Shown here one piece after another: positions 1-44,224 of a stretch of 44,224 nt of DNA. Both the position numbers and the translations under genes were made by a program. Where the stretch lies: positions 1 to 44,224 of the forward strand of contig CABMIB010000038.1 in NCBI GenBank assembly GCA_902386135.1, in the 5' to 3' direction. Source of the DNA: an uncultured archaeon (lineage in GTDB: Archaea; Halobacteriota; Methanosarcinia; Methanosarcinales; Methanoperedenaceae). The notes below the pieces were generated by a model. It was not told where the DNA came from, made no database searches, and saw nothing but the letters and a program-made list of their open reading frames with translations. The first letter of the stretch is position 1. Every line of letters begins with the position of its first letter.

Positions 1-2061
<2,061 letters not shown>

Positions 2062-2079
2062 GGGGGGAAGTGAACTTCG

Positions 2080-2706
2080 ATGGAAAATAGAATTAAGAAA
2101 GAAGACGTAAATAATGAATTTATCAATGGTTGGAAGAAATCGTATGATCCAAGATACGATGAAAACGTTTACTTCAATAATTTAATTCCATTCAAAAATT
2201 TAACTACAGATAATATCCAGAAATTATTTGAATGGAAAAATGAAACTATACCTATTGCAGAAAAAAAGCAAAAATCATTAAATAAACTTAAAGAAAATTT
2301 GCCTGAAATTCAGGCAAGATTTGAAAATAGCGGTAGTTCTATAACTGAATTGAATAATATTTATAGCTTACAATTCTTTAAATCTGGGTATATATGGAAT
2401 TTATGTTTCCTCCATATATTAAAATATGATAATTGTCCAATAGCTGATAAATATGTATATTGTGCATATAATTATATTTGTAATGGAAAAAACCAAATGC
2501 CTAGCAGTGATTGGGAAACATACATTAAATATAGAGATTTTTTTAATGAAATTGCATCCGAAACGAATCGGAAATCCGTAAAAGAAAGAAAAGAAATAGA
2601 TGAAGCTCTTTGGGCATTCGGAAAACATTTACAACCAAAGAAAAATGCTTGCAGACCAACTCAGGAATTGATCCACAATGCCTTTAAACATGGTACAAAT
2701 CTCTAA
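2080..2706 (+). CDS. Hypothetical protein inserted between gyrB and gyrA
   Basis: A 208-residue protein that I do not recognise. It is rich in Lys, Asn, Ile, Phe and Tyr and much more AT-rich than the flanking gyrase genes, which suggests horizontal acquisition. There is no signal peptide or obvious membrane segment. A Tyr/Cys-rich central part (about residues 85-140) and a charged C-terminal helix-like part are visible. The ATG is preceded by a good ribosome binding site (ggggggaag) 18 bases after the gyrB stop. Its 3' end overlaps the start of the next gene by 29 bases, so it is probably co-transcribed with the MNT/HEPN pair. A role as a third component of that toxin-antitoxin module is possible, but only neighbourhood supports it. 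Confidence 0.65.
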   Translation: MENRIKKEDVNNEFINGWKKSYDPRYDENVYFNNLIPFKNLTTDNIQKLFEWKNETIPIAEKKQKSLNKLKENLPEIQARFENSGSSITELNNIYSLQFFKSGYIWNLCFLHILKYDNCPIADKYVYCAYNYICNGKNQMPSSDWETYIKYRDFFNEIASETNRKSVKERKEIDEALWAFGKHLQPKKNACRPTQELIHNAFKHGTNL

Positions 2707-3040
2707 AGATAAGAAAATCCAGGATGCATTCACCGATATCATCCAGAGCATAATCAGTAACTACGCTCCCCAGAAAATTGTGCTTTTTGGTTCTTATGCG
2801 AGAGGAGAAGCGCATGAAGGCAGCGATATAGATCTCATGCTGATAAAAGAAACCTCTAAAAGGTTCATAGATAGAATTGCAGACGTAATAAAGCTGAACA
2901 ATACATCGCTCTCATTGGAACCTTTGGTGTATTCTCCTTTAGAGCTTGAAACTATGAAAAAAGAGAAAAGGGATTTTATATTGACTATCGAAGAAGAAGG
3001 AATAGAAATATATGATGCGAGACGCGGAAAGATGGCTTAA
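2678..3040 (+). CDS. MNT-type nucleotidyltransferase (antitoxin of HEPN/MNT pair)
   Basis: Minimal nucleotidyltransferase of 120 residues. The polymerase-beta signature is visible as GSYARGEAHEGSDIDL (about residues 38-53): the GS motif followed by the DxD pair. The position usually holding the third carboxylate reads LEPLVY, so Glu may replace Asp. In HEPN/MNT systems such proteins act as antitoxins, in characterised cases by adenylylating the HEPN toxin. The gene overlaps the upstream hypothetical gene by 29 bases and the downstream HEPN gene by 29 bases, typical of a coupled toxin-antitoxin pair. An internal ATG four codons downstream (MVQIS) is an alternative start. Identification is firm; the antitoxin role follows from family knowledge and gene pairing. 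Confidence 0.88.
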   Translation: MPLNMVQISKDKKIQDAFTDIIQSIISNYAPQKIVLFGSYARGEAHEGSDIDLMLIKETSKRFIDRIADVIKLNNTSLSLEPLVYSPLELETMKKEKRDFILTIEEEGIEIYDARRGKMA

Positions 3041-3407
3041 TCAGGCAAAAAACGATCTTGAAGCAGCGAAATGGAATTCAAAGGGGAAATTTTATGCCCA
3101 TGCATGTTTTCTCTCCCAGCAGGCTGCCGAAAAAGCGCTGAAAGCTTATCTTTATTCAATTGGGAAAAGAAAAATAATTACGCATTCTACATATACTCTT
3201 GCCAGAGAATGCGCGCAAGAAAATAATGCGTTCAATTCGATTTTGTCCATTTGCGCAGAACTTGATAAACACTATATACCTTCCCGTTATCCAAATGGAC
3301 TTCCAGATAGTACTCCTTCAGAAGTCTATCTTAAACAAGATGCAGAGGTTAGCATTAATAATAGTCAAAAAATTTTAGATTTCATTTCAAAATTAGTAAA
3401 TATTTAA
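3012..3407 (+). CDS. HEPN domain protein (probable RNase toxin)
   Basis: A 131-residue HEPN-domain protein. Recognisable features are the N-terminal WLNQAKNDLEAA helix, the CFLSQQAAEKALKAYL helix, and KYIP-like YIPSRYPNG near residue 93. The RX4-6H ribonuclease motif is present as R53-KIIT-H58, so the predicted metal-independent RNase site is intact. The start overlaps the MNT gene by 29 bases. A second Met immediately follows the first, so the start is uncertain by one codon. It is the last accessory gene before gyrA, whose ATG lies 24 bases downstream. Toxin activity is inferred from the family; the pair is inserted inside the gyrase operon. Confidence 0.9.
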   Translation: MMRDAERWLNQAKNDLEAAKWNSKGKFYAHACFLSQQAAEKALKAYLYSIGKRKIITHSTYTLARECAQENNAFNSILSICAELDKHYIPSRYPNGLPDSTPSEVYLKQDAEVSINNSQKILDFISKLVNI

Positions 3408-3431
3408 CTTATATCAATTTGAGCTGATAAC

Positions 3432-5960
3432 ATGACCGACCAAGAACCCAAAAACCCACAGCAGACGCTTGTAGTTGAAAAAATCAGCCCCGTAAATATC
3501 GAAGAGGAGATGAGACGCTCGTATATAGATTACGCGATGAGCGTCATCGTGGGGCGTGCTCTGCCCGATGTGAGGGACGGCTTAAAACCAGTCCACCGCC
3601 GCATCCTCTACGCGATGAATGAGCAGGGGATGACATCTGATAAGCCTTACAAGAAATCAGCAAGGATCGTGGGAGATGTCCTCGGTAAGTACCATCCGCA
3701 CGGCGATATGGCTGTCTATGACAGCATCGTCAGGATGGTGCAGCATTTCTCGCTCCGCTATCCTCTGATAGACGGGCAGGGGAACTTCGGCTCGATCGAT
3801 GGCGATAGCGCAGCAGCGATGCGATATACCGAGGTCAGGCTTGCTAAGATAGCTGAAGAAGTCCTTGTTGATATTGAAAAAGAGACGGTGGATTTCGTCC
3901 CTAACTACGATGAGTCATTAAAGGAGCCAACAGTACTGCCGTGCAAGCTTCCAAACCTTCTCATAAACGGTTCAACAGGCATTGCAGTTGGCATGGCGAC
4001 AAACATGCCGCCGCACAACCTTGGCGAGGTGATCGATGGCATAACCATGGTTATTGACAGACCTGATACCGGACTGGATGAGCTTATGGCAATTATAAAG
4101 GGTCCTGATTTCCCCACAGCAGGCATCATCTACGGACGGCAGGGGATCAGGGATGCGTTTTCAAGCGGCAGGGGCTCTATCAAGATGCGCGCCCGCGCCA
4201 CGATCGAGGAGATAAAGAGCAAAGAGCAGATTGTCATTACAGAGCTCCCCTATCAGGTGAACAAGGCAAAATTGGTAGAGGCGATCGCCGGTCTTGTCAG
4301 GGACAAAAAGATAGCGGGCATCACCGACCTGAGGGATGAGTCGGATAAAGACGGTATACGCATCGTCATCGAAGTTTCAAGACAGGCGCAGGCAAATATT
4401 ATCCTGAACCAGTTGTATTCCAGCACCCAGCTTGAGGACACCTTCGGTGTGATCAACCTCGCGCTCGTTGACGGGCAGCCCAGGCTCCTCCCGTTAAAAG
4501 ACCTCATCGTCCATTATATTAACCACAGAAAGCTCATTATCACAAGAAGGAGCCAGTTCGAGCTAAAGAAAGCGCAGCAGCGCGCCCATATTCTCGAAGG
4601 TCTTCGCATCGCGCTCTCGCGCATTGATGAAGTAATAAAATTGATAAAGGCATCAAAGACGCCTGATGAAGCGCGCGTCGGTCTTGTATCCCAGTTCAGC
4701 TTGAGCGAAGAACAGGCAAAAGCTATACTCGATATGAGGCTTCAGCGCCTGACAGGACTTGAGCGCGAGAAAATAGACGCAGAGTATAACGAACTCTTAA
4801 AGACCATAGCATGGCTCAAGGACCTTCTCGCCAGCGAGAGCAAGATACTTGCGGTGATAAAGACGGAGCTTGCAGAACTTAAGGCGCGCTTTGCGGACAA
4901 GAGGCGGACCGAGATAATCGAGAGCACAGGAGACCTTGTGACAGAGGATCTCATACCGAAGGAAGACGACGTCATCACAATCACGAACAGCGGATACATC
5001 AAGCGCATCGCCGTTGATGCATATAAGCAGCAGCGCCGCGGCGGGAAGGGCGTCATGGGAATGGAGACCAAAGAGGAGGATTTCGTGAGCGACCTTTTCA
5101 TAGGCAACACCCATGATTACATCCTGTTCTTTACGGACAGAGGCAAGGTTTACTGGCTGAAAGTGTACGGGATACCCACTGCGGGCAGACAGGCGCGCGG
5201 GACAGCGATAGTCAACCTGCTCCAGCTTGAGCAGGGGGAGAAGATAAGCGCTTATATCCCTATCAATAAGTTTGACGAGACACACTATCTCATTATGGTA
5301 ACAAAGAAAGGCACAGCCAAGAAGACTGCGCTTTCTGAGTTCTCAAATCCCAGGAAAAGCGGGATAATCGCCATCTCTCTTGATGATGGTGACAAGCTTG
5401 TATCTGTGAAGCTTACAGACGGCACAAAGGATGTCGTGATAGGCACAAAGCACGGAAAAGCAATTCGTTTTAACGAGAATGACGTCCGCGATATGGGGCG
5501 CGGTGCATACGGCGTCAGGGGCGTGAAGCTCGTCGGCGAGGATGAAGTTGTCAGCACGGCTGTTGTAGAGGAAGGCTCTACGCTTCTCACTGTTACAGAG
5601 AACGGCTACGGGAAGCGCACAGGATTCGAGGAGTACCGCACCATGAACCGCGGCGGGCAGGGCGTGATTACCATAGATGTAAGCATCAGGAACGGGAACG
5701 TTGTGGATATTAGGACAGTCCACGAGGACGATGAGATCATGGTCACGACCTCGAAAGGAATCATTATCCGCGTGCCTGTGAAGGGCATCCGCGTCCAGGG
5801 CAGGAACACGCAGGGCGTTAAGATAATGAACGTCGAGGGAGGCGACCGCGTGGTCGGCGTGGCGACGATGGCGAAGGAAGAGAATGGGAATGGGGAGAAC
5901 GGGAAGGGAGAGCAGGTGAAGCTTGATATTGCGGCGGCGCCGGGTGAGGAGAAAAATTAG
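3432..5960 (+). CDS. gyrA: DNA gyrase subunit A
   Basis: DNA cleavage-rejoining subunit of gyrase, 842 residues. The winged-helix/tower domain carries the catalytic tyrosine Y132 in the context AAMRYTE. The quinolone-binding segment reads [10 protein letters not shown] (residues 88-97), so the position equivalent to E. coli Ser83 is Met while the acidic Asp87 equivalent is kept. The C-terminal beta-pinwheel carries the GyrA box QRRGGKG at 534-540, the hallmark that separates gyrase from topoisomerase IV. The last ~30 residues are a low-complexity Glu/Asn/Gly/Lys tail. The gene would be the natural operon partner of gyrB; here it sits behind a hypothetical gene and a HEPN/MNT pair, only 24 bases after the HEPN stop. 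Confidence 0.98.
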
Positions 5961-5972
5961 CAACGAATTCAC

Positions 5973-6142
5973 ATGAACTTGGACGAACTCTTAAAAGACG
6001 ATGGAATTGTTCACGATGTGCACAGCCCGGTCGCCGCGGTCGGGGAAGCTCCAAACCTTACTGGGACGAAGAGAGAAGAATTTTTGCAAACATACCTGTT
6101 CTTTTGAGCAAGCATTATAAGGATATCATCCAATCTAAGGTT
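5973..6142. other. Short methyltransferase-derived scar after gyrA
   Basis: No convincing gene. Bases 6024-6054 (…gtcgccgcggtcggggaagc…) repeat almost exactly inside the intact methyltransferase gene near 9866-9893 and in its decayed copy near 8296-8323. This is therefore a third, very short remnant of the same coding sequence. An open frame from ATG 5973 of about 40 codons spans the scar but resembles nothing. Confidence 0.55.
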
Positions 6143-6316
6143 ATGACAGAATCGATCACTTTAGAGGCTCTTATAGATTCAATTGAAATTCTCAATAATC
6201 CAAAAACGATGGAAGCGTTGCGAAGAAGCGATCTTGACATAAAATATGGGCGGGTTAAGGAAGTAACCTCTATTGAAGAGATGTTCCGTGAACTGCACGG
6301 TAAAATGAACCGATGA
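6143..6316 (+). CDS. Orphan RelB-like antitoxin
   Basis: A small acidic/basic protein of the type that accompanies archaeal ParE/RelE toxins. It has a helical LEALIDSIEILNNPKTMEAL segment followed by DIKYGRVKEVTSIEEMF. Starting at ATG 6143 gives 57 residues beginning MTESITLEAL, which fits the length of related antitoxins. The frame is open from an upstream TTG at 6104, but that extension looks non-conserved. A weak taaggt ribosome binding site precedes 6143. No toxin gene follows: the next 180 bases hold only repeat-like sequence. It is therefore an orphan antitoxin or the survivor of a broken pair. Confidence 0.6.
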   Translation: MTESITLEALIDSIEILNNPKTMEALRRSDLDIKYGRVKEVTSIEEMFRELHGKMNR

Positions 6317-6494
6317 TACCAAGCAATCATCCTGCCTGTGAGGGGCGGCGCCTTATATCAAAATAACGAACCGCAGATAAACGCAGATGAACGCAGATTT
6401 GTTGCTCTGCATCCGCGTTTATTGCCGCTTATCGGCTTCTTGATATCCGTATATCCTCTGCAAAAGAGGTGCAGCAAGGGTTCGAATAACTTAT
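6317..6494. repeat. 'ctgcg' type intergenic repeat
   Basis: Between the orphan antitoxin and the minus-strand HEPN gene there is no gene. Bases about 6368-6425 carry the cgcagat/aacgcagatgaa repeat, with an inverted arm (tctgcatccgcgtttattgc). The same motif returns at about 21897-21922, 25420-25465, 26285-26325 and 27130-27170. Open frames across it translate to repeat-derived peptide and are not genes. Confidence 0.7.
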
Positions 6495-6914
6495 CTACAG
6501 TAAATCTACTGTTTTCCTTACAAAATTTTCAGCCACATCCAGTGCTTTTGTGGCTTCTTCTTTACTTACAAAATTTGCCCTATACATGATATTATTCCGG
6601 ATTATCCTGTATCTGTTGAAAGCTTCAATTAATTTCTCTCCAAAATATGGTTTGTAACATTCATCGAGAAAAGCTACTGTCGCTTCATGAGAATACGGTT
6701 TGTATCCATTTGCTGCCATGAGCCCATGAACGCATTCCCTCATAATCTCATAAATATCTTCGAATAAAAAAGAGGCATTATCTTCAGTAATTGATTGGGA
6801 TTTTACGTATTCAAGCCTTTTGGATGCTCGAACAATCATGGCTTTTGATTCACCAGGGTCTTTTGAGCCCTGCCTTACAAGTCCAGATTCGATATAAAAC
6901 TTCAAAGGTTTCAA
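6495..6914 (-). CDS. HEPN-like protein, partner of the HTH-MNT gene
   Basis: A helical 139-residue protein with features of the archaeal HEPN superfamily: SFLFEDIYEIMRECVHGLMAANG, then a terminal segment with YRIIRNNIMYRANF. The last motif is the R-N-x3-Y/H form seen in HEPN proteins, so Tyr stands where the classical RX4-6H histidine would be and catalysis is uncertain. It starts with a TTG immediately after the stop of the upstream HTH-nucleotidyltransferase gene (no gap), so the two are translationally coupled. A toxin or effector role is inferred from the pairing. It is unrelated at sequence level to the HEPN protein at 3 kb. Confidence 0.75.
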   Translation of the reverse strand: MKPLKFYIESGLVRQGSKDPGESKAMIVRASKRLEYVKSQSITEDNASFLFEDIYEIMRECVHGLMAANGYKPYSHEATVAFLDECYKPYFGEKLIEAFNRYRIIRNNIMYRANFVSKEEATKALDVAENFVRKTVDLL

Positions 6915-7445
6915 CTATACCACTTCCAGGTACCCGTAAAGCACAATACCATTTGCAAGGCTGTTGATAAATCCCTTTTCTTCATTTTTTGTATTTTCAA
7001 TGAGATGCAAGCTTATTTTCCTTTTTAGATCAGCTTCATAAATATCAAGCTGTGGATATTCTTTTATACCGGTCATGATGGCAATATCTATATCGCTTTC
7101 CCTTGTATCTTCCCCCTTTGCATAACTTCCAAAAAGGACCACGACCTCGGGGATCTTGTAAAAATCCACAAGTGCCGAAACAAGCCCGCAGGAATAGAGA
7201 GAATATAGATTAAAAGACCTTTTCAGAGCCATGAACTTTTGATTTTCATAGTTCCCGTTGTAAACAACCGTAACCTTGGTGCGCTCTTTTTCTACTAACC
7301 CTTCTTTCTCAAGTGCCCTCAAAATTTTCATTGCACCTGTCGCTGAAAGCCCCACTCTACGAGCGATTTCTCTTAAATGAAGTCGCTCATTAGGCCCCTC
7401 AAAGAAAAGTTTAAGGATATGCATTTTGTTATCTTCAGTTAACAT
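6915..7445 (-). CDS. Winged-helix / nucleotidyltransferase fusion (MNT antitoxin)
   Basis: A 176-residue fusion. Residues ~1-65 form a winged helix-turn-helix (LHLREIARRVGLSATGAMKILRALEKEGLVEKE). Residues ~95-150 form a minimal nucleotidyltransferase domain with GSYAKGEDTRESDIDIAI. The DNA-binding domain probably lets the protein autoregulate its own operon, as usual for this architecture in archaea. The next gene, a HEPN-like protein, starts at the base after this stop codon. ATG 7445 is the first codon of the frame; the region upstream is repeat DNA. This is a second, independent HEPN/MNT system within 4.5 kb of the one in the gyrase operon. Confidence 0.88.
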   Translation of the reverse strand: MLTEDNKMHILKLFFEGPNERLHLREIARRVGLSATGAMKILRALEKEGLVEKERTKVTVVYNGNYENQKFMALKRSFNLYSLYSCGLVSALVDFYKIPEVVVLFGSYAKGEDTRESDIDIAIMTGIKEYPQLDIYEADLKRKISLHLIENTKNEEKGFINSLANGIVLYGYLEVV

Positions 7446-7526
7446 ATGTTATATTTAGATTACAACTGTTATTTAAAGTTTACGAGATGCGAGTATGAAG
7501 CTGGTGAGGAGATGGAAAGGCAACCC

Positions 7527-7600
7527 CTACCACCACCTCATGCTCTCCCTGAACCTCGTCACCTTCTCCCCTGCCTTCGGCTTCCTGAAAATAGTTTGAG
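7527..7600 (-). pseudogene. 3' fragment of a duplicated DNA methyltransferase
   Basis: These bases match the 3' end of the intact methyltransferase (9136-9205) closely, including the stop codon and the coding sequence for the last ~22 residues (FRKPEAGERLTRFRESMKWW region). The rest of the C-terminal half is missing; a repeat-filled gap (7601-7880) follows, and the N-terminal half resumes at about 7882. Confidence 0.8.
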
Positions 7601-7881
7601 TTTCATTATCTGTAGCAGCATGTAGTGAAATATAGTGAACTCACCGCAAAGAACGCAAAGAGCGCAAAGATTATTGCTGCTATACTTTGCGTTCTTTGCG
7701 CCCTTTGCGGTGTTTAACCAGACCAATCCATGGAATACTTAGATGGCTGCCGGATATTTTAATTTGATATAATGACTAGAATTCACAATTAGTTACTCTA
7801 GTTCAGCCAAAAATTAACCACAGAGAACACAGAGGACACAGAGAGGAAATAACACGTCTCTGTGTTCTCTGTGGTTTTTAA
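7601..7881. repeat. Repeat insertion in decayed methyltransferase: cgcaaag and cacagag hairpins
   Basis: No gene. Two long inverted repeats lie here. At 7639-7715, ccgcaaagaacgcaaag…ctttgcgttctttgcg…ctttgcggtg forms a near-perfect hairpin. At 7815-7878, accacagagaacacagag…ctctgtgttctctgtggtt forms a second. Both families recur in the 20-30 kb region. They replaced the middle of the duplicated methyltransferase gene. Confidence 0.8.
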
Positions 7882-8372
7882 TCTTCTGCGCCTGATAGTC
7901 AGCATCCAGGGGCGTATAAGCAAAATCCAGCCTGTTCCGCGCGATCATGACAGCATCAGGATTGATATCCACAGCCACGGCTCGCCGTCCCAGAAGCTTG
8001 CACTCCACAACAGTAGTACCGGAGCCGGCCATCTGGTCAGGCACAATCTCGCCCGGCGCGGTATAACGAAGAATGAGGTTTCGCGGGATGTACGGCGACC
8101 AGTTGCCCCTGTAGTTTCCGGCAACCGTTGCACCAGTTGACGTCGCACAACCGTCACGTCAGTTGACGCCGTGCACACGTATGCCAGGTGCGCTGGCATA
8201 CGTGGACGCGTCCTCAAGGGGCGCAACCCTTGACGTATGGCAAGCGTGCCATACGTGTGTACCAAGTAAAGCGGGGTGTCGGTTTACGTGCGTAGCCCAG
8301 TCGCCGCGGTCGGGGAAGCTCCAGACAGTGGTGGTTTCGGGGGTGAAGGTGGAGGGGGCGAATTGCGAGAGA
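7882..8372 (-). pseudogene. 5' half of a decayed duplicate DNA methyltransferase
   Basis: On the minus strand this stretch matches the N-terminal half of the intact enzyme at 9136-10035. It includes DQMAGSGTT(V)VECKLLGRRAVAVDINPDAVM and LDFAYTPLDADY. The copy is broken at the C-terminal side by repeat DNA (the frame runs into NHREHRDVLF, translated repeat). It is also broken at 8120-8285 by a palindrome-rich insertion absent from the intact gene. Outside these interruptions nucleotide identity is very high, so the duplication is recent. Confidence 0.85.
8120..8285. repeat. Palindrome-dense insertion inside the decayed methyltransferase
   Basis: About 166 bases absent from the intact paralog (there gtagtttcc continues directly into tacgtgcgtag at ~9843-9858). 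It contains at least four perfect hairpins: gcaac/gttgc at 8121-8131; a 12-bp stem 8176-8187/8193-8204 with loop gtgcg; tcaaggg/cccttga at 8214-8220/8227-8233; and acgtatggca/tgccatacgt at 8233-8242/8247-8256. GC content is higher than in the surroundings. There is no coding potential and no transposase. Confidence 0.75.
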
Positions 8373-8393
8373 TTCTACCTGTAACAAGGTTTT

Positions 8394-8600
8394 TTATGCT
8401 TCAACCTTCAAAGCTTTAGAAACGAATTCCGACACTCTTATATCGTGTTTTGGAAGTAAAATTTCTATACCTATTGCCTCTCCCTTTTTATCTACATCGA
8501 CAATGACATTATCTGCTAAAGGCTCAGATCTATCCACTTTTCCTTTTTTTAAGCGGATATACATCGCATTAACTTCCGAATCAAATTCTACTGAAACCAT
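8394..8600 (-). CDS. DUF2283-family protein
   Basis: A 68-residue protein matching the DUF2283 pattern: a start such as VEFDSEVNAMYIRLKKGKV, then VIVDVDKKGEAIGIEIL near the middle. The family is common in archaea and bacteria, often beside toxin-antitoxin genes, and has no agreed function. It is the third gene of a minus-strand operon behind a RelB-like antitoxin and a ParE/RelE toxin, 10 bases after the toxin stop. ATG 8600 is the only sensible start. Downstream lies the decayed methyltransferase. Confidence 0.85.
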   Translation of the reverse strand: MVSVEFDSEVNAMYIRLKKGKVDRSEPLADNVIVDVDKKGEAIGIEILLPKHDIRVSEFVSKALKVEA

Positions 8601-8610
8601 ATCTATTCGA

Positions 8611-8883
8611 TCATCGCTTTAAGCCTCTATAAGCGGTTTTTCTCGGCAGAATATCGTAGACAATAATAAGTTTGTTCTTTTTATCAACATTATAGATAAT
8701 TCGCCAATCTCCCAGGCGAATTCTGTAAGTATCTGTATGACCTTTGAGTTTTATAATGTCCAATCTGATGGGTGCAAAAGAATATTGAAGTTCGTCAAGT
8801 ATATCCCCACATCTGCTTTGAATGTCTTCAGGAAGAGCGGTAAAGCTTTTCTCGGCTCTTTTTGTCAAAACTATTCTATACAT
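8611..8883 (-). CDS. RelE/ParE family toxin
   Basis: A 90-residue protein of the RelE/ParE fold: YRIVLTKRAEKSFTALPEDIQ at the N-terminus, a central IKLKGHTDTYRIRLGDWRIIYNVD strand block, and C-terminal VYDILPRKTAYRG. The pattern of Arg/Lys residues in RIRLGDWRI and the terminal Tyr-Arg match ribosome-dependent mRNA interferases or gyrase-type ParE toxins; the sequence alone does not decide which. The ATG overlaps the end of the antitoxin gene by 8 bases, so the pair is translationally coupled. DUF2283 follows. Confidence 0.92.
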   Translation of the reverse strand: MYRIVLTKRAEKSFTALPEDIQSRCGDILDELQYSFAPIRLDIIKLKGHTDTYRIRLGDWRIIYNVDKKNKLIIVYDILPRKTAYRGLKR

Positions 8884-9076
8884 TGGAGCTTTTTCTCGCT
8901 TTTAATGCTTTCCAATCGACATATTTACCTGTTTTGTATTCTTTTTCACCTTCCCTGATGGCTTCAAGCTCATCTTCCTCAGGCTCAACCTCAGGAACCA
9001 GCAGGTTTTTTAAATCTTTTATTTCAGATCTTAGAAGTTTAAGTTCTCTGTAAATATCTTCATTAGTTGCAACCAT
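8876..9076 (-). CDS. RelB-like antitoxin of the RelE/ParE pair
   Basis: A 66-residue, highly charged protein. A coiled-coil-like N-terminal helix (NEDIYRELKLLRSEIKDLKNLL) is followed by an acidic linker and EYKTGKYVDWKALKARK. It is typical of small archaeal antitoxins encoded immediately before RelE/ParE toxins. It is the first gene of a three-gene minus-strand operon (antitoxin, toxin, DUF2283). ATG 9076 is preceded on its strand by a TATA-like AT-rich stretch at ~9095-9115. Confidence 0.82.
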   Translation of the reverse strand: MVATNEDIYRELKLLRSEIKDLKNLLVPEVEPEEDELEAIREGEKEYKTGKYVDWKALKARKSSNV

Positions 9077-9135
9077 GATAACCTTCGCTGAATATCATGT
9101 ACTCTAAATATTTAAAAGTGACCGACTCATGATAC

Positions 9136-10035
9136 CTACCACCACTTCATGCTCTCCCTGAACCTCGTCAGCCTCTCCCCCGCCTCCGGCTTCCTAAAAA
9201 CATACAGATGCTCATGCCCGATAAGATAAAAGTCATACTTCTTCCCGAACCACTTCTCCCTCGTGCTCTTCATCTTCCACTGAAGCTTGATGATATCCTC
9301 CCTCAGAATGAACCCCGCCTCAAGAAAGCCCATCAGCACCCTCGGCGTTATGGGCACGAAATGCTTGTTCCGCCGCGTATCCCCAATCAGGACGGCGCAG
9401 TGCTTTCCGGGCTTGAGCACGCGCATGCACTCCTGCGCGACCCTGCCCATCTCCGCGGCGAACTCAGCTATGTTATGCACGCTTGACAGGTCGCCCTCTC
9501 GGTCATGGGAATAAGGGATTATACTGGCATACGGAGGATGCGTGGCTATGAGGTCGATGGACTCGCTCCCGATCAGGTCAAGCGACCGCGCATCCCCCGC
9601 GTATGTCCTGATTTCCGGTACTTTATAATCGGCATCCAGAGGCGTATAAGCAAAATCCAGCCTGTTCCGCGCCACCATGACAGCATCTGGATTGATATCC
9701 ACAGCCACTGCGCGCCGTCCCAGAAGCTTGCACTCCACAGCAGTAGTGCCCGAGCCCGCCATCTGGTCAAGCACAATCTCGCCCGGCGCAGTATAACGAA
9801 GAATGAGGTTTCGCGGGATGTATGGCGACCAGTTGCCCCTGTAGTTTCCTACGTGCGTAGCCCAGTCGCCTCGGTCGGGGAAGCTCCAGACAGTAGTGGT
9901 TTCGGGGGTGAAGGTGGAGGGGGCGAATTGCGAAATGTTCCACTTGGGGTGGAGTTTTATTTTGGTTTCTCCGATTTCCACTTCCGGGTGGGACTGGAGG
10001 AATTGTTTGTAGTCGGTCCTTGTGATTTCGCGCAA
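9136..10035 (-). CDS. DNA (N4/N6) methyltransferase
   Basis: A 299-residue SAM-dependent DNA methyltransferase. In order: a motif X-like segment RGNWSPYIPRNLILRYT (~66-82), motif I DQMAGSGTT (~90-98), a GRRAVAVDINPDAV segment, and motif IV THPPYASIIPY (~164-174). Motif IV has His in place of the more usual Ser of TSPPY. The family methylates exocyclic amino groups of adenine or cytosine. The start is a TTG at 10035, since no upstream ATG is available. No restriction enzyme is adjacent, but the gene is divergent from the AT-rich GHKL/helicase/DndD-like block and shares its intergenic region. A near-identical decayed copy lies at 7.5-8.4 kb, so the gene has been duplicated locally. Confidence 0.9.
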   Translation of the reverse strand: MREITRTDYKQFLQSHPEVEIGETKIKLHPKWNISQFAPSTFTPETTTVWSFPDRGDWATHVGNYRGNWSPYIPRNLILRYTAPGEIVLDQMAGSGTTAVECKLLGRRAVAVDINPDAVMVARNRLDFAYTPLDADYKVPEIRTYAGDARSLDLIGSESIDLIATHPPYASIIPYSHDREGDLSSVHNIAEFAAEMGRVAQECMRVLKPGKHCAVLIGDTRRNKHFVPITPRVLMGFLEAGFILREDIIKLQWKMKSTREKWFGKKYDFYLIGHEHLYVFRKPEAGERLTRFRESMKWW

Positions 10036-10132
10036 GGATCGATATTGATCTGATTAGTAATATATAAATTAATATGATCTAATTTTGTGAATATAATTAA
10101 GTTGGAAGCAAATTGGAAATAAGTTGTAACTA
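10036..10132 (+). promoter_or_regulatory. Divergent promoter region of the GHKL/DndD-like block
   Basis: AT-rich 97-base gap between the divergent methyltransferase and GHKL ATPase genes. A strong archaeal TATA box (aatatataaat, ~10058-10068) would place the plus-strand start near 10090, about 40 bases before ATG 10133. The flanks gatctgatta… and …atgatcta around the TATA are partly symmetrical and could be an operator. Confidence 0.5.
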
Positions 10133-11956
10133 ATGGAATATCACGAAAGTTCACCGAAAGGTTTAGATCTAAGCAAAATTAATTCTGTACCAGAAAAAAT
10201 GAAAAGAGAACTCGACCCTGAATTAATGAATCAGCCACAAAAGGGCCATATGAGGGTTAACAGTAAGATTTTAAAAGATTTGAGTTCAGGAATTTATAGT
10301 AATCCGGCGAACGCTATTAAAGAATTAATAATAAATTCCTACGATGCTGATGCAACGAAAGTTACAATTAGGGCAAAACCTGATCTTGACTCTTTTACAA
10401 TTATTGATAATGGGATTGGAATGAATTGTGATGATTTTGATACAAAGTTTGCATGGATTAGCCACTCTGAAAAAAGGAGAGAGGGGGATTTCACAAAAAT
10501 AATTAAAAGGCCTTTAGTAGGTAGGTTTGGAATTGGCTTCATTAGTGCATCACAATTATGCAACAAAATGACGGTTATTTCATCGAAAAAAGGAGATCCA
10601 AAGAAATTTAAAGCAGAGATTGATTTTAGCCAATATAAAAACCATAACCCCTATGAAGAGCCCAAAGATATTTATGAAGTCAGTGAATTTGATTTTATAA
10701 TTCTAGAAGAAGACCCCGCCGAACATTACACAATTATCATTTTATCTGAATTAAGCCCTGAATTTGTTGATATTCTTAATGACAAGGAAATTGAAGAAAA
10801 ACTTCAAGAGATGGATGAAAAAGAAAGAAAAAAATTTGAAAGGATAAAATTAGAGGATATTTCATTTGAGCAGATTATAAATCTAATTATAGAAAAAAAT
10901 GTTGATGAAGTTGAAAAAAAAATCGGTACATATTGGCAATTTATTTTTGATATAGCAAATACTGTACCTGTTCAATATTTACAGAAAGGTCCTTTATATA
11001 TTAATGAAAAAGATCCAATTTTAGAAAGTATAATTAATGATATTGTTAGATATGATTTTACGGTTGAAATTGATGGAATAACTTTAAAAAAACCAATCAT
11101 TCTCCCAAATGATAAGGATATCGTCAATGAAGGTACTGATTATAATGTTTATTTTATGAAACATGAAGTCGTCATTAATGAAAAATTATTAAAATTTAGA
11201 GGATATTTCTATAATCAAAAAAGGAGAATAAAACCCGTAGATTTCCAAGGTTTACTACTAAGGATACGCAATGTTGCCATAGGAAAAGCTGATAGAAACT
11301 TTTTAGATTATCCATGGGCTGAAAAAATGTTTATGACTTGGACTTTTGGTGAAATCTATGTTGACGAAGGTTTAGAAGATGCATTAAATATTAACCGTAA
11401 TTCATTTGCAATAAATCATCCTCATTATATTTATTTAAAAAAATACATACATGATTATTTACATGATATAATTGTAAAAAGAAGTCGAACAAGATACACA
11501 GAAAGAAAAAATGAGGCACGTTCTTTTCAAGAAGGAGTACGGAAGAAAAATATCTCCAAAATTTTTGCAAATTATAATCCTCAACCTAAACATATTGTAG
11601 ATACAAAAAACGATTCTGATGTGGAGATTGTCCAACCTAGTAAAATAGAACCAAAATCGAATCAAAATATCATTCCGGATGTGGAGATTGTCCAGCTCAG
11701 TAAAATGGAACCAAAATCGAATCAAAATATTAGCTCCCAACAAATTGAATTTTCAGAACCAGTTCATATTGATGATAAACTGAAAACCATTATTATAAAC
11801 GATCGTCATGAAATTTTTAAAAAACTTGCAAGGAATGATCGTGAAGCATTAAAGGAAATACTCATTTTATTCAAAATTGCTCAAAAAAACTCCCAAGGTA
11901 ATTCAGAAAAATTGGAGAAGCTATTTCTTGAAAGTCTTAAAGAGTGGAGACGATGA
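10133..11956 (+). CDS. GHKL (Hsp90/MutL-like) ATPase of putative defence block
   Basis: A 607-residue ATP-binding protein. The Bergerat fold motifs are intact: N-box ELIINSYDADA (64-74), DNGIGM (92-97) and GRFGIGFISA (130-139). The remainder (~150-470) is unassigned. A Lys/Glu-rich C-terminal region follows, containing two tandem 20-residue repeats (nt 11618-11737, period 60 bases) built on DVEIVQ…EPKSNQNI. GHKL ATPases of this type occur repeatedly in prokaryotic defence loci. The gene opens an AT-rich block and overlaps the next gene by four bases (ATGA), so they are coupled. I recognise the domain but not a named family; its partners and substrate are unknown. Confidence 0.85.
   Translation: MEYHESSPKGLDLSKINSVPEKMKRELDPELMNQPQKGHMRVNSKILKDLSSGIYSNPANAIKELIINSYDADATKVTIRAKPDLDSFTIIDNGIGMNCDDFDTKFAWISHSEKRREGDFTKIIKRPLVGRFGIGFISASQLCNKMTVISSKKGDPKKFKAEIDFSQYKNHNPYEEPKDIYEVSEFDFIILEEDPAEHYTIIILSELSPEFVDILNDKEIEEKLQEMDEKERKKFERIKLEDISFEQIINLIIEKNVDEVEKKIGTYWQFIFDIANTVPVQYLQKGPLYINEKDPILESIINDIVRYDFTVEIDGITLKKPIILPNDKDIVNEGTDYNVYFMKHEVVINEKLLKFRGYFYNQKRRIKPVDFQGLLLRIRNVAIGKADRNFLDYPWAEKMFMTWTFGEIYVDEGLEDALNINRNSFAINHPHYIYLKKYIHDYLHDIIVKRSRTRYTERKNEARSFQEGVRKKNISKIFANYNPQPKHIVDTKNDSDVEIVQPSKIEPKSNQNIIPDVEIVQLSKMEPKSNQNISSQQIEFSEPVHIDDKLKTIIINDRHEIFKKLARNDREALKEILILFKIAQKNSQGNSEKLEKLFLESLKEWRR
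11618..11737 (+). repeat. Tandem 60-bp duplication within the GHKL ATPase gene
   Basis: Two consecutive 60-base units, starting gatgtggagattgtcca at 11618 and again at 11678, with a few substitutions. They encode two 20-residue repeats in the linker before the C-terminal helices. The unit length keeps the frame. Confidence 0.9.
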
Positions 11957-12945
11957 CCCGTCAAGAAAGGAGTGACGATGAAATTTTCAATACTCCACAA
12001 AAGAGATATATTCGCCATGAAATATGGGCGAAATATGCCATTAAAAGAAAAGAAAAGGACGATTTAGATTTTATCAAGTATTTAACTTTTCCAGCATTAG
12101 GTTGTTACGATGTAAAAATTTTAAATGACCTTGAATTGCTTGAGACTAAAGAAATAGAAGGAATTACCACGTATGGAAGTGTGGGTTTTTGCGAAAAGGA
12201 TCCTCATAAATTTGCTTTAATCCAACAAAAATTGCCTGGAGCAAGATATTGTCAGGGGACATATGAAGATATCGTTGGTGCATGTGGTGAAGAATTGCCA
12301 ATTAGGGCTCAACGATGGTTCCCGTTTGATGTAATAAACTTAGACTTCACTTCACCCCTCTTTTCTAGTGATAGAAATAAAATCACAAATGCCATAAAGA
12401 GAACATTTAATATTCAAAAACTAAAATCAAAATCTTTTACATTATTTTTAACCTTGCCAGCACTTAGAAGTGCCGACACAGAGGATGGGAAAAATAGACT
12501 TGATGATATCTTAAAAAATAATTTGGCAAAACCGAACATGGAGGAATTTAAAAGGATTTTTTTTGAAAAATATCCCTTTATTGATATAAACAATAGAATT
12601 TATGAACAATTAGAATATATTGAATTTCTGCTCATTTCAATACCAAAAATGATAGTGAGTATGGGAACAAGAGAAAATTTTGATATTATATGCAATGAAA
12701 GATTTTCATACATTGGTGACCATTATGATGGTAGAAAAAATGGCACGTATATGGTTAAGTTCGTTTTTGAATGTGAGTACATAGGAAGTGTAGATGGTTT
12801 TTCGCTCCCTCATCCAGTTGATTATTTAGCTGAGAAATACCCTCAACGAATTATCGAATTTTTTAATAGAAATTTTATAGATATTAATCAATTTTTTGAG
12901 TCTAATGGAGAGTTAAAAACAAAATATTGTAGTTTAGAATATTAA
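11953..12945 (+). CDS. Rossmann-like, possibly methyltransferase-related protein
   Basis: A 330-residue protein of uncertain identity. The segment YGSVGFCEKDPHKFALIQQKLPGARYCQGTYED (~70-103) has the glycine-containing strand, acidic residue at the end of strand 2 and following helix of a SAM-binding Rossmann fold. FDVINLDFTSPL (~126-137) sits where motif IV would be. No canonical NPPY or PCQ catalytic motif is visible, so catalytic activity is doubtful. The frame is also open from GTG 11944, but ATG 11953 overlaps the GHKL stop as ATGA and is preferred. It is co-transcribed with the GHKL gene; a 62-base gap with a new promoter separates it from the helicase. Confidence 0.6.
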   Translation: MTRQERSDDEIFNTPQKRYIRHEIWAKYAIKRKEKDDLDFIKYLTFPALGCYDVKILNDLELLETKEIEGITTYGSVGFCEKDPHKFALIQQKLPGARYCQGTYEDIVGACGEELPIRAQRWFPFDVINLDFTSPLFSSDRNKITNAIKRTFNIQKLKSKSFTLFLTLPALRSADTEDGKNRLDDILKNNLAKPNMEEFKRIFFEKYPFIDINNRIYEQLEYIEFLLISIPKMIVSMGTRENFDIICNERFSYIGDHYDGRKNGTYMVKFVFECEYIGSVDGFSLPHPVDYLAEKYPQRIIEFFNRNFIDINQFFESNGELKTKYCSLEY

Positions 12946-12975
12946 TTAATAACATGCATAGTCCACAAAAGTTTA

Positions 12976-13007
12976 GATAATAGTATATATAAAAATTATT
13001 AAAATAT
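12976..13007 (+). promoter_or_regulatory. TATA box for the helicase gene, leaderless start
   Basis: The string gtatatataaaaa at ~12983-12994 is a strong archaeal TATA box. A start site 25-27 bases beyond its centre falls at or a few bases after the ATG at 13008. There is no purine-rich ribosome binding site before the ATG. The helicase mRNA is therefore predicted to be leaderless and transcribed separately from the GHKL pair. Confidence 0.55.
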
Positions 13008-15122
13008 ATGATTTTTCCACAATCGAACCTCAACCCTTCATATGATTCTGACGATGATATTTTGAATTCATTTTACATTCCAGTTCTTTCACAAGCGGTT
13101 TCATATTGTCGTTTAGCTGGATTTTTTTCTTCAAGCACGCTAGCCGTCGCTGCAAGAGGTATGTCGAATTTTATTAAAAATAATGGCAAAATGAAATTAA
13201 TTGTTGGAGCAAAATTACAGAAAAATGATGTTGAAGCGATTCAGCAGGGTTTAGAAGAACCAGAAAAATTAATCGAGAAAATATGTATGCAGGATTTATA
13301 CACAAGAAATAATGAATTCGTAAATGACCATGTTAGCGCGTTAGGCTGGATGGTGGCTAATAAAACCCTTGAAATCAAAGTGGCAATTGTAACTGATGAT
13401 ACAGGTATACCATTAGATGTAGACACAATAGAAAGAAAAGGTATCTTTCACCAGAAAGTAGGTATCCTTCAAGATAAAGATGGCAATTCAATTTCCTTTA
13501 GTGGCTCGATAAACGAAACCGCAGCTGCATGGATTCATAATATTGAAGAATTTAAAGTATTTAGAAGCTGGGAAGAGGGCGAAAAAGAATATCTCCAAAG
13601 TGATTGTCGTAAATTTGAAAAATATTGGAACGGTTCTGGAAAAAATGTCAAGATCATGAATATTCCAGAAGCGGTCAAAGAAAAATTAATTGAAATAGCT
13701 CCGAAAGATATAACAGAATTAAATTTAGAAAAATGGCAAATAAAGGAAGGAAGTAACAAAAAAAAAATCAAATTACTGGATTATCAAAATCAAGCCATCG
13801 CAAATTGGCAAAATAATAATAAAAAAGGGATTTTTGAGATGGCTACGGGAACTGGAAAAACATTTACAGCTTTGGGTTGTTTAGAAAAAGTAAGTGAAAC
13901 TTACAAGAATCTTGTTGTAATTATTTCGTGTCCATATCAGCATTTAGTCCAACAATGGAGGAGGGAATCTGAAAAATTCGGATTTAATTTTGACCAAATC
14001 ACTGCTGATAGTTCAAATTCGTCGTGGAAAAAACAATTAGTAGATTCTCTAACAGATATTTATTTAGGATATAAAGATAAACTCATTATTTTTACTACCC
14101 ATCAAACGCTTTCATCTGATGATTTTATAAATATAATAAAATCTAACAAGAATAATATGTCTTTTTTCTTAATTGGAGATGAAGTTCATGGCTTGGGTGC
14201 AGAAAAAAGTAGAATGGGATTAATAAATGAATATGAATTAAGATTGGGACTTAGTGCAACACCGAAAAGATGGTTAGATTTTGAAGGTACAGATGCAATA
14301 TACAATTATTTTGGCGATGTTGTTTATGAATTTTCTTTAGAAGATGCTGTATATAGAGTAAATCCAATGACTGGCCAAACGTACCTTACTCCTTATCGAT
14401 ATTTGCCGCGATTTGTATCCCTAACTGTGGATGAATTAGAGGATTACATAGATAAAACTAAAGCGATTGCAAGGAATTTTAATAAAGCAAAAAGTAATAA
14501 AGAAAAACAAAGATTTTTGGAGAGCATATTATTTAAACGGGCAAATATTTTAAAAAATGCTGTAGAGAAATACAAAATATCTGAAGAAATACTTGATGGA
14601 CTTGGTTCTTCTATTAAATGGACAATCATCTATTGTAGCCCTCAACAAATCAATAGAGTGATGGAGATAATTAATAAGAGGGGTATTGTTGCTCATCGTT
14701 TTACAATGGAAGAGGGGACTACTCCAGATAAAAAATATAACAATCTCTCGAAGAGAGACTTTCTTTTGCAGAAGTTTGCAGAAAATAAGTATCAGGTTTT
14801 AGTTGCAATGAAATGTTTGGATGAAGGTGTAGATGTTCCACCAGCAAGAATAGCAATTTTGATGGCAAGTAGTGGCAATCCTAGAGAATATATCCAGCGG
14901 ATTGGAAGGATTATTCGAAGATATCCTAATAAAAATGAAGCTAATATATATGATATCGTGGTGGTGCCATCTTTTGATAAACTTCCTTCAGAATTTATAG
15001 ATATTGAACTGAGAATTTTTGAAAAAGAGTTGTCAAGATGTGAAGAAATCGCTAGAATCGCTATTAATAATTCTGAGGCTTTAACATTAATATATAAAAT
15101 AAAAAATAGATTAAGGAAATGA
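13008..15122 (+). CDS. PLD-nuclease / superfamily 2 helicase fusion
   Basis: A 704-residue two-part protein. Residues ~1-225 form a phospholipase D-like domain with the HxK motif FHQKVGIL (H148, K150) and a downstream FSGSINET. Residues ~255-690 form an SF2 helicase: Walker A MATGTGKT (278-285), DEVH box (391-394) instead of DEAH, GLSATPK motif III, LDEGVDVP motif V and QRIGRIIRR motif VI. PLD-helicase fusions are typical of restriction and defence loci and of Dnd-linked islands. The gene begins a tightly packed run: the next small gene starts five bases after its stop. It is very AT-rich, like its neighbours. Nuclease plus translocase activity on DNA is the expected biochemistry; the target is unknown. 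Confidence 0.88.
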   Translation: MIFPQSNLNPSYDSDDDILNSFYIPVLSQAVSYCRLAGFFSSSTLAVAARGMSNFIKNNGKMKLIVGAKLQKNDVEAIQQGLEEPEKLIEKICMQDLYTRNNEFVNDHVSALGWMVANKTLEIKVAIVTDDTGIPLDVDTIERKGIFHQKVGILQDKDGNSISFSGSINETAAAWIHNIEEFKVFRSWEEGEKEYLQSDCRKFEKYWNGSGKNVKIMNIPEAVKEKLIEIAPKDITELNLEKWQIKEGSNKKKIKLLDYQNQAIANWQNNNKKGIFEMATGTGKTFTALGCLEKVSETYKNLVVIISCPYQHLVQQWRRESEKFGFNFDQITADSSNSSWKKQLVDSLTDIYLGYKDKLIIFTTHQTLSSDDFINIIKSNKNNMSFFLIGDEVHGLGAEKSRMGLINEYELRLGLSATPKRWLDFEGTDAIYNYFGDVVYEFSLEDAVYRVNPMTGQTYLTPYRYLPRFVSLTVDELEDYIDKTKAIARNFNKAKSNKEKQRFLESILFKRANILKNAVEKYKISEEILDGLGSSIKWTIIYCSPQQINRVMEIINKRGIVAHRFTMEEGTTPDKKYNNLSKRDFLLQKFAENKYQVLVAMKCLDEGVDVPPARIAILMASSGNPREYIQRIGRIIRRYPNKNEANIYDIVVVPSFDKLPSEFIDIELRIFEKELSRCEEIARIAINNSEALTLIYKIKNRLRK

Positions 15123-15126
15123 TAAA

Positions 15127-15318
15127 ATGGGTGATGGTAAAATTAACGAGCCAATTTTGAAAGGGATCATAGAAAACAGCGAAAAAGATGAAAAAATAAG
15201 CAAATTTTTAATAGACTTGTTATATGAAGAGGCTGAACATCCAGGAGGGCAATGGCGCTGGAGAGAAAATTACAGGAAAAAGATAGAGCAGTATCTGTAT
15301 AATGAAGTGTTGCTATGA
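15127..15318 (+). CDS. Small protein coupled to the DndD-like ATPase
   Basis: A 63-residue acidic protein. An N-terminal helix is followed by LLYEEAEHPGGQWRWRENYRKKIEQYL, with a conspicuous Gly-Gly-Gln-Trp-Arg-Trp core. I believe it belongs to the small proteins commonly encoded beside DndD-type ATPases in DNA-modification islands; this is from memory and should be treated as tentative. It starts five bases after the helicase stop and its own stop overlaps the next ATG as ATGA (15315-15318). Such coupling suggests a stoichiometric subunit or adaptor for the ATPase. Confidence 0.7.
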   Translation: MGDGKINEPILKGIIENSEKDEKISKFLIDLLYEEAEHPGGQWRWRENYRKKIEQYLYNEVLL

Positions 15319-17285
15319 AAATTGATAAAATTATATTGAAAAATTATCGTCAATTTAAAGATGCTGAAATTTCATTCAAAGAGAAATCTAATTTTGATCT
15401 ACATGTTATTATTGGCAAAAATGGTACTGGAAAAACAAACATATTAAGTGCTATTAACTGGTGCTTATATGGTGACGAACCTAATCTATCAAAGGACTCC
15501 CGACAATTACCGCTTTTGAATCTTAAATCAATGGAGGAAGGAGATTATGGTGAAGATAAAGAGATTATGGTTGAAGTGTGGGGAAAAACTTTAAACAATA
15601 AATTTGTAATATTCACTAGAAAAACGATATACAATATATACGAAAGTGGAAAAAACCTCCCAACGCGTATAAGTTCTGAATTTGAAGTAAAAGTTACAGA
15701 TAATAAAGGAAATACGGAGATATTCAAAGATGAAGAATCTGAATCTCAAGTAGAGCGTTTCGTTCCCAAGAGGATAAGGGAATTTTTCTTTTTTGATGGC
15801 GAAAGATTAGATAATTATTTTAAAGAAGCTACTGGTCAAAATATCCGGCATGCAATATTTGAAATATCTCAAATTGATTTATTGGAAAATAGAGTAGAGA
15901 GTAGACTCTCTGATACCTTGAAAGATTTAAGAAGGGAAGCGGGTAAAGAAAATCCAGAAATTGAAGACACAAGAAGTCAACTAGAAACTAATGAAAAACA
16001 ACTTAAAGAATTTGATGAGCAAATAAAAGAATGTAATAAGCAAATCGCTTTAGCAAAAGATAAAATAAAAGACTATGATGAAAAATTAAGAGGAATACCT
16101 GATATCGAAGCTGTTGAGGTAAGAAGAGACGAAATTAAAACATTAAAACAGCAAAAAAAAGAACTTCTTGATGAAAAATTAAAAGAAAAAGAGAATCTTT
16201 TATTTGAATATGGCAAGGTTGTAATGCTTTATTCTCCTATTAAACAGTCTATAAAAATCATTGAAGAAAAAAGAAAAAAGGGAGAATTACCGCCTACTCA
16301 AGATAAAAGCTTATTAGAAAATATGGTCAAAGAAAAATCTTGCCTTATTTGTGGTAGACCATTTGATGCTGATGTGAAAAAAAGAGTAGAAGATTTGTTA
16401 AAAGAGATCAAATTATCTTCTGAGGTGGCAAAGCAACTTGAGTATATGGAGGGTCCATTGCATAATTTTGAAGATAAAGTTATGAATTTTAATAATATTA
16501 TGCAAAAAATAACAAAAGAAGTCAAAGGTTATGAGGATGATCTAGCTGATTATGAGCAAGAACTTATTAAAATAGATGCAGAAACTAGCGGATATAATTC
16601 CGAAAAAATAAAAGATTGGCATAAAGAACGCAAGAAATTTGAAGATTCTTTTACTCAGAATCTGCAAAAATTAGGTGGAATTGATGGAAAGAGAAAGGAT
16701 ATTCTTAAAAACATCGAAAATTTGAAGGGGCAATTGGATGATGAGCTTAAAAAAGAAAAAAAGGTTAAAAAATTAAAAAATCAAATAGATTTCTGCACTA
16801 AAGCGCTGAATGTTGTCAAAAAAACAAAAGAAATCATAATGAGTGAAACAAGGAAGAAAATAGAAGATAGAACTAAAGATATCTTTTTTGGACTTTTATG
16901 GAAAAAAGCAACTTTCAAAGATGTTAAGATTGAAGAAGATTATAGCATCAATCTTATCCATTCACTTGGATACGAATGTTTGGGTTCAGTAAGTGCTGGT
17001 GAAAGAGAACTTTTGGCATTATCTTTTACACTTGCATTACATGAAGTCTCTGGCTTTGATTCACCAATCTTAATAGATACACCAGTGGCTAGAATATCTG
17101 ACGAGCATAGAGTGAATTTTGGCAAAATATTTTCAGAAGTTAGTAGCAATAAACAGACAATATTGTTATTCACTCCAGCAGAATACTCTAAAGATATCAA
17201 GGAATTATTAGATGTAAGAGCCAGCAATAGATTCGCTTTAAAACTATCATCAGATGAAAAAGAAACTCGAGTAGAGGTATTATAA
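15315..17285 (+). CDS. DndD-like SMC/Rad50-type ATPase
   Basis: A 656-residue ATPase with the Rad50/SMC plan. Walker A GKNGTGKT (34-41) lies in the N-terminal half. Long coiled-coil arms (~195-335 and ~360-530) flank a zinc-hook-like CLICGRPF (C343, C346). The signature SAGERELL (560-567) and Walker B ILIDTPVARISDEHR (585-599) close the head. The closest family by layout is DndD, the ATPase of phosphorothioate DNA modification. The other members of that pathway (DndC PAPS-reductase-like enzyme, DndB, classical DndE) are not encoded in this window. It overlaps the preceding small gene by four bases; the next gene begins directly after its stop. Function in DNA modification or invader sensing is inferred. 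Confidence 0.85.
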   Translation: MKIDKIILKNYRQFKDAEISFKEKSNFDLHVIIGKNGTGKTNILSAINWCLYGDEPNLSKDSRQLPLLNLKSMEEGDYGEDKEIMVEVWGKTLNNKFVIFTRKTIYNIYESGKNLPTRISSEFEVKVTDNKGNTEIFKDEESESQVERFVPKRIREFFFFDGERLDNYFKEATGQNIRHAIFEISQIDLLENRVESRLSDTLKDLRREAGKENPEIEDTRSQLETNEKQLKEFDEQIKECNKQIALAKDKIKDYDEKLRGIPDIEAVEVRRDEIKTLKQQKKELLDEKLKEKENLLFEYGKVVMLYSPIKQSIKIIEEKRKKGELPPTQDKSLLENMVKEKSCLICGRPFDADVKKRVEDLLKEIKLSSEVAKQLEYMEGPLHNFEDKVMNFNNIMQKITKEVKGYEDDLADYEQELIKIDAETSGYNSEKIKDWHKERKKFEDSFTQNLQKLGGIDGKRKDILKNIENLKGQLDDELKKEKKVKKLKNQIDFCTKALNVVKKTKEIIMSETRKKIEDRTKDIFFGLLWKKATFKDVKIEEDYSINLIHSLGYECLGSVSAGERELLALSFTLALHEVSGFDSPILIDTPVARISDEHRVNFGKIFSEVSSNKQTILLFTPAEYSKDIKELLDVRASNRFALKLSSDEKETRVEVL

Positions 17286-17720
17286 ATGTCCAATATACCA
17301 GACCGAATAAACGTTGAAAAGGGTGAAAGAGATAATTTGTATGATAAAATTGAGCTATTTAAAGGTAAATCTAGAAAAGAACAGTTTCTTTTTGCAATGG
17401 CTATTGGATTTAAGAATAAGGTTAAGCGTCGTTTAGAAACTACAGATGGTTTCTTTTTAATTAAGGATATGCGATTAGAAGACGAAGTGTTAATAAATGC
17501 AATTGCAATCAACGATTTTAATTCTGTAGAAGTATTATCTAATAAGGAAGATGTATTTAAGATAGCGGAAGAGTATGCTCATGCCGGCATAAAACTATTA
17601 TACGATAAAATGAAATCCACTCAATTTGGGTCATTCGAAAAACAATTTGAAAAAGATATAATTGATGCGTATAAGGAATTAAATTTGGGTGAGTATGGTG
17701 AAAAAAATACTTCTAGTTGA
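17286..17720 (+). CDS. Dnd-system-associated-like small protein
   Basis: A 144-residue protein starting at the base after the ATPase stop. The segment KSRKEQFLFAMAIGFKNKVKRRLE (~29-52) and the later EEYAHAGIKLLYDKM (~96-110) resemble a small protein family found next to Dnd genes (annotated as Dnd system-associated protein 4), with a characteristic FAxAxGF helix. The match is by pattern recall only. No catalytic motif or membrane segment is visible. The 3' end overlaps the start of the radical SAM gene by 26 bases, so all genes from the helicase on appear to be one operon. Confidence 0.65.
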   Translation: MSNIPDRINVEKGERDNLYDKIELFKGKSRKEQFLFAMAIGFKNKVKRRLETTDGFFLIKDMRLEDEVLINAIAINDFNSVEVLSNKEDVFKIAEEYAHAGIKLLYDKMKSTQFGSFEKQFEKDIIDAYKELNLGEYGEKNTSS

Positions 17721-19023
17721 GCCAAAATTCCCTACAAAAACAAAAAGCAAAAATCATAAAAACTTCCTTCCAATTGGTCTTTTGAAACTTGCAGCTTATT
17801 ATGGAAACAAAAATTATGATGTAGAATTGGTTCGCGGGAAGGCGAAACCAAGAAAACTCGAGGTTCCTTCAACTGTAGAAATAACAAGCCTTTTTACCTA
17901 TTGGTCTGAGCAGGTTTGGGATTGTGTCGAGTTTTATCGTGCACTATTTCCAGATTCAAAACGCACGGAGATAAGAATTGGTGGAATTTATGCAAGTTTA
18001 AGATTTGATGACCCCGATTTCAAAGCAAAGTGCCAGAAATACGAAGTTGCTTCTTTTAGAGGAGTTGAAAAAGAAGCAGAGAAGTTTCCACCTGATTACA
18101 AACTTGTAATGAATGGTGAAAATAATATTGATTATCAGATAGTTCACTCATCAAGAGGATGCTTTAGGAACTGCGCCTTTTGTGGTACATGGATAATAGA
18201 GCCAGAGTTTGAACCAAAGAGAAGCATAAAAAATATTATCGAGCCAGGATTGGAATTGGGCCTAAGAAATCTTGTTTTTTATGATAATAATTTATTATAC
18301 AATCCCTATATTGAAGAGCTTCTGGAAGAATTGATCGAACTGAAGAGGCAGAAAAAAATAGGATGGTGCGAATCTCAGAGTGGTTTTGATGGAAAACTAC
18401 TACTTAAAAATCCAGAGTTAGCAACAATGCTTAAAAAAGCAGGGTTTAGGGAGCCACGGATAGCTTGGGACTGGGGATATGAGAAGCATGATGAAGTCGA
18501 AAAACAAATACAAATATTACAAGATGCTGGATTTAATCGAAAAGACATCTATATTTTCATGATTTATAACTGGGATCTAGACTTTGAAGAAATGGAAAAG
18601 AAACGAATGGAGTGCTACAAATGGAAGGTTCAAATTTCTGATTGTAGGAATAGGCCGTTGACTCAATTACATGACCATTATAAACCATTAAAAGATCAAA
18701 ATGATGGATTGGATTATCATATTAATCCAAACTGGACTGATGCAGAAGTGAAACAATTCAGGAAAAACGTAAGAAGGCAGAATATTATTGTCAGACAAGG
18801 TTTGAAGTATCATAGTAAACTCTTAGAAAATAAGAAAAACTTTTCTCGAGAGAGATTTCGAGAATTAAAGGCAATGTCAATTGAAGACGCAAGAAAATAT
18901 CTACCAGATTTATGGGAACCTTCAGAAATTACTCCACCGAAGAATAGGGACAAATGGATTGTTGAAAAAGCAAAACATGTTGATTATATACAGTTACCGC
19001 TATTCGCAGAATTAGTAGCGTAA
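17695..19023 (+). CDS. Radical SAM enzyme with B12-binding-like N-terminus
   Basis: A 442-residue radical SAM protein. The N-terminal ~110 residues (KKILLVEPKFP…FLPIGLLKLAAYYGNKNYDVELVRG) follow the layout of the cobalamin-binding-like domain of class B radical SAM enzymes. The cluster motif is RGCFRNCAFCG (C156-x3-C160-x2-C163). Downstream, EPRIAWDWGYEKHDEVEKQIQILQDAG follows the barrel strands. The C-terminal ~120 residues are basic and could bind nucleic acid. ATG 17695 has a gggtgag ribosome binding site; a GTG at 17689 is also in frame. It overlaps the previous gene and ends the AT-rich run. A radical SAM enzyme as the terminal gene of a DndD/helicase operon is unusual. It could modify DNA or a nucleotide, but no substrate can be read from the sequence. 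Confidence 0.85.
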   Translation: MVKKILLVEPKFPTKTKSKNHKNFLPIGLLKLAAYYGNKNYDVELVRGKAKPRKLEVPSTVEITSLFTYWSEQVWDCVEFYRALFPDSKRTEIRIGGIYASLRFDDPDFKAKCQKYEVASFRGVEKEAEKFPPDYKLVMNGENNIDYQIVHSSRGCFRNCAFCGTWIIEPEFEPKRSIKNIIEPGLELGLRNLVFYDNNLLYNPYIEELLEELIELKRQKKIGWCESQSGFDGKLLLKNPELATMLKKAGFREPRIAWDWGYEKHDEVEKQIQILQDAGFNRKDIYIFMIYNWDLDFEEMEKKRMECYKWKVQISDCRNRPLTQLHDHYKPLKDQNDGLDYHINPNWTDAEVKQFRKNVRRQNIIVRQGLKYHSKLLENKKNFSRERFRELKAMSIEDARKYLPDLWEPSEITPPKNRDKWIVEKAKHVDYIQLPLFAELVA

Positions 19024-19052
19024 AAATGGTTAAAAAGTTGAATCTACTTTAA

Positions 19053-19811
19053 CTAAACGTTACTATCAAAGAATTTAGTCTTCTGTATATCATGCTCTAG
19101 CGCCAGATTGTAGAGATTTATTAGTGGCTCATATGTTCTTACTTTGCAGATTTCTCTGATATCCCTAAAGAGAGCGCGCCCAATTTCTTTATCATACTTA
19201 TTCCTTTTATCTTCAGGTATGATTATAAATAATCTCGTTCTTTGTCCAGATTTATAAAGGTCAAGAAGCCTCCCAAGCCCTTTTGTCACATCCGTGGTAT
19301 GCTCCACTTCAAAAGCAAACTCAGGAATCAACATATCAGTGTCGCCACCAAACCACAGCACATCTATACGGCTCACTACATCCACGATTTTAGGATAAGA
19401 AAAAAGCTCGGGAAATTCCCTTATAGTGGCAATTTCTTCAAGAGGTTTCTTCATAAATATCTTTTTGGCATCATTAACCGCCGCTGATGTTTCATAACCG
19501 TATATTTTTCCGAGTTCAAGCAGCATCCCCTGTACATCTTCATGCCCCGGATTCGGATTCTTTTTAGGGTCGAACTCTTCAAGGGGCTTTTCTTCCCTGA
19601 GATACCATATCCCGCTCCCTTTCTCTTCCTGATAGAAAATGCTGTATTGTTGCAGGGTTCGTCTAACAGTAAACTTCCATGTCGGATTTGTTTCAGTTTT
19701 CGGATGACCCTCTATTTTTGAGTAAATCTCATCCAGATGTCCAGAATTTCCAATCTTTGAGAGGGCTTCCCTTACAACGTCCTTCCATGTCAATCTACTT
19801 TCATCCTTCAT
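19053..19811 (-). CDS. HARE-HTH protein with nuclease-like C-terminal domain
   Basis: A 252-residue protein. Residues ~7-72 match the HB1/ASXL/restriction-endonuclease HTH (HARE-HTH) domain: LTWKDVVREALSKIGNSGHLDEIY…TWKFTVRRTLQQYS. The C-terminal half has a PD-(D/E)XK-like arrangement, RIDVLWFG…AFEVEHTTDVTKGLGRLL, with ExE where ExK is usual, so nuclease activity is plausible but not certain. HARE-HTH domains are linked to chromatin or modified-DNA recognition and to restriction enzymes. It faces the radical SAM gene convergently with a 29-base gap. A truncated paralog of its C-terminus survives at 26104-26245. Confidence 0.8.
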   Translation of the reverse strand: MKDESRLTWKDVVREALSKIGNSGHLDEIYSKIEGHPKTETNPTWKFTVRRTLQQYSIFYQEEKGSGIWYLREEKPLEEFDPKKNPNPGHEDVQGMLLELGKIYGYETSAAVNDAKKIFMKKPLEEIATIREFPELFSYPKIVDVVSRIDVLWFGGDTDMLIPEFAFEVEHTTDVTKGLGRLLDLYKSGQRTRLFIIIPEDKRNKYDKEIGRALFRDIREICKVRTYEPLINLYNLALEHDIQKTKFFDSNV

Positions 19812-20380
19812 TTACTGACTTAAATAAAATTATTTGATCTTAACGCTTTCGAGGGTAATGTGGATTCCTTTCAGCAGGAGTTCGTACTGGGTTCGTTGCT
19901 TATGTGCACGGCTTTTTAATGCGGAGTGGTTGCTCCGGGAACATATCGGGCGCCGGATTTTAATAGTTAAATTTTAATAAATCTCCAGCGCGCGTGCAAA
20001 GATGGAAAATCAACTACAGAGGACACAGAGTTCACAGAGATTCGTGGTTTTTTCCTCTGTGTCCTCTGTGCACTCTGTGGTTTTTATCTTACACGTTTTT
20101 CAAAGCGTGGCGGTTGCCCTGGGTATATCGGCGCCGGAGAATTATTACTGACAGCCGATTTAATGTGAAATGGAACACGGATAACACGGATGACACGGAT
20201 ACGCACGGATTTCGTATCCGTGTAAATCCGTCCGATCCGTGTCATCCGTGTTCTAAGTCGCTGAGGCAGGTTTTTAATACAACTATAAAAAACACAAAGC
20301 ATAGCAGCAATTTTCTTTGCGGCCTTTGCGCTCTTTGCGGTGAGCCTTATATTTTACCCCAGAAGTTGAATAGACACTAA
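19812..20380. repeat. Composite repeat block 1
   Basis: No gene. In order: a gatcttaacgctttcgaggg segment shared with 30260-30280; gttcgt repeats (19876-19898); the GGCGCC/AT/GGCGC-type palindrome (~19947-19994, one arm with an extra G); a cacagag hairpin (20012-20083); a second gggtatatcggcgccgg motif (~20121); an inverted 'acacgga/tccgtgt' repeat (20172-20253); and a cgcaaag-type arm (20305-20345). Open frames here translate to repeat-derived peptides. Confidence 0.8.
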
Positions 20381-20697
20381 CTCTAACGAAAAATCCATCA
20401 AAATTCGCACTCAAAGACGACGGCTTCTACAAAATAAAATCGCGAACAGAATACCCTGTATGCTGGTCGTATCCAGACGGCTATGAATGCAGATATTCCG
20501 TCAAAGGACGAACGCTCCACGTCACTCACGATAACCCCAACAAAGTTTGGCTGGATGTTTATCCGGGGATATTTAACGGCAGTTTGCTTGAGAGTTATGA
20601 GGTGTTAATTAGAGATAATAAAGTCGAGTCGTACAGAAGGGATTATCCTGATGCGCAAACGGGTTTCATGGTGCTGTGCTGCCGTTCTACTTCATGA
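20381..20697 (+). pseudogene. Repeated coding fragment E, copy 1
   Basis: An open stretch of about 95 codons without a start codon, ending in TGA 20695-20697. It reads (S)KFALKDDGFYKIKSRTEYPVC… and later VWLDVYPGIFNGSLLESYEV. The same product is encoded at 22814-23013, 23893-24190 and 26605-26923. The 25 bases upstream (cagaagttgaatagacacta) are also shared with copy 4. I do not recognise the protein; it looks like the C-terminal part of a beta-rich domain carried along with the repeat block. Confidence 0.6.
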
Positions 20698-20803
20698 CAT
20701 TGATTTCCATGAGTTCGTACGATTAAAAGAGAGAATCCTTCTAGGAAGGACATAAAAGAGAGAAGAGAGAAAAAAGGAGAGATTAGCGATAAGCACAGCG
20801 ATT
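20698..20803. other. Short gap after fragment E copy 1
   Basis: Contains a single gagttcgtacgat remnant of the repeat block, then purine-rich agagaagagagaaaa sequence at 20755-20783. No gene is supported. Confidence 0.4.
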
Positions 20804-21151
20804 TTAATAAACCTCAGCCACTATCTTATCGCCTTCAAGCCAGATATCAGCATTCTCTTTTTTACCCAGCGCCCTGTCGATTTCCTCAGGAATGCCGAGC
20901 ACCCTTCTTCCTCCGCTCACTGTTATCTTCCGTTTAAACACTATGGTAGGTTTCCGGAATTTACCAGCAATCTCCAATGCTTTTTCGCTTGATTCCGCAT
21001 CTACATACTGTTCTCCACAGTTTGGGCAGCGTGTGCCTGTAAGCCTTGTTATTACTATTTCCCTCCCCTGGACCATCGAAGTGAGGGTGATATCCTTTGC
21101 CTCTTCTGTCTGTGTTCCGCAGACAACACATTTAATTTTCGTTTCGCTCAT
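20804..21151 (-). CDS. YgiT/MqsA-type zinc-finger antitoxin
   Basis: A 115-residue protein. The N-terminal zinc finger has CVVCGTQT and TRCPNCGEQYVDAESSEKAL, the two CxxC pairs of YgiT-type antitoxins. A C-terminal AbrB-like beta segment follows (VSGGRRVLGIPEEIDRALG…ADIWLEGDKIVAEVY). ATG 21151 has a ggag ribosome binding site 11 bases upstream; a GTG at 21163 overlapping the toxin stop is also in frame. It lies directly behind the DUF4258 gene, its usual partner. It probably neutralises that toxin and represses the pair through DNA binding. Confidence 0.87.
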   Translation of the reverse strand: MSETKIKCVVCGTQTEEAKDITLTSMVQGREIVITRLTGTRCPNCGEQYVDAESSEKALEIAGKFRKPTIVFKRKITVSGGRRVLGIPEEIDRALGKKENADIWLEGDKIVAEVY

Positions 21152-21159
21152 ATTTTTTA

Positions 21160-21444
21160 TCACTCCTGTTCTCGAATTACTGTTACAACAATCAACTCAT
21201 CTTTAACTATGAATGTAATACGGATTCTTTTGTTATCGCTGTCCGCTCCCTGCATACCATACCGGATATCTCCCCATTTATCAAGTTCCTGGCTATAAAA
21301 TGAGCCGCAGCTCAGCACAGATTCTATATCTTCATAAAATATATCCCTCTCAATCATTCTCTCAAGTGTGTGGTCTGCTATCAGGTATTTTCCATGCTGG
21401 AATAGTTGCAGTGCCTTTTTGCGGACATCCTCAAACTGCTCCAT
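21160..21444 (-). CDS. DUF4258 toxin-like protein
   Basis: A protein of the DUF4258 type, regularly paired with YgiT-type zinc-finger antitoxins and of RelE-like fold. Core sequence: YLIADHTLERMIERDIFYEDIESVL, then DIRYGMQGADSDNKRIRITFIVKDELIVVTVI. The His followed by RMxER and the terminal strand block fit the family. ATG 21444 (MEQFEDVRKK) gives 94 residues, the usual size. An upstream ATG (21471) and GTG (21522) are in frame, but a TATA-like aaagtatata lies at ~21479-21489 and would put the transcript start near 21460, favouring the internal ATG. The gene precedes the antitoxin on the minus strand. Confidence 0.82.
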   Translation of the reverse strand: MEQFEDVRKKALQLFQHGKYLIADHTLERMIERDIFYEDIESVLSCGSFYSQELDKWGDIRYGMQGADSDNKRIRITFIVKDELIVVTVIREQE

Positions 21445-21522
21445 TTTATCACTACATTTTCTCTTATACATCCCTTTAGATATATACTTTATTGCTCTGT
21501 TCTTATCCTGTACTAAATACAC

Positions 21523-22061
21523 GCTTATTAGTTCGTACGAGTTCGTATGAGTTCGTTGTTTACGCTATGCGGTTTTTAGTGTGAAGTGACTGCTTCGGGA
21601 ACATATCGGCGCCAGACTTTAATATTTAAATAATTATAAATATCCGGCGCGCGTGCAAAAAATGAAAATCAACTACAGAGGACACGGAGAACACAGAGAG
21701 TTGTGTTTTTTTTCTCTGTGTCCTCTGTGCACTCTGTGGTTTTTATCTTGCACGGTTTTCAAAGCATGGCGGTTGCCTTGGGTATATCGGCGCTGGGCAA
21801 TTAATATTTAGAATGTGATTAATTTGCCGCGCCTTACACAGTAAAGTTCGCAAAGAATGCAAAGCAGAGGCTTCTTTGGGTACTTCGGCGCGCAAAAAAT
21901 CTGCGTTTATCTGCGGTTTTTAATGTAAAATGGCTGTATCGGGAATATATCGGCGCCAAGAATTATATTTTAATGTTTATAATATTTTAACGCACGTTAT
22001 CAGACAGCTATCACCATAAGAATTATACCCTCTCATGTTTATTATATCCATGTGATTTGAA
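21523..22061. repeat. Composite repeat block 2
   Basis: No gene. It holds gttcgtacgagttcgtatgagttcgttg (21530-21556), the GGCGCC…GGCGC palindrome (~21607-21651), a cacagag hairpin (21671-21742), a second ggtatatcggcgctgg motif (~21780), a half cgcaaag repeat (~21838-21866), a ctgcg repeat (~21901-21920) and a third gggaatatatcggcgcc motif (~21940-21958). The last ~50 bases supply the upstream region of the vapB-like gene. Confidence 0.8.
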
Positions 22062-22286
22062 ATGGAAGCTGTTAAAGGCTATGAGTTGACCAAAAAGGGT
22101 TTGACAATATCTCGCAGCCTGTTAGAAAGTGCCGGATTAGAATCCGACATAGATGTATTTGCTAAAGACCATACCATTATTATTAAATCCAGGTCTATGA
22201 CCGACCGCGTTCGGGGAATCGTAAAAAAGACGCCTCTTACAGCCGAAAAACTGGATGAATTATATCATACATCTAAAGGTGTATAG
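22062..22286 (+). CDS. AbrB/VapB-type antitoxin
   Basis: A 74-residue protein. The N-terminal part (KGYELTKKGLTISRSLLESAGLESDIDVFAKDHTIIIKSR) has the swapped-hairpin AbrB pattern. The C-terminal tail (GIVKKTPLTAEKLDELYH) is the usual toxin-binding region of archaeal VapB proteins. The stop codon is followed immediately by the TTG start of the PIN-domain gene. The predicted role is neutralisation of the PIN nuclease and autorepression. Confidence 0.85.
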   Translation: MEAVKGYELTKKGLTISRSLLESAGLESDIDVFAKDHTIIIKSRSMTDRVRGIVKKTPLTAEKLDELYHTSKGV

Positions 22287-22811
22287 TTGCTTCTCTCCAA
22301 ATTCGCCGCAGATGAACGCATATTTATTGATGCGAATATCTTCATCTACAATGCGCTGGATGACCCGGGTTATGCAGAATCCTGCTCTGATTTCTTAAGG
22401 CAGGTCGAGACGAATAAACTAAAGGGAGTGATCACTCCTCATGTCATGGATGAAGTTTTATTTAAGATACTGATAGCTGAGGCATCACAGCACATTGAAA
22501 AATTCACTCTGCCAAATCTGAAAAAGGAAATGAAAAGTTCTGGCTTTTCTTCAAAAGTCTATAAGCCGGTAAAAGAATACAGCGATTATCTGACAGAACT
22601 CACTTATGGCGGTCTGGAAATATTAACAGTCAACGGGGGAACAGTTGAGAGATCAACCGACCTCGGGTTGCAATACGGTTTACTGACTACTGATGCAATA
22701 CATCTTTCCACAATGAAACAATATGGGATAGTCAATATAGCGACCAACGACTCCGATTTCGAGAAAGTAAAGTCCATAAACATCTATAAGCCAGAAAAAT
22801 CAACAGTCTGA
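22287..22811 (+). CDS. PIN-domain (VapC-like) RNase toxin
   Basis: A 174-residue PIN-domain protein. The acidic residues are present in order: IFIDANIFIYNAL (first Asp, ~15), HVMDEVLFK (Glu), LLTTDAIHLST (third Asp) and IATNDSDFEKV (fourth Asp). PIN toxins of VapBC systems cut tRNA or rRNA. The start is a TTG directly abutting the antitoxin stop, so expression depends on coupling. Its last codons run into sequence shared with repeat fragment E (cagaaaaatcaa also occurs at 26608-26619), so the C-terminus may have been altered by repeat recombination. Confidence 0.9.
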   Translation: MLLSKFAADERIFIDANIFIYNALDDPGYAESCSDFLRQVETNKLKGVITPHVMDEVLFKILIAEASQHIEKFTLPNLKKEMKSSGFSSKVYKPVKEYSDYLTELTYGGLEILTVNGGTVERSTDLGLQYGLLTTDAIHLSTMKQYGIVNIATNDSDFEKVKSINIYKPEKSTV

Positions 22812-22813
22812 AG

Positions 22814-23013
22814 TTTAAAGGACGAATACTGCACGTTACGCGCGATAACCCGAACAAAGTCTGGCTGGATGTCTATCCATGGGTGTTTTACGGCAGTTTG
22901 CTTGAGAGTTATGAGGTGGTGATTAGAGATAATAAAGTCGAATCTTACAGAAGGGATTATCCTGAGGCGCAAGCGGGGTTTCACTGTGCTGCGCTGCCGT
23001 TCTACTTCATGAC
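22814..23013 (+). pseudogene. Repeated coding fragment E, copy 2 (truncated, frameshifted)
   Basis: Begins mid-fragment at the FKGRILHVTRDNPNKVWLDVY segment directly after vapC and continues through YGSLLESYEVVIRDNKVES. One extra G around 22974-22978 shifts the last ~12 codons relative to copies 3 and 4. The first ~40 codons present in the other copies are missing. Confidence 0.65.
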
Positions 23014-23607
23014 ATGGATTTTTGTGGGTTCGTACGAGTTCGTATTAGTTCGTTGCTTATGCTGCGCTGTTTTCTAATGAGAAATGGTTACTTGGGGCAC
23101 ATATCGGCGCCGGAATTTAATATTTAAATTGTAATAAATATCTGGCGCGCTTGCAAACAAAGAGAATCAACCACAGAGAACACAGAGAGCACAGAGATGT
23201 GGTTTTTTCTCTGTGTCCTCTGTGAACTCTGTGGTTTTTATCTTGCGCGGGTTTTGATTCAGCTCGGATGCTTCGGGAGCATATCGGCGCCGGGGATTTA
23301 ATATTTTAAGAATAATAAATATTTGGCGCATTACCGCAAAGCATGCGAAGAGTGCAAAGCAAAGACTTCTTTGAGAATTATAAAAAATTACGAGGTGGAG
23401 TTCTTGTTAAACTTTCCATCGGGATAAAAGCATTCAGAAGAGTGGCACTGACATGTTTTTATACTAAAATGGCCTTGTATATATGGGATGGAGAGATGGC
23501 AGAAGAATATTCGGATGAAGAACTAGATAAATTCCAAAGGATACGGAATATTATCCTATAAAACTGAGAGAATAGGAAAAAATATTGCACACTGAGGATG
23601 AGAAGAA
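23014..23607. repeat. Composite repeat block 3 and flank
   Basis: Bases 23027-23060 carry the gttcgt repeats, ~23100-23150 the GGCGCC…GGCGC palindrome, 23167-23240 a cacagag hairpin, ~23283-23330 a second palindrome copy and ~23332-23362 a cgcaaag repeat. From 23366 to 23607 no repeat is obvious. A frame encoding an acidic MAEEYSDEELDKFQRI peptide crosses it but starts inside repeat DNA, so it is at best a remnant. The end supplies the upstream region of the small membrane protein. Confidence 0.7.
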
Positions 23608-23877
23608 ATGGATCCATTAACGATATTAATAGTAATTCTCTTGATTCTCTTGCTATTGAGAATGGGCAGTTTATTAACAACATTAATAGTTATTATCTTA
23701 ATTCTCTGGCTATTAGGAAGAGTCGGTACGGATTTATTAACAACATTGATAGTAATTCTCTTGATTCTCTGGCTATTAGGAATTGTAAGCTCTACTACTA
23801 TTGGAGGACTAATTTATGTGTTATTGATAATCGCCATAGTCTTGATACTGGTCAGAATCATTAAAAAAGAAAAATAA
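23608..23877 (+). CDS. lmo0937-family-like small membrane protein with internal repeats
   Basis: An 89-residue, almost wholly hydrophobic protein. The C-terminal ~45 residues (LLTTLIVILLILWLLGIVSS…GGLIYVLLIIAIVLILVRII) match the two-helix lmo0937/DUF5670 family, which is widespread and of unknown function, often stress-linked. The N-terminus adds two further copies of the first helix (TILIVILLILLLLRMGS and LLTTLIVIILILWLLGRVG), so the gene has undergone tandem in-frame duplication visible at DNA level. ATG 23608 follows a gaggatgagaag ribosome binding site. It lies alone between repeat blocks. Confidence 0.8.
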   Translation: MDPLTILIVILLILLLLRMGSLLTTLIVIILILWLLGRVGTDLLTTLIVILLILWLLGIVSSTTIGGLIYVLLIIAIVLILVRIIKKEK

Positions 23878-23892
23878 AATATTTTATTTTTT

Positions 23893-24190
23893 TAAACATG
23901 CCCTTAAATCCGACGGCTTTTACACGATAAAACCGAGAACGGAATACCCGGTATGCCTGGTAGATCAATACGGCACAGAAAATCGATTCACTATTAAAGG
24001 ACGAACGCTCCACGTGACGCGCGATAATCCGAATAAGGTCTGGCTGGATGTTTATCCATGGGTGTTTTACGGCAGTTTACTTGAGAGTTATGAGGTGTTG
24101 ATCAGAGATAATAAAGTCGAATCTTACAGAAGGGATTATCCTGATGTGCAAACGGGTTTCACTGTGCCGCGCTACCGTTCTATTTCATGA
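23893..24190 (+). pseudogene. Repeated coding fragment E, copy 3
   Basis: Open for ~98 codons with no start codon in the main frame. It reads HALKSDGFYTIKPRTEYPVC…, FTIKGRTLHVTRDNPNK, VWLDVYPWVFYGSLLES and ends in TGA 24188-24190. It is nearly identical to copy 4. Composite repeat block 4 follows immediately. Confidence 0.62.
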
Positions 24191-24370
24191 CATGGATTTT
24201 CGTGAGTTCGTATGAGTTCGTATTAGTTCGTTGTTTATGCTGCGCTGTTCTCTAATGAGAGATGGTTGCTTGGGGAACATATTGGCGCCGGACTTTAATA
24301 TTTAAAGAATTATAAATAGATGGTACATTACACCGCAAAACGCACAAAGAACGCAAAGCAGGGCTTTTGA
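24191..24370. repeat. Composite repeat block 4
   Basis: gttcgtatgagttcgtattagttcgttg (24207-24234), then a gggaacatattggcgccgg motif with its AT core (~24273-24320), then a half cgcaaaacgcacaaagaacgc repeat (24333-24360). The right arm of the palindrome is degenerate here (agatggtac). Confidence 0.75.
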
Positions 24371-24736
24371 TTAGCTTTTCCTGACCGCAACTCTCTTCTT
24401 AATACCATCAAAGCAAACAATATACTTCTTAAGTATCTCCATACCGATCAGGATCTCCGGGTCATCCGACATAACAGCAGGAACCTCATGCTTGTCACCA
24501 AAGATTTCGATCATAATAGTATCAATATACGACCATGATAGTCCTGTGACGCTCTGTATCCTGACAGGATAATTCTGTGATAATTCCAGCTTCTCCCATA
24601 GTTCTCTGGGAATAGCTATTCCATCCGACCCTGTATCAAGAAAAGCGAGATATTTATTTGAAATACTAGATGCTATGATTCTTACTGGCACCACCGGGTC
24701 AGAATCTACGTAATCATAATAGATCTCAGGATTCAA
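24371..24736 (-). CDS. Retropepsin-like aspartyl protease family protein
   Basis: A 121-residue protein with the single-domain pepsin-like signature: FLDTGSDGIAIP (catalytic DTG at ~34-36), then VRIQSVTG and a closing PEILIGMEILKKYIVCFDG, equivalent to the hydrophobic-hydrophobic-Gly segment. Such archaeal proteins are expected to dimerise like retropepsins. The start is a TTG with an aggtg ribosome binding site about seven bases upstream. It is preceded by a 78-residue partner gene four bases away, a pairing I have seen repeatedly in archaeal genomes. Its biological role is unknown. Confidence 0.8.
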   Translation of the reverse strand: MNPEIYYDYVDSDPVVPVRIIASSISNKYLAFLDTGSDGIAIPRELWEKLELSQNYPVRIQSVTGLSWSYIDTIMIEIFGDKHEVPAVMSDDPEILIGMEILKKYIVCFDGIKKRVAVRKS

Positions 24737-24740
24737 GTGT

Positions 24741-24977
24741 TCACCTGAAACGATATATAGCTTCTTTGGAACCTATTTTTCTAAAAGCAACATTTTTTTT
24801 GCCCTTTTTGAGGTTTTTAATCCATTCAGGAATATTTTCCTGTTTTAAAATGCCAACTATTGTTTCTTTTGTAAAATCGATAGCAACGATATCCCCTTCA
24901 TGTTCTTTTTCTAGCTCCGCAGCATGCTTTAGATAGATTTCATTAATCTTCGAGTCTATATTGTTCAAATATTCCAT
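24741..24977 (-). CDS. Small partner of the retropepsin-like protein
   Basis: A 78-residue soluble protein: an N-terminal helix (NNIDSKINEIYLKHAAELEKEHEGDIVAIDFTKE) and a basic C-terminus (EWIKNLKKGKKNVAFRKIGSKEAIYRF). The segment GDIVAIDFTKETIVG suggests a small beta-rich domain. I do not know a named function. The stop lies four bases before the TTG of the protease-like gene and the ribosome binding site for that gene is within its last codons, so the two form an operon. Confidence 0.72.
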   Translation of the reverse strand: MEYLNNIDSKINEIYLKHAAELEKEHEGDIVAIDFTKETIVGILKQENIPEWIKNLKKGKKNVAFRKIGSKEAIYRFR

Positions 24978-25588
24978 ATGTTTTGTTATTCACCTTTGAT
25001 ACTGATAAACTCTTTGTTGTGGCACTTCACTCCCTTCTTCAATGCATGGATTCACTTAAGCATGAGTTCGTATAAGTTCGTTGCTTATGTTGCGCTGTTT
25101 TCTAATGAAAAGTGGTTGCTTTGGGAACATATCGGCGCCGGACTTTAATATTTGAAGAATTATAAATATCCGGCGCGCGTGCAAAAAAATGAAAATCAAC
25201 CACAGAGAACACGGAGAGCACAGAGAGTTGTGGTTTTTTTCTCTGTGTCCTCTGTGCACTCTGTGGTTTTTATCTTGCGAGGTTTTTGATTTGATGCAGT
25301 TATATCAGTTATATCGGTGCTAGACTTTAATATTTAAGGAATTATAAATATTTGGCGCATTACACCGCAAAGTTCGCAAAGAACGCGAAGCTGAGGCTAC
25401 TTTAGATACTTCGGCGCGCAAAAAATCTAAAAAATCTGCGTTTATCTGCGTTCATCTGCGGTTTTTAATATGTGAAGTGGCTGCTCTGGGAACATATCGG
25501 CGCCGGGGATTTATATTTAAAAGTAAATACAATTATTATAAATGATTTGCAGTAATACCATAAAAAGTTATATTAAGAGCATTGATAA
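24978..25588. repeat. Composite repeat block 5
   Basis: No gene. It includes gttcgt repeats (25064-25083), the best-preserved palindrome (gcgccgga 25135-25142 / tccggcgc 25169-25176 around an AT-rich core), a cacagag hairpin (25200-25272), a degenerate second palindrome (~25305-25355), a cgcaaag repeat (~25364-25392), a ctgcg repeat (~25435-25465) and a third gggaacatatcggcgccgg motif (~25490-25508). The 25560-25580 segment has a ttatatt TATA-like box for the hicB-like gene. Confidence 0.8.
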
Positions 25589-25615
25589 ATGATAAAATAT
25601 GCTAAGAGATGTGGC

Positions 25616-25903
25616 ATGATACTTGAATACATAAGTGCGGCGCTTGAAAAAGCGAAATATGAGATAATTGAAGACGATGAGCCTTATTATGGAGAGGTTC
25701 CAGGACTTAAAGGAGTATGGGCAACAGGCAAAACCCTGGAAGAGTGTCGGAAAAACCTTGCTGAGACAATAGAAGGATGGATAATTCTAAGATTAAGAAA
25801 AGGTCTTCCAATTCCTCCAATTGGCAATGTAAAATTTGAAGAGATAAAGGTGATGGAATCTCTTGACAAAATTGATGCCGGTCTCATGGAAACAGCTAGT
25901 TAA
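25616..25903 (+). CDS. HicB-type antitoxin
   Basis: A 95-residue HicB-like protein starting MILEYISAALEKAKYEII. The partial RNase H-like fold is recognisable from PYYGEVPGLKGVWATGKTLEECRKNLAETIEGWI. Family members neutralise HicA by occluding its dsRNA-binding site. An in-frame ATG at 25589 exists, but a TATA-like box at ~25566-25574 would start transcription near 25597, so 25616 is preferred. The hicA remnant overlaps its 3' end by 29 bases. Confidence 0.88.
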   Translation: MILEYISAALEKAKYEIIEDDEPYYGEVPGLKGVWATGKTLEECRKNLAETIEGWIILRLRKGLPIPPIGNVKFEEIKVMESLDKIDAGLMETAS

Positions 25904-26077
25904 GAGATTAAAGGAATTCGGATTCGAAGGGCCATTCTCTGGTGGAAAGCATCCCTATATGATAAAAGGAGATTTGTTTTGACGTTACCTAACCCTCATA
26001 AAAAAGAGATCGGCGTGGACCTGCTATCCCGCATATTAAAACAAGCCGACATAAAGAAGCAAGAATGGCTAAAATGA
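25875..26077 (+). pseudogene. Frameshifted HicA toxin gene
   Basis: From ATG 25875 the frame reads MPVSWKQLVKRLKEFGF…FSGGKHPYMIKGDLF and stops at TGA 25980. Shifting by one base at ~25977-25981 restores the rest of a HicA protein: LTLPNPHKKEIGVDLLSRIL and a stop at 26075-26077. The catalytic-type GGKHPYM histidine is present. A single missing base therefore breaks the toxin while its HicB antitoxin is intact. A sequencing error is possible. Confidence 0.82.
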
Positions 26078-26103
26078 TTTCATATAAATATAATTCTGCG
26101 TCG

Positions 26104-26245
26104 TCAGTTTTTTGCTCCTCGAAATTTCTTATTTTCTAAATCATGTTCCAGCGCCATCACATAAAGATTAATCAGTGGCTCATACGTTTTTACTTTACAG
26201 ATATCCTTGGTTTCGCTGAAGAGGCTGCGCTCGATTTCGGTAATT
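26104..26245 (-). pseudogene. C-terminal remnant of a HARE-HTH/nuclease paralog
   Basis: The minus strand encodes IERSLFSETKDICKVKTYEP and LINLYVMALEHDLENKKF, ending in a stop at 26104-26106. This aligns with the last ~45 residues of the protein at 19053-19811 (DIREICKVRTYEPLINLYNLALEHD). The N-terminal ~200 residues are absent; composite repeat DNA replaces them. Confidence 0.8.
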
Positions 26246-26604
26246 AGTCGTGGATGAGCTCGGATAAAAGCGGATGCGAAGCAACAAATCTGCGTTCATC
26301 TGCGTTTATCTGCGGTTCGTTATTCGATAATGATCATACAGGTTTATGCTGGTAACTTGATTCTTTTTGAACAAGAGTTCTTGCTGAGTTCGCTGTTCAT
26401 GCTGTGCGGTTTTTAATGTAAAGTGGCTGCTTTGGGAACATATCGGCGCCGAGGATTTAATATTTAAAGAGTGATAAATCTGAGGTGCATTACACCGCAA
26501 AGGTCGCAAAGGACGCAAAGCATAGCATTAATAATCTTTGCGACCTTTGCGTTCTTTGCGGTGAGCCTTATATTTTGCCCCAGAAGTTAAATGGACACTA
26601 ATCC
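26246..26604. repeat. Composite repeat block 6
   Basis: Contains a ctgcg repeat (26288-26320), a gttcttgctgagttcgctg variant (~26368-26388), the gggaacatatcggcgccg motif with AT core (~26435-26490) and a complete cgcaaag hairpin (26495-26567). No gene. Confidence 0.78.
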
Positions 26605-26923
26605 TAACAGAAAAATCAATTAAAAAATTCGCCATTAAAGACGACGGCTTTTATACGATAAAACCGAGAACCGAGTACCCGGTATGCCTGATAGATCAAT
26701 ATGGTACAGAACATCGATTCACTATTAAAGGACGAACGCTCCACGTGACGCGCGATAATCCGAATAAGGTCTGGCTGGATGTTTATCCGTGGGTGTTTTA
26801 CGGCAGTTTGCTTGAGAGTTATGAGGTGTTGATCAGAGATAATAAAGTCGAATCTTACAGAAGGGATTATCCTGATGCACAAACGGGTTTCACTGTGCTG
26901 CGCTACCGCTCTACTTCATAACA
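26605..26923 (+). pseudogene. Repeated coding fragment E, copy 4 (longest)
   Basis: Open frame TEKSIKKFAIKDDGFYTIKP… through VWLDVYPWVFYGSLLESYEV to RYRSTS and TAA. No start codon occurs in this frame. An ATG at ~26591 (MDTNPNRKIN) lies in another frame and meets a stop after ten codons, so a one-base shift would be needed to join it. About 95 codons are conserved with copies 1 and 3 at protein level, mostly by identical DNA. Confidence 0.62.
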
Positions 26924-27493
26924 TGGATTTTCATGAGTTCGTACGAGTTCGTATAAGTTCGTTGTTTATGCTATGTGGTTTTTAGTGTGAAGTGGCTGCT
27001 CCGGGAACATATTGGCGCCGGACTTTAATATTTAAAGAATTATAAATTTGCGGCGCCTTACACCGCAAAGTTCGCAAAGAACGCGAAGCTAAGGCTTCTT
27101 TGGGCACTTCGGCGCGCAAAAAAGATTCTAAAAAAATCTACGTTCATTTGCGTTCATCTGCGGTTTTTAATGTAAAATGACTGCATCGGGAACATATCGG
27201 CGCCGGGCTTTAATAGTTAAACAATTATAAATCTGTAGTGCATTTCACCGCCAAGTTCGCAAAGAACGTAGAGCTGAGATGTAGCTAATCAGAAGCCATG
27301 TGTGCTCAATATGAGTTATTGCTCAGAACAAGCACAAAATAAACTTTTAAGCTTACTTGATAGCTCTACGGTTATGGTGCCTCTTATATAGATGCAATGA
27401 TCATAAATTATGAACGAGCTGGAAGCTTTGGAGCGGGCAGAGATTTCACTTTAATAAGTAGGTCAACCGTAAGAATGTGGAGGGTGGTAAATA
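26924..27493. repeat. Composite repeat block 7 and unique flank
   Basis: 26936-26963 gttcgt repeats; ~27003-27055 palindrome copy with a ggcgcc right arm; 27060-27090 half cgcaaag repeat; ~27140-27165 ctgcg repeat; ~27188-27235 another palindrome copy; ~27245-27275 cgcaaag half repeat. From 27290 to 27493 I see no repeat or gene, only a TATA-like cttatata at ~27384 and a strong ggagggtgg ribosome binding site at 27479-27487 for the next frame. Confidence 0.72.
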
Positions 27494-28490
27494 TTGGTCT
27501 TTGAAATAATCTTCGGAGAAGAAGTGTTAATTGTTTTTATAATATTAGCATATCTCTTTTTCTTTTTGGTTGCACGTACACTTTTTATCGCTATCCCTTG
27601 GCGCAACTGGATTCTAAGTCAAATTGATAGTATGCGTAACAATATTTGTGTTGAACAGAATTTTTCAGAGGTCTGTCCGCAACTCCGTACGAATATCCTG
27701 ACGCAAGCAAACGATTTGCTCGTCAAAGCAGAGAATCTGATCAATTGGAACTGGGGATTTTTCTTCTGGAGCGGCTCGTACGAAGTGGCTGCATTGTCTA
27801 TGGTATACGAAGCTGACCGGCATGTAGTGCGGCTCTTATCTCAGGATGACCTCTGTGCCCGTATAAAACGGGCTACGGGAGAGATCGAAGAATTGCCAGA
27901 AAAAAACAAGATGTGTGGCGAGCAGTTTTAGAAAATGCGCAGAAAGATGCGCAGAATAAACCTGACCAAAATCCGGTATCCTGGCTAATGTCGAAATTAA
28001 AGAAAAAACCTGACCAATCTGACCAATATCGGGCATATCTGAACCAGTTCTTGGCCGATCTTTACTTTGCACGGATTAGTAATCTTACAGTGCAGTTTAA
28101 TCTGCTGAACAAGGCAGTGTGGCTGATTCTAATTGGGCTTCTACTGATAACCAGCTTAGTGCTCAATGGTTATGAGCTTGTGCTTTTGGCTGGAGCAGTG
28201 GGTGGTCTGCTCAGCCGCTTGCAGCGTATGCTGATCAGTAGGAAGATGTACACAGACTTCAGCGTGTACTGGTTTTCTCTTTTTTTTAGTCCGATGGTGG
28301 GGGCGTTAGCTGCTTGGGCTGGTCTATTACTCGTTGCCATGCTTCAGAAATCGACCGTGCTGCCCAATTCTCAAACCCTTCCCCTACTATGCTGGGGTTG
28401 GCAATCATATTTGGAGTCTCAGAACAATTCTTTGATAATGTAGTGAAGCAAGCAGAAACTAAGCTCAGTCCAGAGGAAAAAGGGCAATAG
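27494..28490 (+). pseudogene. Membrane protein gene broken by two frameshifts
   Basis: Three consecutive frames form one coherent protein. Frame 1 from TTG 27494 gives an N-terminal membrane helix (VFIILAYLFFFLVARTLFIAIPW) and a soluble part ending near GEIEELPEK. A run of seven A at ~27900-27906 shifts the frame, and the next (to ~28385) reads QDVWRAVLENAQ…, a linker, then two membrane helices (WLILIGLLLITSLVLNGYEL and PMVGALAAWAGLLLVAML). A second shift near 28380-28390 leads to LGLAIIFGVSEQFFDNVVKQAETK and TAG 28488. I do not recognise the family. It is either a decayed gene or sequence error in two homopolymer-like sites. Confidence 0.72.
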
Positions 28491-28796
28491 TTTAAACTGA
28501 ATATTACTGTCCACTGACCTCCTGAGTTAAGATAGGCTCTTAGTAATCCCTCTCTTCTCCCTCTTTTAAGGGAATGGGGAAGGGGAGGGTTGGGGAATAG
28601 GGGAAGGGGATAGTCTTAGCATCTTTAGGAATGGGGGTTGTCTCTGTACGCTGATTTTTGATTAAAAAGTGGTCGGAATCATATAGCTGTGCCTCCGTAG
28701 GATATATATACTCATAGATGAATGTCCACATGATAATAAAATAATAAGAATAAAAATAAGGGCATAAATAGAGAAATACAAATAGGAGTGACCAAA
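28491..28796. other. Intergenic region with G-rich tract
   Basis: No gene. The plus strand has seven G-runs of three or four within 40 bases (28570-28609), a strong G-quadruplex candidate. The AT-rich stretch 28735-28780 (ataataaaataataagaata) is a plausible promoter for the small gene at 28797. Confidence 0.6.
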
Positions 28797-29078
28797 ATGA
28801 AGATAGAAAAAATAAGCGAGAATGGCAACGGAAAAGGCGGAAAATCAGAGCTTGGTGCAGTAGAAATGTACATATTCGATAGGGAGGATGGACAGATTCG
28901 ACTGGCATCAATACTTGCGATGGAGGCTGATAATCAATGCACAATTGAGTTATCAGAGTTAGCAGGATATGGCTCTAAGGCAGGGACATCTAATGGACTG
29001 GCAATTTCTCTTAATAGAGTGTTTATCCTGGGAAAGCTGCCATTGAGAGCAATGGGAAGAAAGGATAAGAGCTGCTAA
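28797..29078 (+). CDS. Small hypothetical protein
   Basis: A 93-residue soluble protein that I do not recognise. It starts MKIEKISENGNGKGGKSE, followed by a regular segment (VEMYIFDREDGQIRLASIL, TIELSELAGYGSKAG) and a basic end. ATG 28797 has a taggag ribosome binding site seven bases upstream; a GTG at 28788 is in frame but overlaps that site. Nothing in the neighbourhood suggests a function. It lies alone on the plus strand between the broken membrane gene and the radical SAM gene. Confidence 0.55.
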   Translation: MKIEKISENGNGKGGKSELGAVEMYIFDREDGQIRLASILAMEADNQCTIELSELAGYGSKAGTSNGLAISLNRVFILGKLPLRAMGRKDKSC

Positions 29079-29318
29079 ATCTGACCAAACTTATGCGTAA
29101 CTCTCTTTTTGAGGAATACCATTGACCATTGACCCAAAGAATTATATGTATTAAGCACGCAGTAAATGTTAAGCACGCAGTAAATGAATATGCGTATTTG
29201 TTATCTGTCCGGGGGGTAACTGTAGTTTTTTGGATATTATCCATGATGGTCTTAGCAACCAATTTAAAAACACCAATGTTATAAAACCATTATCGCAGAA
29301 AATGTATATAGTATACCA
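29079..29318. other. Intergenic region upstream of the radical SAM/SPASM gene
   Basis: No gene. A short direct repeat aagcacgcagtaaatg occurs twice (~29154 and ~29172). gttataaaacc at ~29278-29288 is TATA-like and would place a start near 29308, about ten bases before the ATG at 29319. Confidence 0.4.
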
Positions 29319-30170
29319 ATGGAGCCAAGAGACTATATGCTTGTTGACCCTTTTATGAAAAATAACCTAAAATCTTTAATTAAGTATGGCACGTATTCAT
29401 TGTCTCTTATAGAAACGAAATGTAAACTCTTAATTAAGTATGGTACATTTGATTTTTTCGATGATGTTAATATAGAGATTAATACAAGCTGTAATAGAAG
29501 ATGTGAATATTGCCCCAATAGCGTTTATGATAGAGGTCTTTTGAAAAACGAAAAATTAATGAATGAAGAAATTTTTAAAAAAATTATAAATCAATTGGCA
29601 GAAATCAAATTTGATGGTAGAATAAGTCCTCATTTTTATGGAGAACCCTTATTAGACAAAAGAATCATCACTTTCGTAAAGTTCATCCGTGAAAAACTAC
29701 CTAAATCCAAGATTTCAATTTATTCAAACGGTGATTTTTTAACAGTTGAGAAATATGAAGAATTAGTTCATGCAGGGGTGAATTTATTTGTAATAACTCA
29801 ACATAGTAAAGAGATGAATAAAAATATAAAAGAATTATTCAAATATCTAAAGAACAATCGTAGTAAAAAAATTATTTACGAAAAAATTACTTCAGCAACT
29901 CCCTTATATAATCGTGGAGGTTTGGTCAAACCAATAAAAATGAATTATAAACCAAGATGCTCTTTGTTTGATAATCCACTAATAATCGATCATGCAGGTA
30001 ATGTATTGTTGTGCTGTAATGATTATCACAGCTCTATAAAATTTGGTAATATAAATGAAAAGAATTTACTTGAAATATGGAATAGTACCTTCTATAAAGA
30101 AATTAGAAAACAAATAAAAAACTATGATCATAAATTAGACATATGTCAAAAGTGTGTGGGATTGAAATAG
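29319..30170 (+). CDS. Radical SAM protein with SPASM-like C-terminus
   Basis: A 283-residue radical SAM enzyme. The cluster motif is TSCNRRCEYCPNS (C58-x3-C62-x2-C65). Barrel features PHFYGEPLLDKRI and SIYSNGDFLT follow. The C-terminal SPASM-type auxiliary cluster region has CSLFDNPLIIDHAGNVLLCCND and a final ICQKCVG. SPASM proteins modify peptides, sugars or other substrates; here no precursor peptide or partner gene is recognisable next to it, so the substrate is open. The N-terminal ~45 residues contain a duplicated LIKYGT(Y/F) segment (nt ~29376-29395 and ~29430-29449). AT-rich composition suggests acquisition. Confidence 0.87.
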   Translation: MEPRDYMLVDPFMKNNLKSLIKYGTYSLSLIETKCKLLIKYGTFDFFDDVNIEINTSCNRRCEYCPNSVYDRGLLKNEKLMNEEIFKKIINQLAEIKFDGRISPHFYGEPLLDKRIITFVKFIREKLPKSKISIYSNGDFLTVEKYEELVHAGVNLFVITQHSKEMNKNIKELFKYLKNNRSKKIIYEKITSATPLYNRGGLVKPIKMNYKPRCSLFDNPLIIDHAGNVLLCCNDYHSSIKFGNINEKNLLEIWNSTFYKEIRKQIKNYDHKLDICQKCVGLK

Positions 30171-30539
30171 TATTCATACATCTTCAGTTAAGCACACAAT
30201 TCCTCTCTGAATCGATGATAAAAGGCAATAAAATTAAATATTTCTGAAATAAAATTCTTTGATCTTAACGCTTTCGAGGGTAACATGGATTTCCCGTAAT
30301 ATGAGTTCGTACAAGTTCGTATGAGTTCGTTGTTTATGCTGTATGGTTTTTAATGTGAAGTGGTTGCTCCGGGGACATTTCGGCGCCGAGGATTTAATAT
30401 TTAAAGAGTGATAAATATTTGGCATTAATGCACGTAGGAACACAAGGAGTTAAAAAGTAAAGGTCTATGCGCTCATCTTCGCGTAGTGACTAACAAGACT
30501 TTTATATAAGCTCAGGGTAAATTGTATGGAAGGATTATC
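30171..30539. repeat. Composite repeat block 8
   Basis: It starts with the gatcttaacgctttcgaggg segment also present in block 1, then gttcgt repeats (30305-30331) and a ggggacatttcggcgccg motif with its AT core (~30371-30420). The rest to 30539 holds no repeat; ggaagga at 30527-30533 is the ribosome binding site of the DUF433 gene. Confidence 0.75.
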
Positions 30540-30788
30540 ATGCAAAAAGAAATTTTCAAGCGGATCGTATGCGACCCCGATATTCTTGGTGGGAAACCTG
30601 TTATAAAAGGAACCAGGATATCCGTTGAGTTCCTGCTGGAGCTGCTGGCAAATAACTGGACACACGAAGAGATAATGGAGAACTATCCCCAGATCAAAAA
30701 AGAAGATATTCTTGCTGCTTTAGAGTATTCTCTATCCCTCCTGAAAGAAGAACATATCTACATAATTCCGCAAAAGGCTACCGCTTGA
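30540..30788 (+). CDS. DUF433 antitoxin-like protein
   Basis: An 82-residue DUF433 protein: IVCDPDILGGKPVIKGTRISVEFLLELLANNWTHEEIMENYP is diagnostic. It is an HTH-type protein regularly encoded before a DUF5615 PIN-like toxin. ATG 30540 has a clear ggaagga ribosome binding site; an upstream TTG at 30522 is in frame but has none. Its stop overlaps the TTG start of the next gene by four bases. Confidence 0.9.
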   Translation: MQKEIFKRIVCDPDILGGKPVIKGTRISVEFLLELLANNWTHEEIMENYPQIKKEDILAALEYSLSLLKEEHIYIIPQKATA

Positions 30789-31054
30789 GCAATTTACCTA
30801 CCTTTTTGGCTGATGAGAACATCCCATTATACGTAGTTAAACAATTGCGAAAAGAAGGATGTAAGATAATATCCGTTGCAGAGGAATTTGCAGGATCAAG
30901 CGAAAGATTTTTACCTCCGCGCCGCCCCTATCCCTTCCTTCAACTCCCTCGCCAGCGCCTCAAGCTTCTGCTAAATTTTCCTCTAAAACGGAAATTTATT
31001 CCAATAATATATACTCTAAAACGGGAAGTTCATGATGTAACTTACTCTTTGTAA
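30785..31054 (+). pseudogene. Truncated DUF5615 PIN-like toxin fused to a trpA fragment
   Basis: The first ~42 residues (FLADENIPLYVVKQLRKEGC…SVAEEFAGSS) match the N-terminus of DUF5615 PIN-like proteins, with the ADEN catalytic Asp. At base 30919 the homology ends. The next 54 bases (30919-30972) match the 3' end of trpA at 32407-32460 with three differences, here lying in a meaningless frame. The following ~80 bases match nothing. The catalytic C-terminal part is lost, leaving DUF433 without a functional partner. Confidence 0.82.
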
Positions 31055-31194
31055 TGGAATGAATGGTTGTGACACTTTGAAAAAGAAAAGAAGCACTATA
31101 AGACTATTTTTGATGATGGATTCATGAGTTTCTAGAACAACATACCGTGACTGTAGCGGGTATTTCATAAGTCATAAACATATATTTATAGTAT
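31055..31194. other. Intergenic gap
   Basis: AT-rich sequence between the truncated toxin and the convergent PIN-membrane gene. I see no gene or repeat. Confidence 0.4.
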
Positions 31195-32319
31195 TTAAAC
31201 CTTTGTTCTCTCTTTTTCTAATTCACACATCCTGGTAACAAGATAAGAGGCTGAATAAAATAGGTATCCAGTGGCTTTCAAAACAAATGAGATAAATGGC
31301 ATTAATATCTCAATTACCTGTTTTATGCCTGCTAATATTCTTGAAAATGATTCTTTTATTTTACCAATAAACTCAACGGCTTTTTCACCTAATTTTGCAA
31401 GAACATCGCCAACTTTTTCTCTTACTTCTTTAGATAATATTAGAACAGCCGCAATAGAACCCATTGCTAATGCCCAAACCCATAAAGGAATTCTAGATAG
31501 AGCATCCATACTTCCTGATATAATCGCTCCTACAGAATATATCAATATTTCAATAATTTCTACCAATAATTTTAAGAAAGAAATAATTACCAGATAGCAA
31601 AGCTTGAATATCGATTGAGATCCAATGCCCAGAAAGAAGAGTGAGACTGAACCTTTACTGAAATCACTTATCATTTTCCCAACTTTACCTAACTTCCATA
31701 TTTTCACTTCTTCTTGTTCTGAAAAATCGTTATCATTTGTTATAATACCATGAGTCTCCAATGAAAAAGCTAAGTTCAAAAATGGAACGTCCTTTTTATC
31801 ACGTTTACCTATTAAAGTATAAGCCTTAATCCAAGCATCTAAACGCTGCCCATCTATGATTACAATATTTGATAGAATTCCTTGGGCTATTTCCTTTGCT
31901 TTATCTTTATTCAAACCTTTCGGTAGATCCTTTTCAATAGTCTCAGTCACCTCTTTAATAATTTCTGGTGGAGCAAATAATTTTAAAAAAGGACTATTGA
32001 TGATACTTGCAAGAAAAGATATTTTGCCCTTCATTATTGCTCGCACCTCACTAAAAATAATATTTGAATCAACGACAAATTCTACGCTAAAACTGCATCT
32101 TTCCGAGAAAATAAACTGATTTTTTTGAAGATAACATCTCATATAATCTATGAATCCTTTTCCTAAGCGTTTGCTTACTTCTGTCCAATATCTATCAAAA
32201 TCTGCGAAATATTCCTTGAAATAATCCCATTCAGAGTTCTTAAAATGTAATAACTCTACAGATTTGGATGATGTCATTTTCATGCCTCTTTGAATTGCAA
32301 GCGTCTCTTTATCATCCAT
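31195..32319 (-). CDS. PIN-domain protein with membrane-spanning C-terminus
   Basis: A 374-residue protein. A PIN domain occupies about residues 78-205: FVVDSNIIFSE (first Asp), APPEIIKEV (Glu), KRDKKDVPFLNLA (third Asp) and GIITNDNDFSE (fourth acidic pair). After it come hydrophobic helices at ~232-262 (FKLCYLVIISFLKLLVEIIE), ~278-300 (PLWVWALAMGSIAAVLIL) and ~335-360, separated by an amphipathic Lys/Glu segment. Free VapC toxins are much shorter and soluble, so this is a distinct membrane-tethered PIN architecture. No antitoxin gene is next to it. ATG 32319 is the first of the frame. It lies 3' of trpA's end, on the same strand and upstream in transcription order. Confidence 0.78.
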   Translation of the reverse strand: MDDKETLAIQRGMKMTSSKSVELLHFKNSEWDYFKEYFADFDRYWTEVSKRLGKGFIDYMRCYLQKNQFIFSERCSFSVEFVVDSNIIFSEVRAIMKGKISFLASIINSPFLKLFAPPEIIKEVTETIEKDLPKGLNKDKAKEIAQGILSNIVIIDGQRLDAWIKAYTLIGKRDKKDVPFLNLAFSLETHGIITNDNDFSEQEEVKIWKLGKVGKMISDFSKGSVSLFFLGIGSQSIFKLCYLVIISFLKLLVEIIEILIYSVGAIISGSMDALSRIPLWVWALAMGSIAAVLILSKEVREKVGDVLAKLGEKAVEFIGKIKESFSRILAGIKQVIEILMPFISFVLKATGYLFYSASYLVTRMCELEKERTKV

Positions 32320-32392
32320 AATTACTTAAGGCTTTCATATCCAAAATTCACTTTTTACTATATAATGTAAGATAGACAATCCTTTATTAGAT

Positions 32393-33184
32393 TTATGATT
32401 CAATATGCGCCGCCCTTATCCCTTCCTTCAATTCCCTCGCCAGCGCCTCAAGCCTCTGCTCAACATCCTTCCTGCTCGCGATAATATCCACGAAAGCAGA
32501 TCCAACAATCACCCCGTCAGCCCCGGCGCGGATTATCTCAGCAGCCTGCTTCCCGTTAGAGATTCCGAATCCGACAGCTTTTGGCGTTGTGGTCTTCACC
32601 CTTTCTATCAGCTCGCGCGTTGAGCCTGCAACATCGGCCCTCACTCCCGTGACGCCAAGGCGCGCTACAAGATAGATGAAGCCGGTCCCCTGTGCCAGTA
32701 TCCGCTCCATCCTGGTTTCAGTAGTAGTGGGAGCTACAAGGAATATGAGATCGACATCATGTTTCCTGCATAAAGCGCCAAGCTCTTCCGATTCTTCAGC
32801 AGGCAGGTCGGGAACTATGATGCCCGATATTCCTGAAGCTTTGCAGTCCTGGACGAATTTCGGAAGCCCTCTTTTGAAAAGAAGGTTATAATATGTCATT
32901 ACCACGAGAGGAGTGCTAACCTTAAGAGCGCCGGTGGTCTTAAAATAAATATCAGGAGTCATTCCCCCGTTCAGCGCCCGCTCAATCCCCGCCTGGATGG
33001 TAGGACCGTCAGCCACAGGGTCCGAGAAAGGCATGCCAAGTTCGATAATATCGGCGCCGCCCCTGATGAGCGATACTACGTACCTCTTTGTCTCCTCTGG
33101 CGTTGGGTCTCCCGCGCAGATATACGCGACCAGAGCACCTTCGTTGTTCTTCTTTAGCTCGTTAAATTTTTCACTTATCCTCAT
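32393..33184 (-). CDS. trpA: Tryptophan synthase alpha subunit
   Basis: A 263-residue TIM-barrel enzyme that splits indole-3-glycerol phosphate to indole and glyceraldehyde 3-phosphate, passing indole to TrpB. The catalytic Glu and Asp are visible in [18 protein letters not shown] (~47-64). The phosphate-binding [10 protein letters not shown] and [10 protein letters not shown] segments are intact. The ATG overlaps the trpB stop by four bases (ATGA). It is the last gene of trpC-trpB-trpA. The final 54 bases of its coding end are duplicated at 30919-30972. Confidence 0.98.
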
Positions 33185-34368
33185 TTGTTCATCCCCAGCA
33201 CGGTCTCAAGGTCTTTATCTCCTCTTCCTGAGATGTTTATCACCACAACATCGCCCAGCTCCCCGGATGCGGCTGCTTTCTTGACATACGCAACTGCATG
33301 CGAGGACTCAAGCGCGGGGATTATGCCCTCAAGCCTGCACAGGTCATGGAACGCCTCAAGCGCTTCGCTGTCCAGTGAATAGCAGGGTTTTATCCTTCCG
33401 ATATCAGCAAGATACGCAAGTTCAGGACCAACGCCTGCATAATCCAGCCCTGCAGCTATCGAGCTTGATTCAAGTATCTGCCCGTATTTGTTTTGCAGGA
33501 TTTTTGTGTGCGCACCGTGAAGAACACCCTCCTCGCCTGCACACAGGGTTGCCGAATGCAGCGCCTCTTTATCCGTGGTTTTCAAGCCGCTCCCCCCAGC
33601 CTCGACCGCGAAAAGCTGTACATCATCATCTACGAACGGGTAGAAAATTCCCATCGCGTTGCTGCCTCCGCCTGTGCACGCCACTATGGAATCCGGGAAT
33701 CTCCCTTCCTTCTCCATCATCTGCGTTCGCACCTCTTTACCTATGACGCTCTGGAAATCGCGAACCATCGCAGGATAAGGATGCGGTCCGACTACGGAGC
33801 CGATCATATAATGTGTTGTCTCCACATTGGCGACCCAGTCGCGCATAGCTTCGTTGATGGCATCTTTCAGGGTCTGCGAGCCGCTCTTGACAGGTATCAC
33901 CCTGGTGCCCATCAGTTCCATCCTGTAAACGTTCATTCGCTGGCGTACCGTATCTTTTGCGCCCATGTAAACTTCAGTTTTAATGCCAAATGCGGCTCCG
34001 GCCATTGCGCATGCAGTACCGTGCTGACCCGCCCCTGTCTCCGCGATAATCCTTTTTTTCCCCATGTATCTGGTCAGGAGCGCCTGTCCGAGCGTGTTAT
34101 TTAACTTATGCGCGCCGCCGTGGACGAGGTCTTCACGCTTGAGGTATATCTTGACGCCGTATTCTTTGCTCAGCCGCTTTGCATTGTACAAAGGGGACGG
34201 GCGTCCTGCGAAATCCCTGAGATAATAATTCAATTCCTCATTAAAAACAGGATCGTCTTTGTATTTTTCGTACTGCTCCGTTAGCTCTTCAAGGGCAGGC
34301 ATCAGTACTTCGGGTACGAACTGCCCGCCGTATTTGCCGAATTTGGTTGATCTAAGTTCCTGTTTCAT
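33181..34368 (-). CDS. trpB: Tryptophan synthase beta subunit
   Basis: A 395-residue PLP enzyme condensing indole with serine. The PLP lysine lies in [15 protein letters not shown], the glycine-rich phosphate loop in [10 protein letters not shown], and the N-terminus reads [21 protein letters not shown]. The form is the classical TrpB1 partner of TrpA. ATG 34368 is preceded by a gatagga-like ribosome binding site. An in-frame ATG at 34386 overlapping trpC by 11 bases would add six residues. It is co-transcribed with trpC and trpA. Confidence 0.97.
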
Positions 34369-34375
34369 ATGTATC

Positions 34376-35131
34376 CTATCTTCCATTCAGTGCGTGTACT
34401 AATTCGTAAGTCTTTTTATAAACATCTCCCTGCATAATAGATGTTCCGACAAGGATCGCATCTGCCCCGGCGTCAATCATACGGACCGCATCCTCAGGTG
34501 TGGATATCCCGCTTTCGCTGATGATTATTTTACCGCCGATAAGCGGAGCCAGCTTCTCTGTAGTGGATATATCAACCTTCATTGTTGTGAGGTCCCTGTT
34601 GTTGATCCCTATGATATTCGCATGCGTAGAAAGTGCGGCTTCAAGTTCATTTTTGTTATGCACTTCTACAAGCGGTTCCCGTCCTGAGGCTAATGCTTCA
34701 TCAACGAAATAATTTAATTCATCTCCGAGGACCCTGGCTATAAGCAGGATGAGGTCACTTTCAGCTTCATGGATTTGGGATTTATCGATAATGAAATCTT
34801 TTCTCAGGACCGGGATTTTTACAACATGCCTGACAGAGTTCAAATTATCAATACTGCCTTTGAAAAATTGCGGCTCTGTAAGCACGGATATGGCTGCTGC
34901 ACCCCCCGCTTCCATTAATTCTGCGATCTCAGCCGCATCCTGCGGGTTTACTCTCATGATAAACCTGGTCGGAGACGAGGGCTTGACCTCTGCTATCACG
35001 GGAACAAGGTTTTGCTCTTTTCTTGAGCTTATGCTTCCCCTGAAATTTCTTGAAATAACTTTTCTCTTTTTCCCGACGGGAGGGAGCCTTTTTCTGGTGG
35101 ATTCAAGTATTTCATTGATTATCTGGTGCAT
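34376..35131 (-). CDS. trpC: Indole-3-glycerol phosphate synthase
   Basis: A 251-residue TIM barrel converting carboxyphenylamino-deoxyribulose phosphate to indole-3-glycerol phosphate. Typical segments are visible: [12 protein letters not shown] (catalytic Lys), [30 protein letters not shown] and [12 protein letters not shown]. It is the first gene of the minus-strand trpCBA unit. trpF, trpD, trpE and trpG are not in the window. The promoter just upstream carries TGTACA-like boxes. Confidence 0.97.
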
Positions 35132-35154
35132 AGATACTCTTGGTTACATTGTGT

Positions 35155-35224
35155 TTCATTGTACATTTTGTTATATTGTACGTTTTAGTACATTGATGTA
35201 CAATTATGCTCGTTGTATATAAGG
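35155..35224 (-). promoter_or_regulatory. trpCBA promoter with four TGTACA-like operator boxes
   Basis: Two perfect TGTACA palindromes (35160-35165, 35197-35202) and two near copies (35177-35182 TGTACG, 35187-35192 AGTACA) lie between the TATA box and trpC. The last three are spaced exactly 10 bases apart. On the minus strand a TATA box ttatatac lies at ~35214-35222, so the start site would fall near 35190, inside the boxes. TGTACA is the TRP box bound by TrpY in Methanothermobacter. Repression of trpCBA by a TrpY-like protein is inferred. Confidence 0.7.
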
Positions 35225-35254
35225 ATTGCGGATTTGTCTGTGTTGACTGTGATT

Positions 35255-36148
35255 TTATGCAAAAACATACCCTTCAAGGTGATAATCTTTCTCATAATCT
35301 TTTTCACAATCTTTCTTATCCTCTACAGCAAAGTGTTTGCAGCTAGCACAAAACGTTGAGTAAGCTGCAATAATGCTATCAAGAGCATCGCCACCGGTAT
35401 CATTTAAAGCTGTAGTACGAATCGAGTCCGGAATTGAGATGAGGCTTGTTTTCATAAGTGCATCAACGATCTGCAAACGTTGATTTCTATACTCTTCGCC
35501 CCTGCCCTTATACGTCTTGTAAAGATTTTTGCCACTTGGCCGCTTTTCTAACTGCTTCAATGTAGAAGCCGGACAAATTTCTATAATTATGGTTTTTCCA
35601 CTCTCTACGCCCTGCATTGGTAAGACACGCGCCCGGCCAGCGCTCACCAATGGGTAGAGAATATCATGTATCCCATAGTAGGTCTGATAGCAAACTCTGA
35701 GGTTGTAAGGCGAAAAGGGGGTTTTACTACACTTGTCAGTGACTCTCTTGAGTTCCGAACTATTGGCGGCTTTCCAGCATGTCTTTCGGAAGTCTTTCGG
35801 GCCGGAAAAGGTCTCATAAAAATCCCGAACAAACTCAGCCCAGGTACCTACCTTAAACAGTTCCTGTATGACTTTATTTGGCAGCCCGAAAGGAAAGTCA
35901 GCTCCGAAGATGGAATTCTTCTCTCTGGCAATAAAATCCCGAAGCGCCGCAAGGCAGGAGTCGCGGTCATTCCCTGCGCCAGGGAGACTGGAAGCCTGGC
36001 AACAATCTTCAATCCGTAACTTTCTACCTTCAGCAATGCCTCTTGCAATCCATATCTTCTTACCCGCATCCTTAGCGCCGCTGAAATCGATACCATAGAT
36101 ATGGCGATTTGTATCTCGTGATTTTTCTGCTATATTTACTTCCCTCAT
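35255..36148 (-). CDS. DUF429-like RNase H-fold protein
   Basis: A 297-residue protein. The N-terminal HIYGIDFSGAKDAGKKIWIARG is the hallmark first strand of the DUF429/predicted RNase H-fold nuclease group. A later FGADFPFGLP supplies another acidic strand, IIIEICPAS another, and the C-terminal NDTGGDALDSIIAAYS the final Asp. It could be a nuclease, but no activity is established. ATG 36148 is preferred over the upstream TTG 36178. The gene is divergent from rpl18a and convergent with nothing; the trp promoter lies at its 3' side. Confidence 0.75.
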   Translation of the reverse strand: MREVNIAEKSRDTNRHIYGIDFSGAKDAGKKIWIARGIAEGRKLRIEDCCQASSLPGAGNDRDSCLAALRDFIAREKNSIFGADFPFGLPNKVIQELFKVGTWAEFVRDFYETFSGPKDFRKTCWKAANSSELKRVTDKCSKTPFSPYNLRVCYQTYYGIHDILYPLVSAGRARVLPMQGVESGKTIIIEICPASTLKQLEKRPSGKNLYKTYKGRGEEYRNQRLQIVDALMKTSLISIPDSIRTTALNDTGGDALDSIIAAYSTFCASCKHFAVEDKKDCEKDYEKDYHLEGYVFA

Positions 36149-36178
36149 ATTTTTGCGATACTTGATATCTTTTCTCAA

Positions 36179-36251
36179 GCGTTCGATCTATAAGTTCCAG
36201 TAGGTATATATCTGATTGAGTATAACTCAAACCCCCTGTTCAGGTGATACA
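36179..36251 (+). promoter_or_regulatory. Promoter of rpl18a-pfdA-ftsY
   Basis: A TATA box (ggtatatatc, ~36203-36212) would start transcription near 36233. An aggtgat ribosome binding site (36241-36247) precedes ATG 36252. Confidence 0.6.
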
Positions 36252-36431
36252 ATGAATTTTATAGTGAAGGGAACTTTCAAAGCCGGAGAAAAATGGGAAC
36301 ACTTTACAAAAACTGTAACTTCCCAGAACAAAAACAGTGCATTTGAGAAGGCATATTCATTAATAGGCAGCGAGCACGGATTGAGGCGCACTCTAATAAA
36401 GATCGAATCTGCGGAAGAGGAAAAAGCATGA
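36252..36431 (+). CDS. rpl18a: Ribosomal protein L18a / LX
   Basis: A 59-residue archaeal large-subunit ribosomal protein (LX, eukaryotic L18a/L20A half-length form): MNFIVKGTFKAGEKWEHFTK, then KAYSLIGSEHGLRRTLIKIES. ATG 36252 with an aggtgat ribosome binding site gives the normal length. The upstream in-frame extension from 36216 is not part of the family. It overlaps pfdA by four bases and is the diagnostic archaeal gene of the window. Confidence 0.95.
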   Translation: MNFIVKGTFKAGEKWEHFTKTVTSQNKNSAFEKAYSLIGSEHGLRRTLIKIESAEEEKA

Positions 36432-36871
36432 GTGACGGCAAAATAACCCAGCAGCAGCTCCAGGATATGGCCGCCAGGCACCAGCAGTACCAGTACCAGG
36501 GAGAGGCCATAGCACAGCAGATTAACATGGTAAAGATAACGATCAAAGATGTTGAGACGGCATTAACGACCATTACATCTTTAAAAGACGAGACTGCCGG
36601 GAAAGAGATACTTGTACCCATCGGATTCAGTTCATTTGTCAATGCAACCCTTACCAGCCCCGATAAAGTGGTGATCGGGATCGGAGCGGGTGTAAGCGTT
36701 GAAAAGAAAACGGATGATGCCAAAGCCTTCCTTGAGAAGAGAAAGGATGAACTCAATAAGTATTACGAGCAATTGAACAATGCACTCGGGAAGCTTGCCG
36801 GGGAGATGCAGAACATCGAGAAAGTCCTGCAGAGCCAGGCGCAGCCCCAGCAGCCGATGCGCGCAGAGTGA
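36428..36871 (+). CDS. pfdA: Prefoldin alpha subunit
   Basis: A 147-residue co-chaperone subunit. Two long coiled-coil helices (about 5-50 and 95-135) flank a beta-hairpin region (EILVPIGFSSFVNATLTSPDKVVIGIGAGVSVEK). Six-subunit prefoldin delivers unfolded proteins to the thermosome. The ATG overlaps the rpl18a stop (ATGA). The order rpl18a-pfdA-ftsY is conserved across many euryarchaea. The Gln-rich ends are typical of the subunit. Confidence 0.96.
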   Translation: MSDGKITQQQLQDMAARHQQYQYQGEAIAQQINMVKITIKDVETALTTITSLKDETAGKEILVPIGFSSFVNATLTSPDKVVIGIGAGVSVEKKTDDAKAFLEKRKDELNKYYEQLNNALGKLAGEMQNIEKVLQSQAQPQQPMRAE

Positions 36872-36932
36872 AATCCGGGTTGGGGGGCCTGTTCACTGAT
36901 AATAAAACCCCATATGGGGATTATTGGTAAAT

Positions 36933-37991
36933 ATGTTCGATAAACTCAAAGAAAAGCTTGGCGGCTTTAAGAAAATCCTCGGCGGTGCGATCGAAGAGAA
37001 GGAACAGGAAGCCATCAAAGCCGAGCCTGTAAAACCGGAAATTGCTGTAAAAAAAGAAGCGTCGGAGCCCGCGAAACCTATCGAGACGGCTAAAGCGCCT
37101 GAAAAAGCCGGCATATTCGATAAAATAAAAGCCGCTGTCCTTGAACAGGAATTCATCATAGAAGAGAAAAGCGTGAAAGAACACCTCTGGGAGCTTGAGA
37201 TGGCGCTCCTGGAAAGTGATGTTGCGCTGCCTGTAGCCGAGAAGATAGTAGAGGCTGTGAAGGCTGAACTTGTGGGAAGCCGCCGGAAAATCGGCTCTGA
37301 CACAGGCAATATAGTCGAAACTGCCCTGCGGCAGGCTATATTAAAAGTAATTTCTGTCGAATCTTTTGACTTTGACGGGTTCATTAAAAAGTCCAATAAG
37401 CCTGTGAGCATTGTTTTTGTGGGCGTGAACGGCACGGGCAAGACCACGACGATAGCAAAAATGGCCGAGCGGTTCAAAGAGCAGGGTTATTCCGTGGTAA
37501 TAGCAGCAGGCGATACCTTCCGCGCAGGCGCCATCGAGCAGATAGAAAGACACGCCGAGGCCCTGGGCATAAAGCTCATAAAACACCAGGAAGGGGCTGA
37601 CCCTGCGGCTGTAGTTTACGATGCTATCCAGTTCGCAAAGGCAAAGCATAAGGATATCGTGCTTGCTGACACCGCGGGCAGGATGCACACTAATATCAAC
37701 CTGATGGACCAGTTGAAAAAAGTATGCAGGGTCAACAACCCCGACCTCATCATCTTCGTGGATGAGGCTGTAGCCGGCAATGACGCGGTGGAGCGTGCGA
37801 AGCTCTTTAACAGCGCTGTGGCTTTTAACGGGAGCATACTGACAAAGCAGGACGCGGATGCAAAAGGCGGCGCGGCCATATCCATAGCATATACAACCGG
37901 CAAGCCGGTACTGTTCCTCGGTATCGGTCAGAGCTATAAGGACCTCGTAAAGTTTGACCCGGACTGGCTGCTTGACAGGTTATTTGAATGA
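36933..37991 (+). CDS. ftsY: Signal recognition particle receptor FtsY
   Basis: A 352-residue SRP-receptor GTPase. A charged Lys/Glu/Ala-rich A-domain (~1-80) is followed by the NG domain. G1 is GVNGTGKTT (~164-172), the insertion-box DTFRAGAIEQ, G3 DTAGRMH, and G4 TKQDADAKGG, where TKxD is usual. The end GQSYKDLVKFDPDWLLDRLF is characteristic. ATG 36933 (MFDKLKEKLGG) is the conserved start; a TTG at 36924 is in frame. It targets ribosome-SRP complexes to the membrane together with SRP54. Confidence 0.97.
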   Translation: MFDKLKEKLGGFKKILGGAIEEKEQEAIKAEPVKPEIAVKKEASEPAKPIETAKAPEKAGIFDKIKAAVLEQEFIIEEKSVKEHLWELEMALLESDVALPVAEKIVEAVKAELVGSRRKIGSDTGNIVETALRQAILKVISVESFDFDGFIKKSNKPVSIVFVGVNGTGKTTTIAKMAERFKEQGYSVVIAAGDTFRAGAIEQIERHAEALGIKLIKHQEGADPAAVVYDAIQFAKAKHKDIVLADTAGRMHTNINLMDQLKKVCRVNNPDLIIFVDEAVAGNDAVERAKLFNSAVAFNGSILTKQDADAKGGAAISIAYTTGKPVLFLGIGQSYKDLVKFDPDWLLDRLFE

Positions 37992-38020
37992 CCTTGGTTA
38001 CTTTTTAAGACTATGCATAA

Positions 38021-38050
38021 GTTTCGTACAAAAACGAACAGTATTTATAT
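38021..38050 (+). promoter_or_regulatory. MsvR-type box and TATA of the MsvR-like gene
   Basis: TTCG (38023-38026), eight bases, then CGAA (38035-38038) form an inverted repeat three bases before the TATA box gtatttatat (38041-38050). Characterised MsvR proteins bind TTCG…CGAA-type inverted repeats, including at their own promoters. The TATA position predicts a start at ~38070-38074, at the first ATG, suggesting a leaderless transcript or a start at the downstream ATG 38093. Confidence 0.6.
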
Positions 38051-38071
38051 TACTAAGGCTATTTACAAATC

Positions 38072-38830
38072 ATGGGTCATGTACGGAACACTATGATTTT
38101 CTCTACTGACAACGGTATAGTGGCTCTGGACAGCCCGGTCAAGTTGAAAATACTTGAACTCCTGAGGAAAGGCACGATATCTTTTGACGAACTCGTAGAG
38201 CAATCGAGGAAAGCGAAATCCACTATCTCGGTGCATCTGGATGACCTTCAGGAATTGAACCTGATACAGGAAAAAACATATCCCAATGATAAACGGAAAA
38301 AATATTACGTGCTGAACTCCATCTGCCTGGCTTATTCAGAGCTGCCGCTGCGCAGGCAATATAATGAACACCTTGATAATATTGCTGCTGCGGGGGCGAA
38401 CTCCGATTCCTTCATGATGCATCTTTTCCAGACGGTCAGGTTCGGCATGGAAGCATACGGGTTTGACCCGAAACCTATCATGAAAAGGCTCGGGAGCGAC
38501 GTTGGGACAAAGATCGGTCAGAAATTCAGGTCGGATGATAATGAGGGGGTTTTGAACGAACTTTCTGTTTTCTGGAGAGAACACAGGCTTGGGGACATGA
38601 AAATCCTCCAGGTCGCCAATCCTGCGGTACTTATCAATAATTGCTATCACTGCGGTAAGATGCCGAATGTCGGGAAAACATTATGCTCTATGGATGAGGG
38701 AATCATCGAAGGTGTTTTTTCAAGCAGGCTGAACCTCCACTATGTTGTGAAGGAAACCGAGTGCTACGGAACCGGGCATAACCACTGCAAATTCGTGGTT
38801 GAAGAGCAGGCTGAAAAGCCGAAAAAGTGA
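38072..38830 (+). CDS. msvR: MsvR-like redox regulator (ArsR HTH + V4R domain)
   Basis: A 252-residue transcription regulator. Residues ~15-75 form an ArsR-type winged helix (LDSPVKLKILELLRKGTISFDELVEQSRKAKSTISVHL…). The C-terminal part (~105-245) is a V4R domain with a Cys/His set: NCYHCGKMP, TLCSMDEGIIEGVF and ECYGTGHNHCKF. This architecture defines MsvR, a methanogen-lineage regulator whose V4R cysteines sense redox state. The upstream TTCG-N8-CGAA box fits autoregulation. ATG 38072 coincides with the predicted transcript start; ATG 38093 is the alternative. Target genes cannot be read from the window. Confidence 0.85.
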   Translation: MGHVRNTMIFSTDNGIVALDSPVKLKILELLRKGTISFDELVEQSRKAKSTISVHLDDLQELNLIQEKTYPNDKRKKYYVLNSICLAYSELPLRRQYNEHLDNIAAAGANSDSFMMHLFQTVRFGMEAYGFDPKPIMKRLGSDVGTKIGQKFRSDDNEGVLNELSVFWREHRLGDMKILQVANPAVLINNCYHCGKMPNVGKTLCSMDEGIIEGVFSSRLNLHYVVKETECYGTGHNHCKFVVEEQAEKPKK

Positions 38831-38881
38831 CCGCTGATTATCATTAATAGGATGCTAATAGGACGCATGTAGCTAACCGGG

Positions 38882-39076
38882 TTATTTTATACTTTTCAGT
38901 ATATAATCAAGTGAATCCTTTAATTCCCTTATAATGCCTGCTATGTAGCCGGGAAGGCTGAACACGAACGGCTGGGCGCGGTCCCACCAGAGAGGGACAG
39001 AGAGCCCACCTAGCACGATAAGCAGGAGCAGGAATATTACTATTATCTCGCTTATTTTCATGATAATAATACTCAT
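38882..39076 (-). CDS. Small single-span membrane protein
   Basis: A 64-residue protein. One N-terminal membrane helix (EIIVIFLLLLIVLGGLSVPLW) is followed by a Trp-rich WWDRAQPFVFSLPG turn and an amphipathic C-terminal helix. I do not recognise it. ATG 39076 and ATG 39061 are both possible. It is convergent with the MsvR-like gene. Confidence 0.5.
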   Translation of the reverse strand: MSIIIMKISEIIVIFLLLLIVLGGLSVPLWWDRAQPFVFSLPGYIAGIIRELKDSLDYILKSIK

Positions 39077-39157
39077 AATCTGATGCTTATTAAGCTTAGC
39101 GACGGTTTAGGATGGTTTAGGACAGTTTAGAATGGTTTACGACAGTTACGGATGTCT
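39077..39157. repeat. Short tandem repeat downstream of argJ
   Basis: About four tandem copies of a 15-base unit of the form ggatggtttaggaca/gacagtttagaatgg occupy ~39101-39150. No gene. Confidence 0.6.
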
Positions 39158-40333
39158 TCACGTCGTATACATCGCATTGATCTTCACATAATCATACGTC
39201 AGGTCGCATCCCCATGCAACAGCCTCATGAACCCCAATACCAAGCTCTACCTCGATAATGATCTCCTCGCCTGCCATGATGCTCTTTAGCGCCTCAAGCT
39301 TCCCCTCGACTATCTTTCCCTGGCTGACAAGCGCCACCTCCTCTTTGTTATTGGAGAACTTCAGGGAAATCTTATCCTGCTCCACCTCAGCCCCGGAATA
39401 CCCCGCCGCAGCCACGACCCTTCCCCAGTTCGGGTCTTTCCCGAATATCGCTGTTTTCACAAGCGGCGAGCGAACGATCGCCTTTGCTGCGAGCCTTGCG
39501 TCCTCCTGTATGCGTGCGCCTGTTATCCGCGCCTCTATCAACCTGGTTGCGCCCTCGCCATCCCTTGCAATCATCTTTGCAAGAGCTATGCACACATGAT
39601 CAAGCCCTTCCTGGAATGCCTCTTCCTCGCATTCATTGTATCCCGTTGCCGTGACCAGCGCCATATCGTTGGTGCTCGTATCCCCGTCCACCACGACCAT
39701 ATTGAAACTTCTGTCAACCGCTTTCCTCAAGCAACTATCAAGAGTTTTCTTTGAGAGCGCCGCGTCAGTATATAAAAACACGAGCATAGTTCCCATGTTC
39801 GGCTCTATCATCCCGGAGCCTTTAGCGATGCCTCCGATGTGAACGCCGTTATCGAGTTCCACTGCAATTTCTTTCATCTTTGTGTCCGTGGTCATGATCG
39901 CGCGGGCACAGGCTTTGCTGGCTTCTTTCGTGTCCGATAGCCCACCAAACACCTCTTCAAGCTGGGCTGCTATTACTTTTTTATCAAGATATCGTCCTAT
40001 TACGCCTGTCGAAGCCACTCCGATCTCTTCGGGTTTGCAATTGAGCTTTTTAGCCAGTACCCCTGCCATCCACTGAGCGTCCTGGACGCCTCTTTCGCCC
40101 GTAAAAGCATTGGCGCACCCGCTGTTCGCGATGATTCCTTTCAACTCACACTTCTCAAGCGCCTTCCGGGTAACGATAAGCGGCGCTGCGATCACCTTAT
40201 TTCGTGTGAAAACGCCAGCCACAGCAAGGTGGGGTGCATCTACGGCGATAATAGCAAGACCATTCTTCCCCTGCTTGATTCCGTTCGCCCTTACTCCCTT
40301 AACTGCGCAGATACCGCCATCGATGAGCTTCAT
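39158..40333 (-). CDS. argJ: Bifunctional ornithine acetyltransferase / N-acetylglutamate synthase
   Basis: A 391-residue arginine biosynthesis enzyme that recycles the acetyl group from N-acetylornithine to glutamate. The autocleavage site lies in GSGMIEPNMGTMLVFLYTD, with the nucleophilic Thr of the (A/G)TML motif. Other family segments are GIIANSGCANAFTG, VASTGVIG and DPNWGRVVAAAGYSG. It ends the DUF123-argC-CBS-argJ minus-strand run, six bases after the CBS gene. Whether it also uses acetyl-CoA (bifunctional) cannot be decided from sequence. Confidence 0.97.
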   Translation of the reverse strand: MKLIDGGICAVKGVRANGIKQGKNGLAIIAVDAPHLAVAGVFTRNKVIAAPLIVTRKALEKCELKGIIANSGCANAFTGERGVQDAQWMAGVLAKKLNCKPEEIGVASTGVIGRYLDKKVIAAQLEEVFGGLSDTKEASKACARAIMTTDTKMKEIAVELDNGVHIGGIAKGSGMIEPNMGTMLVFLYTDAALSKKTLDSCLRKAVDRSFNMVVVDGDTSTNDMALVTATGYNECEEEAFQEGLDHVCIALAKMIARDGEGATRLIEARITGARIQEDARLAAKAIVRSPLVKTAIFGKDPNWGRVVAAAGYSGAEVEQDKISLKFSNNKEEVALVSQGKIVEGKLEALKSIMAGEEIIIEVELGIGVHEAVAWGCDLTYDYVKINAMYTT

Positions 40334-40339
40334 AAAAAT

Positions 40340-40810
40340 TCATTCCGCTGATGAGAGACCTCTGATAATATCGCTTCGCGCAACTATTCCCACAAGCTTC
40401 CCGTTCTCTATGACAGGCAGCCGGTTGACCTTATACCTGACCATCCTGGCAGATGCCTCCTCAAGGCTGTCCTCAGGAGATATCGAATGGACTGTTTTTT
40501 TCATGATGCTCCGCACGGGTTTCAGCTTCGCTTCTTCGATTGACTTTTTAAACTCCTCAAATCTCACAAGGCTTCTTAAAGGGACCTCTACTACCTCAAG
40601 CGGACTCGGAAGCCACAGCTCTCCTGAGAACTCGGGAACCTTAAAAAGCTTGAGCAGGTCGGTTTCGGAAACTACACCCACGACTTTCCCATTCTCAACC
40701 ACGGGCATGCCGCTTATGTGGTTCTCTTTGAACAGCGTCGAAAGATAACCCACTGTATCATCCGGCTTGCAGGTAATTACATCCTTATTCATTACGTCCT
40801 TTACTTTCAT
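40340..40810 (-). CDS. Two-CBS-domain protein
   Basis: A 156-residue protein of two CBS domains: VKDVMNKDVITCKPDDTVGYL…NGKVVGVVSETDLLKL and VRSIMKKTVHSISPEDSLEEA…NGKLVGIVARSDIIRGL. A ~35-residue linker joins them. CBS pairs bind adenosine nucleotides and act as energy or ligand sensors. ATG 40810 follows a gaggtag ribosome binding site; a TTG at 40828 overlapping argC is in frame. Its place between argC and argJ suggests a link to arginine synthesis, but no function is established. Confidence 0.93.
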   Translation of the reverse strand: MKVKDVMNKDVITCKPDDTVGYLSTLFKENHISGMPVVENGKVVGVVSETDLLKLFKVPEFSGELWLPSPLEVVEVPLRSLVRFEEFKKSIEEAKLKPVRSIMKKTVHSISPEDSLEEASARMVRYKVNRLPVIENGKLVGIVARSDIIRGLSSAE

Positions 40811-40817
40811 ATCTACC

Positions 40818-41828
40818 TCACGGGGCAACGCCGGGCGTCCAGAGACCCATAGTCTCTGGAATCCCGAACATCAGGTTCATGTTCTGTATAGCCTGACCCG
40901 ATGCGCCTTTTACAAGATTGTCGATCGCTGATATTATAACTATCCTGTTGCTTCCTTTTTCGACCTCAAAACCGATATCGCAGAAATTAGAGCTGCGCAC
41001 GCTGCCAAGCACCGGAATACTTTTGATGAGCCTGATAAACGGCTTATCCTGATAAAAATCCCGATACATCTCGTCCACTTCTTCCGCGCTCAATTCCCGC
41101 TTTACAAAAATATGCGCCGTGGTCAGGATTCCGCGCACGCTTGGAATAACGTGAGGGGTGAAGCTTATCTTTTTCAGCCCCGGCTCAAGCCGTGTAAGTT
41201 CCTGCACTATCTCGGCGCGGTGGCGGTGCGAGGTGAGTTTGTAAGCCTGGATATTCTCTGCCATGTTGGGATAATGGGACACTTCCGTAGGCTCAGCACC
41301 CGCGCCTGATATCCCGCTTTTTGAATCAAAAACCGTAAGTTCGATAAGCCCTGCCGCGGCTAACGGCGCAGCAGCAAGTGACGCGCCTGTTGGGTAGCAT
41401 CCGGGGTTCGCTATGAACGACTGCTCTGAAACTTCGGGATGAAGTTCGGGAATCCCGTACACTGCACATCTGGGGTCAGTATGCTTTATCTTATAAACTT
41501 TTTCAAAAACCTCTGTCTCCAGACGGTAATCCGCGCTGAGATCAATTACCTTTGCGCCGGCATCGAGAAGAGCGGGCACGACCTGCATAGCAGTGCCGTG
41601 GGGTACGGCAGTGAACACGATGTCAGAGCGCGATGCCACATCTTCCGCGCCCAGGTCTTCAAAATCCAGGTCGTATATTTTCCGGAGATGGGTATGGGTA
41701 TCGCTGACCTTCTGTCCTTTCCTGCTGCGCGAAGTCACAGCGGTGACATTTGCCTCCGGATGCCCTGAAAGCAGGCGCAGAAGCTCTCCGCCTGTGTATC
41801 CTGACCCTCCGATAATTCCGATGTCCAT
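40818..41828 (-). CDS. argC: N-acetyl-gamma-glutamyl-phosphate reductase
   Basis: A 336-residue NADPH-dependent reductase, the third step of arginine synthesis. The nucleotide-binding IGIIGGSGYTGGELLRLL starts the protein and the catalytic Cys lies in IANPGCYPTGASL (~145-157). SGISGAGAEPTE and HRHRAEIVQEL follow as expected for the family. It lies seven bases downstream of the DUF123 gene and overlaps the start region of the CBS gene's upstream extension. Confidence 0.97.
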   Translation of the reverse strand: MDIGIIGGSGYTGGELLRLLSGHPEANVTAVTSRSRKGQKVSDTHTHLRKIYDLDFEDLGAEDVASRSDIVFTAVPHGTAMQVVPALLDAGAKVIDLSADYRLETEVFEKVYKIKHTDPRCAVYGIPELHPEVSEQSFIANPGCYPTGASLAAAPLAAAGLIELTVFDSKSGISGAGAEPTEVSHYPNMAENIQAYKLTSHRHRAEIVQELTRLEPGLKKISFTPHVIPSVRGILTTAHIFVKRELSAEEVDEMYRDFYQDKPFIRLIKSIPVLGSVRSSNFCDIGFEVEKGSNRIVIISAIDNLVKGASGQAIQNMNLMFGIPETMGLWTPGVAP

Positions 41829-41835
41829 ATACTCC

Positions 41836-42273
41836 CTACATGTTCGGACTTATTATGATACTTTCGTTCTCTATGAGTTTGCTGCACGTCCTGACAATAT
41901 TTTCTTTTAAATCTGTCCCGGAAAAGAAAAGATGTGTCCGGCAGGCGCAGTCGGTACATCCGAATCCCGGAATTTCTTCGGAAAACTGCACCAGCGTTCT
42001 TGCAACCGTGCATTCAATCGCTTCATCTGTTGGTAAGAGTATGGCGCAAACGACTCTGGAATGAGGCAGCAGGTAGTCGATATGCCATTTTCTTGTGCGG
42101 TTCTTGCCTGAAGCTACATTGAAGTGCCTTGTTACACGCTTAAATCCCCCTGTTCCGAGGGCTGAGCCGACGTAGGCGTAATAGCCTTTTTTGAAATGAA
42201 GCTCTCCTAATCTGCCTGTGCGGATATCGGTGTCGTTGTCCAGTTTGAGGATTAGGATGTAAACGCCTCTCAT
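41836..42273 (-). CDS. DUF123 GIY-YIG nuclease-like protein
   Basis: A 145-residue DUF123 protein, a GIY-YIG-related archaeal family: GVYILILKLDND, then GYYAYVGSALGTGGFKRVTRH, KWHIDYLLPH and GFGCTDCACRTHLFF. The GVY/YVG strand pair and the Cys-rich segment are diagnostic. Family members sometimes occur fused to endonuclease III. It appears to be the first gene of the arg operon here; the link may be only positional. Confidence 0.92.
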   Translation of the reverse strand: MRGVYILILKLDNDTDIRTGRLGELHFKKGYYAYVGSALGTGGFKRVTRHFNVASGKNRTRKWHIDYLLPHSRVVCAILLPTDEAIECTVARTLVQFSEEIPGFGCTDCACRTHLFFSGTDLKENIVRTCSKLIENESIIISPNM

Positions 42274-42549
42274 GTTCGGTTGAAGTTATGTATTTTTTTA
42301 CTGTCTCTCTTCTCAATTTTCCCATAGCGCTTTTGCCCATTCATCTCACTAAGCATATGTTGAGTTCATTTATCAAGCTTTTGATAGCAGTGTAAAATTA
42401 ATAATAGTTGCAACAAGATCTCTCTGCAAAGATTTTCTTATAATTTATTAGAAAATCATCACGGTTTTAAAAATCCGCTTCTCTACAAACCGTAAAAGAT
42501 ATATATATTTACATATATTTGTCTTTTCAATAACCCCGGAGGAGTTGAT
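42274..42549 (+). promoter_or_regulatory. Intergenic region with promoter of the 82-residue gene
   Basis: No gene. A TATA-rich run (gatatatatatttacatat, ~42498-42516) would start transcription near 42530-42535. A strong ggaggagtt ribosome binding site (42537-42545) precedes the GTG at 42550. Confidence 0.5.
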
Positions 42550-42798
42550 GTGAAAAAAGATATCTTACGTTATGTTTTAAAAATGGTGTTACAGGACTTT
42601 GAAAATCTTGCGACATCTGAACAGATAACGAAATTCAAGAAAAAGTACAGCGGTGTAAACTGGCAAAAAACTATAGAGAAAGACCTTTTGGAATATGCTG
42701 ACACTGCCATAGCTATGAAGCGGTGGATTGGAAACGTGATATCGTTTATGGTGGAACATGATATTGTTAAAGAAGGCGAGAAGTATAGATATTCGTGA
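42550..42798 (+). CDS. Small hypothetical protein
   Basis: An 82-residue, mainly helical protein. It starts with GTG after a strong ggaggag ribosome binding site. Sequence such as KMVLQDFENLATSEQITKFKKKYSGVNWQKTIEKDLLEYADTA and a terminal HDIVKEGEKYRYS wing suggest a winged-helix-like domain, but I cannot name the family. It is convergent with the first zinc-ribbon gene. Confidence 0.62.
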   Translation: MKKDILRYVLKMVLQDFENLATSEQITKFKKKYSGVNWQKTIEKDLLEYADTAIAMKRWIGNVISFMVEHDIVKEGEKYRYS

Positions 42799-42839
42799 CC
42801 TGATCTTTTGTATTTCTTTTTAGATAAATCCTCACTGAT

Positions 42840-43007
42840 TCAATGATTCAAAAACCTGTTACATCCATTAGGACATGCCCCTGAATTTAACCCATTAGAA
42901 CTCCATGTTTGGCCGCACACCTCGCACATTAAGATTACACAGTTCTCCAATCTCAGTACCCTAAGATTCAATACGCTAAGCTCTGCTAATTGTTTTTCAG
43001 GATCCAT
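42840..43007 (-). CDS. Small zinc-ribbon protein, copy 1
   Basis: A 55-residue protein. An N-terminal leucine-rich helix (MDPEKQLAELSVLNLRVLRL) leads to ENCVILMCEVCGQTW and GACPNGCN, two Cys pairs (CEVC and CPNGC) forming a zinc ribbon. It is clearly homologous to the protein at 43492-43647 and lies in the first unit of a tandem duplication. ATG 43007 overlaps the stop of a small upstream frame (…EDINLERGYVKVEIDCYGS) whose start would be ATT at the position of the ATG in copy 2. The function is unknown; such proteins often bind nucleic acid or partner proteins. Confidence 0.7.
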   Translation of the reverse strand: MDPEKQLAELSVLNLRVLRLENCVILMCEVCGQTWSSNGLNSGACPNGCNRFLNH

Positions 43008-43129
43008 AACAATCAATCTCCACTTTCACATAGCCTCTTTCTAAATTTATATCTTCTATTGTACATTTAAACTGAATTTTATATTCACTCCTTTCAATCT
43101 AAAATCTCTTACGCACAACTCAAGCCTCA

Positions 43130-43195
43130 CAATAGGTAAGGAGGAGGAGAAACGAGTGTTCCTCCCCGATAAAGTCCCACTCCTCTTTCGTTAAA
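43130..43195 (-). ncRNA. Structured leader element, copy 1
   Basis: Two adjacent hairpins: ggagga 43143-43148 / tcctcc 43160-43165, and aaag 43171-43174 / cttt 43185-43188, joined by ccgat. The same pair with different stem bases occurs upstream of zinc-ribbon copy 2, including an A-T to G-C exchange in the second stem. On the minus strand it would lie in the 5' leader of copy 1. The strand and function are inferred. Confidence 0.4.
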
Positions 43196-43341
43196 TACCA
43201 AAGCACGTCGATTTTTCGACAAGCATTAAACTGTATCAACATGTACTTAAGCTTTACCATTTATAAAAATCAGCACAGGCTTGCTGGGGTTGATGCATAA
43301 AAATATTACTTAAATATATCCGATAATCGACCATCATAATC

Positions 43342-43450
43342 TTTAAATACAATAGAATTGTTCAAGAATAATCGTGGGCAGGAAAATAACTTTTTTAATA
43401 CACTAACCCCCACTCCCCAACCTGCCCACAAACTTATTTTGAATTGTTAT
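43342..43450 (+). ncRNA. Possible small RNA, copy 1
   Basis: A TATA-like tttaaata (~43342-43349) lies about 25 bases before GTGGGCAGG (43374-43382), which pairs with CCTGCCCAC (43421-43429). The loop carries taatacactaaccccca. The same arrangement recurs at 44009-44095. No coding potential. Confidence 0.35.
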
Positions 43451-43491
43451 AAAAGGTGAATGTTTATACAATCTCACCAATCTTTACGTTT

Positions 43492-43713
43492 TCAAAACAT
43501 GTTACATCCGTTAGGGCAAACCCATGAATTCGATCTATCCGGATTCCATGTTTCACCGCATTTCTCACACATCAGGATTACACAGTTCTCCAGTTCCAGC
43601 ACCCGAATTTTCGATAGGCCCGGCTCTGCCGGTTGTTTTTCAGAAGTCATCCTCAAAGTCTCCATCTTACAATAGTCTCTCTGTAGATTTATATCTTCCG
43701 TCGTATGTTTAAG
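43492..43713 (-). CDS. Small zinc-ribbon protein, copy 2
   Basis: Homolog of copy 1. The core reads SKIRVLELENCVILMCEKCGETW and WVCPNGCNMF, with CEKC and CPNGC Cys pairs. A start comparable with copy 1 is ATG 43647 (MTSEKQPAEPG, 52 residues). The frame is also open from ATG 43716 (MHLKHTTEDINL), where the segment that is a separate upstream frame in copy 1 becomes an N-terminal extension. The upstream gaggggg ribosome binding site supports the longer start. The function is unknown. Confidence 0.68.
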   Translation of the reverse strand, partial: LKHTTEDINLQRDYCKMETLRMTSEKQPAEPGLSKIRVLELENCVILMCEKCGETWNPDRSNSWVCPNGCNMF

Positions 43714-43740
43714 GTGCATATTATTTTCACTCCCCCTCAA

Positions 43741-44008
43741 ATCTAAATTCTCTTCTTACCTGCCCTGGGTTTACCTGATCCAGCAAGGGTAGAACTTTAT
43801 TTCCCCCGGAAGCCTGGATTGGTAGGGAGAGAAACAATAGTCTCTCCCCGATAAGGTCCCACTCCCCTTATGCCCGCATGTTTAAAATTAGCAAATCCGG
43901 GCTATTTTTAGACATGTCCTTATTCATACTTATATTTTTCGACATATGCATTTAACATATGTTTGGTAATCCTAAGCATTTAAGTAAAATAAAATTGTTG
44001 AGATATGC
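43741..44008. other. Upstream region of zinc-ribbon copy 2
   Basis: No gene. It contains the second copy of the structured leader element (see 43820-43875) and, at ~43790-43820, a segment without a counterpart in copy 1. The 43975-44000 stretch is AT-rich and may hold the promoter of the second small RNA. Confidence 0.45.
43820..43875 (-). ncRNA. Structured leader element, copy 2
   Basis: gggagaga 43825-43832 / tctctccc 43841-43848 and ataagg 43851-43856 / ccttat 43866-43871. Compared with copy 1 the first stem has different bases but still pairs. In the second stem position three is G-C here and A-T in copy 1, a compensatory change. The conserved single-stranded parts are ccgat and gtcccactcc. 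Confidence 0.42.
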
Positions 44009-44095
44009 TTGTGGGCGGGTAAAAATCTATTTTAATACACTAACCCCCATTCCCCACCTGCCCACCAAGCTCAATTTGAGTTTTTTATAAAGCGA
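44005..44095 (+). ncRNA. Possible small RNA, copy 2
   Basis: gtgggcggg (44011-44019) pairs with cctgcccac (44057-44065) with one mismatch, with the loop ttaatacactaaccccca as in copy 1. A ctcaatttgag hairpin followed by six T (~44071-44087) resembles an intrinsic terminator. No coding potential. Confidence 0.35.
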
Positions 44096-44165
44096 ATATT
44101 GCCTATTGTCCTAAAATACGATACTTAATATAGGATGAATAACATATTCCATATCTGGGATTATT

Positions 44166-44224
44166 ATGGTTCGTCCAAGAGGAGAAATTAGTGTTGTATG
44201 CCAGAATGAGAAATGCCGTTTTTA
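44166..44224 (+). CDS. Transposase-like gene, 5' end only
   Basis: The frame starting ATG 44166 reads MVRPRGEISVVCQNEKCRF and runs off the window. The VCQNEKC Cys pair after a short basic start resembles the N-terminal zinc finger of IS1-like archaeal transposases. Only 19 codons are visible, so the family is tentative. Confidence 0.45.
   Translation, partial: MVRPRGEISVVCQNEKCRF

Follow-up and report, generated by a model that had tools for sequence, protein, structure and literature searches.

PbeABCD modules, which were described by Xiong 2019 (PMC6459918) and which Rakesh 2024 (PMC10853773) presented again under the name CxC-ATPase/DndE system, carry their genes in the order PbeA-PbeB-PbeC-PbeD and are expected to act on DNA without a self-mark. 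About 60% of PbeAC modules (320/553) occur without dndCD (PMC6459918). PbeC and PbeD are paralogues of DndD and DndE of the phosphorothioation system DndABCDE. DISARM combines DrmA/B/C/E with DrmMI or DrmMII, and the MORC/paraMORC systems (Iyer 2008, PMC2292703) and BbrUII-type enzymes bring together a GHKL ATPase, an SF2 helicase and a nuclease in a restriction-type operon. Neither Pbe paper links a radical SAM enzyme to Pbe (PMC6459918, PMC10853773), and radical SAM is unmentioned in Iyer 2008 (PMC2292703). A literature search, with subscription papers and bioRxiv mostly outside its reach, gave no description of such an enzyme linked with PbeABCD, DISARM or DGQHR. Here we analysed a 44,224-nucleotide contig (CABMIB010000038.1, hereafter the window) of an uncultured Methanoperedenaceae archaeon, in which a PbeABCD-like core lies between a GHKL pair and a radical SAM (rSAM) gene.

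A PbeABCD core in a seven-gene operon

The initial annotation had proposed seven AT-rich genes in one orientation, and the ORF check found all seven predicted genes on the + strand, at the coordinates given below, in a block with a GC content of 0.30-0.34 against 0.42-0.50 in the flanks. The product of pbeA (13008-15122, +), a fusion of an HKD (PLD) nuclease with an SF2 helicase, matched PADLOC model PDLC02707 with 780 bits over residues 5-691, TIGR04095 with 434 bits and ResIII with 88 bits, and its HKD (HQK...GSIN), Walker A and DEVH motifs were intact. PbeC (15315-17285, +), a DndD-like ABC ATPase of the CxC clade, scored 715 bits against PDLC02712 and 138 bits, under the cut-off, against the DndD model TIGR03185. 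The PbeC of the window has a CLIC hook, which we left out of the evidence because it is not universal among PbeC proteins. The 63-aa PbeB (15127-15318, +) was assigned by its place between PbeA and PbeC and by homologues in the same position at loci L086 (49 bits) and L097 (54 bits), with a 73-aa ORF placed likewise in L082. PbeD (17286-17720, +), a DndE-like protein of 144 aa, reached 36 bits against TIGR04062 'dnd_assoc_4', whose cut-off is 74 bits, and its homologues follow PbeC in about 20 loci.

By score and position PbeA, PbeB, PbeC and PbeD are all present, and because these four predicted genes form a PbeABCD module, the core of the operon is of a known kind. The PLD-SF2 helicase, the DndD-like ATPase with a CLIC hook and the Dnd-associated-like protein of the initial annotation were thus borne out. 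Its description of the whole as an undescribed system was not, since four of the seven genes are PbeABCD, and it holds for the rSAM partner, for which the libraries and papers searched gave no description. A full match to one named system was ruled out, just four of the seven genes being Pbe. Neither the 63-aa and 144-aa proteins nor ORF2 and rSAM matched a PADLOC model, the GHKL protein matched by its ATPase domain only, no operon protein matched a DrmA or DrmB model, the window carries no DISARM genes, and the genome of the window contained no DrmA homologue at 1e-30. Compared with the founding PbeABCD systems, the locus has no DndCDEA, and it carries rSAM after PbeD and the GHKL-ORF2 pair before PbeA.

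The first gene (10133-11956, +) encodes a MutL/MORC-like protein whose annotation as a GHKL ATPase was confirmed (PF13589, 78 bits); its nearest named families, BbrUII-type REases and MzaB, correspond to the N-terminal part only. Unlike in the MORC/paraMORC systems, the GHKL protein is paired here with ORF2 (11944-12945, +) and rSAM, and GHKL homologues lie upstream of ORF2 and rSAM in L082 and L123 and, more remotely, in L083 and L118. The GHKL protein thus has ORF2 as a conserved partner. ORF2 itself matched the NF047698 PP_RS20740 family with 60 bits, below the cut-off, and appears to be a degenerate class-I methyltransferase-like Rossmann protein. The earlier label 'Rossmann/MTase-like' keeps some ground in that class-I methyltransferases were the top PDB matches, with weak fold support (AF2 model pLDDT 71.5, TM about 0.3), and loses it in that a five-member alignment shows NLDF where a DNA methylase would carry NPPY. 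The candidacy of ORF2 as an active DNA methylase was weakened by this replacement and by the poor fold scores.

The radical SAM enzyme and its neighbourhoods

The last gene (17689-19023, +; start likely at ATG 17695) matched PF04055 with 37 bits and phrog_9298 with 86 bits, and a CxxxCxxC motif was present in every homologue checked; a PDB sequence search gave no match. The AF2 model (pLDDT 92.4) has a B12-domain-like N-terminal Rossmann domain, and its nearest folds were AprD4, CysS, MiaB and OxsB, which share the predicted Rossmann domain, the rSAM barrel and the CxxxCxxC motif. The best of these matches, AprD4, had a TM score of 0.60 at 13% identity, so neither substrate nor chemistry can be transferred. 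In contrast to these enzymes, rSAM lacks DxHxxG in its sequence, and no B12-binding Pfam match was found; the enzyme may nevertheless use cobalamin, as exceptions to DxHxxG are known among cobalamin rSAM enzymes. Of the proposed 'class B-like radical SAM', the radical SAM assignment therefore stood (PF04055, CxxxCxxC, predicted fold), and the class B features DxHxxG and a B12-binding domain in Pfam did not. MiaB is a tRNA enzyme and OxsB a nucleotide enzyme, and their place among the nearest folds of the model lends support to rSAM as a putative maker of a self-mark. We counted against such a role that the top fold match, AprD4, dehydrates sugars. A viperin-like identity was unsupported, with no viperin family match and viperin only as a distant fold match (TM about 0.32).

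Among 83 related rSAM loci, 25 were labelled Pbe, 22 DISARM (DrmA/B/C/E), 6 SNF2/ParB-like and 6 GHKL, two of the GHKL-labelled loci carrying a Pbe or DISARM label too. No recognised module was present in 24 of the 83, and about half of these were close to the end of their contig on one or both sides. The family occurs next to a number of unrelated restriction systems, in bacteria as well as in archaea. The gene lies directly 3' of PbeD in 11 loci and of DrmE in 13, with gaps of -40 to 277 bp. Two checks proposed in the initial annotation turned out positive in other genomes: the whole seven-gene order was found again at L082, in a Nanoarchaeota MAG, and the helicase and the ATPase are co-conserved with rSAM, as PbeABCD and rSAM stand together in 25 other loci. 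The module type switched at least 19 times on the rSAM tree, with supported sister pairs Pbe/DISARM and Pbe/SNF2. PbeA lineages grouped by partner type, the rSAM label requiring 5 changes compared with 13.9 when shuffled (0/500 as low). In nine loci the gene directly after rSAM belongs to the DGQHR/DndB family (the one member tested matched PF14072), which is elsewhere associated with DNA modification of the Dnd and Dpd types.

Some adjacency between rSAM and these modules is expected without joint function because defence genes cluster. PbeABCD could then be solitary, and possibly inactive, and rSAM unrelated cargo. Solitary PbeAC modules are common (320/553, PMC6459918), and unrelated genes do accumulate in defence islands. 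We nevertheless consider this explanation very improbable, since in tens of loci, archaeal as well as from many bacterial phyla, rSAM and the module directly adjoin on one strand, overlapping or with little space between them, since the seven-gene order recurs in L082 and since cassette swaps fall at the rSAM gene boundary.

The swap was seen in the closest relative, L080, where homology spans a flanking methyltransferase gene and a promoter region and then resumes at the ATG of rSAM, while everything between differs. The divergent promoter/leader region (10036-10179), common to the methyltransferase (-) and the operon (+), is conserved in L080 despite the different cassette, with an identical TTAGTAATATATAAA. 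Because this DNA homology to a locus with another cassette extends through 10179, the GHKL gene more likely starts at an ATG near 10199 than at 10133, as judged from the nucleotide comparison.

Dnd genes and methylases at loci with and without rSAM

The initial annotation had noted a DndD-like ATPase unpaired with DndC, and this holds for the whole genome of the window, where no DndC was found above the cut-off (best 45.7 against 290.4 bits). At the level of DndC, a Dnd modification module elsewhere in this genome was thereby ruled out; where DndABCDE has the PAPS-reductase-like DndC, the locus has rSAM instead. DndC was likewise below the cut-off in all 20 other genomes with rSAM-Pbe (0/20), whereas both Dnd controls were detected (2/2, 580-586 bits). 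When loci were compared, DndC was present in 0/25 with rSAM-Pbe and in 7/19 Pbe loci without rSAM, the latter set coming from one archaeal phylum and the former having been gathered by rSAM homology across phyla. A methyltransferase was detected in 5 of the 25 rSAM-Pbe loci, and DndC or a methyltransferase in 5/25 compared with 15/19 (p=1.7e-4); the methylase difference taken alone was not significant at Pbe loci (p=0.18). Beside DISARM the replacement pattern parallels that beside Pbe. A methyltransferase was detected in 3/22 rSAM-DISARM loci and in 5/7 comparison DISARM loci (p=0.008); most loci with rSAM directly after DrmE have no detectable DrmM methylase. Methylase detection in all these counts relied on homology to chosen references and a motif, so divergent enzymes may escape it, and the motif scan alone misses L075-type enzymes. 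Dam-type methylases are sometimes also present at Methanobrevibacter rSAM-Pbe loci.

The operon is flanked by a type II DNA methyltransferase of the N4/N6 class (9136-10035, -; PF01555 87 bits, PDLC03376 233 bits) and by an REase-like gene with an HTH and a nuclease-like region (19053-19811, -; PDLC03534 REase_II 31 bits), neither of which was in the initial annotation. The methyltransferase might itself be the mark-maker, alone or in the first of two steps, with rSAM as an accessory. It shares its divergent promoter region with the operon, it is kept in L080 (89% identical), where the REase-like gene is merely a fragment, and its homologues also adjoin rSAM in L082, L118, L085 and L110; in L082 and L118 they follow rSAM on its own strand, at distances of 109 and 187 bp. 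We regard this role as improbable: no such methyltransferase lies within 7-10 kb of most rSAM-Pbe and rSAM-DISARM loci, and the nearby REase-like gene, its probable partner, would make it part of an ordinary R-M pair. The Methanobrevibacter filiformis type of locus (L126) is an example with rSAM and no such methyltransferase. From its distribution it is best classed as an optional neighbour of the rSAM family.

A candidate self-mark and rival roles of rSAM

Taken together, the PbeABCD identity, the adjacency, the exclusivity with Dnd, the rarity of methylases, the portability across modules, the cassette swap, the DGQHR neighbours and copies in viruses support a self-mark role, and we lean towards the view that a self-mark of the kind supplied by Dnd or methylases in other Pbe systems is here the work of rSAM. 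The locus would be a restriction-type antiviral system in which PbeABCD and the GHKL-ORF2 pair have one rSAM in common. PbeA would serve as nuclease-helicase, PbeC-PbeD as a DNA-scanning ATPase/DndE-like pair and PbeB as a small regulator. The rSAM enzyme would put a self-identifying mark on host DNA, on a base, a sugar or a DNA precursor, the sites being chosen, if DNA is marked directly, by rSAM itself or by its partners, and unmarked DNA would be attacked by PbeABCD and perhaps by GHKL-ORF2. This mark would replace the phosphorothioate of DndCDEA or the methyl group of a methylase in other Pbe systems. The earlier suggestion that rSAM supplies the modification chemistry and the helicase-nuclease the effector thus came through the comparison, with 25 co-conserved loci and no DndC over the cut-off; we infer DNA as the substrate, a self-mark as the product and the direction in which the system discriminates. 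If correct, rSAM would be a widespread candidate for self/non-self discrimination in part of the PbeAC pairs without phosphorothioate genes (about 60%, PMC6459918), and likewise in a group of archaeal DISARM systems in which no methylase could be detected. The reading can be tested, since it predicts that a DNA modification not yet described occurs in methanogens available in culture. Such strains with rSAM are Methanobrevibacter curvatus DSM 11111 (L120) and M. filiformis DSM 11501 (L126), where it accompanies Pbe, and Methanoculleus sediminis S3Fa (L140) and Methanococcoides vulcani SLH 33 (L128), where it accompanies DISARM. If confirmed, the reading would mean new chemistry for restriction-modification and, on the viral side, a new gene for counter-defence.

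Viperins, an established family of antiviral rSAM enzymes, produce ddh-nucleotides. By this precedent rSAM could be an effector whose product, a small molecule or a modified nucleotide, acts against viruses, or one that modifies protein or tRNA during infection, with Pbe and DISARM as sensors or parallel arms. Viperin is among its fold matches, if weakly, the tRNA enzyme MiaB is among the better ones, and rSAM is the last gene in many operons, a common position for effectors. We think such a role unlikely, since every partner module has its own nuclease or helicase, the fold is nearer to AprD4, CysS, MiaB and OxsB than to viperin, and the exclusivity with Dnd and the scarcity of methylases fit a maker of marks better than an additional effector.

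Only two phage records matched rSAM, and viral contigs were therefore scanned. Full-length homologues were detected in tailed-virus contigs beside terminase or DNA polymerase genes, and no restriction or effector module was found beside them, which would be odd for a toxic effector. A mark-making rSAM may, with about an even chance in our judgement, be a portable DNA-marking enzyme that is used interchangeably by PbeABCD, DISARM, GHKL-ORF2 and SNF2/ParB-like modules and carried by tailed viruses for evasion, the mark being made by radical chemistry and not by ordinary methyl transfer or phosphorothioation. Plasmid matches to rSAM were partial and about 25% identical.

PbeABCD and the radical SAM enzyme in the operon

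The seven genes of one orientation described in the initial annotation were confirmed as ORFs at 10133-19023, overlapping or closely spaced, and the block is indeed AT-rich, with a GC content of 0.30-0.34 versus 0.42-0.50 in the flanks. In profile searches the PLD-helicase gave a full-length match to the PADLOC model of PbeA (780 bits) and the DndD-like ATPase matched the model of PbeC (715 bits). The 63-aa protein occupies the PbeB position, and the 144-aa protein, a sub-cutoff member of the family 'DNA phosphorothioation-associated protein 4', sits at the PbeD/DndE position. These matches and positions identify the middle four genes as PbeABCD, a four-gene module that was originally reported to partner DndCDEA (PMC6459918) and was later presented as a CxC ABC-ATPase/DndE system (PMC10853773).

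The remaining genes encode a GHKL ATPase, a protein (ORF2) whose fold weakly resembles that of methyltransferases, and the radical SAM enzyme (rSAM). The rSAM structure model was confident (pLDDT 92.4) and predicted an N-terminal domain of the Rossmann type found in B12 enzymes, an rSAM barrel and, towards the C-terminus, a basic helical region with FRKNVRRQNI; its nearest folds were AprD4 (TM 0.60), CysS, MiaB and OxsB. The canonical DxHxxG is absent from the rSAM sequence, so the enzyme may or may not use cobalamin.

An opposite-strand type II MTase (9136-10035) and REase-like gene (19053-19811) bracket the operon, an arrangement resembling an R-M pair split by insertion of the cassette. At ~20000-30500 we observed many short dispersed repeats between small ORFs, common to locus L080 and translating into peptide-like HRVHRAHRE...LCPLCTLW, and at 29319-30170 a second radical SAM protein of SPASM type, unrelated to the operon rSAM.

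Association of the rSAM with exchangeable restriction modules

Thirteen homologues of the rSAM were aligned and one genome per species was then scanned (~85,000 species); the 80 loci kept, together with four from a phylum search, yielded 83 with a callable rSAM ORF, which were sorted according to the genes present up to 7 kb away. PbeABCD accompanied the rSAM in 25 of them, in line with co-conservation of the enzyme with the helicase and ATPase, and DISARM DrmA/B/C/E did so in 22. The DISARM label is based on DrmA, DrmB and DrmC models and, for the fourth gene, on a Pfam DrmE_C match in two short forms; the longer form (~1,060-1,110 aa) had no family match and is 'DrmE-like' from position alone. 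Six loci carried an SNF2-helicase and ParB-like-looking gene pair, six a GHKL gene (one also Pbe, another also DISARM) and two a DGQHR gene only; 24 had no recognised module, roughly half of these lying near a contig end. The rSAM started <300 bp from the PbeD end in 11 loci and from the DrmE end in 13. The seven-gene order recurs in another archaeon, a Nanoarchaeota MAG (L082), from GHKL-ORF2 through PbeA-PbeB-PbeC-PbeD to rSAM, while GHKL-ORF2-rSAM was found without Pbe in L123 and with very divergent members in L083 and L118.

In a tree of 78 rSAM sequences (support by SH-aLRT only) the four module labels switched at least 19 times. Well-supported mixed sister pairs included the window (Pbe) with L080 (SNF2), L056 (Pbe) with L156 (DISARM), L082 (Pbe) with L115 (DISARM) and L091 (Pbe) with L116 (DISARM). 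PbeA lineages, unlike those of rSAM, group by partner type, the rSAM label changing 5 times versus 13.9 when shuffled (0/500 as low). In L080, the nearest relative, whose rSAM is 78% identical to that of the window, an SNF2-type cassette stands in place of the entire GHKL-to-PbeD block. In window coordinates, DNA homology between the two covers 9135-10179 (84%), where the MTase gene next to the operon and the divergent promoter lie, and resumes at 17695-18967 (83%), beginning at the rSAM start codon. Judged from these trees and alignments, the effector is exchangeable and the rSAM is the constant part. The MTase of L080 is intact and its REase is a fragment only.

Other unusual arrangements were seen. 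In L138 (6639-13808) the genes for a 655-aa methyltransferase-motif protein and a type III restriction subunit enclose an rSAM homologue together with a 466-aa gene, which may be a type III system that has acquired an rSAM. Bacterial rSAM loci of unrecognised type (L131:5522-8056, L089:1599-3848) encode either a ParB_N protein with a 501-aa protein outside any known family directly after it, or a DndB-like/HEPN fusion, and in a Methanobacteriaceae MAG (L106) PbeA is apparently fused into a much longer ORF of 2207 aa.

Evidence for a proposed self-marking role

From gene anatomy and co-evolution, the most likely mechanism is one in which the rSAM makes a self-mark, with DNA as the presumed substrate. 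PbeC-PbeD would scan DNA, and unmarked DNA would be translocated on and/or cut by PbeA; PbeB would act as a regulator. GHKL-ORF2 would add another restriction-type arm that relies on this mark too, and GHKL proteins do occur in restriction systems (PMC2292703). For a PT-linked system, Xiong 2019 reported inhibited viral replication with no detectable cleavage (PMC6459918); Rakesh 2024 made the case for cleavage (PMC10853773).

A dndC elsewhere in the genome, the alternative raised by the initial annotation, did not emerge: the DndC model, searched against the whole assembly (120 contigs, 99% complete), gave only weak matches of 45.7 and 28.3 bits, below the cut-off of 290.4, and the Pbe module is therefore without a standard Dnd modification module there. 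Sub-cutoff matches were present in several control genomes too, and both positive-control genomes gave DndC at 580-586 bits. DndC over the cut-off was likewise detected in 0/20 whole genomes with rSAM-Pbe loci, one of which holds a 53-residue, 62-bit fragment. Among 19 Pbe loci without rSAM from the same archaeal phylum, DndC was found in 7 and a methyltransferase in 8, the other 4 including short contigs, versus 0/25 and 5/25 for rSAM-Pbe loci (Fisher, either partner p=1.7e-4; DndC 0.0013; methylase alone 0.18). A detectable methylase was present in 3/22 rSAM-DISARM loci versus 5/7 DISARM loci without rSAM; samples in these comparisons are modest and unevenly drawn, with contigs partly truncated. 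Dam-type methylases also occur in some rSAM loci, and the flanking MTase could contribute to the mark. In a divergent Pbe clade, a type II methyltransferase gene lies directly upstream of PbeA (L075:6843-7829, L077:11592-12647, L078:17721-18653); these enzymes escape a scan for the standard motif order, possibly being circularly permuted, and agree with the Pbe systems that Rakesh 2024 links to methylases.

In 9 loci a gene of the DGQHR/DndB/DpdB group, whose proteins are associated elsewhere with DNA modification by Dnd and Dpd, immediately follows the rSAM. Two Methanobrevibacter-type loci (L120:11269-14883, L125:11233-15801) encode a very large protein adjoining the rSAM, with DUF7226, DpnI_C and TFIIB repeats and, in L120, SeqA_C in addition. 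DpnI and SeqA recognise modified DNA, and by their domain content these partners, like the DGQHR group, point to DNA marking. The large proteins are candidates for unusual modified-DNA readers in methanogens; that of L120 may serve a methylase, since a Dam-type methylase lies in the same locus.

Viral homologues of the rSAM

Homologues of the rSAM with identity up to 50% were present on IMG/VR contigs, and Marinitoga camini virus 1 is another carrier. The family was assigned to phrog_9298, 'radical SAM domain protein', with no function annotated. Neighbours tested against PHROGs were phage genes, namely terminase (L167, L177), DNA primase (L172), DNA polymerase (L180) and portal (L184), and the closely examined IMG/VR rSAM contigs revealed neither Pbe nor DISARM nor any complete effector module. 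By analogy with phage methylases, we infer that carrying a self-marking enzyme would benefit the virus. In three viral loci the next gene after the rSAM encodes a 283-aa protein (L169:5101-5952, L170:5560-6411, L171:2963-3814) that carries a CxxxCxxC-like motif (GRGCQHNCNYC in L169) and resembles a second radical SAM enzyme.
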